Shown in pieces: positions 1 through 36,520 of a stretch of DNA of 36,520 nt. Each line of letters opens with the position of its first letter. Positions within the stretch are counted from its first letter, which is position 1. The notes beneath the pieces are model-generated. The model made no database searches. It worked only from the letters and a program-made list of their open reading frames with translations, and was not told the origin of the DNA. A program made the translations under genes and the position numbers. Source of the DNA: Bifidobacterium breve (lineage in GTDB: Bacteria; Actinomycetota; Thermoleophilia; Solirubrobacterales; Solirubrobacteraceae); assembly GCA_945901565.1 (NCBI GenBank), contig CAMDLG010000005.1:1-36520 (forward strand), written 5' to 3'.

Positions 1-194
1 GTCGGGATCTCCGGATCAAACGCCGGCTTACCTGGGGAGGATCGTTCTCGCCAAACTGGGGAAATTTTTAGAGGACTGGCTTCACGCAACCCCGCCGGCG
101 AGGCGAGCGCGAAGTGAGATTAGAGCGCCGGATACGCTCGTAGACATCACCTCTTACGCGACCGCGGACGTGGGTTCGATTCCCACCGTCTCCA
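1..194 (+). ncRNA. ssrA: tmRNA (transfer-messenger RNA), 3' part
   Basis: The stretch ends in a tRNA-like T arm (GTGGG TTCGATT CCCAC) followed by CGTCTCC and discriminator A at 194. T70 of this acceptor strand fits the G3-U70 wobble that marks alanine identity in tmRNA. The upstream run CGCTCGTAGACATCACCTC resembles the helix-2 region before the T arm in tmRNAs. No D arm or anticodon arm can be folded in the preceding 76 bases, so an ordinary tRNA does not fit. The 5' acceptor strand and the tag reading frame lie left of the window. CCA is not encoded (ATTTTT follows). tmRNA rescues stalled ribosomes with SmpB. Confidence 0.8.
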
Positions 195-202
195 TTTTTC
201 GC

Positions 203-874
203 TCAGCGAGCCGCGCGCGGTGGCACTGCGATCGCGTCGTCTTCGTCGAAGAGGCCGTTATCGATCGCATACTTGACGATGCTCGCGCGCGATTCGATGT
301 GAAGCTTATGCAGGATCTCTGCTCGGCTCGCTTCGATCGTGCGGCGTGACAGATTCATTTCGACGGCGATCTCCTTGCTTGTATGACCCCAAGCGATCGA
401 GCGGACGATCGTCTGTTGGCGGCTAGTGAGGTCGAGATCCATCGCCTCGTGACCCCGCTTCGCCAGCGCGAGCTTGATGCTCGGGCTGACCCACTGCTGG
501 CCTTCAGAAACCCGTTGGATGGCGAGCGGCATGACTGCTGCCACCTCTGACTTCAAGACGTAGCCGGCGGCGCCTGCGCTGATCGCAGCTTCGGCCACAT
601 TCGCTGAATCGGATGCCGTGAGGATCACGATCCCCGACCTTGGTGAATTGGCGTCTAGCGTTTTAATCTGCTGCTTTATTGCGTCAGTGCTTGTCGGCAG
701 AGGAGTAGCCACCACGATCACGTCTGGCTGGACTCGCTTGACATAGCGCAGCGCCTCAGCAAGATCGTCAGGCGCGGCTGCTGCGTCAATCCACTCGGTC
801 TCGTTGATCATGCTCGTCAAGGCATCTCGAACCATCGCCTGACGGTAAACTAATACAACCGTGATTGGTTTCAT
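203..874 (-). CDS. LuxR/NarL-family regulator with degenerate (pseudo-) receiver
   Basis: A 223-residue protein with an N-terminal receiver-like domain (about 1-120) and a C-terminal LuxR helix-turn-helix (about 147-212, with TSRQQTIVRSIAWGHTSKEI and LSRRTIEASRAEILHKL). This is the NarL/FixJ architecture and length. The receiver lacks its phosphorylation chemistry. The acidic pair after the first strand is Y10-R11, and the phospho-acceptor position (PDVIVVATPLP) is Ala56. The switch Thr86 (ILTAS) and Lys108 (YVLKS) remain. It therefore probably works without phosphotransfer, perhaps by ligand or partner binding. No histidine kinase is adjacent. It is transcribed towards the tmRNA and divergently from the RDD gene, across a 184-bp gap. 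Family assignment is firm; the target is unknown. Confidence 0.88.
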   Translation of the reverse strand: MKPITVVLVYRQAMVRDALTSMINETEWIDAAAAPDDLAEALRYVKRVQPDVIVVATPLPTSTDAIKQQIKTLDANSPRSGIVILTASDSANVAEAAISAGAAGYVLKSEVAAVMPLAIQRVSEGQQWVSPSIKLALAKRGHEAMDLDLTSRQQTIVRSIAWGHTSKEIAVEMNLSRRTIEASRAEILHKLHIESRASIVKYAIDNGLFDEDDAIAVPPRAAR

Positions 875-1058
875 GTTTGCCTCTTAAGCAGTGGTCTTTG
901 TCTCAGCGTCCGTTCAGTCGGAGCGCCCTCATCGCAGACCTGAGTTCAGACTAGGGCTTCTAGCGATTTTGCGCCGATATTCGTTGTAGAAACTACGTTG
1001 CTCAGATCGGTGCTGTGAGCGAAATTAGCCCCTAAAAAACGTCCCGCAGGTAGCATTC
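875..1058. promoter_or_regulatory. Divergent intergenic region, probable promoters
   Basis: This 184-bp gap separates the divergent LuxR-type regulator and the RDD/cyd genes, so it should hold both promoters. I see no convincing -35/-10 pair. A small inverted repeat GTAGAAACTAC lies near 985-997, and AGG near 1048 can serve as a ribosome binding site for the GTG at 1059. No gene is evident here. Confidence 0.35.
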
Positions 1059-1820
1059 GTGACGATGGAAAATGACAGCAATCTTCCCGTCCCCGGTTGG
1101 TACGCCGACCCGCGCGGCGAGGCGGCGCTTCGCTGGTGGAACGGCCGCGCCTGGACCGAGCAGACTGCTGTCGCCCCGGGCGGCGGTGCGTTCGCGCCGC
1201 CAACTGCGTCTGATCTGCAACCCGTCGCGGCTCCACCTTTGGCCCCCGGCGTCCCCGGCCGGCCAACGGTCGTCGTCGCTGGACGGGTTCGACCGCTCTC
1301 AGGTTGGTGGGCAAGGGTCGGGGCTTTCGTAATCGATTACCTGATCACGATCGCCTTTGCGCTGCCTTTCATCATTGCTGCGATCTTGATCGTCGCTGGA
1401 ATTGACTTCTCCTCGGTCAAGCTCGTCAACGGCGAGGTAAAGGGACTGACGACTAACGAAGGAGCCTCGATAGTTCTCGCGCTCGCGGTAGCGATCGCCG
1501 GCAACCTGCTTGTCGGCTTCACCTACCAACCGCTCACGATGGCGCGTAAGGGCGAGCAGAACGGTCGGACTTGGGGTATGCAGGCGCTTGGTATTCGCGT
1601 CGTCCGCGACAACGGCGCGGCGATGAGCTACGGCCCTGCGTTAGTCCGCCAATTCCTTGTGATGGGCGTGCTCTACGGCGTCATCTCAGGGATCGGCAAC
1701 GCCTTCACAGTAATCGGCGGCACTATTGCGATCGCGCTCGCCTACCTCTGGCCGCTGTGGGACTCGCAGAACAGGGCCTTGCAGGATTTCATCTGCTCCA
1801 CGCACGTGGTGCGCGACTGA
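1059..1820 (+). CDS. DUF2510 and RDD-domain membrane protein
   Basis: A 253-residue protein. Residues about 10-36 (PGWYADPRGEAALRWWNGR..WTEQT) are the short tryptophan-rich DUF2510 motif typical of actinobacterial membrane proteins. After a Pro/Ala-rich linker, an RDD domain starts near residue 80 (GWWARVGAFVIDYLI) with three to four hydrophobic segments and the conserved RTWGMQALGIRVV stretch. RDD proteins are integral membrane proteins, some proposed as transporters; the substrate here cannot be told. The GTG start at 1059 has AGG about eight bases upstream; an ATG two codons later is an alternative. It lies 60 bases upstream of the chosen cydA start on the same strand, so co-transcription with cydAB is plausible. 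Confidence 0.85.
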   Translation: MTMENDSNLPVPGWYADPRGEAALRWWNGRAWTEQTAVAPGGGAFAPPTASDLQPVAAPPLAPGVPGRPTVVVAGRVRPLSGWWARVGAFVIDYLITIAFALPFIIAAILIVAGIDFSSVKLVNGEVKGLTTNEGASIVLALAVAIAGNLLVGFTYQPLTMARKGEQNGRTWGMQALGIRVVRDNGAAMSYGPALVRQFLVMGVLYGVISGIGNAFTVIGGTIAIALAYLWPLWDSQNRALQDFICSTHVVRD

Positions 1821-1880
1821 CCTGCGCCGCAGCGCCAACTTCAAAGCACCATGCCGCTCTGCGCGATACTCTCGGCCGCG

Positions 1881-3299
1881 ATGGACTCGTTACCTCTAGC
1901 CGCCGACGCACTAACCCTAGCCCGCTGGCAATTCGCGACGACGACGCTCTATCACTTCATCTTCGTCCCGCTGACGCTCGGCCTTGCGCCGGTGATCGCC
2001 TACATGCAGACGAAGTGGTACCGAACGCGAGATGAATCCTGGCTGCGACTAACAAAGTTCTTCGGGACGTTGTTGCTGATCAACTTCGCGATAGGCGCCG
2101 CGACCGGGCTGCTCCAAGAGTTCCAATTCGGGATGAATTGGTCCTCGTACTCACAATTCGTCGGCGATGTATTTGGTTCAACCCTCGCGCTCGAAGGGCT
2201 GATCGCCTTCATGCTCGAATCAACCTTCATTGGCATCTGGGTGTTCGGCTGGGGCAGGCTCTCGGAGCGGATGCACCTTGCATCGATTTGGCTTGTTGTG
2301 GCCGGTACTTGGCTCTCGACGACGTTCATCCTGATGGCCAACTCATGGATGCAGAATCCGGTCGGCTACAGCATCGACGCGGCGACCGGGCAGGCCAGAA
2401 TGGTTGACCTTTGGGCCGTCCTGACGAACCCGATTGCGATCTGGGCCGTCGCCCACACGCTCCTTGCATCTTTGATGGTCGCCTCGTTCCTGCTGCTCGG
2501 CATCGCTTGCTGGCACATCCTCAAGGGCCGAAATGTTGACCTCTTCCGCCCAGTCGTGAAGCTGAGCCTCTACATGGCTATCCCAATTTCGACGCTGACG
2601 CTGTTAGTCGGAAGCGAATTCGGCGTGGCGCTGACCGGACCACAGCCAATGAAGATCGCCTCCGCCGAAGCGCTCTGGAATAGCGAGCAGCCGGCGTCAT
2701 TCTCGCTCTTCCAAATTGGCGGCTTTTCGGTCGATGATCAGGAGCCCTCGTTCTCGCTTGACATTCCCTACCTGCTCTCGTTCTTAGCCACTAACACCTT
2801 CACCGGCAAAGTCGAGGGGATGAACCAGGTACAAGCCAGCGCGCAGGCCAAGTACGGGCCCGGCAACTACATCCCTGACGTCAAACTGGCCTACTGGTCG
2901 ATGCGGGGAATGGCCTACATCGGTTCGCTCTCGGCGACGATCGCACTGCTTGGCGGATTCCTTTATTGGCGTGGAACCTTGGAGAAGTCACGCTGGTTCT
3001 TGAAGACTGCCGTCGCGGGAATTTCGCTGCCGTTCATCACGGCACTGATCGGCTGGGTATTCACTGAGACGGCGCGCCAGCCGTGGGTCGCGTACGGAGT
3101 ATTGAAGACTGCCGACGGCCTCTCGCAATCGGTCGGCCCAGGCGAGATCATCGCCAGCCTCACAGCCTTCATGCTGCTTTACATAGCGATAGGGATCACG
3201 GCCTTCGTGCTGCTGCGCCGCTACGCGATTCTTGACCCGCCGCAGATTCTGCCGGCCGAAGATGCTAAATCCGAATCCGAACCCGCTCCGGTCTACTGA
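1881..3299 (+). CDS. cydA: Cytochrome bd ubiquinol/menaquinol oxidase subunit I
   Basis: This is the heme-carrying subunit of the bd-type terminal quinol oxidase in the cytoplasmic membrane, which reduces oxygen without pumping protons and works at low oxygen. The N-terminus LARWQFATTTLYHFIFVPLT holds the conserved His near the start of helix 1, and GWVFTETARQPWVAYGVLKT is the family signature near the C-terminus. About nine hydrophobic helices are visible. At about 472 residues it is shorter than the E. coli protein, consistent with the short Q-loop form common in Gram-positives. The ORF track starts at 1851; I prefer the ATG at 1881 because it aligns with family N-termini, but neither start has a clear ribosome binding site. 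Its stop overlaps the cydB start (TGATG). Confidence 0.95.
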   Translation: MDSLPLAADALTLARWQFATTTLYHFIFVPLTLGLAPVIAYMQTKWYRTRDESWLRLTKFFGTLLLINFAIGAATGLLQEFQFGMNWSSYSQFVGDVFGSTLALEGLIAFMLESTFIGIWVFGWGRLSERMHLASIWLVVAGTWLSTTFILMANSWMQNPVGYSIDAATGQARMVDLWAVLTNPIAIWAVAHTLLASLMVASFLLLGIACWHILKGRNVDLFRPVVKLSLYMAIPISTLTLLVGSEFGVALTGPQPMKIASAEALWNSEQPASFSLFQIGGFSVDDQEPSFSLDIPYLLSFLATNTFTGKVEGMNQVQASAQAKYGPGNYIPDVKLAYWSMRGMAYIGSLSATIALLGGFLYWRGTLEKSRWFLKTAVAGISLPFITALIGWVFTETARQPWVAYGVLKTADGLSQSVGPGEIIASLTAFMLLYIAIGITAFVLLRRYAILDPPQILPAEDAKSESEPAPVY

Positions 3300-4369
3300 T
3301 GAGCCTCGCTGAGCTTTGGTTCTTCGTCATTGCAGGGCTCTGGGCGACCTATCTTGTGCTCGAGGGCTTTGACTTTGGCGTTGGAATGATGATGGGCGTC
3401 GCGGCGCGCAATGAGGACGAGCGCAGCGAGATGATCGAGACGATCGCCCCCGTCTGGGATGCCAACGAGGTCTGGCTGCTGGTCGTCGGCGGCCTGACAT
3501 TCGCCTCCTTCCCCGCCTGGTACGGCACTTGGCTTGAGGGTGCCTACCTCGGCCTCGTCGTGCTGATCATCGCGCTGCTGCTGCGAGTCATTTCGTTTGA
3601 ATGGCGCGGCCGCGTCGACCCTCGCTGGCGCGGACTTTGGTCGACGATCAATATTGGCGCCAGCGTCGCTGCGCCGCTGATCTGGGGGCTTGTGCTTTCG
3701 GTGCTGCTAGCCGGCTTGCCGGTTGCAGGCGGTGGCCGCGTCGGGGAGATGCGTTATTTCGGCAACATTCTTGACTTCATAACCCCGTACTCGGTGCTCG
3801 GTGCGCTCTCGCTGACGGCACTTTTCGCCTTCCATGGTGCGCTCTTCCTTTCGCTACGGCTCGAGGGCCCGCTTGCCGAGCGAATTCGCGAGCGGATAGT
3901 CAAGCTCGATGCTCGCCACCTGCTGCCGAACCTGACGCTGCCAGCGCTGCTCCTGGCCGGGGGGTTCTTGATCGCAACGCCATTCGTCGCCCACTCCGTT
4001 AATGCGCGCAGCATCGTGCCGGTGGCGATCCCCGCAGCGCTTGGCCTGATCGCACTGATCGCTGCCGTGATCAACGCTCAGCGCGGCGAGTTCGCCCGCG
4101 CCTTCATCTGCACGATCTTGACGATCGTCGGCTGGGTAGCGACGCTCTTCATCGGGCTCTTCCCACGGATCATCGTTTCAACTCTCTCGCTCGGCGATTC
4201 GGTCACGATTCAGAACGCCCAGTCATCTCACTACACCTTGGTTGTGATGACCGTCGCGGCGGTAGTGATGGTGCCGGTAATCATCCTCTACCAGTGGTGG
4301 GGATTTCGGACCTTGATGGCGCGGCTTGGCCGCGGCAAGATGCCGTGGAGCGCACCCGACTCCAACTAG
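3299..4369 (+). CDS. cydB: Cytochrome bd oxidase subunit II
   Basis: Partner of CydA in the bd oxidase; 356 residues, normal for the family. The start LWFFVIAGLWATYLVLEGFDFG and the nearby APVWDANEVWLL are CydB signatures. Eight to nine membrane helices are evident. The ATG shares one base with the cydA stop, so the two are translationally coupled and should be made in equal amounts. No cydCD assembly ABC transporter follows; it must lie elsewhere if this oxidase is matured in the usual way. The gene ends ten bases before the convergent xylanase stop. Confidence 0.95.
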   Translation: MSLAELWFFVIAGLWATYLVLEGFDFGVGMMMGVAARNEDERSEMIETIAPVWDANEVWLLVVGGLTFASFPAWYGTWLEGAYLGLVVLIIALLLRVISFEWRGRVDPRWRGLWSTINIGASVAAPLIWGLVLSVLLAGLPVAGGGRVGEMRYFGNILDFITPYSVLGALSLTALFAFHGALFLSLRLEGPLAERIRERIVKLDARHLLPNLTLPALLLAGGFLIATPFVAHSVNARSIVPVAIPAALGLIALIAAVINAQRGEFARAFICTILTIVGWVATLFIGLFPRIIVSTLSLGDSVTIQNAQSSHYTLVVMTVAAVVMVPVIILYQWWGFRTLMARLGRGKMPWSAPDSN

Positions 4370-4379
4370 ATCACTGCGC

Positions 4380-5573
4380 TTAGCGAGCTGCTGAGGGCCA
4401 TGAGGTGGAGCAGGGACGTCTGCTGCGATCGCTGCGGCAGCGCTCTAATAGGCCAGCGTTGACGGCGTTGTAGGCAGGCTTCCGCCTACCGGTGTTACTC
4501 AGGAGGAGCGGTTGGTTTGGCGCTGTGGCTCGCGTCAGGCTGTAGCTGTCCAGCCAGCTGCCGGAGTCGCGCTGTCCCCACACCGTCAGGCCGCTGCAAG
4601 GCGCTGCTTGGCCGCAGGCACTGGCGATGCGCCGATAGATCGCGGCTTGAGCTGCAATCGGATTCGGCTCGTTCTTGAGGAGTGGCAGTCGCACATCAAG
4701 TTCGGTTATCTCGACTTTCACGCCGAGCCTGCCGAGCGCCTCGATGTATTTCTTCAGCGATGAAGTGGTTGACGGGAAGAGGGGACTCTTGACGCCGAGC
4801 AGTGCGTGGGTTTGCAGGCCGACTCCGTCGATCGGCACTTTGGCACGCTTCAGCCGCTTGATAAGCGCGAGTAGTGAATCCGACTTAGGGTCGCCGATTC
4901 GGGCATCCCAGAGGAGCTCGTTTAGGAAGAGCTTGGCCTTCGGGTCGGCTTTGCGAGTCAGCCGGAAGGCCTCACCGATGTAGCCCTCGCCGAGCGTCGT
5001 GTAGAAGATGTTCTTCGGCGTCAGGGAGGAATCCTCTACGTCGTAACCGGTGCCAAAAAGTTTCAGCGGCTCATTGACGACGTCGTAGATTGCGACCTTG
5101 CCGCGGTAGCGCCCGACGACAGTGTTTATCCGTTCTGTCATCAGCTGGCGCAGAGTTGCGGCTGGATTCGAGGATGTAGCTAGCGCCTGCGTAACCCACT
5201 GGGGCATCTGGATGCGATGCCAGAAGAGGTTGTGGGCGCGGAGCCTCATCTTGTTGGCAACCGTCCAGTCGACCAGTGCGTCGGTCTGATCGAACCGCGT
5301 TGTTCCCTGTGTCCGCGACATCTGGTCCCACTTGAAGGCGTTCTCGCTGGTGACGGCGTTGAAGTTCGCTCGCGCGTCAGAAAGCTCGGTTGCGGTCATC
5401 TCGTTCGAGATCGCAGTACCGGCGAAGATCCCAGTCTCCCGGGCCACATCGGCGAGGCTGCAGCCCGCTCCGTTGCTTGGGCAGTGGCTAGCGGCCACCG
5501 ATGCGCTGGGCGTGACGGCCAGCAGCGCCCCACACGCGGCTAACGCAGCGACTTGGAAACTCACTAAACGCAT
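4380..5573 (-). CDS. Secreted endo-1,4-beta-xylanase, glycoside hydrolase family 10
   Basis: A 397-residue protein with a signal peptide (about 1-28, hydrophobic core VAALAACGALLAV ending in SVAAS), so exported. The rest is a GH10 barrel. The acid/base Glu168 lies in YDVVNEP, the nucleophile Glu291 in VEITELDVR, and the substrate-binding stretches FKWDQM, LRAHNLFWH and GLQTHALLG are all present, so it should be active on xylan backbones. There is no carbohydrate-binding module. The last about 25 residues (Arg/Ser/Cys-rich) fall outside the fold. No other plant-polymer enzyme is adjacent. It is divergent from the ClC gene and convergent with cydB. Confidence 0.93.
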   Translation of the reverse strand: MRLVSFQVAALAACGALLAVTPSASVAASHCPSNGAGCSLADVARETGIFAGTAISNEMTATELSDARANFNAVTSENAFKWDQMSRTQGTTRFDQTDALVDWTVANKMRLRAHNLFWHRIQMPQWVTQALATSSNPAATLRQLMTERINTVVGRYRGKVAIYDVVNEPLKLFGTGYDVEDSSLTPKNIFYTTLGEGYIGEAFRLTRKADPKAKLFLNELLWDARIGDPKSDSLLALIKRLKRAKVPIDGVGLQTHALLGVKSPLFPSTTSSLKKYIEALGRLGVKVEITELDVRLPLLKNEPNPIAAQAAIYRRIASACGQAAPCSGLTVWGQRDSGSWLDSYSLTRATAPNQPLLLSNTGRRKPAYNAVNAGLLERCRSDRSRRPCSTSWPSAAR

Positions 5574-5657
5574 TCAACAAGGCTAGAAGATCGCGGCCTA
5601 GCTTGCGCCGGTATTTGGGCCGCCCGTGCCGTTGGTGGGCGCCGGTAAGGTGTCCCG

Positions 5658-6968
5658 ATGACAACGGCTGCCGCTGGGATCAATGCTGACGAGCTGCCGT
5701 CGCCGCTGAAGGCGATCGTGCTGACAATCCCTTTCGCGATCCTTGGGTCGATCGTTGCGACCGTCTTTCTCTTCCTCGAAGACCACCTATTGACCGCCGT
5801 CTGGACCGACCTTCCCAAGGCGCTCGGAATGAGCGAGCCCGCTTGGTGGCTGGTGATGCTGCTGCCGCTGATCGGCGCGGGGATCGTGATGATTGCCTGG
5901 CGACTGCCGGGGAAGACCGACGCAGGCCCGCTAGAAGGGCTGCACTTCGATGTGCGGCCGGACACTTTCTTCTCAGTGATCCTCGCCGCCTTCGGCACGC
6001 TGATCTTCGGCCTTGTGCTCGGTCCTGAGGCGCCGCTGCTGGCCTGCGGCACCGCGGCCGGCGCCTTCGTTCTGCGGCGCCAGCCCGACACGGTGATGAA
6101 GTTCGGCATGTTGATGACAGCTTTGGCGGCGATCGCTGCAATCTTCGGCAACCCAGTCGTCGTCGTCCTGATGCTGGCTGAGTTCTGCGCGCTGGGGATG
6201 ATTCCGGCGGCTGCTTTGATGCCGGGCTTTGTTGCGCTTGGCGTCGCGTACGTCGCCGAAACCGGCGTCGGTAGCTGGTCCGGGTTAGGGAATGCCTCGC
6301 TTGCCGTGCCGGGGCTGCCCGAGTTCACATCGATGTCGACGGCCGACCTACTAGTTGGGCTTGGAGCGGCTCTCATCGCGGCGATCCTGACCTTGATCTC
6401 TCGCAAGATCGGCGAGCGTGTAGCGCAGGGCGCGAAGCGCAAGCCGTACCTCGTGCTCGTCGTCGTCGCGCTCGTCACGTCGGCATTAGCGCTCGCCGTC
6501 CGTGAGATCACGGGCGGGTCGATCGATTTGGTTCTTTTTAGCGGTCAGTCTGGAACGCCCGAGATGCTGGCTGAGACTTCGATCGGCGCGGTCGTGCTGA
6601 TCCTCGTCGCGAAAATGGTTGCCTACGGCGGCGCGCTTGGCGCCGGTTATCGAGGCGGCCCGATCTTCCCGGCCGTCTTCCTTGGCGTTGCGGTCGCAGT
6701 AGGCGCCGGGATTCTCTTCCCAGCGGCTTCGCTGACCGGACTAGTCGTCGCGGCGGTCGCAGCGACGGTAACCGCTGCGCTGAAAGCACCGTTCACGGCA
6801 GCCGTCCTAGCGTTGATGCTTGCAACTCAGGCAGGGGCTGCAAACGCCGCCGCTCTGGCGATCTTCGGCGCCGCGATCGGCTTCCTGCTGCGAGCCGCCT
6901 TGGACCAGAGGGACGCAGCTCGCGCCGCGCCGGAGCCGCCAGCCGGGGCTTCTCAGCCGATGAAGTAA
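5658..6968 (+). CDS. ClC-family chloride channel/antiporter-like protein
   Basis: A 436-residue integral membrane protein with ten or more hydrophobic segments. GLVLGPEAPLLACGT corresponds to the GREGP motif with the gating Glu (Glu124), and GYRGGPIFPAVFLG to the GGxFxP motif of ClC proteins. The anion-selectivity motif GSGIP is not recognisable; the aligned place reads TDAGPLEGL. This is therefore a divergent member, and transport of chloride rather than another anion is not assured. The ATG has AAGGTG a few bases upstream. Its 3' end overlaps the convergent hydrolase gene by 16 bases. Confidence 0.85.
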   Translation: MTTAAAGINADELPSPLKAIVLTIPFAILGSIVATVFLFLEDHLLTAVWTDLPKALGMSEPAWWLVMLLPLIGAGIVMIAWRLPGKTDAGPLEGLHFDVRPDTFFSVILAAFGTLIFGLVLGPEAPLLACGTAAGAFVLRRQPDTVMKFGMLMTALAAIAAIFGNPVVVVLMLAEFCALGMIPAAALMPGFVALGVAYVAETGVGSWSGLGNASLAVPGLPEFTSMSTADLLVGLGAALIAAILTLISRKIGERVAQGAKRKPYLVLVVVALVTSALALAVREITGGSIDLVLFSGQSGTPEMLAETSIGAVVLILVAKMVAYGGALGAGYRGGPIFPAVFLGVAVAVGAGILFPAASLTGLVVAAVAATVTAALKAPFTAAVLALMLATQAGAANAAALAIFGAAIGFLLRAALDQRDAARAAPEPPAGASQPMK

Positions 6969-9073
6969 CCCCAGGTCGAAGTGTGGCAAGGTACACCGAC
7001 TGGGCAGGGATTAACTAGCGACCCGTTCGACTTGAGGAAGTCAGACTTCTGCTGGCGCGCGTCCGGCGATGACCGAGGCCGGCCGTGGGGATCGATTCCC
7101 AGCGTCGGCGTGATGCTCTCGATCGGCGCTGGCGGGTTACCAAGGCCGCCAGCTGCGTCAAACAGCTTCTCGGTTTGGCAGTCCTCGTAGAACCCGTCAA
7201 TGCGGCACGGCCCCGAATCCCAAATAACGATCCCTGACCCCTTCGCATTGGCGCTAGTCGTTGCCGGGATACTCCAGAGCGGCTGGACGTCAAACGAGCG
7301 CCCAGGTTCGTAGACCGGGAAGCGGCCCGACGCCCCGATCGTGCGGGCGGCGTTCTCGGCCGACACTTGAGCGACCTGATGGTCGCCGAGCGCCACGTGC
7401 ATCAGCACTTGGTGCTTGGGGGTTCCCTTCAGCGGATCGTTCGTGATGTGGTGGGCGTAGCCGTTGGTCTCGCCGCGATCCCAGAGCGTCTGGATCATTG
7501 TCAGCAGAATTGTCCGCTCGAGACGGCTGGTGTAGGCCGGCTTGAAGATCGCTTCGTAGGCTTTAAAGTCGGTGCTACGCGGCAACAGGACGCTGTAGTT
7601 CATGCCAACAACGCCGAGCACGGCGCGCTTGAAGTCTGGCGAAAGGGCGGCCAATGCGCCGCCCAAGATGCCACCCTGGCTGTTGCTGTCGTAGAACAGC
7701 TCGCGCTTATCGATCACCGATGCCCCGGAGCCGTTCTTGAACTGCGCGGCGGCTGGGAAGCCGCCAGCGTTGATCATCAGGCGGCCGAGGTAAAGCTCGT
7801 TCAGCAGGCCCTGCTGAAGCCGATCGGCCATTGAGCTGAAGTTCGACATGTCCTTGAGCAGTCGGATCGCATTGAAGAGGTCGCCGTCCGACATCCCGAT
7901 CTCTGGCGTCGCGCAGAACATCATGTTGTGCTCGCTGGCCATGTCATCAACGTTGCCGGCGTCGATCTCGTCCGGTGATCCGAGCAGGCCGTGGCCATAG
8001 AGCGACGGGCGCGCTGGGGTGGTTAGCGCGGTTCGCGGAATACGGCAGATGAATAGCGCCTGCATCGTCCCCTGTTGGATCGGGAGCGAGTCGAACTTGC
8101 CCTTCTTTGACTTTGCGTATGTCATCACGCCGCCGGGCTTGCATCCGTTCGTCAGGAAGCAGGGCACAGTCACGTGACCGGTGATCTGACGAGCAATCCT
8201 AGGGTTCTGCTCCGCGGTGAAGGGTTCAACCTTGTCGATCTTGTACGTAGGTGCCTTACCGGCGACCTTGCTGTCGGCAAGATTCTTGTCGCCAAGCGTG
8301 GCGAACGACTTGTTGCGCATCTCAAGCGCGCGTTCACTGAGGTTGCGCTCGCTGGCAACTGTGAAGTCCCAGGTCAAATAGAGCGAAGTACGGTCGATAT
8401 TGGCGCTCTTCAGCGTCTTGAAGATGCTGTCGTAGGCGGCCTTGCGGTCGCTGACCGAGGCGATCGGACGGCCGTCACGCAGCGATGCGAAGGCGGCGCC
8501 GGCAGGGATCGTTGTGTTTGCGGCGTTCTTCAGGTTGCGCAGAATGACGATGTAGCGGTGCCCTTCGGTGAAGTTACGAGCGGGGTGGATCATCAGCACC
8601 TTGCCGTTGTTCTCGGCGATTGCGTCGGCGTTCGTATCCAGCTCCGCCCAGATCGGTTGACGCTTCAAGGTCTTCGCGTCAAGCACGATGATCGGCGCGT
8701 TGGTAGCCGAGTACTTAGCGAGGTCGTTGATCGGGACGGCGCCGGTGTTCGCCATGTCGAGCCCGGGGACGAAGGTAAGGATGTTGGTCCCAGGGCTGAA
8801 GCCGTCGTTGCGATTTAGCTCAGGTGGAAATCCTGGCACTGGCTTGAGCGGCGCTTTGGGGGCGTTCAGAGGGAACTGCGATGCCTTGAAGTTGAGGCGA
8901 AGGCCGGTATCGGACCCCTTCTGCTTGACGGTGTGGAAGTTGCTCGGCCATGGAAGCAGGCAGGATCGCGTGTCGAGAGGGTCGCAGCCTGTCGCGGCAG
9001 CGGCGCTCGCCGCTGGGATGAGCGCCAGCACTACGAGTAGTCCGGCACCAAGTGAAACGCGACTCTTAAGCAT
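6953..9073 (-). CDS. Secreted alpha/beta-hydrolase-like protein
   Basis: About 706 residues from the ATG at 9073, preferred over the track's upstream start because GGGAG lies just upstream and a clean signal peptide follows (MLKSRVSLGAGLLVVLALIPAASA). The mature part begins CDPLDTRSCLLPWPSNF and contains RNDGFSPG and a repeated 'TEGHRYIVILRNL' style found in large secreted actinobacterial hydrolases. Later there are YGHGLLGS, a nucleophile-elbow-like FYDSNSQGGILGG (Ser in SNSQG) and LGDHQV near the C-terminus that may supply the acid or His. These support a lipase/esterase-like fold, but the substrate is unknown and I do not recognise a named family with certainty. Overlaps the ClC gene tail to tail. 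Confidence 0.72.
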   Translation of the reverse strand: MLKSRVSLGAGLLVVLALIPAASAAAATGCDPLDTRSCLLPWPSNFHTVKQKGSDTGLRLNFKASQFPLNAPKAPLKPVPGFPPELNRNDGFSPGTNILTFVPGLDMANTGAVPINDLAKYSATNAPIIVLDAKTLKRQPIWAELDTNADAIAENNGKVLMIHPARNFTEGHRYIVILRNLKNAANTTIPAGAAFASLRDGRPIASVSDRKAAYDSIFKTLKSANIDRTSLYLTWDFTVASERNLSERALEMRNKSFATLGDKNLADSKVAGKAPTYKIDKVEPFTAEQNPRIARQITGHVTVPCFLTNGCKPGGVMTYAKSKKGKFDSLPIQQGTMQALFICRIPRTALTTPARPSLYGHGLLGSPDEIDAGNVDDMASEHNMMFCATPEIGMSDGDLFNAIRLLKDMSNFSSMADRLQQGLLNELYLGRLMINAGGFPAAAQFKNGSGASVIDKRELFYDSNSQGGILGGALAALSPDFKRAVLGVVGMNYSVLLPRSTDFKAYEAIFKPAYTSRLERTILLTMIQTLWDRGETNGYAHHITNDPLKGTPKHQVLMHVALGDHQVAQVSAENAARTIGASGRFPVYEPGRSFDVQPLWSIPATTSANAKGSGIVIWDSGPCRIDGFYEDCQTEKLFDAAGGLGNPPAPIESITPTLGIDPHGRPRSSPDARQQKSDFLKSNGSLVNPCPVGVPCHTSTWGYFIG

Positions 9074-9198
9074 CTTCTCTCCCAAGTAGATGTCGACGAT
9101 GACCGCCGAGCGACTTTGAAAACTACCACGCGCGGGCGCACTGCATGACCAGTCACTTGGGTGCAAGCTTTTCCGATCTACTGGCGGAGTGGTAGAAG

Positions 9199-10032
9199 TT
9201 GCGGGTGCGACTGACCGCCCGACGCCGAGATGCCGACCCCGATCGCCCCGACGGCCTTCTCCTTTTCCTCGATGATCCAGTCACAGGACTGCTGCCCTGG
9301 TTCGCGATCTCATTTCTCGTAGGCCCGCTCAGCTTCTTCGCCGCGTCAGTTGTGGCCCTGCTTCTCTCCGCTGCGCTCGTCACCGCTTCAAAGCTGCGCG
9401 GCGAGGAGATGAAGATGCTCGAGCTAGTCGACTTAGTCTTCTTTGCAGCCCTGACAATCGTCGCAGCTTTAGCCGGGCCATCGCTGATCAGCTGGCTCAA
9501 CGATCATGCCGATGAGGTGGCAAATGTTGCAGTAGCGCTTTTGGCCATTGGCTCGCTGGCGATCGGGCGGCCATTCACCTCGCAGTACACGATAAATCGC
9601 TTCCCGAATGGCAGCGCGAAGCTGCTCGCGCACCTCGACCGCGTGGGGACGTTGATCTGGGCGGTGGCGCTGACGTTCGCCGCCCTAGCCGGTGGCTATG
9701 GCGAGTTCGTACTGCCCGATCTAGCGACAAACCTCTGGACCGGCTGGATCCTGCAGACGGCGCCGCTGATCGTGGCCTTCAACTTGACGATCTGGATCGA
9801 CCGCAGGGCGCTCGCTCGCGAAGCCGGTGAGCCGCCTTTTCCACACATCTGGGCCCTGCTACGCGACATCAGCTTCTGGTTTATCCCGAGTGGTGCACTT
9901 TCGTTGATCTTCCAAAGCGCCCCGGATTGGTTCGGTTGGCTGCTGGTGGCGATAGGGGTCGTACTGACGATCACCTTCTGGGCGCTTCAGGTGCGCGAGG
10001 ACGGGCGGCTGCGAATCGTGGCACCGCACTGA
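9199..10032 (+). CDS. Multi-pass membrane protein of unknown function
   Basis: A 277-residue protein with about seven hydrophobic segments spread over its whole length (for example LLPWFAISFLVGPLSFFAASVVALLL and WGLL-type helices near the C-terminus). I recognise no family. TTG at 9199 is the track's start; GTG at 9205 is equally possible. GGAG at 9185 is rather far upstream for either. It ends 28 bases before the disrupted sulfotransferase and may share a transcript with it and the exporter. No catalytic motif is visible. Confidence 0.65.
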   Translation: MRVRLTARRRDADPDRPDGLLLFLDDPVTGLLPWFAISFLVGPLSFFAASVVALLLSAALVTASKLRGEEMKMLELVDLVFFAALTIVAALAGPSLISWLNDHADEVANVAVALLAIGSLAIGRPFTSQYTINRFPNGSAKLLAHLDRVGTLIWAVALTFAALAGGYGEFVLPDLATNLWTGWILQTAPLIVAFNLTIWIDRRALAREAGEPPFPHIWALLRDISFWFIPSGALSLIFQSAPDWFGWLLVAIGVVLTITFWALQVREDGRLRIVAPH

Positions 10033-10060
10033 GCCGTCGCCAACTAAGCTTCGCCGCCGT

Positions 10061-10936
10061 ATGGCATCCCTTGATTTGACTTGGATTTTCGGCTCGTCAC
10101 GCAGCGGCTCCTCTTGGCTGCTGCGGATGCTGCGTCGCCACCCCGACGTCGTCGGTGTTGACGAAACTGGGCTGGGCCACCACTGAGGGCTCTGGCGGCC
10201 AATCGCGCTCGCTTGGCAGACTCCGCAGCCTCCGCCGCTAACGACCTTCATGGCCGTCAAGCAAGATCGCGAGGATTACTTCTTCAACGAGCGCTACGCG
10301 GACTCGTGGCGGCCAGCGTTGGCAGAGTTTTTCAAGTCACGGCTCGGCGCGCAGCTCGACGATTGTCAGCCCAATTGGCGAGACCCCGCGACCCGCGTTG
10401 TGATCAAGGAGCCGGGCGGCTCGCAGATGGCAGCCGAGCTGTTGGCGCTGGAGCCAAGTGCTCGATTGATCTTCCTCTTGCGTGATGGCCGTGATGTTGT
10501 GGACTCGTGGCTCGACGCGTATACCGACGGGAGCTGGGCGTCGCAGGACGGTGCCTATTCGGTCACGCCGGAGGCCCGTCTCGCCTTCGTCCGTTGGCAG
10601 GCGGCCGTCTGGAGGTACCGCACCGAGGTTGTGGCGGCGGCCTACCAGGCACACGATCCGCAGCGCCGCGCGATGGTCCGTTACGAAGAGCTCCTCGCTG
10701 AGCCACTGGTCGTTATCTCGGGGCTGCTCGAAATGCTCGGCCTAGCGAATGATCCCGAGCTTGTTGAAGGGATCGTTAGCGCTGAAGCCCTCGAAAATGT
10801 TCCCGACGAACAGAAGGGCGCCGGCAAGGAAATCCGCCGCGCGAAGCCGGGAGGATGGCGTGAGCACTTCAGCGACGACGAGCTGGCAGCAGTCAACGCT
10901 GAGATCGGCGCTAGTCTGCGGGCATATGGCTACTGA
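10061..10936 (+). pseudogene. Sulfotransferase interrupted by an in-frame TGA
   Basis: The ORF track lists only 10250-10936. Reading from ATG 10061 in that same frame gives TWIFGSSRSGSSWLLRML, a textbook 5'-phosphosulfate-binding loop of PAPS-dependent sulfotransferases, then DETGLGHH and a TGA at 10184-10186. The frame continues without another stop (GLWRPIALAW...) into the listed ORF, which carries the 3'-phosphate-binding stretch LIFLLRDGRDVVDSW and the C-terminal AKPGGWREHF. So one gene of about 291 codons is broken by a single nonsense codon, not a frameshift. The downstream fragment alone lacks the donor loop and should be inactive. A sequencing error or very recent inactivation is likely, since the rest is intact. 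Overlaps the exporter start by 11 bases. Confidence 0.82.
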
Positions 10937-12338
10937 GGCGGCTTCGCAGCCCGGCGGCGACAATCCCGGGCTGCTCTCCAAGAAAGGCTGGAAGGTTTCG
11001 ATCTTCGTCTTGGCGATGGCGAGCCTCGTCACTGCCATCGACCTGACGATTATCTCGGTCGCGCTCCCAACCGTCGAGCAGGACTTGGTCCTCAGTCCAT
11101 CGCAGGGGCAGTGGGTCGTCAACGCTTACCTGATCTCGTTCACCGTGCTGCTGATCCCGGGCGGGATGCTTGGCGACCGCATCGGTCAGATCCGGGGAAT
11201 GAACCTTGGCCTCATTATCTTCTCGATCGGCTCGCTGATGTGCGGCGCTGCCGCAGACGAGAAGCTGATCATCGCCGGCCGCGCGGTTCAGGGCCTCGGC
11301 GCCGCAATCCTGATGCCCTGCATTCAGGCGCTCGTCACGCGCGTGGCGCCGAAGGGCAAGACCGGTACCGCGTTTGGAATCTATGCCGCCGTCAGCGCGA
11401 TCGGCTTGGCCGTCGGGCCGCTGCTTGGCGGCGTGCTGGTCGACTTCGTTGACTGGCGCTGGATCTTCTACATCAACCCCCTGATCCTGCTGCCGCTGCT
11501 GGTTCTGATCCGCATGTATCTGCGCGAGGCCGGGGAGGGCATCGACAAGGAGAAGCGGCGCCTCGTCACGATGGAGATGTTGCGCCGCCCGTCGCTGCGA
11601 TCGGGCCTCTGGTTGATCTTCTTTGTTCGGCTGCCGCTTATCTGGATCTTCGTCTACTCGGGGATCTACTTCCAGAGCGTGTTGGGTTACAGCCCGTTCG
11701 TCGCCGGCCTGGCAATGCTGCCGGGGATCGCCGGGATCGCAATTGGAGGTCTCGTCGCTGGGCGCATGAAGGACAAGATCGGTTGGCGGATGCCCACCGT
11801 CCTAGGCTTCCTCGGCGTCGCCGGTTGCCTGATTCTTCTCGGCTTCGCGCTCGCTTGGGAGAGCTACCTAGCGATCGTCATTCCAATGTTCATTCTCGGG
11901 GTCGCCGTCAACATGGCGACGACCCCGGTCAACGTGCAGGCGATCACCGACGCCGACGAGCTCGAGCGTGGGATGATCTCGGGGACAATGACGGTCGCCT
12001 CGCAGTCCGGCAACACGATTGGGTCGATGATTCTGGGTGGCCTCACTAACTCGCTCGCTCTTGCGGGGATCACTGCAACTGCTGGCTACTCGGCGACTCA
12101 AATCTATGCCGAGGTTCAGCACCCCTCAGACTCAACGACGCTGCCGCAGGCTGCACTCGATGTTGGTCAGGCAGCCCTCTCCCAAGGGATGTCGACCGCC
12201 TCGTTCATCGGTGCCGGCATCATCCTTCTCGCGCTGGTGCTGGCCTGGGCGATGCGGATGTTCAAGGATCCGGGCAAGCCGCCTGCGCACAAGCGCAAGG
12301 AAGCAGGCGAATCCGCAGCAGAGCCCGCAGGGGCCTAG
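10926..12338 (+). CDS. MFS exporter, DHA2 (EmrB/QacA) family
   Basis: About 470 residues from the ATG at 10926. The track's start at 10749 lies inside the sulfotransferase gene and gives a non-membrane leader, so it is rejected. The core starts WKVSIFVLAMASLVTAIDLTII. Motif A is GGMLGDRIGQ, and motif C-like GLAVGPLLGG precedes WRWIFYINP, all typical of proton-driven 14-helix DHA2 exporters. It starts inside the end of the sulfotransferase gene, so the two were translationally coupled. The neighbourhood suggests export of a sulfated product, but DHA2 proteins also export drugs, so the cargo is inference. Its TAG stop shares the palindrome CTAG with the convergent sulfotransferase. Confidence 0.92.
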   Translation: MATEAASQPGGDNPGLLSKKGWKVSIFVLAMASLVTAIDLTIISVALPTVEQDLVLSPSQGQWVVNAYLISFTVLLIPGGMLGDRIGQIRGMNLGLIIFSIGSLMCGAAADEKLIIAGRAVQGLGAAILMPCIQALVTRVAPKGKTGTAFGIYAAVSAIGLAVGPLLGGVLVDFVDWRWIFYINPLILLPLLVLIRMYLREAGEGIDKEKRRLVTMEMLRRPSLRSGLWLIFFVRLPLIWIFVYSGIYFQSVLGYSPFVAGLAMLPGIAGIAIGGLVAGRMKDKIGWRMPTVLGFLGVAGCLILLGFALAWESYLAIVIPMFILGVAVNMATTPVNVQAITDADELERGMISGTMTVASQSGNTIGSMILGGLTNSLALAGITATAGYSATQIYAEVQHPSDSTTLPQAALDVGQAALSQGMSTASFIGAGIILLALVLAWAMRMFKDPGKPPAHKRKEAGESAAEPAGA

Positions 12339-13135
12339 GCGGTTTCGACCTGAGGGACGATTGAGTAGCGCTCAAGCAGCGCTGAGGCGGAGTCCGACTG
12401 GGCGAAGGAGCCCATCAGGTAGTCGACCGTCTCCGGACTGAGCTCCTCACGCCAGCCTCCTACGCGCGCCTTGCGTACGCGCATTGCCTGAGGGTCGTTG
12501 CGGTCGTAGTCGTTCGGCGCGCCGACACCGCTTCTGCGCTCAACTTCGCGCATCCGGTCGACGCTGCTGATCTCCAACGCCTGCTCCATCTGCGCGGAAG
12601 TCGCGTCGATCCCGAGTTGGGCGACGATCCGGCTGAACGGCTCAAGCGGTTCGCTGCGCAAGTGTTCGTAGGTGACGGAGACGACGTTGGGGTCTTCCGC
12701 ATGGGGCTCCCAGGAAGCGAAGTGTTCGACCAGCGCGGGGACGCCGTACAGGGGGTCGCGGGCGAACTGGTCAATGTCGTCCTTGAACTCTCCCGCGTGG
12801 CGGGACATGTGGTAGTAGTGCGAGACGAGAGAGTCGGCCGGACTGCGCATCAGCAGCACCACCGGCGTCGTCGCGAAGCGCTCGTCCCACGCGAGGTGGC
12901 TCATCGCTGCAAACGGCACGTCGCTGCGCTCAGCGAAGCGGTAAGCGTCGAGCGTCTTCCATGGCTGGGTTTGCTTACGGCCGTCGTCGTTTGGAATCAG
13001 CCCGAACATGTTCTCCATGTCGAGGTCCAGCCCCAGGCCGTAGACCTCATCCATCAGGTTGGAGAGCGCAAAGCGCATCCAAGTGCGACCGCTCTTGGGA
13101 TAAGAACAGAGATATGCGTCAACCGCGGGTGCCAT
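12335..13135 (-). CDS. PAPS-dependent sulfotransferase
   Basis: About 266 residues from the ATG at 13135; the track's start at 13213 adds an Arg-rich, fold-less leader. Residues 11-19, SYPKSGRTW, are the 5'-phosphosulfate-binding loop. PVVLLMRSPADSLVSHYYH is the 3'-phosphate-binding region, and RKARVGGWREEL near the C-terminus is the third PAPS-contacting segment. It should transfer sulfate from PAPS to a hydroxyl or amine acceptor that cannot be identified. It faces cysD divergently across a 107-bp gap, which fits a shared role with PAPS synthesis. Intact, unlike the upstream paralogue. Confidence 0.9.
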   Translation of the reverse strand: MAPAVDAYLCSYPKSGRTWMRFALSNLMDEVYGLGLDLDMENMFGLIPNDDGRKQTQPWKTLDAYRFAERSDVPFAAMSHLAWDERFATTPVVLLMRSPADSLVSHYYHMSRHAGEFKDDIDQFARDPLYGVPALVEHFASWEPHAEDPNVVSVTYEHLRSEPLEPFSRIVAQLGIDATSAQMEQALEISSVDRMREVERRSGVGAPNDYDRNDPQAMRVRKARVGGWREELSPETVDYLMGSFAQSDSASALLERYSIVPQVETA

Positions 13136-13206
13136 AGCGCCGATCCTAGCGCGAGATCGATGCGGTGGCAGCCGCCGCGCCGCCCGGGTAGACTGCGCGC
13201 ACGCCG

Positions 13207-13249
13207 GTCTCATACAGGGGTTCCGGCGCCCATCTACTGACTATGAGAC
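13207..13249 (+). promoter_or_regulatory. Inverted repeat enclosing the cysD start codon
   Basis: GTCTCAT at 13207-13213 is complementary to ATGAGAC at 13243-13249, so a transcript starting upstream could fold the cysD ATG into a 7-bp stem with a 29-base loop. The loop holds a smaller GGGG/GCCC pairing. No ribosome binding site is visible in the usual place. It may control translation, or be chance. Confidence 0.25.
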
Positions 13250-14148
13250 GAGAGCTAGATCGCATCGCCCTGCTGGAAGCCGAGGCGATCACAATCATGC
13301 GGGAAGTCGCCGCCGAGCTTGAACGCCCGGTGCTGCTCTTCTCGGGCGGCAAGGACTCGCTTGTGCTGCTGCGGATTGCTGAAAAGGCGTTTCGGCCTGG
13401 CCGCTTCCCGTTCCCGGTGATGCACGTTGACACGGGCCACAACTTCCCCGAGGTGATCAGCTACCGCGACGAACTGATCGAGAGCCTCGGCGAGCGGCTG
13501 ATCGTTGCCTCGGTCGAGGATTCGATCGCCGCTGGCCGAGTAGTCGACGAGACCGGCCCGGGCGCATCGCGCAACCGCTTGCAGACTGTCACGCTGCTCG
13601 ATGCACTCGCCGAACACCGCTTCGATTCCGCGATTGGCGGGGCGCGCCGCGACGAAGAGCGCGCCCGCGCAAAGGAGCGCGTCTTCTCGTTCCGTGACCG
13701 CAACGGGCAGTGGGAACCTCGGTTGCAACGGCCGGAGCTTTGGAGCCTTTACAACGGGCGGATTCGCAAAGGCGAGAGCATTCGCGCCTTCCCAATCTCA
13801 AACTGGACCGAGCTCGACGTATGGCGTTACATCGAGGCCGAGGGGCTGCCGCTGCCGTCGATCTACTTCGCCCACACACGCGAGGTGGTCGAGCGCGACG
13901 GGATGCTGCTTGCAGCCTCCGAGTACCTCGAGCTGTTCGAGGGAGAGGTGCCGTTTGAGGCGAGCGTCCGCTACCGCACCGTCGGCGACATGACCTGCAC
14001 CGGCGCGGTCGAGTCAATCGCTGCCACGATCCCCGAGGTCGTCGCCGAGATCTCCGCCTCAACGAAGACCGAGCGCGGCGAGACGCGGGCCGATGACCGT
14101 GCCACCGAGGCTGCGATGGAAGATCGCAAGAGGACCGGGTACTTCTAA
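13243..14148 (+). CDS. cysD: Sulfate adenylyltransferase subunit 2
   Basis: This is the catalytic ATP-pyrophosphatase subunit of heterodimeric ATP sulfurylase, which turns sulfate and ATP into adenosine 5'-phosphosulfate. It is 301 residues, the normal length. SGGKDS (34-39) is the PP-loop, and MHVDTGHNFPEV, GGARRDEERARAKER and the C-terminal RTGYF are CysD signatures. It is followed without a gap by cysNC (TAATG, one shared base), so the subunits are coupled. No cysH or sulfite reductase is adjacent, which points towards PAPS for sulfation as well as or instead of cysteine synthesis. Confidence 0.95.
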   Translation: MRRELDRIALLEAEAITIMREVAAELERPVLLFSGGKDSLVLLRIAEKAFRPGRFPFPVMHVDTGHNFPEVISYRDELIESLGERLIVASVEDSIAAGRVVDETGPGASRNRLQTVTLLDALAEHRFDSAIGGARRDEERARAKERVFSFRDRNGQWEPRLQRPELWSLYNGRIRKGESIRAFPISNWTELDVWRYIEAEGLPLPSIYFAHTREVVERDGMLLAASEYLELFEGEVPFEASVRYRTVGDMTCTGAVESIAATIPEVVAEISASTKTERGETRADDRATEAAMEDRKRTGYF

Positions 14149-16070
14149 TGGAGAGTGCGACCATTCCATCGCTTGGGACTCAGCCGGTCGAGGAGGGCGA
14201 CCTGCTGCGGCTACTGGTCGCCGGCTCCGTCGACTCCGGCAAGAGCACGCTGATCGGCCGTCTCCTCTACGACGCCAAGCTGCTGCTGTCGGACCAGATC
14301 GAGGCACTTGAGAAGACCAGCATCGACCGGGGCGAGGATGAGCTCGATCTGTCGCTGATCACGGACGGACTGCGCGCCGAGCGCGAGCAGGGAATCACGA
14401 TCGACGTTGCCTACCGCTACTTCTCTACGCCGCAACGCGCCTTCATCGTCGCTGACACGCCCGGACACGTCACTTACACGCGCAACATGGTCACCGGCGC
14501 CTCCAACAGCGACGTGGCATTGCTGCTGGTCGAAGCGCCAACCGGTGCGGTCGAGCAGTTCCGCCGCCACGCCGCGATTGTCTCGATGCTGCGAATTCCA
14601 CAGCTGATCGTCGCCGTCAACAAGATGGACCTTGTCGGCTACGCGCAGGAGCGCTTCGAGGCCGTCGTCGCCGAGCTGACTCCTTGGGTTGAGCAGCTCG
14701 AGATTCCGCAGGTCACCTTCATCCCGATCGACGCCCTTGGCGGTGCCAACGTTGTTGACCGCGCGGAATCGCTCGGCTGGTATTCGGGGTCGACCCTGCT
14801 GCACGAGCTCGAGAGCGTCTCCGTCGTCGCCGATCGCAACTTCAGCGACTACCGGTTCCCGGTTCAGAGTGTTATTCGCGGCGGAGGCGGCGAGGGGGGG
14901 AGCGCAAGGGCGCTGGCAGGCCAAGTCGCCGCGGGCATCATGCGCCCCGGCGACGAAGTTGTCGTGCTGCCGTCCGGCGAGCGCTCTCACATCGCCTCGA
15001 TCGAGACGCTCGACGGGAGGCTTGACGAGGCCTGGCCGCCGATGGCCGTTGCGGTGCGCCTCGCCGATGAGATCGACGTCAGCCGCGGCGACATGCTCTG
15101 TCAGCCCGGAAACCGGGCGAGTGTCACCGAAAACCTGACCGCGCGGGTCTGCTGGATGTCGGAGAAGCCGCTCCTCGCCGGAGCCAGACTTCTTCTCAAG
15201 CACACCACGAAGACCGTGCCCGCCCGCGTTGATCAGCTGGTCCACAGGGTTGAACTCGACACTCTTGGCGCCGAGCCGGAACCGGCTGCGCTCGAGCTGA
15301 ACGACCTGGGCGTCATTTCAGTCTCCACGACAACGCCGATCTGTGTCGATCCATACCGGGTTAACCGTCGCACCGGCGCGTTCGTTCTTATTGACGAGGC
15401 CACCGGGGACACCGTCGCGGCCGGGATGGTGCTCCACAGCGACGAGATGCGCGAACCGCGCGGCGCCACCAATGTCATCTGGCAGGACTCGCGCACGACC
15501 CGCGCGCAGCGCGTCGAGCGGCTCGGCCATGCCGGCGCCACAGTCTGGCTGACGGGCCTTCCTGGGGCCGGCAAGACGACGGTTGCCGCTGCAGTCGAGG
15601 AGCGCTTGGTCGCCTCAGGCCGGCCGGCCTATCTGCTGGACGGCGACAACCTGCGCCACGGCCTCAACAGCAACCTCGGCTTCACTGAAGCGGACCGGAC
15701 CGAGAACGTCCGCCGCACGGCGGAGTTGGCCCGGCTGTTTGCCGATGCCGGTTTCGTGGTGCTGGTCAGTGTCGTGTCGCCGGATGCGGACGCCCGTGCC
15801 GCCGCTAGGGGAATCCACGACGAACACGAGCTTCCGTTCATCGAGGTCTTTGTTGACGCGCCGTTAGAAGTCTGCGAGCAGCGCGATCCGAAGGGCCACT
15901 ACGCGCGCGCCCGCGCCGGCGAGATCGCAGGGTTCACCGGAGTGGATGCTCCGTACGACTCGCCGACTGATCCCGAGCTGACGCTTGATACAGACAGGCT
16001 TGAGCCCGGCGAGGCGGTCGCCCTTCTGGTCGACCTGATCAGTGCACGGGTCCCCGACCCGCGCGGCTAG
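14148..16070 (+). CDS. cysNC: Bifunctional sulfate adenylyltransferase subunit 1 / adenylylsulfate kinase
   Basis: A 640-residue fusion. The N-terminal about 440 residues are the regulatory GTPase CysN: P-loop GSVDSGKSTL, EQGITIDVAYRYF, DTPGH and NKMD, followed by EF-Tu-like barrels. The C-terminal part (about 455-640) is APS kinase: P-loop GLPGAGKTT at about 469-477, DGDNLRHGLNSNLGF and FVDAPLEVCEQRDPKG. Together with CysD it makes APS and phosphorylates it to PAPS, the donor for the two neighbouring sulfotransferases. The same fusion occurs in mycobacteria and in rhizobial NodQ. The stop is a CTAG palindrome shared with the convergent acyltransferase gene. Confidence 0.95.
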   Translation: MESATIPSLGTQPVEEGDLLRLLVAGSVDSGKSTLIGRLLYDAKLLLSDQIEALEKTSIDRGEDELDLSLITDGLRAEREQGITIDVAYRYFSTPQRAFIVADTPGHVTYTRNMVTGASNSDVALLLVEAPTGAVEQFRRHAAIVSMLRIPQLIVAVNKMDLVGYAQERFEAVVAELTPWVEQLEIPQVTFIPIDALGGANVVDRAESLGWYSGSTLLHELESVSVVADRNFSDYRFPVQSVIRGGGGEGGSARALAGQVAAGIMRPGDEVVVLPSGERSHIASIETLDGRLDEAWPPMAVAVRLADEIDVSRGDMLCQPGNRASVTENLTARVCWMSEKPLLAGARLLLKHTTKTVPARVDQLVHRVELDTLGAEPEPAALELNDLGVISVSTTTPICVDPYRVNRRTGAFVLIDEATGDTVAAGMVLHSDEMREPRGATNVIWQDSRTTRAQRVERLGHAGATVWLTGLPGAGKTTVAAAVEERLVASGRPAYLLDGDNLRHGLNSNLGFTEADRTENVRRTAELARLFADAGFVVLVSVVSPDADARAAARGIHDEHELPFIEVFVDAPLEVCEQRDPKGHYARARAGEIAGFTGVDAPYDSPTDPELTLDTDRLEPGEAVALLVDLISARVPDPRG

Positions 16071-17890
16071 CTTTCGCCGTCGCCGAAGATCTGGTAGCGG
16101 CCGAGGTCGCCGAGTCGCGTGTTGATGATTGCTTCGGCTACGACCATGCTCGTCGGATCGGCCGCGACCGCCTCGAGGAAGGCGTCGCGGCTCAGGACCA
16201 TTACGACGCCCTTTGAGCTTGCCGTGACGGTCGCGGTCCTTTCGGTGTCGCGCAGCAGCGCGATCTCTCCGAACGACTCGCCGGGGCCGAGCTCGCGCAG
16301 CGTCTTGCCATCGGCGCTGACGTCAAACTTGCCTTCGACAATCAGGAAAAAGAGGTCTCCGTGCTGGCCCTGCTCGGCCAGACTCTCTCCGCTCTTGACC
16401 TTGCGCTCGCTCATCTTTGATGCGAGGTCCTCCTGCATGTCCTCGTCCAGCGGAGCGAAGACCGGGACCCGCCTGACCAGGTCGAGTCGCCCGACGCCGC
16501 CTGCAAGCGCCTTTTCAGTCTCCTCAAAGCCGCGGACGAACGGGTCGAGGCTCTTGACCGCACTCTTGTCCCCTGCAAGGCCGATCGACACGACGCCGCC
16601 CACCGAGACAACGTTCAGGTGCAGCGCCAGTCCGACGCGCGGAAGTGTGAAGCTGTGGAGCGAAGCGGTTGGTGCACCGAGCACGTAGAGCTTGATTGGC
16701 GGGCCCGGAAGGTTGTGGATCGCCACGTTGGCCTGCCCGCGGCCGGTGATCAGCGGGAGTATGCGGTCACGGACCTGCGATGGCGCCTCCCGCAGCATCT
16801 TGCGCACGGCCAGGTTGTGCGCCGGCTCTCCGGCGGCTTTGATCGATTCGGTCCTCTCTCGCACATTGCGCACGCGCCTGACCGGATCGTCGATCTCCAC
16901 CGGCAGCGGCACAACCATCGGCGCCACGCCGGGGTTACCGGCTTCGCCCGCTTTGCGGTCCTTCTTCAGCGAAACCGGGACCCGCACGGCGAGATCTTCG
17001 AGCGGCTCGCCGTTCTCAATCAGCCACTGACGCAGTCCGCCGGCAACGAGGCCGAGGATTACGTCGTTCATCGTCGCGCCGGTACCAAGCCCGCGGCCGA
17101 GGAGCTTGAGCCGATCGAGCGGGTATTCGAGCGTTCGTAGCTCCAGTGGAGCTCCAGTTCCATTCGCCAGCGGGCTAGCCGGCATTTCCTCGCGGCTCTT
17201 CCTGAGCAGGTACGAGCCCACCCCTGCGGTGGCATTCGCCGCCTCGCGGAGCTGCTGCGGATGAGTGATCAAGCTTGTCGCCCGATCCAGCAGGCTGTCT
17301 GCGTCGGCGGCGTCGCCGCTTGGATCGTTCTTCAGCTCGGACGCGGTCGGCAGCGGCGCGGGGCTCCAGGGTGCAGCCTCCTCGCGCTGGGGCTCGACCG
17401 TCACGTCGAAAAGCAGCATCGCGAACAGAGCGATTGAGCCGAGGCCGTCGGCTAGGGCGTGGCTGGACTTCACCATCAGCGCCGCGCCGTCCTCCGTCGG
17501 CCCAATGTACTGAACCCGCCAGAGGGGCTTGGTCTCGTCGATCGGAGTCGTCATCCACTCAGCAAGGAGCTCGTCCAGTTCCTGGCGGTTTACGGGACCG
17601 TCGGTATCGGCCTTGACGACGTGGTAATCGAGGTCAAAATCCTGGTCGTCGGCCCAGGCCGGGAGTCCCGAGGCGCCGTCCGGCAGGTACGGGGCCTGGC
17701 GGAACCGCGGCGAGCGCCCGAGCCGCTCGTTGACCATCTCGCGAACCTCCTCAAAGCTAGGAACCGACCCGTCCTCGCGCTTCGCAAGGCGGCACAACCC
17801 GATCACCAAGTGGCTGATGCCGCACCCAAGGTAAGCTGCATCGGCTGCTCCGAGGCGTTCCAGAGCAACAGCTTCAGTGGGGTCGGTCAT
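16067..17890 (-). CDS. WS/DGAT-type O-acyltransferase fused to a cyclic-nucleotide-binding domain
   Basis: A 607-residue, two-part protein. Residues about 10-455 are a wax ester synthase/diacylglycerol acyltransferase: PLW (KPLWRVQYIG), ND (MNDVILGLVAGGL), NLPGPP, and the active-site motif HHxxxDG in the form S143-H144-ALA-D148-G149. The second His, the catalytic one, is kept while the first is Ser. Residues about 468-595 form a CRP-like cNMP domain with a complete phosphate-binding cassette (GESFGEIALLRDTERTATV, Glu and Arg present). WS/DGATs make triacylglycerol or wax esters from acyl-CoA; allosteric control by cAMP or cGMP is inferred from the fusion. It is divergent from the NTE-like gene, 59 bases apart. 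Acyl acceptor unknown. Confidence 0.9.
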   Translation of the reverse strand: MTDPTEAVALERLGAADAAYLGCGISHLVIGLCRLAKREDGSVPSFEEVREMVNERLGRSPRFRQAPYLPDGASGLPAWADDQDFDLDYHVVKADTDGPVNRQELDELLAEWMTTPIDETKPLWRVQYIGPTEDGAALMVKSSHALADGLGSIALFAMLLFDVTVEPQREEAAPWSPAPLPTASELKNDPSGDAADADSLLDRATSLITHPQQLREAANATAGVGSYLLRKSREEMPASPLANGTGAPLELRTLEYPLDRLKLLGRGLGTGATMNDVILGLVAGGLRQWLIENGEPLEDLAVRVPVSLKKDRKAGEAGNPGVAPMVVPLPVEIDDPVRRVRNVRERTESIKAAGEPAHNLAVRKMLREAPSQVRDRILPLITGRGQANVAIHNLPGPPIKLYVLGAPTASLHSFTLPRVGLALHLNVVSVGGVVSIGLAGDKSAVKSLDPFVRGFEETEKALAGGVGRLDLVRRVPVFAPLDEDMQEDLASKMSERKVKSGESLAEQGQHGDLFFLIVEGKFDVSADGKTLRELGPGESFGEIALLRDTERTATVTASSKGVVMVLSRDAFLEAVAADPTSMVVAEAIINTRLGDLGRYQIFGDGES

Positions 17891-17949
17891 TGCTGCAATC
17901 TACCGCTAACGCGCTCCACTGTGTCACTAAGCCGTAGACTCGCATCCGC

Positions 17950-19662
17950 GTGAGCAAGAGAGACCACATCGACGAATTGCTAGCTGCGAGCCCGCTCTTC
18001 AGCAGTCTCCCTGCGGAGGTCACGACGCTTCTCAGGGCGAAGCTGACCGAGGTCTCGATCGAGTCCGGCGACTGGCTGATGCGAAAGGGGGACTCGGGCG
18101 ACGCGCTCTACATCGTCGATGCCGGACGGCTGGAGGTTGTTCTGGGGGAACAGGAGGGGGTTGGCCGCGAGGACGATGAGACGATGCGGGTTCTTCGCGT
18201 GCTTGGTCGCGGAGCGACGGTCGGCGAACTCGCCCTCGTTACCGGCGACCCGCGCTCGGCTTCCGTCCGCGCCAACCGGGACAGCACGCTGCTGCGCCTC
18301 AGTCACGACGATTTTCAAGAGCTGATCACGACCGAGCCGACCTTCGCGGCCGCATTGACCGCGGTCCTCGGGCGCCAGCTCCAGATCAGCGGCGGCTTCC
18401 GGGAGGACGAACCCGCGACGAAGGCGATTGCGATCGTTCCACTGGTCGAGGGGATGAACAGCGAAGTGATTGCCGAGGCCATCCTCGCTGCATTCGATTC
18501 GCGAGACGACGTTGTGCTGATGGGGCGCAGCACGTCGGACGTCGGCAGCCCAGCTGACTGGGGGCGCAAACTTGACGAGCTTGAGGCAGCCCACGACCGC
18601 GTAGTTCTCGTTGCCGAGCACGCGCTCTCGGATTGGCGCAAGTTTTGCGTGCGCCAGGCCGACAGGCTCGTCTGCCTTGCCCCGCCGGAGCCGCCGCCGG
18701 CCGAGCGGACAATGCCAAGGCTGCGCGGCTGCGATCTCGTCCTACTTGGCGAGAACCATCCGCCCGAAATCGCCGCCGTCTGGCTCGATCGGCTGCGCCC
18801 GCGGGCACGTCACAGGGTACGCGCGGGGGCTGGCCGCGATGCCGACCTCGCGCGCGTTGCAAGGCGCGTAACGGGCCGGTCGCTTGGACTTGTGCTTGGC
18901 GGAGGCGGTGCGCGCGGATATGCCCACCTCGGCGTACTCGAGGTTCTCGAGGAGAACGGGATCGCAGTTGACCGCATCGGCGGCACCAGCATGGGGGGGA
19001 TCGTCGCGTCAACATTTGCCTACGGCTTGAATGCCGCTCAGCGCCGACAGGCGGTCAAAAGCTTCGTCTCCCCACGAGTGCGCCGGCCTCAGTTGCCGCC
19101 CCGCAGCGCGCTCGTGAGGACGGACCGCGGGGTTGAGACGGTGCAAAGAGTCTTCGGCGACCAGCAGATCGAGACGCTGCCGATCGATCTGTTCACGGTG
19201 GCTGCAGATCTCGTGGCCGCCGAGATGGTCGTGCAGCGCCGCGGTTCGGTAGCCGAGGCGCTGCTGTCAACCGCCCGAGTCCCGGCGATTTTCCCGCCGG
19301 GACGCACAGCCGGTCGACTGCTCGTCGATGGAGGGCTGATCCGCAATCTGCCGGTCGACGTGATGTCGCAGACGGGAGAGGGGCCGGTCGTCGCGATTGA
19401 GGTCGGAGGCCGCTTCGATCCGCCGATCGACGCGGACGGCGACCCGGCGCTGCCAGGGATAGGAGAGACGTTGATGCGGTCGGTGCTGCTCGGATCGGCT
19501 GCGGCCGGAAGCGACGTCATCGCCGGCGCAGATCTGCTGCTCGAACCCGACGTGTCGGGAATGAAGATGATGGCCTTTGGCGAGATTGATCGCGGAATCG
19601 CGATCGGCCGCGCCGCTGCGACGGCCCGGCTTGAAGAGATTCGCGCGCTTACGAGTCGCTGA
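17950..19662 (+). CDS. NTE-like patatin phospholipase with N-terminal cyclic-nucleotide-binding domain
   Basis: A 570-residue protein. Residues about 10-145 form a cNMP domain with an intact cassette (GATVGELALVTGDPRSASV). A middle region (about 155-300) resembles the Rossmann-like linker in bacterial and animal NTE proteins. Residues about 310-490 are the patatin hydrolase: oxyanion motif GGGGARG, nucleophile Ser347 in GTSMGG and Asp460 in DGG, so the catalytic dyad is complete. It should hydrolyse phospholipids, lysophospholipids or neutral lipid esters near the membrane, probably in response to cyclic nucleotide. GTG start without a visible ribosome binding site. It overlaps cheA tail to tail by 14 bases and is divergent from the WS/DGAT gene. 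Confidence 0.92.
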   Translation: MSKRDHIDELLAASPLFSSLPAEVTTLLRAKLTEVSIESGDWLMRKGDSGDALYIVDAGRLEVVLGEQEGVGREDDETMRVLRVLGRGATVGELALVTGDPRSASVRANRDSTLLRLSHDDFQELITTEPTFAAALTAVLGRQLQISGGFREDEPATKAIAIVPLVEGMNSEVIAEAILAAFDSRDDVVLMGRSTSDVGSPADWGRKLDELEAAHDRVVLVAEHALSDWRKFCVRQADRLVCLAPPEPPPAERTMPRLRGCDLVLLGENHPPEIAAVWLDRLRPRARHRVRAGAGRDADLARVARRVTGRSLGLVLGGGGARGYAHLGVLEVLEENGIAVDRIGGTSMGGIVASTFAYGLNAAQRRQAVKSFVSPRVRRPQLPPRSALVRTDRGVETVQRVFGDQQIETLPIDLFTVAADLVAAEMVVQRRGSVAEALLSTARVPAIFPPGRTAGRLLVDGGLIRNLPVDVMSQTGEGPVVAIEVGGRFDPPIDADGDPALPGIGETLMRSVLLGSAAAGSDVIAGADLLLEPDVSGMKMMAFGEIDRGIAIGRAAATARLEEIRALTSR

Positions 19663-21739
19663 GCAGCCTGCGGAAGGCATCGAGGACCGCGGCTTCAGCC
19701 TCGGGTCCCTTCTCGACAAAGCCATCGGCGCCGGCCTCGGCTGCCGCCGCGGGGAGCGTGGGATTGTCGCTCGCGCTCCAAAAGATCACCGACAGCTCGT
19801 CCAGCAGGCCCCGCTCGCTGAGTTCGGTCACCAGCTCTATGCCGTCCATCTGCGGCATCTCGAAATCGGTCAGCAGCGCGGCGAAGTCTCCCTCCAGCAA
19901 TGCTGTCAGCGCCGCTCGGCCGTCTTCGGCAACCTCAACGACGTAGCCGGCGGCGCTCAGCGCCCGCCGCGCGCGCTCGCGCTGGGTCGCCGAATCTTCG
20001 GCAACCAGCACTCGGGGCGCCGGAGGAAGGGTTGCGATCAGAGCACGCGCGTCGACCAGGCGAAGAACCTCGCCGCTGGGAAGAATCGCTGCGCTGCGAA
20101 CCATCTCGGTGGCCGGCAGTGGCGGAGGCAGTGGCATCGTTCCCAGACGCAGCACCGAAAGGACGTCGTAGACCGGAAGCGCAATCCTGCGTGCGTCGGC
20201 CTCCACGGCGATCGCAAATCGTGCTTGCTGATGCCCTCCGGGGGCAAGCTGCGCTAGCACTTCCGGTCCAACCAGTGGCACGGGCGCCTCGCCAACTTGC
20301 ACTGGGCCGTGGTCGGCCTCGCGATCCTCGAGCGAGACGATTCGGACAGCGTCGCTGAGGACAATGCCGATCGGGTCCCGGCCGAGCTGCGCGACGATGC
20401 ATTCGATCGCCGCGATCGCCAGCGGCGCCCGCAGCGTGAAGGTGCTCCCCTTGCCAGGGATGCTCTCTATCTCGACCGACCCTTGGAACGCCGCAAGCCC
20501 CTCAAAGACGGCATCCAGACCAACCCCTCGTCCCGAGATCTTGCTCACGCTGTCGCGCGTGCTGAAGGCCGGCTTCAGGACAAAGCGGATCAGTTCCTCG
20601 TACTCCATTGTCGCCGCCGCCTTGGCGTCGACGAGCCCGAGCGCAATTGCCCTCGACTTGACTGCGTCGCCGTCAATCCCGACGCCGTCGTCGGACATCT
20701 CGATTGACAGCTGAGAGCCGCGCGCCTTGGCTGAGACCGAGATCGTTCCCTGCTCAGGCTTTCCTGCGGCCGCGCGCATCGCCGGCGGCTCGATCCCGTG
20801 GTCAACGGCGTTGCGGATCAGGTGAACAAGCGCGGGCCTGATCACCTCAAGCACTGCACGGTCAACGTCAATCCCCCCGCCCGAGAGCTCAAGCTGCACT
20901 TCCCGGCCAAGGTCGCGGGCGAGGTCCCGGACCGTCCTCGGTAGCGGATCGAAGGCCAGTGATAGCGGCACTGTGCGGGCCTGCGAGATGTCGTCGGAGA
21001 GCTCCCGCGTGGCACGTTGCAGGCGTGCGAGTGGCTGCTCGGTGGCGTCGCGGATTGCGCCAGCGCGCGAGTCGTACTGGCGGGCGGCGAGGTCGGCCGC
21101 CTCGGCGACACCGGTCAGTTCCTGGGCTGCGTGTTCTATCCCCACGCGGGCGCTTTCCAGCTCGCGCACCGAGCCGATCAGGCGGTCGAGTTTTGCGACC
21201 GAAACGCGCACCGTGGAGTCCTGCACCGGCGCGGTCTTCTGCGGCTCGGGAGCTGTCTGCGCGCCGGCAACGGAAAGAGTGCTCGGTTCAGTCTCCTCCG
21301 GAGCCCCGCCATCAGAGTCGGGCTTATCGTCCCCGTGAGAGCCCGCGAGCTCATCGCAGAGGCTTGACACGTTCACCTCTGCAGGTGGCCCGCCCCCGGC
21401 TGCCTCAACCAGCGACTCGATCGCGTCAAGCGCCCGGTAGCCAAGATCAACCGTCTCGCTGTCGAACTTTCCGCGGGCGGCTGCGCCGCTGAGCAGCGTC
21501 TCCAGCGCGTGCGAGATGCGATCAACCGGCTCAAGCTCGATGGCGCGCGCTCCCCCCTTGAGGCTGTGAGCGGCGCGCATCATCTCTTCAACGCGGCCTG
21601 CGCCGACAGCCGCCGCCGTATCGGCTTCCAGCGCAACCAGCCCTGCCGAGAGCGTGTCCAGCTCGTCGCGCGCCTCGCCAGCAAAGATCGCCAGCAGTTC
21701 GCGCTGCAGCTCGGCGTCGGGGCGGAAGGCCTTGCTCAC
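19649..21739 (-). CDS. cheA: Chemotaxis-type histidine kinase CheA with C-terminal receiver (hybrid)
   Basis: About 696 residues from GTG 21739, which overlaps the cheW stop as GTGA; the track's start at 21901 lies within cheW and is rejected. Order: Hpt domain with His58 (AAHSLKGG), P3 dimerisation helices (VRVSVAKLDRLIGSVRELE), P4 ATPase (HLIRNAVDHGIE, DDGVGID, GRGVGLDAV), P5 CheW-like domain, then a receiver (about 575-696) with phospho-Asp in LLTDFEMPQMDG and Lys in FVEKG. It autophosphorylates under chemoreceptor control and can pass phosphate to its own receiver or, by inference, to the receiver-cyclase of the same unit. No separate CheY is present. The attached receiver may act as a phosphate sink. 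Confidence 0.93.
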   Translation of the reverse strand: MSKAFRPDAELQRELLAIFAGEARDELDTLSAGLVALEADTAAAVGAGRVEEMMRAAHSLKGGARAIELEPVDRISHALETLLSGAAARGKFDSETVDLGYRALDAIESLVEAAGGGPPAEVNVSSLCDELAGSHGDDKPDSDGGAPEETEPSTLSVAGAQTAPEPQKTAPVQDSTVRVSVAKLDRLIGSVRELESARVGIEHAAQELTGVAEAADLAARQYDSRAGAIRDATEQPLARLQRATRELSDDISQARTVPLSLAFDPLPRTVRDLARDLGREVQLELSGGGIDVDRAVLEVIRPALVHLIRNAVDHGIEPPAMRAAAGKPEQGTISVSAKARGSQLSIEMSDDGVGIDGDAVKSRAIALGLVDAKAAATMEYEELIRFVLKPAFSTRDSVSKISGRGVGLDAVFEGLAAFQGSVEIESIPGKGSTFTLRAPLAIAAIECIVAQLGRDPIGIVLSDAVRIVSLEDREADHGPVQVGEAPVPLVGPEVLAQLAPGGHQQARFAIAVEADARRIALPVYDVLSVLRLGTMPLPPPLPATEMVRSAAILPSGEVLRLVDARALIATLPPAPRVLVAEDSATQRERARRALSAAGYVVEVAEDGRAALTALLEGDFAALLTDFEMPQMDGIELVTELSERGLLDELSVIFWSASDNPTLPAAAAEAGADGFVEKGPEAEAAVLDAFRRLLSDS

Positions 21740-22155
21740 GTTGTCGCCTGCAGCCGCGGGTCTTCGAGCAGCAGTGTCGTGTCGATCACGCGCGGCTCGC
21801 CTGGAGGAGCGGGTTGCAGCCACTCGGGGTCGTCCGGCGCCCTGTCGTCGGGCAGGTCGTCGGCGGCGGGCAGGTCGCGCGGCCCGCTGATCCCATCGCA
21901 TAGCAGCCCGTATTCAAGTCCGGCTCCGTGGACGGCAACGAGCAGGCCGTCGACCGTCGGTGCGCCGCTGAGCATGAAGCCGAGGTCAACCACGCCGATC
22001 AGGTTGCCGCGCAGATTTGCAACGCCGGCCCATTCACGGCCTGCAGCAGGGAGCGGCGCGATGTGCGCGTCGGCAACGATCTGAATCAGGTCGTCCTGCC
22101 GCAGCGCCCGTCCCTCGGGCAGAAGCTCCAGCAGCTTCGCCTCGTCGCCGGCCAC
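21736..22155 (-). CDS. cheW: CheW-like coupling protein
   Basis: A 139-residue protein, the length of a single CheW domain. The core VANLRGNLIGVVDLGFML is the typical GxxxxRGxxxPVxDL segment. CheW couples the chemoreceptor to the CheA P5 domain. The gene lies between the receptor and cheA: its GTG is four bases after the receptor stop, and its TGA overlaps the cheA GTG, so all three are coupled. The C-terminal part is unusually rich in Asp and Pro (DLPAADDLPDDRAPDDPEW). Confidence 0.85.
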   Translation of the reverse strand: MAGDEAKLLELLPEGRALRQDDLIQIVADAHIAPLPAAGREWAGVANLRGNLIGVVDLGFMLSGAPTVDGLLVAVHGAGLEYGLLCDGISGPRDLPAADDLPDDRAPDDPEWLQPAPPGEPRVIDTTLLLEDPRLQATT

Positions 22156-22159
22156 CAGC

Positions 22160-24124
22160 TCACTCGTTGGTCAGCGTCGCAGCGAGCTCGCGCAGACGCT
22201 CGGCGAGGCGGTCGAGTTCGGCGGCCGACTTAGAAGACTGATGCGATTCGCTGCGCAGCTCCTCGGCGCGCTCGGATGCGATCGCAGTCGCATCGACGAT
22301 CTTCCCAAGCGTTTCAACCTGGGCTGGCGCAGCGTCTGCAATTCCGCGTGTCGCGTCCTCGGCGTCCTTGTTCGCGGCTGCCAGTTCGTCGATCGTCGCT
22401 GCCGCGCGTTCGGCCCGCTCGCGGCCCGTCCGCACGGAAGCGATCCCGTGCTCCGATGAGCGCTCGGCGTCGCGGGTCGCCTTGTCGATCTCGCCAAGGA
22501 TCGAACGGATCTGCGCGGTCGCACGCTTTGACCGTTCAGCGAGCGTCCGGACCTCTTCGGCGACGACCGCAAACCCTGCTCCCTGCTCGCCTGCCTTGGC
22601 CGCTTCGATCGTCGCGTTGAAGGCCAGCAGGTTCGACTGGTCGGCGATGCTCGAGACGGTCTGGACGATCTCACCGATCTGAGCGGTCTGCGTTGCCAGA
22701 TTTGAGATCTCCTTCGAGATGCCGCTGACGCGCTCGTCGATTTCGGCCATCGTGCTGTCCACTTCGGAGGCGGCGCGGCGACCGTCCTCTCCTGCGCTGG
22801 ACGCCCGTCCCGCTTGGGCCGCCACCGTCGCGGCCCGCTCGGCAATGCGGCCGCTGGTGTCGCGCATTTCGGCAACGAGATCGCTCATCTGTTCCATCGC
22901 TGAGAGCTGCTCCTCCGCGCGCGTCTCTGTCAGGCGGGCGCGTTCCCGGCTCGCTTCGGCGCTCTTCTGCATCGCCTTCGCTCCGTCTTCGACTTCGACC
23001 GAGCTTTCGCGCAGTCGCTCGGCCCGGCGCGTGAGCGCGCGGCTCACGATCAGAGCGAGCAGGCTTGCCAACAGGGCCACGAGGAGCGTTGCGACGATCA
23101 GGCCGTTGCGAAGGCGGCCTATGTCACGCAGCGCATCGTTTGTCGGCTGTGTCACTACTGCCGTCCAGTCGAGCCTCGGTGTGCCGATGCTGGCATCCAT
23201 CGGCGCATAGCCGACGATGACGTTGTCGGGAAGAGCGTTGCTCTTCGGGACCTCGGTGTCGTAGCCCGGGGTCTGCGCGTTGACGATCTCCTTCACCAGC
23301 GGGTCTTGGGTCAGATTAGAGTTGAGGTTGATCTTGCCGCCCGGGGCGAGCAACAGGTGCCCCTGCTCGTCGATGATGTAACCGCCCTGTCCGACGATGG
23401 TCGATCGCGAGGCGCGGGCTCCAAGCTTCGATTCACTCATAGACGCGAAGGCGGTCCAGTTCAGGAACACGGCGACGACGCCGATCGGCCTGTTGCCCCT
23501 CATCACCGCGATGGCGCTAACCGGAGTCGGCGGCGCACTGTTGTTGCCTTCAAGGCGGCCGATGAAGGGACGCCGCTCAACGGTTTGAGTCACCGCGTTG
23601 GCGCGGCCGTCCCTGGCGTTACGGAGCGCAATCTCAAACCAGCTCGGCTTGCCGATTGACTTGCCGACGAAGTTCTTGAACGGAATAAGCCTTGTGGCCT
23701 CGGGAGGCCTGCGGGCTATTGCCACAACCCGCCCGTCAACTCCGAGCAGTACAGCCTGCCGGTAGACAGGGCTGTAGGTCTTGACTTCGCTGGTAAGGCG
23801 GTTGGCTGCACGGGCGGCTTGCATTGTCTGGATGCGCTCGCTGGTTGCCAGCGAACCGGTCTCCTGATCGGTTCGCTTCAGCTCCGTCTCAATTTCAACG
23901 ATTGCGCTGATCGCTTCCGCCCTGACAGCGCGGCCGGCGCCGGCGGTCATAATGCTCCTCGTCTGGAACTGCGCGAACAGCGCTACGACAAAGGTTGGGA
24001 CGATGGCGATTCCAACCAGCAGCCAGGGAAGGCGCCTGCGCGACGTGATCCAGCGGGTACGGCGTGCATCGTCAACCGCCACCTGGCGCTGCTTCGCGAC
24101 CTCTGCCTCCTCTTCAGCCATCAC
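22160..24124 (-). CDS. Methyl-accepting chemotaxis protein (transmembrane chemoreceptor)
   Basis: A 654-residue receptor. There is a cytoplasmic N-terminus, TM1 at about 32-52 ([20 protein letters not shown]), then a roughly 285-residue extracytoplasmic sensor of the dCache kind, with a PAS-like [15 protein letters not shown] segment. TM2 lies at about 340-364, followed by helical linker and the signalling hairpin. The hairpin tip [35 protein letters not shown] matches the CheA/CheW-binding consensus. The ligand is unknown; dCache receptors often bind amino acids or other small molecules. No cheR or cheB is nearby, so methylation-based adaptation is uncertain. Thirty bases after the cyclase stop, same strand. 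Confidence 0.93.
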
Positions 24125-24154
24125 GGGGAAACTATCAGCGAACGGCGATCTGCA

Positions 24155-25237
24155 TCAGGCTTCATCGAACGACCAGACTCCCAGCGGCTGGTCGCGCCCC
24201 CGGATGTCGACCTCGTCAACGAAAATGAGGTCTTCGGGAGGGCTGATCAGCATCTCTTTCGTCGACTGCGAGCAGTAGAGCTGGTGCGCAGTGCCCTTGG
24301 TCATCCCTTCAAGCCGTGCGGCGGTGTTCGTGGTGTCGCCGAGCGCCGTGTACTCAAGGCGCTTCTCGGAGCCGACATTGCCGGAGATCACGCCGCCGCT
24401 GTTGAGGCCAATCCCCATCCGGAAACCTTCTCCAAGGCCCTGCTCCTTCATCCACTCGCTGAAACGGGGGAGGTGGACATCTAGCATCGCCCTAGCCGCA
24501 CGGAGCGCGCGGTCGGCGTGGTCTTCCTGCTCCAGCGGCGCGCCGAAGACGGCCATGATGCCGTCACCCATGTAGGCAACGATCGTGCCCTCCTCTTCGA
24601 GGATCGCTTCCGACATCTCGCCGAGGTACTTGTTGACCACGTCGATCACCTGCTCGGGCTTCTGATGCTCAGAGAACTGGGTGAATCCGCGCAGGTCGGT
24701 GAACATCACGGTCGCAGTGCGGTCGACTCCGCCAAGCTTCACGCCGTCGTCGCTGCGAGTGATGATCTGCTCGGCGACCGACTCCGGGACGAAGCGGCGG
24801 AAGGCATCCTTCAGCTTGCCGTAGAGATGCTCGATCTCAGCCTGCTGCTCGGTGATCGTGCGGTGCAGAGCCGTCACGCGCTCGGCAGCGATCAGGCGGG
24901 TCGAGAGCGCGACCTGATCGAGCGGCTTGATCAGGTAGTCGTCGGCGCCTCCCTGCATCCCGTCGATCACCTCTTCGGAGGTGTCGAGCGCCGTCAGCAG
25001 GACCACGTAGATGTAGCGGCCCGAGAGTTCGCTGCGAATCTTCGAGCAGAGCTCGTCGCCTCCCATCCCCGGCATCATCCGGTCGGTGATGCAGACGTCG
25101 ATCGTGTCGTCCTGCTGGATCAGCTCCCATGCTTCAAGGCCGTCCTTGGCCGTGAGCGGCTGATGGCCAAGCGCCGCCACCGACCGCTCGAGCAGCAGTC
25201 GCCATGTGGGGGAGTCGCTGGCGCAAAGGACCCGCAT
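24155..25237 (-). CDS. Receiver-class III adenylate/guanylate cyclase
   Basis: A 360-residue protein with a CheY-like receiver (1-120: Asp8 of the acidic pair kept but its partner is Ser7, phospho-Asp52 in CITDRMMPG, Thr82 and Lys104), a coiled-coil linker (about 120-145) and a class III cyclase domain (about 170-355). Metal ligands Asp181 (MFTDLRGFT) and Asp225 (AYMGDG) and the transition-state pair Asn304/Arg308 (TTNTAARLE) are present. By my alignment the purine-specifying Lys is Ala221 and its partner is Thr297, so cAMP is likely but not certain. It is the natural output for CheA phosphorylation, and makes the second messenger for the two cNMP-binding lipid enzymes nearby. Confidence 0.92.
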   Translation of the reverse strand: MRVLCASDSPTWRLLLERSVAALGHQPLTAKDGLEAWELIQQDDTIDVCITDRMMPGMGGDELCSKIRSELSGRYIYVVLLTALDTSEEVIDGMQGGADDYLIKPLDQVALSTRLIAAERVTALHRTITEQQAEIEHLYGKLKDAFRRFVPESVAEQIITRSDDGVKLGGVDRTATVMFTDLRGFTQFSEHQKPEQVIDVVNKYLGEMSEAILEEEGTIVAYMGDGIMAVFGAPLEQEDHADRALRAARAMLDVHLPRFSEWMKEQGLGEGFRMGIGLNSGGVISGNVGSEKRLEYTALGDTTNTAARLEGMTKGTAHQLYCSQSTKEMLISPPEDLIFVDEVDIRGRDQPLGVWSFDEA

Positions 25238-25279
25238 CGCTTCGAGCCTATCGCGACCCCATGAAGTTGGTAGCGGTTA

Positions 25280-26548
25280 TCAGACAGCTACCGGGATCGT
25301 GCGGTACTGGTTAAGGAAGGTCGAGCTGAGCCGCGTTGGCTGACCGTCGAGCTTCATCTCGGGGAAGCGGCGTAGCGTTTCCTCGAGCCAGATCTTCATC
25401 TCCAGACGAGCCAACCCAGCACCGAGGCAGAAGTGGCGGCCGCCGCCACCAAACCCCTGGTGCTCATTCGAAGTGCGGGCAATGTTGAAGTGATGGGGGT
25501 CATCAAAGACACTGTCGTCGCGGTTTCCGGATACGTACCACATCAAAACCTTCTCGCCTTCGGCAATCGGCTGGCCGGCGATCTCGGTGTCTTTTGTCGC
25601 TGTGCGGCGCATGTAGGCGAATGCCGGGTGGTAGCGGACGAACTCCTCAACCGCCTGTTCGGGCTCGACTGCAGCACTCTTGATCAGCTCCATCTGCGCT
25701 GGGTCCTCGAGCAGGCTGAGGTAGCCGGAGCAGAATGTTGCGCGGGTCGAGTCGTTGCCGGCAACCATTAGGAGGAACCAGAACATGCAGATCTCTTCCG
25801 CAGCCAGCTTCTCGCCGTCTACTTCAGCGTCGAGTAGCGCGCTAGTGAGGTCGTCCTGGCGCTCAGCGCCGCGAGCCTCAACGAGGTTCCAGACGTATTC
25901 GAAGACCTCTTTGAGGGCCGTCCAGGTGTCCTCCATGTCACCGACTACGCGGGGGTCTTCGAAGGCCGTCGTGCGGTTGGTCCAGTCGACGAGCTTGTCG
26001 GCATCCTCGCGCGGCGCCCCGAGCATGTCGCCGATGACCATCGCCGGCACGTAGACGCCGACATCTTGAACGAGGTCGATCTTGCCGTCGGGGTGGCGCT
26101 CCAGCGCGTTGTCATAGACGAGGTTGACGATCTCGCGAATTCGGTCGGCGTGATCGAGCGAGCGCTTTGGCGTGAAGGCCTTCTGCACCAGTGCCTTGAG
26201 GCGGTCGTGTCGCGGCGGATCTTGCGCGATCAGCATCATCCGCATGAAATAGAGCGGCTCATCTGGTGCGTCCTCAGGGATTTGGTCGTCCGGCAGGAAC
26301 TGGTTGACGGCGAGGATGCCGCCAAGCTCAGAGGAGAACGTCTCGAAGTCGCGGCCGACCGAGGCGATCTCCTCAAAGCGGGTTACCGACCAAAAGCCTT
26401 CCTCATGGGCGAAGCCCTCGAGTGGGCTCCAGTGAACAGGCCGTTCGTTGCGTAGCCGCTCGAATACCTCGTGCGGGGGGCCGTCTTCCCAGAGCGAAAG
26501 GTCGCTGAGGTCGATCTGGTCGAGGTCGTTACCGGCGGTTGTCGTCAT
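25280..26548 (-). CDS. Cytochrome P450 (steroid/terpenoid-type, CYP125/142-like)
   Basis: A 422-residue soluble bacterial P450 of normal length. I-helix AGNDSTR (263-269) is the oxygen-activation motif, ExxR is Glu302-Arg305, and the heme-ligand loop GFGGGGRHFCLGAGLAR holds Cys374. The GFGGGG loop and overall style resemble mycobacterial CYP125/CYP142 and related steroid or fatty-acid hydroxylases; the exact substrate is not readable. It needs ferredoxin and reductase partners, none of which is adjacent. AGGAG lies ten bases before the ATG. It is 42 bases upstream of the cyclase gene on the same strand and could head the same transcript. A double palindrome sits in its promoter region. Confidence 0.92.
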   Translation of the reverse strand: MTTTAGNDLDQIDLSDLSLWEDGPPHEVFERLRNERPVHWSPLEGFAHEEGFWSVTRFEEIASVGRDFETFSSELGGILAVNQFLPDDQIPEDAPDEPLYFMRMMLIAQDPPRHDRLKALVQKAFTPKRSLDHADRIREIVNLVYDNALERHPDGKIDLVQDVGVYVPAMVIGDMLGAPREDADKLVDWTNRTTAFEDPRVVGDMEDTWTALKEVFEYVWNLVEARGAERQDDLTSALLDAEVDGEKLAAEEICMFWFLLMVAGNDSTRATFCSGYLSLLEDPAQMELIKSAAVEPEQAVEEFVRYHPAFAYMRRTATKDTEIAGQPIAEGEKVLMWYVSGNRDDSVFDDPHHFNIARTSNEHQGFGGGGRHFCLGAGLARLEMKIWLEETLRRFPEMKLDGQPTRLSSTFLNQYRTIPVAV

Positions 26549-26570
26549 CTGGGATGGCTCCTGAGGGGAT

Positions 26571-26595
26571 TTGACAGTGTGTCAAGTCATGACTT
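26571..26595. promoter_or_regulatory. Overlapping palindromes, probable operator between P450 and amidase genes
   Basis: TTGACAgtgTGTCAA (26571-26585) is a perfect 6-bp inverted repeat with a 3-base spacer. AAGTCATGACTT (26584-26595) is a perfect 12-bp palindrome overlapping it by two bases. They lie 23-47 bases upstream of the P450 ATG, and TTGACA also resembles a -35 hexamer. A dimeric repressor site (TetR-like, for example) is inferred; no such regulator gene is in the window. Confidence 0.5.
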
Positions 26596-26645
26596 TAGCG
26601 GATCAACCGGCGAGCGTCTAGCGCTATCCGCGTATCGTACGTCTG

Positions 26646-27278
26646 GTGTTAGGCGTAGCGCTCGCAACTATTGCCCTTGCCGCTGGCGGTCACGCTGCGG
26701 CGGCCGAGCGACCGCCGATCGCTTGGGACGCAATCCCTTTCCCGGCGAAGCGCAAGCGCGAGATGACTTCATATTCGAAGCGCCACTACGGCTCCAGCCA
26801 TTACGGCCTGCACAACCCTAAGGTGATCGTCGAGCACCTAACCGAGTCTTCTACCTATCGGCCAGTCTGGTCAATGTTTGCCCAAGATGTCGCAGATAGC
26901 GAGCTGCACGAGCTTCCCGGCGTTTGTTCGCACTTCGTGATCGATCAGAACGGCAAGATCCATCAGCTCGTGCCAATCAGCCTGATGTGTAGGCATACAG
27001 TCGGCCTCAATTGGACCTCGATCGGGATTGAGCACGTTGGTTTCAATCCTTCCGACGTGCTCGGCCGAGCAAAAGTGATGCGAGCCTCGCTGCGATTGAC
27101 GAATTGGCTGCGCTGCCGCGAAGGTATCGAACTCAAGAACGTGATCGGCCACAACGAAAGTCTCAAATCTCCTTACCACCACGAGCGAGTTGCGCGGCTA
27201 CGTGGCCAGACGCACGATGACTTCCCGACCAGTTCGATGCGGAAGTATCGCGCTGCTCTGCGCAAGCTGACGTGCTGA
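26646..27278 (+). CDS. Secreted N-acetylmuramoyl-L-alanine amidase (amidase_2/PGRP fold)
   Basis: A 210-residue protein with an N-terminal hydrophobic signal (MLGVALATIALAAGGHAAAA). The domain matches amidase_2: first zinc ligand His64 in VIVEHLTESS, the SHFVIDQNGKIHQLVP strand pair, NWTSIGIEHVGF, then VIGHNES and a late HDDFP. It should cleave the bond between MurNAc and the stem peptide, or bind peptidoglycan. The GTG start at 26646 is the first available in frame after a stop at 26619; the preceding in-frame codons (RIVRL) would give a better signal peptide but contain only CTG or ATC as candidate starts. It overlaps the MBL-fold gene by seven bases. Confidence 0.83.
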   Translation: MLGVALATIALAAGGHAAAAERPPIAWDAIPFPAKRKREMTSYSKRHYGSSHYGLHNPKVIVEHLTESSTYRPVWSMFAQDVADSELHELPGVCSHFVIDQNGKIHQLVPISLMCRHTVGLNWTSIGIEHVGFNPSDVLGRAKVMRASLRLTNWLRCREGIELKNVIGHNESLKSPYHHERVARLRGQTHDDFPTSSMRKYRAALRKLTC

Positions 27279-28033
27279 GCGGATCGCGCGTCAGCTTCCT
27301 CGGCCATTCGACCGTCCTCGTAGAGGACTCCGGCGTCCGCCTGCTCACCGATCCGATTCTGCACGACCGAGTCGGGCACCTGCGTCGGCATGGCGCAGCG
27401 GTTAACGAAGGGCTTTGGCAAGGGCTCGATGGCCTGCTCATCTCACACCTGCACCACGATCACTTTGACCGGCGCTCACTCGAGCTACTAGACCGGGGGA
27501 CGAGGGTTGTAGTCCCGGCGGGCGGTGGCCAGCTACTACGCGACCTTGGGTTCAGTCTGATCGATGAGGTCGTTGCCGGTGACCGTGTTGACTTTGGTGA
27601 ATTAAGCGTGCTCGCCGTCAAGGCTGAGCATCAGGGTGGGCGCGGCCCGCGCAGCGTGCATCATGCGCAGCCGGTCGGCTACGTGGTCGAAGGAGAACGG
27701 CGGATCTACTTCGCTGGCGACACCGACATCTTCCCGCAGATGGAAGAGATTGCGGCGCCGGCGCTCGACGTTGCGCTTCTTCCGGTTTGGGGGTGGGGGC
27801 CAACGCTAGGCCCGGGGCACCTCGACCCGCGATCAGCGGCCGACGCGCTCGTCTTGCTGAACCCGCGGATCGCAGTCCCAATCCACTGGGGAACGCTTTA
27901 CCCGTTCGGCTTGCAGCGCTGGCGGCCACGGCCGCTGAGCGACCCGCCGCATCTTTTCGAGCGCTACGCCAGCGAGCTCCTGCCGCAGTGTGAGGTTCGG
28001 ATCCTTGCACCGGGCGGCGCGACCGAGCTTTAG
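27272..28033 (+). CDS. Metallo-beta-lactamase-fold hydrolase (UlaG-like)
   Basis: A 253-residue cytoplasmic protein. The metal motif HxHxDH is H59-L-H61-H62-D63-H64, followed by GDTDIF (bridging Asp) and the final His in AVPIHWGTL. N-terminal VSFLGHSTVLVE is typical of the UlaG/YtnP-like branch of small Zn hydrolases, including lactonases and phosphodiesterases. The substrate cannot be told. GTG start inside the amidase 3' end, so translation is coupled. Its stop overlaps the convergent DoxX gene by four bases (TTAG). Confidence 0.88.
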   Translation: MLSGSRVSFLGHSTVLVEDSGVRLLTDPILHDRVGHLRRHGAAVNEGLWQGLDGLLISHLHHDHFDRRSLELLDRGTRVVVPAGGGQLLRDLGFSLIDEVVAGDRVDFGELSVLAVKAEHQGGRGPRSVHHAQPVGYVVEGERRIYFAGDTDIFPQMEEIAAPALDVALLPVWGWGPTLGPGHLDPRSAADALVLLNPRIAVPIHWGTLYPFGLQRWRPRPLSDPPHLFERYASELLPQCEVRILAPGGATEL

Positions 28034-28404
28034 TTGGAGCGCTGCGACGGGCGCATCGCAGCTACGACCCAGGCCAGCATCACGGCCTGCAGCGGCAGCC
28101 GCGCCCAGAGCGCTGCTGGCGGAATGTTTGGGAAACGATCTGAATGCGTAGCCATCTCAACGTTGGCGGGAAAGACGCCGATTAGGGTCAGGATTCCCAG
28201 CACGCCGCCGGCGCGTCGCACGCGGCGATCGGGGCAGATCAAGGCCGCTCCAGCGACGACTTCGGTGACGCCGCTGACGAAGATCAGCTCGTCATGCGCT
28301 GGCAGCCAAGCCGGCATCATCGGCCGGTAGAAGCCTGGCCTCAAAAAGTGCATCACCCCGGCGTAAACCAAGGCCGGGCCGCAGAGGAATCGAATGAGTC
28401 GCAT
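28030..28404 (-). CDS. DoxX-family membrane protein
   Basis: A 124-residue protein with four hydrophobic helices. The start RFLCGPALVYAGVMHFLRPGFY, with GVMHF and the following MPAWLP, is typical of the DoxX/YphA group. The role is unclear; relatives are linked to redox or thiol metabolism in some bacteria. It follows the unknown gene by nine bases on the same strand. Confidence 0.8.
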   Translation of the reverse strand: MRLIRFLCGPALVYAGVMHFLRPGFYRPMMPAWLPAHDELIFVSGVTEVVAGAALICPDRRVRRAGGVLGILTLIGVFPANVEMATHSDRFPNIPPAALWARLPLQAVMLAWVVAAMRPSQRSN

Positions 28405-28413
28405 CGCGGAAGC

Positions 28414-28929
28414 TTAAGCGCCTTCTGCACGCGGCAGCGTGAAGGCTTCCTCACCGATCGCTACCACCGGCTGTTCGCTGCCATCGGCGCGCGCCGTGAT
28501 CGACAACGGGTGGAGGCTGCTGTTGGTCTCGAAGACGGCCATCGCGATGTTGCGACCGCCGAGCGCGGCGGCGAGCGCGCTGACGCCATCGACGAGGTGT
28601 TCAAGTCCGCCGATCGTTCCAGCTATCTCGCCGCTCGCAGGATCAACTTCGAACGGCGGCAATGGCTTCAGTTCGGGTAGCTGCGGCGCCGACGGTTCTA
28701 GTTCGGCGTTGTGGTCGAGCAGTACGATGCGGTCGCCAAGGTTCACCTCGACCGCGGAGAAGCGTTCGCAGTCGACTGTTGCTGGTCCGATGCCTGGTTC
28801 GCGGTCGACCACGGCGACCGCACGGATCGCGTTGGAGTGGTGGAGGAATTCGCGCAGGGTGACTACGGCAAAGTCAAGCTCGCCTACCGTCTCGACCAGC
28901 GCGGGTGCTTCGATTTCGGCTTCTTCCAT
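28414..28929 (-). CDS. Conserved-looking protein of unknown function
   Basis: A 171-residue protein with no signal peptide or membrane helix, acidic, with a Pro-rich middle (SAPQLPELKPLPPF). I do not recognise a family. The N-terminal half reads like a beta-rich domain (VEVNLGDRIVLLDHN), and the C-terminal half contains GGLEHLVDGVSALAAALGG and ends ADGSEQPVVAIGEEAFTLP. It is first in a two-gene unit with the DoxX protein. Codon use looks like its neighbours. Confidence 0.6.
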   Translation of the reverse strand: MEEAEIEAPALVETVGELDFAVVTLREFLHHSNAIRAVAVVDREPGIGPATVDCERFSAVEVNLGDRIVLLDHNAELEPSAPQLPELKPLPPFEVDPASGEIAGTIGGLEHLVDGVSALAAALGGRNIAMAVFETNSSLHPLSITARADGSEQPVVAIGEEAFTLPRAEGA

Positions 28930-28983
28930 CGACTAGGAAGCTATCAGTGACGCTGCCGCGGGTCGGCCTGCGAAGCTGTAGCG

Positions 28984-29580
28984 GTGGGATTCACGCTGAC
29001 AGGACCAAGCTTGATTTTGCGCCCTCCCGGCCCCGGTGACGCCGAGGCTCTCTTCGAGCTGGCTAGCAACCCAGAAGTGACGCGCTGGTTCTCGTGGGGG
29101 CCGTACACCGAGCTAGCCGAGCCAGAAGCGTACGTCGAGCTCTGTGCCCAGCAGCGCGAGCAAGGGACCCAGCTAGACATGATGATCGTCGACAAGCAAC
29201 TTGGGCCCGCGGGAATAATTGGTCTAAGCGAATTCAGCTACCGCGACCGTCGCTGCATGGTCGGTACTTGGCTCGGCGCCGACTTCTGGGGCACACATGT
29301 CAACCGCGAGTCAAAGGCGCTGATCGCTCACCTCGGTTTCGAGCGGCTTGGGATGAACCGGATCGGCGCTTACTCAAACCCCGAGAATGAGCGATCGACC
29401 CGTGCGCTTGAAGCGGTTGGTTACGTGCAAGAAGGAGTCCTGCGCGACTGGCACCGCCACGATGGCAAGTATCTCGACGTCAACATCTTCGGGATGCTTC
29501 GTGGGGACTGGCTCGGTGGCGAGCAGGCGGCGGTTGAGGTGGCGATCGAAGGAGAGATACCGCCAGCCTTCCTCCGCTAA
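28984..29580 (+). CDS. GNAT N-acetyltransferase (RimJ/RimL type)
   Basis: A 198-residue protein. The N-terminus LRPPGPGDAEALFELASNPEVTRWFSW and the C-terminal NRIGAYSNPENERSTRALEAVGYVQEGVLRD are standard for the RimJ/RimL GNAT group, with the acetyl-CoA-binding segment before it (LGADFWGTHVNRESKALIAHLGFE). It transfers an acetyl group from acetyl-CoA to an amine; the acceptor is unknown. GTG start with no clear ribosome binding site. It stands alone, convergent with the ABC permease gene seven bases away. Confidence 0.88.
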   Translation: MGFTLTGPSLILRPPGPGDAEALFELASNPEVTRWFSWGPYTELAEPEAYVELCAQQREQGTQLDMMIVDKQLGPAGIIGLSEFSYRDRRCMVGTWLGADFWGTHVNRESKALIAHLGFERLGMNRIGAYSNPENERSTRALEAVGYVQEGVLRDWHRHDGKYLDVNIFGMLRGDWLGGEQAAVEVAIEGEIPPAFLR

Positions 29581-29587
29581 GGCTCAC

Positions 29588-30331
29588 TCAGTCGCGGGCG
29601 CTCCAGCTAAAGCCACGCACGGCCAGGATTATGCAGGCGATCGTCCAGACGGCTACGACGGCGAGGTCGGATAAGTGGTCCGTTATCGGAGCGCCGGTCA
29701 CTAGTGCAGCGCTTATCCCGTTGATCACGTGAACCAGCGGTAGCGCGTTAGCGATGTCGCGCAGGAAGGTTGGCACGTTGTCAACGTCAAAGAAGACGCC
29801 GGAGATGAAGATCATCGGTAAGAAGACGAGGTTGGTGTAGGCCGGTGCAGCCTCAAAGTTGGGAATCACGTGAGAGAAGGCGACACCCATCGAGGCAAAG
29901 CAGGCCACCCCAAGGACCGTGAAGATTGCCAGCTCGATCCAGTCTTTCGGCCAACCGAGCCCAAAGAAGAACTTGCCGGCAACGATGATGATCAGGATCT
30001 GAATGACCGCGTTGGTTGCGGCGCTGCCGATGATTCCTGAGAGATAGGAAGTGCCGGGTAGCGGCGTACCGCGGACTCGCTTCAGCACGCCTTGCTCGCG
30101 CAGGAAGGTCATCTGCGTTGCCAGCGCGTTGAAGGTTGTCGCCATCACGCTAAGCCCAGCTATGCCGGGCACGAGGACGTCGAGGCTCGACTGGTTGCCG
30201 CTGAAGACGGCGCCGAAGAGGAAGAGGAAGATCAGCGGCAGTACGAAGCTGAAGAAGGCGGCCGTTGGGTTACGCCAGAACATCTTGCGCTCGAGGCGGT
30301 ACTGGCGCCAGGCGAGAGTCGTGTCGCTCAT
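29588..30331 (-). CDS. ABC-2 type transporter permease
   Basis: A 247-residue protein with six hydrophobic segments, normal for ABC-2 (DrrB-like) permeases. The start WRQYRLERKMFWRNPTAAFFSFVLPLIFLFLFG and the central FLREQGVLKRVRGTPLP are family hallmarks. Together with the upstream ATPase it forms an exporter for a hydrophobic substrate such as a drug, lipid or glycoconjugate. Its ATG overlaps the ATPase stop (ATGA), so the two are coupled. Confidence 0.92.
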   Translation of the reverse strand: MSDTTLAWRQYRLERKMFWRNPTAAFFSFVLPLIFLFLFGAVFSGNQSSLDVLVPGIAGLSVMATTFNALATQMTFLREQGVLKRVRGTPLPGTSYLSGIIGSAATNAVIQILIIIVAGKFFFGLGWPKDWIELAIFTVLGVACFASMGVAFSHVIPNFEAAPAYTNLVFLPMIFISGVFFDVDNVPTFLRDIANALPLVHVINGISAALVTGAPITDHLSDLAVVAVWTIACIILAVRGFSWSARD

Positions 30332-31209
30332 TGCAGCGCCTCGCTAACTTCGTCGGCTGTCAGCTCGAGGTAGACATCCTCGAGCGACGGGCGAATCACT
30401 GAGCAGTCGGCTAGCGATTCGCCGCGCGCGATCGCCTCGCTGGTCAAACGGTGAAGAAGCTCGGTTGGGTCGTCGACCTCCTCGCTGATCAGCGCGCCGG
30501 TTGCGTCACGCCAACTGACGCGGTAGCGAGCCGATGCTTCGCTCAGCGTGCTCGGCGGCCCTTCGGCGAGAATCCTGCCGTTCTTGATGATCGCAACGCG
30601 GTCGCAAAGTTCCTGCGCCTCTTCAAGGTAGTGCGTTGTCAGCAGGACGGTCTTGCCGAGGTCGCGCAGCCTTTTGATGGTTGCCCACGCGGCGCGGCGA
30701 GCCGCCGGGTCAAAACCGGTCGTCGGCTCGTCGAGGAAGATCAGATCTGGGTCACCGATCAGCGCAAGCGCTAAGTCAAGTCTGCGCTGCTGACCGCCGG
30801 AGAGCGTTCGCACCAGCGCCGTAGCCTGCACCGCGTCGTCGAGGCCGACGATTCCGAGCACCTCGTCAACGTCGCGCGGGTGGGGGTAGAGACCGGCCCA
30901 ATGGGCGACGGCCTCACGGACTCGAACATGGCGATACATCCCTGAGCTCTGGAGGACGATGCCAACCCGTTCGCGTAGCTCCCGCGGCCGCTCGGCAGGG
31001 TTAAAACCGAGGACTGAGACGCTGCCGCTGCTGCTGATCCGGTATCCCTCAAGGATCTCAACGGTCGTCGTCTTGCCAGCGCCGTTGGGGCCAAGAAGGC
31101 CGAAAATCTCGCCTTCTGCGACCTCAAAGCTGACGCCACCAACGGCCTCATAGTCGTCGTAGGACTTGTGTAGATCGACGACTGTGATTGCTGTCTGCGC
31201 GCTGGACAC
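30328..31209 (-). CDS. ABC transporter ATP-binding protein (DrrA-like)
   Basis: About 293 residues from the GTG at 31209 (SSAQTAITVVDLHKSY). The track's TTG at 31230 adds MPCDHCA and is possible; neither has a clear ribosome binding site. Walker A is GPNGAGKTT, signature LSGGQQRRLDLALAL, Walker B LIFLDEPTTGFDP and the switch His is in LLTTHYLEEA. The C-terminal DUF4162-like tail (SLEDVYLELT) is typical of exporter ATPases. It energises the adjacent ABC-2 permease. Confidence 0.93.
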   Translation of the reverse strand: MSSAQTAITVVDLHKSYDDYEAVGGVSFEVAEGEIFGLLGPNGAGKTTTVEILEGYRISSSGSVSVLGFNPAERPRELRERVGIVLQSSGMYRHVRVREAVAHWAGLYPHPRDVDEVLGIVGLDDAVQATALVRTLSGGQQRRLDLALALIGDPDLIFLDEPTTGFDPAARRAAWATIKRLRDLGKTVLLTTHYLEEAQELCDRVAIIKNGRILAEGPPSTLSEASARYRVSWRDATGALISEEVDDPTELLHRLTSEAIARGESLADCSVIRPSLEDVYLELTADEVSEALQ

Positions 31210-31282
31210 CGCGCAATGATCGCAGGGCAATGCTGCAATTCGGTTATCGCGAGCGCAGAGTTGGGCGATTGGCGCGATACTG

Positions 31283-31855
31283 ATGCCGATGGCTAAGGCA
31301 CGACCAATCCCCGGCTTGACAGCGCAGATGCGTTATTCCGACGCTGCCGCAGCGACGATCGCCGTGCGGAGCGATGAGCTTTTTGAGCATGCCGCCGGTG
31401 TTCTCGACGTTACGCAGATCGAAGCGGTTCACGCGATGCGCGTCGCAACGCGGCGACTTCGCTCGGTACTTGAGTTCTATGAGCCTTGTCTCGACCGCGA
31501 CCAATTGGCGCCGATCTTGGATCAGGTCTGCGACCTTGCGGACGCGCTTGGTCAGCGCCGCGACCCCGACGTTGAACTTGAGGCTCTGGCCGGTTTTGCG
31601 GCCGCTGCAAGCGAGATCGAGCGGCCAGGGATCGAGCGCTTCATCAACCGCACCAGCGAGCAGCAGCAGCAGGCCAACGCTGAGCTCTCTCTGATGATCG
31701 AGCGGATCGAGGCTGATGATCTGCGCGGCAAGCTCAGCGCGCTGATCGCACCGCCGGCGCCCGATCCCGTCGACGAGCCGACCGGAGTTACCCCAGAGGT
31801 GCCGGTCGACGCGGAGCAGCAACCGGCTAAGAGCGGCTGGCTGCGGAGGCGATGA
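31283..31855 (+). CDS. CHAD-domain protein, N-terminal-half type
   Basis: A 190-residue helical protein. VHAMRVATRRLRSVLEFYEP is the first signature helix of a CHAD domain (HxxRVxxRRLRxxLxxF). The second signature of a full CHAD (LHxxRIxxKxLRY) is absent here and begins in the next gene. The tail after residue 155 is Pro-rich and ends in basic residues (GWLRRR). CHAD domains bind polyphosphate through conserved basic residues, and ppk follows two genes later. First gene of a five-gene operon; ATG at 31283, with another ATG two codons on. The GGAGG near its 3' end serves the next gene. Confidence 0.85.
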   Translation: MPMAKARPIPGLTAQMRYSDAAAATIAVRSDELFEHAAGVLDVTQIEAVHAMRVATRRLRSVLEFYEPCLDRDQLAPILDQVCDLADALGQRRDPDVELEALAGFAAAASEIERPGIERFINRTSEQQQQANAELSLMIERIEADDLRGKLSALIAPPAPDPVDEPTGVTPEVPVDAEQQPAKSGWLRRR

Positions 31856-31859
31856 GGCG

Positions 31860-32450
31860 ATGAAAGCGCGCAAGGTTAAACATCTAGATCCAGAAGGCAC
31901 TCTGGCCGACAACGCGCAGCGCTTAGTTGCCGTACGTATTGACGAGCTTTACGACTTTGTGCCGGCTGTTCTGAACCCGAAGCGGGTCAAGAAGCTGCAC
32001 GAGATGCGGATTGCCGCAAAGCGGCTGCGCTACGTATTGGAAGTAACCTCCTCGGTCTGCTTTGGGCCATATGCACTGACGGCAACGAAGCGCGTACGCG
32101 AGCTGCAAGATCTGCTTGGCGAGATTCACGACTGCGACATTCAGCTCCCGCGCGTCCAGCAGATTCGCGCCGAGCTGAGCGAGGATGCCGTTGCCGAATT
32201 AAGCCAGCGCGCTGGCGGCGCAGCCGACCTTGATCCTGCTTTAGCTTCCGGCCTGTCTCACAGCGAAGACTGGGCTGGACTAGCGGCACTTGAGCATTAC
32301 CTCGCAGTCCGTCGCGGGCTGCTTTACGAACGCTTTCTAACTGTCTGGCAGGACATTGAGCGTTCGGCGATGCGCGCCCGCCTAGACTACGCGATAGCTG
32401 AGCGACCTTCGCTGGCTGACAGCGACACAGAGATGAACCCAATTATCTAA
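31860..32450 (+). CDS. CHAD-domain protein, C-terminal-half type
   Basis: A 196-residue helical protein beginning KARKVKHLDPEGTLADNAQRL. KLHEMRIAAKRLRYVLEV is the second CHAD signature helix, and RVRELQDLLGEIHDCDIQLPR fits the conserved stretch after it. It starts four bases after the first CHAD gene in a different frame, preceded by GGAGGCG, so it is a real gene with its own ribosome binding site rather than a simple frameshift product. It probably pairs with the first protein to make one four-plus-four helix CHAD fold that binds polyphosphate (inference). TAATG overlap with ppk. Confidence 0.85.
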   Translation: MKARKVKHLDPEGTLADNAQRLVAVRIDELYDFVPAVLNPKRVKKLHEMRIAAKRLRYVLEVTSSVCFGPYALTATKRVRELQDLLGEIHDCDIQLPRVQQIRAELSEDAVAELSQRAGGAADLDPALASGLSHSEDWAGLAALEHYLAVRRGLLYERFLTVWQDIERSAMRARLDYAIAERPSLADSDTEMNPII

Positions 32451-34648
32451 TGAGTGACACTGAAACTGGAACCGACCCACTAGAAAGTCACGCGCTCGGC
32501 CTCGAGGCTCCGTTCGATGCGCGCCCCACGCCTGAAGATCCATTCCCAGCGCCGCGCGAATCACTAGACCTCGCAGATTCGGCCGTAGCGCTTAACCGCG
32601 AGCTCTCATGGGTCGATTTCAACGACCGCGTGCTGCAGCTCTCGGAGCGCGCCGACCAGCCGCTCCTTGAGCGCGTTAAGTTTTCAGCGATCTACTCGTC
32701 AAACCTCGACGAGTTCTTCATGATCCGTGTAGCCGGTCTACTCGACCAAGTTGACGCCGGCGTTGACCGCGAGCGCGGTGGCTTCTCGCCGTCGCAGACG
32801 ATCGACCAGCTCCACCTGCGCGTACTTCCGCAGGTTGAGCGCCAGGCCCATTTGGTAACCGATGTGCTGCTTCCAGAGCTCGCCCAGCAGGGGATTGAGG
32901 TAGTCAGTCTCAGCTCGATTTCGAAAGAGGAACGCGCCGAATTGGCAGAGCGATTCAAGCGTCAAGTCTTGCCTGTACTTACGCCGCTTGCAGTGGGTCT
33001 TGGGCGCCCGTTCCCGTACATCTCGAACCTTTCGCTCAGCCTCGCTGTTCTGGTGCGTGACCCGCAGACCGACCAGACGATCTTCGCCCGCGTCAAGGTG
33101 CCGAAGGGGTTGATTCCGCGCTTCTTCCCGGTCAGCGAAGATGAGACCCGTTTCGTCCTCATAGAGGAGCTGATTGCAGCAAACCTTCAAGGGCTTTTCC
33201 CGGTGATGGAAGTGATCGACCACGGCTGCTTCCGCGTCACGCGTGACGCCGACTTCGACATCTCTGACGAAGCTGACGACCTACTCAAAGCGATCGAAGC
33301 CGAACTGCGCCAACGACCCTTTGGTGAAGTTGTGCGGCTCGAAATCGAAGCGGGAATGAGTCAGGCAATCCGCGAGCAGCTGGTCGAAGCGTTGAGCGTT
33401 GAGGAGCGTCAGATCTATCCAGTTCCCGGGCTGCTCGACATGACCGACCTTTGGCAACTAGTCAAACTCCCCGGCCACTCCGAGCTGCGTGATGCCCCGG
33501 CATCGCCACTGACCCAGCCGAGGCTGGCCGAAGCTGAAGCCGAGGAACGTTCGATCTTCTCGGTTATTCGCGAGGGTGATGTGCTCGTGCACCATCCGTA
33601 CGAATCGTTCGCGACCTCAGTCGAGCGCTTTGTGCAAGAGGCCGTAGAGGACCCCGACGTTCTCGCGATCAAACAGACCGTCTACCGCACCTCAGATGAT
33701 TCGCCGCTCGTCCCGTCGCTGATTCGCGCGACCGAAAAGGGCAAGCAGGCCGTATGTCTCGTGGAGCTGAAGGCACGCTTCGATGAGCGAGCCAACATTT
33801 CCTGGGCGCGCAAGCTTGAGCGAGCTGGCGTGCACGTCGTATACGGCATGCCGGGAATCAAGATCCACGCTAAGTGTGTGCTCGTTGTACGGCGTGAAGG
33901 TGACGGCGTGCGCCGCTACGTCCACGTCGGTACCGGTAACTACCACCCAACTACAGCGCGCCTTTACACCGACTTTGGCCTCTTCACCTGTGACGACAAG
34001 ATCGGCGCCGACGTCGCTGAAATGTTCAACTTCCTGACCGGCTACGGACGCCCCGCGAACTACCGCGAGGTCCTCGCTGCGCCGCACTTCATGCTCGAGG
34101 GGATCCTTGAGCGGATCGAGCGAGTGATCACTGCCAAGGCCGAAGGTCAGCACGCCCGGATCCGTATGAAAATGAACGCCCTGGTCCACCCAGAGGTGAT
34201 TGAAGCTCTCTACCGGGCCTCACAGGCCGGAGTGCCAATCGAACTAAACGTGCGCGGCATCTGCTGCCTGATTCCAGGCGTCCCCGGCATGTCGGAGAAC
34301 ATCTCAGTTGTCTCAGTCGTCGGTCGCTTCCTTGAACATTCAAGGATCTACACCTTCGAGCACGGTGACGAGGTTGAGGTTTACATCGGCTCGGCCGACC
34401 TGATGCCGCGCAACCTCGACAACCGCGTCGAGCTGCTCACGCCGGTCAAAGATCCGATCTGCCGCGCAGAGGTACTCGACACGCTCGAGCGATGCCTGAT
34501 TGACAACGTCAACGCTTGGAAGCTGCAAAGCGACGGGGCTTGGACCCCGGTTCTCGCTGGGCCAGCCGACGAGCCGCGCAGCGTGCAGCGTGAGCTGCTT
34601 GCTCTTACCGCTTCTAGGGCCGCCGAAGCATCGATCCAGGCACCGTGA
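32450..34648 (+). CDS. ppk1: Polyphosphate kinase 1
   Basis: A 732-residue protein, slightly longer than the E. coli enzyme owing to a roughly 40-residue acidic N-terminal extension. It reversibly makes polyphosphate from ATP. N domain: LNRELSWVDFNDRVLQ and SNLDEFFMIRVAGL. Catalytic part: KQTVYRTSDDSPL, the phosphorylated His473 in GIKIHAKCVLVVRR, HVGTGNYHPTTARLYTDFGL, and second His630 in RFLEHSRIYTF. All catalytic residues I can check are present. It is coupled by overlaps to the CHAD gene before (TAATG) and the HD gene after (GTGA), so polyphosphate synthesis and binding are co-expressed. Confidence 0.97.
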   Translation: MSDTETGTDPLESHALGLEAPFDARPTPEDPFPAPRESLDLADSAVALNRELSWVDFNDRVLQLSERADQPLLERVKFSAIYSSNLDEFFMIRVAGLLDQVDAGVDRERGGFSPSQTIDQLHLRVLPQVERQAHLVTDVLLPELAQQGIEVVSLSSISKEERAELAERFKRQVLPVLTPLAVGLGRPFPYISNLSLSLAVLVRDPQTDQTIFARVKVPKGLIPRFFPVSEDETRFVLIEELIAANLQGLFPVMEVIDHGCFRVTRDADFDISDEADDLLKAIEAELRQRPFGEVVRLEIEAGMSQAIREQLVEALSVEERQIYPVPGLLDMTDLWQLVKLPGHSELRDAPASPLTQPRLAEAEAEERSIFSVIREGDVLVHHPYESFATSVERFVQEAVEDPDVLAIKQTVYRTSDDSPLVPSLIRATEKGKQAVCLVELKARFDERANISWARKLERAGVHVVYGMPGIKIHAKCVLVVRREGDGVRRYVHVGTGNYHPTTARLYTDFGLFTCDDKIGADVAEMFNFLTGYGRPANYREVLAAPHFMLEGILERIERVITAKAEGQHARIRMKMNALVHPEVIEALYRASQAGVPIELNVRGICCLIPGVPGMSENISVVSVVGRFLEHSRIYTFEHGDEVEVYIGSADLMPRNLDNRVELLTPVKDPICRAEVLDTLERCLIDNVNAWKLQSDGAWTPVLAGPADEPRSVQRELLALTASRAAEASIQAP

Positions 34649-35457
34649 GCGAATCCGAACAGTCTCTGCGCGAGCGAGTTCTCGAAGCAGAGGTAGCTGT
34701 TCCAACGCGAGGGAACCGCAAGCTCGGACAGCTGATCGAGGCTGTCAACGCCAGCGAGCGGATCAAGTCAACCTGGTACATGGCCGGGCTGAACGCCAAC
34801 CGGCTCGGAATGTCCGATCACTCCTGGGTCCACATCCAGATCGTCACGAATATCGCCCTGCGCTTAACGCGGCTGCTGGCGAAGCGCGGCGTTGAGGGCG
34901 GAATCGTCACCGAGCACGGTATGACCGAGCGCGATGCTGAAGTTGCTATCGCGGCTGGGGCAATGCTCCACGACCTCGGCCTGTCAATCAACCGCAAAGA
35001 CCATGAGACTTACTCGCTCTTCCTTGCCGCCGACCTTCTGCCGCAGCTACTTGAGGGCATCTACGAAGAGCCGGAGCGCACCGTGATTGCCAGCGAAGCG
35101 ATGCACGCGATCATCTCGCACCGCTCGAAGGGCGATCCATTGACAATTGAAGCAGCGATCGTTCGCGTCGCCGATGCACTGGACATGGCAAAGGGCCGCG
35201 CCCGACTGCCGTTCGAGGCGGGGGAGACGAACATCCACTCACTCTCGGCCTACGCGATCGAGGATGTCAAGATCAGCCCCGGCCGTGAGACCGCCGTCCG
35301 CGTTGAGATTGAGATGAGCAACAGCGCAGGAATCTTCCAAGTCGATGAGGGGCTCGGCACGAAGCTTCGCGGCACGCCACTGGAATCACATATCGAAGTC
35401 GTTGCGCGGATCGAGGGCGAGCACGAGAAGCGCCTCGTGCCCGTATTTCGCCTGTGA
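34645..35457 (+). CDS. HD-domain metal-dependent phosphohydrolase
   Basis: A 270-residue soluble protein. Metal-binding residues of the HD fold are visible: SDHSWVHIQ, the HD pair in GAMLHDLGLS and a late Asp in VRVADALDM. A roughly 70-residue C-terminal beta-rich segment follows (VKISPGRETAVRVEIEMS). HD proteins hydrolyse phosphoester or phosphoanhydride bonds in nucleotides and related compounds. Position directly after ppk (GTGA overlap) suggests action on polyphosphate, (p)ppGpp or a nucleotide linked to it, but nothing in the sequence fixes the substrate. It is not of the Ppx/GppA actin-like fold. Confidence 0.85.
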   Translation: MSESEQSLRERVLEAEVAVPTRGNRKLGQLIEAVNASERIKSTWYMAGLNANRLGMSDHSWVHIQIVTNIALRLTRLLAKRGVEGGIVTEHGMTERDAEVAIAAGAMLHDLGLSINRKDHETYSLFLAADLLPQLLEGIYEEPERTVIASEAMHAIISHRSKGDPLTIEAAIVRVADALDMAKGRARLPFEAGETNIHSLSAYAIEDVKISPGRETAVRVEIEMSNSAGIFQVDEGLGTKLRGTPLESHIEVVARIEGEHEKRLVPVFRL

Positions 35458-36362
35458 GCGAAGAGCGGGCAGCCGTCCGTCAGCGTCGCCTGAGCTTCCT
35501 TGTCGGAGGGCTCGTGATCGTTGCAGCGGCGCTAGTGCTGATCACGGGGCCGCTGAAGTCGGAGCCGCAGAGCCTGGCAACGAACGGGAATGCAGCAGAG
35601 GGCAACACGCAAAGCGCCGACGCCAAACCCGCCGACTCGGCCGCCGCGCCACCGCTGGCGACCGGCAGCTACCGCGGGCAGGTGCCAATCCTGATGTACC
35701 ACGTGATCAAGGCGCCGGTCGCCAGCACGCCGATGGCCGAGCTTTGGACCCCGGCCGAGACCTTTCAGGAAACGGTTCAACTACTGAAGAAGGATGGCTA
35801 TAACGGTGTGACGCTCGATCAGGTTTGGCAGGCTTGGCACGGCGGCGCTGGTCTACCGAAGAAGCCGCTCGTTTTCAGCTTCGACGATGGCTACCTGAGC
35901 CACGCTGTGACAGCCAAGCCGATCCTTGAAGCCGCCGGGTGGCCTGGCGTGCTCAACCTCGAAGGCAAGAACATCGGCAAGGGAGGGCTGACGACGAACC
36001 AAGTTGAGGGCCTAATTGCCGCCGGCTGGGAGATCGATTCGCACACCCTGACGCACCCTGATCTGACGACGCTCGATGACGCTTCGATGCGCACTGAACT
36101 GGTCGACTCACGCAAGCTCCTGCAGGAGAAATTCAAGGTGCCAGTCAACTTCTTCTGTTACCCAGCCGGTGCCAACGATGCCCGCGTGCGCGCCGCTGTC
36201 GCCGCAGCGGGGTACAAGGGCGCGACGACCGTCGAGCCCGGGATCGCTTCCAAGAGCGACGACCCGTACCTGCTTCCTCGGATCCGCGTAAACGGCACCG
36301 ACTCGGCTGCGACCGTCGCCGCGCGCGTCCGTAGCGGCCAGGGCGTCAGCGGCGGTTACTGA
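35454..36362 (+). CDS. Membrane-anchored polysaccharide deacetylase (NodB domain)
   Basis: A 302-residue protein with one N-terminal membrane anchor (about 13-31, LSFLVGGLVIVAAALVLI) and a Ser/Ala/Pro-rich spacer. The NodB domain from about residue 77 (VPILMYHVI) contains catalytic Asp144-Asp145 in FSFDDGY, metal ligands His197 and His201 in SHTLTHPDL, and FCYPAGAND. It should remove N- or O-acetyl groups from an extracellular glycan such as peptidoglycan or exopolysaccharide. GTG overlaps the HD stop (GTGA), making it the last gene of the CHAD-ppk operon. Its 3' end overlaps the next convergent gene by seven bases. Confidence 0.92.
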   Translation: MSEERAAVRQRRLSFLVGGLVIVAAALVLITGPLKSEPQSLATNGNAAEGNTQSADAKPADSAAAPPLATGSYRGQVPILMYHVIKAPVASTPMAELWTPAETFQETVQLLKKDGYNGVTLDQVWQAWHGGAGLPKKPLVFSFDDGYLSHAVTAKPILEAAGWPGVLNLEGKNIGKGGLTTNQVEGLIAAGWEIDSHTLTHPDLTTLDDASMRTELVDSRKLLQEKFKVPVNFFCYPAGANDARVRAAVAAAGYKGATTVEPGIASKSDDPYLLPRIRVNGTDSAATVAARVRSGQGVSGGY

Positions 36363-36520
36363 TCCGCGCGGCGGGCGATTAGTGCGTCGGCAGCGACTGC
36401 GCCGTGTTCGCTGACGATGACAGGATTGCATTCGATCAGCTCTAGCCCTCGTTCAAGCAGTAGTTCACCGACTCCGGCGGCGAACTCGGCAAGTGCACCG
36501 ACTGCGAGCTTCACGCTGCC
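36356..36520 (-). CDS. C-terminus of ATP-grasp / acyl-CoA synthetase (ADP-forming)-like protein, cut by window edge
   Basis: This minus-strand frame runs from the window edge to a TAA at 36356-36358 and is not in the ORF track. The 54 visible residues include GVGELLLERGLELIECNPVIVS and GAVAADALIARR, which match the end of the ATP-grasp domain in acetate/acyl-CoA ligase-like proteins, where the 'E/DxNP' stretch binds metal. The rest lies right of the window, so the full architecture and substrate are unknown. Confidence 0.7.
   Translation of the reverse strand, partial: GSVKLAVGALAEFAAGVGELLLERGLELIECNPVIVSEHGAVAADALIARRADQ

What the first reader, a model, noticed from the sequence alone, without database searches (positions are those of the whole stretch)
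16067..25237. Candidate chemosensory-to-cyclic-nucleotide pathway controlling lipid storage and breakdown
Six neighbouring genes make up a full signalling chain. A transmembrane chemoreceptor, CheW, CheA-receiver and receiver-cyclase lie in one minus-strand unit. Next to it are two lipid enzymes that each carry a cNMP-binding domain with intact Glu/Arg cassette residues: a WS/DGAT acyltransferase (builds neutral lipid) and an NTE-like patatin (hydrolyses lipid). Che-type control of a cyclase is known from the Pseudomonas Chp/CyaB system, but direct post-translational control of opposing lipid enzymes by such a pathway is not something I know as described. Domain content is seen; the wiring is inference.
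Basis: partly seen in the sequence, partly recalled or inferred. Interest (0 to 1): 0.85.

Follow-up and report, generated by a model that had tools for sequence, protein, structure and literature searches.

The report
Chemosensory–cyclase cluster for lipid enzymes
In some freshwater actinobacteria (Solirubrobacterales), genes for a chemical-sensing array travel together with a signal-controlled cyclic-nucleotide maker and two lipid enzymes that each carry a cyclic-nucleotide sensor, which suggests that an outside chemical signal switches lipid metabolism directly, a wiring not described in the literature I could search.

Summary
The window (a freshwater Solirubrobacterales MAG) encodes receiver-class III cyclase, MCP, CheW and CheA-receiver in one minus-strand unit, beside a patatin and a WS/DGAT acyltransferase that each carry a cNMP-binding domain with invariant Glu/Arg. 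It is not a chance neighbourhood. The same six genes, same order and strands, occur in two families of the order with different flanks: 8 genomes complete or in fragments, plus a ninth with the first four genes. WS/DGAT-cNMP, the full-length receiver-cyclase and this patatin occur in exactly the same 7 of 399 class genomes. Relatives of the receiver-cyclase sit beside other histidine kinases and other cNMP-fused effectors (MFS, glycosyltransferase), so "kinase, receiver-cyclase, cNMP effector" recurs with swapped parts. In the window's assembly every detected cNMP domain is on a lipid enzyme. No CheR or flagellar FliF was found. The cyclase lacks the purine-specifying Lys, so cAMP or cGMP is open. 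All wiring steps are inferred. New variant of a known kind.

The parts
24155..25237 (-). Receiver-class III nucleotidyl cyclase (REC about 24869-25237, cyclase domain about 24158-24817)
   Evidence: Pfam Response_reg 67.8 bits, Guanylate_cyc 88.2 bits; phospho-Asp D52, T82, K104, metal Asp D181/D225 and N304/R308 invariant in 8 cluster orthologues; first acidic-pair position is Ser; D-4 residue Ala221
22160..24124 (-). Membrane chemoreceptor (MCP) with an extracytoplasmic dCache-type sensor
   Evidence: MCPsignal 108 bits, dCache_1 E 3e-6; predicted model pLDDT 72, Foldseek hits to PctD, PctA, CtaA, DctB sensor domains and MCP cytoplasmic domains
21736..22155 (-). Short CheW coupling protein
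   Evidence: CheW 32.3 bits; 45-97% identical in cluster orthologues
19649..21739 (-). CheA with C-terminal receiver (Hpt-dimerization-HATPase-CheW-REC; no P2 match)
   Evidence: Pfam; Hpt His58, ATPase motifs and receiver D625 invariant in 6 orthologues
17950..19662 (+). Patatin-like lipase with N-terminal cNMP-binding domain (about 17977-18348)
   Evidence: Pfam; E93/R102 cassette, GGGxRG, Ser347, Asp460 invariant in 12 sequences; sequence hits to a CRP-type and PKA/PKG cNMP domains
16067..17890 (-). WS/DGAT-type acyltransferase with C-terminal cNMP-binding domain (about 16151-16483)
   Evidence: Pfam; H144, D148, G149 and E542, R551 invariant in 9 sequences; cNMP domain best matches PKG/PKA; Foldseek to WS/DGAT 6chj and PKG from a low-confidence model
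17891..17949 (.). 59-bp divergent intergenic region between the WS/DGAT and patatin genes
   Evidence: ORF coordinates
12335..13213 (-). Sulfotransferase (PAPS-dependent type) that travels with the six genes
   Evidence: Sulfotransfer_1 70.6 bits; next to WS/DGAT-cNMP in the other family too
10749..12338 (+). MFS exporter (start probably downstream of the listed ATG) that travels with the six genes
   Evidence: MFS_1 204 bits; conserved at the same place in both families and beside the paralogous WS/DGAT-cNMP at G000:C6
13243..16070 (+). cysD and cysNC (sulfate adenylyltransferase, APS kinase = PAPS synthesis), inserted between sulfotransferase and WS/DGAT in this genus only
   Evidence: NCBIfam PRK05253 and PRK05506 above cut-off; absent from that place in the other family

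Best explanation
A non-motility chemosensory array controls a cyclic-nucleotide switch on lipid enzymes. Proposed steps: (1) the dCache sensor of the MCP binds an extracytoplasmic small molecule; (2) MCP-CheW sets CheA autophosphorylation; (3) CheA-P passes phosphate to the receiver of the receiver-cyclase (CheA's own receiver acts as phosphate sink or relay); (4) the receiver switches the class III cyclase and changes the cNMP level; (5) cNMP binds the cNMP domains of the WS/DGAT acyltransferase and the patatin and changes their activity or their membrane/droplet location; (6) the products feed a lipid pathway that, with the linked sulfotransferase and MFS exporter, may end in a sulfated or exported lipid. 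Shown: gene content, residues, co-conservation, and recurrence of kinase + receiver-cyclase + cNMP effector with other parts. Inferred: every phosphotransfer, synthesis, binding and regulatory step; the sign of control is unknown.
For: Domains and catalytic residues intact. Same six genes in the same order and strands in two families with different flanks; WS/DGAT-cNMP, full-length receiver-cyclase and >60% patatin occur in the same 7 of 399 class genomes. The only cNMP domains found in the window's assembly are on two WS/DGATs and the patatin, and only one other, weak class III cyclase is found. No CheR and no FliF in own or same-genus cluster genomes. Receiver-cyclase relatives sit by hybrid or multi-sensor kinases and cNMP-fused MFS or glycosyltransferase proteins, also in Streptomyces and Kitasatospora. 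Sister CHASE2-type cyclases have 4.5-fold more cNMP genes within 3 kb than at 4-10 kb, p 0.004. cNMP domains most like PKG/PKA and CRP-type receptors.
Against: No biochemical test. Eight or nine MAGs in two genera; cyclase similarity above EF-P similarity hints at one recent horizontal transfer, so independent evidence is limited. The cyclase lacks the purine-specifying Lys and its receiver lacks one acidic residue. Mammalian PNPLA7 changes location, not activity, with cAMP analogue (PMC5704489). Cluster-bearing relatives also have a CRP-like protein that could be the main receptor.
Confidence: 0.6

Rival explanations
1. The cyclase product acts mainly through a CRP-type transcription factor elsewhere in the genome; the cNMP domains on the lipid enzymes are silent or structural relics.
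For: Cluster-bearing relatives G001, G002, G004 and G010 carry a CRP-sized cNMP protein. Many CRP/FNR-like domains bind no cNMP (established knowledge); PNPLA7 activity was unchanged by cAMP analogue.
Against: No CRP-like protein found in the window's assembly (86.7% complete). The cassette is invariant in all cluster lipid enzymes. In 399 class genomes the WS/DGAT-cNMP fusion occurs only with the cyclase cluster.
Confidence: 0.2
2. A variant of the best explanation: the array gates a sulfated and exported acyl-lipid pathway (surface lipid) rather than neutral-lipid storage: WS/DGAT acylates, patatin trims, sulfotransferase sulfates, MFS exports.
For: Sulfotransferase and MFS stay with the six genes in both families; cysD-cysNC (PAPS supply) inserted between sulfotransferase and WS/DGAT in one genus; a second WS/DGAT-cNMP also sits by an MFS. 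WS/DGAT is diverged.
Against: Sulfotransferase acceptor and MFS cargo unknown; cysD-cysNC serves general sulfate assimilation; shared travel may reflect one transferred block.
Confidence: 0.3
3. The six genes are a transferred block of unrelated modules; the chemosensory array controls something else (for example pili) and the lipid enzymes are passengers.
For: Cyclase 82-84% and WS/DGAT 69-71% identical between families against EF-P 56-62% hints at horizontal transfer as a block.
Against: Flanks differ while the unit stays; no stand-alone CheY-like output gene in the unit; cyclase-cNMP effector linkage recurs elsewhere with other parts.
Confidence: 0.12

Closest known systems
Wsp system (WspA MCP, WspE CheA-receiver, WspR receiver-GGDEF), Pseudomonas (PMC8552884)
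   Same: MCP + CheW + hybrid CheA-receiver that phosphorylates a receiver fused directly to a nucleotide cyclase; not for motility.
   Different: Output here is a class III mononucleotide cyclase, not a diguanylate cyclase; no CheR found (WspC counterpart), none of WspF in the unit; candidate receptors are enzyme-fused cNMP domains.
Pil-Chp / CyaB / Vfr, Pseudomonas aeruginosa (PMC12632253)
   Same: Chemosensory array raises cAMP through a class III cyclase.
   Different: There PilG (separate receiver) activates CyaB and cAMP acts through Vfr transcription; here the receiver is fused to the cyclase and candidate receptors are enzymes.
Rhodospirillum centenum Che3 and cGMP/CgrA cyst control (PMC3868531, PMC4681086)
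   Same: A Che-like cascade and a cyclic mononucleotide both control a non-motility programme.
   Different: Not one gene unit; cGMP acts through a CRP homologue; no lipid enzyme fusion.
NTE/PNPLA6-PNPLA7 and actinobacterial cNMP-patatins
   Same: cNMP domain plus patatin in one chain.
   Different: Here linked to a cyclase and an array; mammalian PNPLA7 activity was not changed by cAMP analogue (PMC5704489).
Mycobacterial acetyltransferase Pat (PDB 4oll, 4onu)
   Same: cNMP domain fused to an acyl-group transferase as a direct post-translational switch (own knowledge; sequence hit).
   Different: GNAT protein acetyltransferase, not a lipid enzyme; no linked chemosensory array.

Membership tests
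Chemosensory system with alternative cellular function (ACF-like) | MCP, CheW and CheA core in one locus | tested here: met
   Pfam above cut-off for all three
Chemosensory system with alternative cellular function (ACF-like) | no flagellar apparatus in the genome | tested here: met
   FliF (PF01514) not found in own or 4 same-genus cluster relatives; control genomes ring; MAGs incomplete, pili not tested
Chemosensory system with alternative cellular function (ACF-like) | CheR/CheB adaptation enzymes | tested here: not met
   CheR absent from own and 4 same-genus cluster relatives; CheB not searched on its own; lack of CheR does not exclude a chemosensory core
Wsp system | receiver-GGDEF (WspR) output with WspF/WspC | tested here: not met
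   cyclase is class III, no GGDEF; no CheR. Works like Wsp, not a member
Pil-Chp/CyaB | separate PilG/PilH receivers and stand-alone membrane CyaB | tested here: not met
   receiver fused to cyclase; no PilG/PilH-like gene in the unit
Class III nucleotidyl cyclase | two metal Asp and transition-state Asn/Arg | tested here: met
   D181, D225, N304, R308 invariant
Class III nucleotidyl cyclase | purine-specifying Lys (adenylyl) or Glu (guanylyl) | tested here: not met
   Ala221; Ala or Ser across nearly all the Thermoleophilia clade; substrate open
Receiver domain (on the cyclase) | phospho-Asp, Thr/Ser, Lys and acidic pair | tested here: inconclusive
   D52, T82, K104 and D8 invariant in cluster orthologues; first acidic position Ser or Thr
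WS/DGAT acyltransferase | PF03007 + PF06974 | tested here: met
   107.5 and 66.6 bits, above cut-off
WS/DGAT acyltransferase | HHxxxDG motif and TIGR02946 cut-off | tested here: not met
   S/G-HxxxDG with second His and Asp kept; 250.5 vs 309.95 bits; wax ester/TAG activity therefore unproven
NTE-like patatin | cNMP + patatin with Ser-Asp dyad | tested here: met
   S347, D460, GGGxRG invariant
NTE-like patatin | NTE P-loop-like domain | tested here: inconclusive
   16.5 bits against cut-off 27
Functional cNMP-binding domain | phosphate-binding cassette Glu and Arg | tested here: met
   WS/DGAT E542/R551, patatin E93/R102 invariant
Functional cNMP-binding domain | measured cAMP/cGMP binding | not testable with these tools
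   needs ITC or fluorescence binding

The most novel reading that the evidence does not exclude
A chemoreceptor array, through a dedicated receiver-cyclase and enzyme-fused cyclic-nucleotide receptors, gates production, sulfation and export of an acyl-lipid: a complete signal-to-surface-lipid circuit encoded in one mobile eight-gene unit without a transcription factor.
Probability: 0.25. Interest if true: 0.86.

Novelty: new variant of a known kind. Interest (0 to 1): 0.68.

Why it matters
Known chemosensory pathways act on motility machines, on diguanylate cyclases, or on cAMP through a transcription factor. Here the proposed output is a cyclic nucleotide that acts directly on two lipid enzymes encoded next door. 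If true, it would be a bacterial parallel of hormone-cAMP control of lipid metabolism, would give a role to the cNMP domains fused to NTE-like patatins (an open point), and would give a compact set of about six proteins that can be rebuilt in the test tube. The recurrence of 'cyclase next to a cNMP-fused effector' (transporter, glycosyltransferase, glutaminase, patatin) gives many further pairs in which to test direct cNMP gating of enzymes in bacteria.

Tried and rejected
Chance neighbourhood: rejected, because the unit survives with different flanks in another family. Synteny within the genus alone was set aside as weak, because cysD/cysNC, P450, amidase and MBL are equally syntenic there. 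Motility chemotaxis: not supported, no FliF or CheR. P450 as part of the unit: rejected, absent next to the cyclase in G002 and in the other family. Structure of WS/DGAT-cNMP: only 9 sequences, mean pLDDT 52, so no claim on how the cNMP domain docks. dCache ligand: Foldseek finds amino-acid and C4-acid sensors alike; no ligand claimed. Single versus double origin of the receiver fusion: the tree needs two changes but one origin is not rejected, AU p 0.16. Literature: no paper in the held library has both 'wax ester synthase' and 'cyclic nucleotide-binding domain', nor patatin + that phrase + cAMP + mycobacter; the library lacks most subscription papers. Promoter scan uninformative.

Full report
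1. What is there. The six genes are present as described and pass curated Pfam cut-offs. On the minus strand, receiver-cyclase (24155-25237), MCP (22160-24124), CheW (21736-22155) and CheA-receiver (19649-21739) follow one another with gaps of about 30 and 4 nt and a 4-nt overlap, as in an operon. The patatin (17950-19662, +) converges on CheA and is divergent from the WS/DGAT gene (16067-17890, -), with 59 bp between the two starts. The ATG at 21901 is unlikely to be the CheA start; orthologues align from the GTG at 21739.

2. Where it is. The window lies in a 1.56-Mb, 86.7% complete assembly. Named relatives are mostly lake and reservoir MAGs of Solirubrobacterales, Actinomycetota; two records carry the title 'Bifidobacterium breve', which their content contradicts.

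3. More than chance. In the genus, five of 17 genomes carry the set, but there the surrounding cysD, cysNC, P450 and amidase genes are syntenic too, so this alone proves little. The useful comparison is another family of the order: G217, G264 and G279 have the same six genes in the same order and strands with different flanks (in one of them a second sulfotransferase gene lies between patatin and WS/DGAT); a ninth genome shows the first four genes before its contig ends (L183). In a sample of 399 class genomes, the full-length receiver-cyclase (82% or more identical), the patatin (62% or more) and the WS/DGAT-cNMP fusion (70% or more) are found in exactly the same seven genomes. These are two lineages, not seven independent events; the cyclase is more alike between families (82-84%) than elongation factor P (56-62%), which hints at horizontal transfer of the block.

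4. The unit is larger than the finding. A sulfotransferase and an MFS exporter stand beside WS/DGAT-cNMP in both families in the same orientation. In the window's genus cysD and cysNC, which make PAPS, the sulfotransferase's donor, are inserted between them. A second WS/DGAT-cNMP in the window's own genome (62% identical) also stands beside an MFS gene. So the pathway may end in a sulfated or exported lipid rather than in storage lipid.

5. Residues. The acyltransferase keeps the catalytic His144 and Asp148-Gly149, but the first His of HHxxxDG is Ser or Gly, and it is below the TIGR02946 cut-off. The patatin keeps GGGxRG, Ser347 and Asp460. Both cNMP domains keep the cassette Glu and Arg in every sequence compared; by sequence the acyltransferase's domain is closest to PKG and PKA domains and the patatin's to a Streptomyces CRP-type and PKA domains. 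CheA keeps the Hpt His58 and receiver Asp625. The cyclase keeps the metal Asp and transition-state residues, but the position that is Lys in adenylyl and Glu in guanylyl cyclases is Ala (Ala or Ser in nearly all of the Thermoleophilia clade). Its nucleotide is therefore open. Its receiver keeps D52, T82, K104 and D8; the first acidic position is Ser.

6. Same logic with other parts. Relatives of the receiver-cyclase (about 40-48% over the full length) occur with hybrid or multi-sensor histidine kinases beside them, and in all four loci with enough flank on both sides also with a cNMP-domain protein within about 4 kb: MFS-cNMP in two Actinomycetota MAGs, a 240-aa cNMP protein in Streptomyces, a glycosyltransferase-cNMP in Kitasatospora. 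A fifth locus with flank on one side only (L238) has the kinase but no cNMP gene. The sister CHASE2-type cyclases are also enriched for cNMP genes close by: 12 within 3 kb (244 kb read) against 3 at 4-10 kb (320 kb read), ratio 4.5, p 0.004; their partners include MFS-cNMP, patatin-cNMP and, in a locus fetched from the class search, glutaminase-STAS-cNMP. The window's unit is thus one case of kinase, receiver-cyclase, cNMP effector, with a chemosensory array as the kinase and lipid enzymes as effectors.

7. Few other places for the messenger to act. The window's assembly has three detected cNMP domains, all on lipid enzymes, and one other weak class III cyclase. The assembly is incomplete, and cluster-bearing relatives do have a CRP-sized cNMP protein, so transcriptional action is not excluded.

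8. Not motility. CheR and FliF are absent from the window's assembly and the four same-genus cluster genomes, while a flagellated relative (G003) and control genomes ring. The MCP sensor is predicted to be of the dCache kind.

9. What is known. The nearest designs are Wsp (CheA-receiver phosphorylating a receiver-diguanylate cyclase; PMC8552884) and Pil-Chp (array raising cAMP through CyaB, acting through Vfr; PMC12632253). R. centenum combines a Che-like cascade and cGMP in cyst control, but through a CRP homologue (PMC3868531, PMC4681086). No paper in the held library names a WS/DGAT-cNMP fusion by the terms tried. For mammalian PNPLA7, cAMP analogue changed location at lipid droplets but not activity (PMC5704489), so cNMP may here control location rather than turnover.

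10. Verdict. Observation confirmed; interpretation partly supported. The wiring is the best explanation (0.6), every biochemical step is inferred, and 'storage versus breakdown' should be widened to 'acyl-lipid metabolism, perhaps with sulfation and export'.

Noticed in passing
window 10749-13213 and 13243-16070; L140 18319-19901; L141 15190-18183; L142 15571-19899: Sulfotransferase and MFS exporter travel with the six genes; PAPS-synthesis genes inserted in one genus; one genome (L142) has two sulfotransferases around WS/DGAT.
   Followed up: partly
G000:C6:26084-27862 (L097 9085-10875): A second WS/DGAT-cNMP fusion (62% identical) in the same genome, beside an MFS gene (60% to the window's MFS), without array or cyclase.
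   Followed up: partly
L172 5128-8777: Glutaminase-STAS-cNMP fusion convergent with a related class III cyclase gene: candidate cNMP-gated glutaminase.
   Followed up: no
L236 4817-18176 (Kitasatospora sp. MBT63): Hybrid kinase, glycosyltransferase-cNMP, receiver-cyclase, and a C39-peptidase ABC exporter with two cNMP domains in one region.
   Followed up: partly
L155, L156, L188, L189, L205, L206, L218, L233: MFS transporters with a C-terminal cNMP domain near class III cyclase genes: candidate cNMP-gated transporters.
   Followed up: partly
window A221 of the cyclase; L179-L242: A Thermoleophilia-wide class III cyclase clade with Ala or Ser at the purine-specifying Lys/Glu position; substrate unknown.
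   Followed up: partly
G002:C51 and G002:C315: Two versions of the patatin-CheA-WS/DGAT part in one MAG: duplication or mixed strains.
   Followed up: no
L181, L215: MAG records titled Bifidobacterium breve whose content is Solirubrobacterales: mislabelled records.
   Followed up: no
window 25280-26548: Cytochrome P450 42 bp upstream of the cyclase on the same strand in most of the cluster genomes of the genus, absent there in G002 and in the other family.
   Followed up: partly
window 6953-9166: 737-aa open reading frame without any Pfam match.
   Followed up: no
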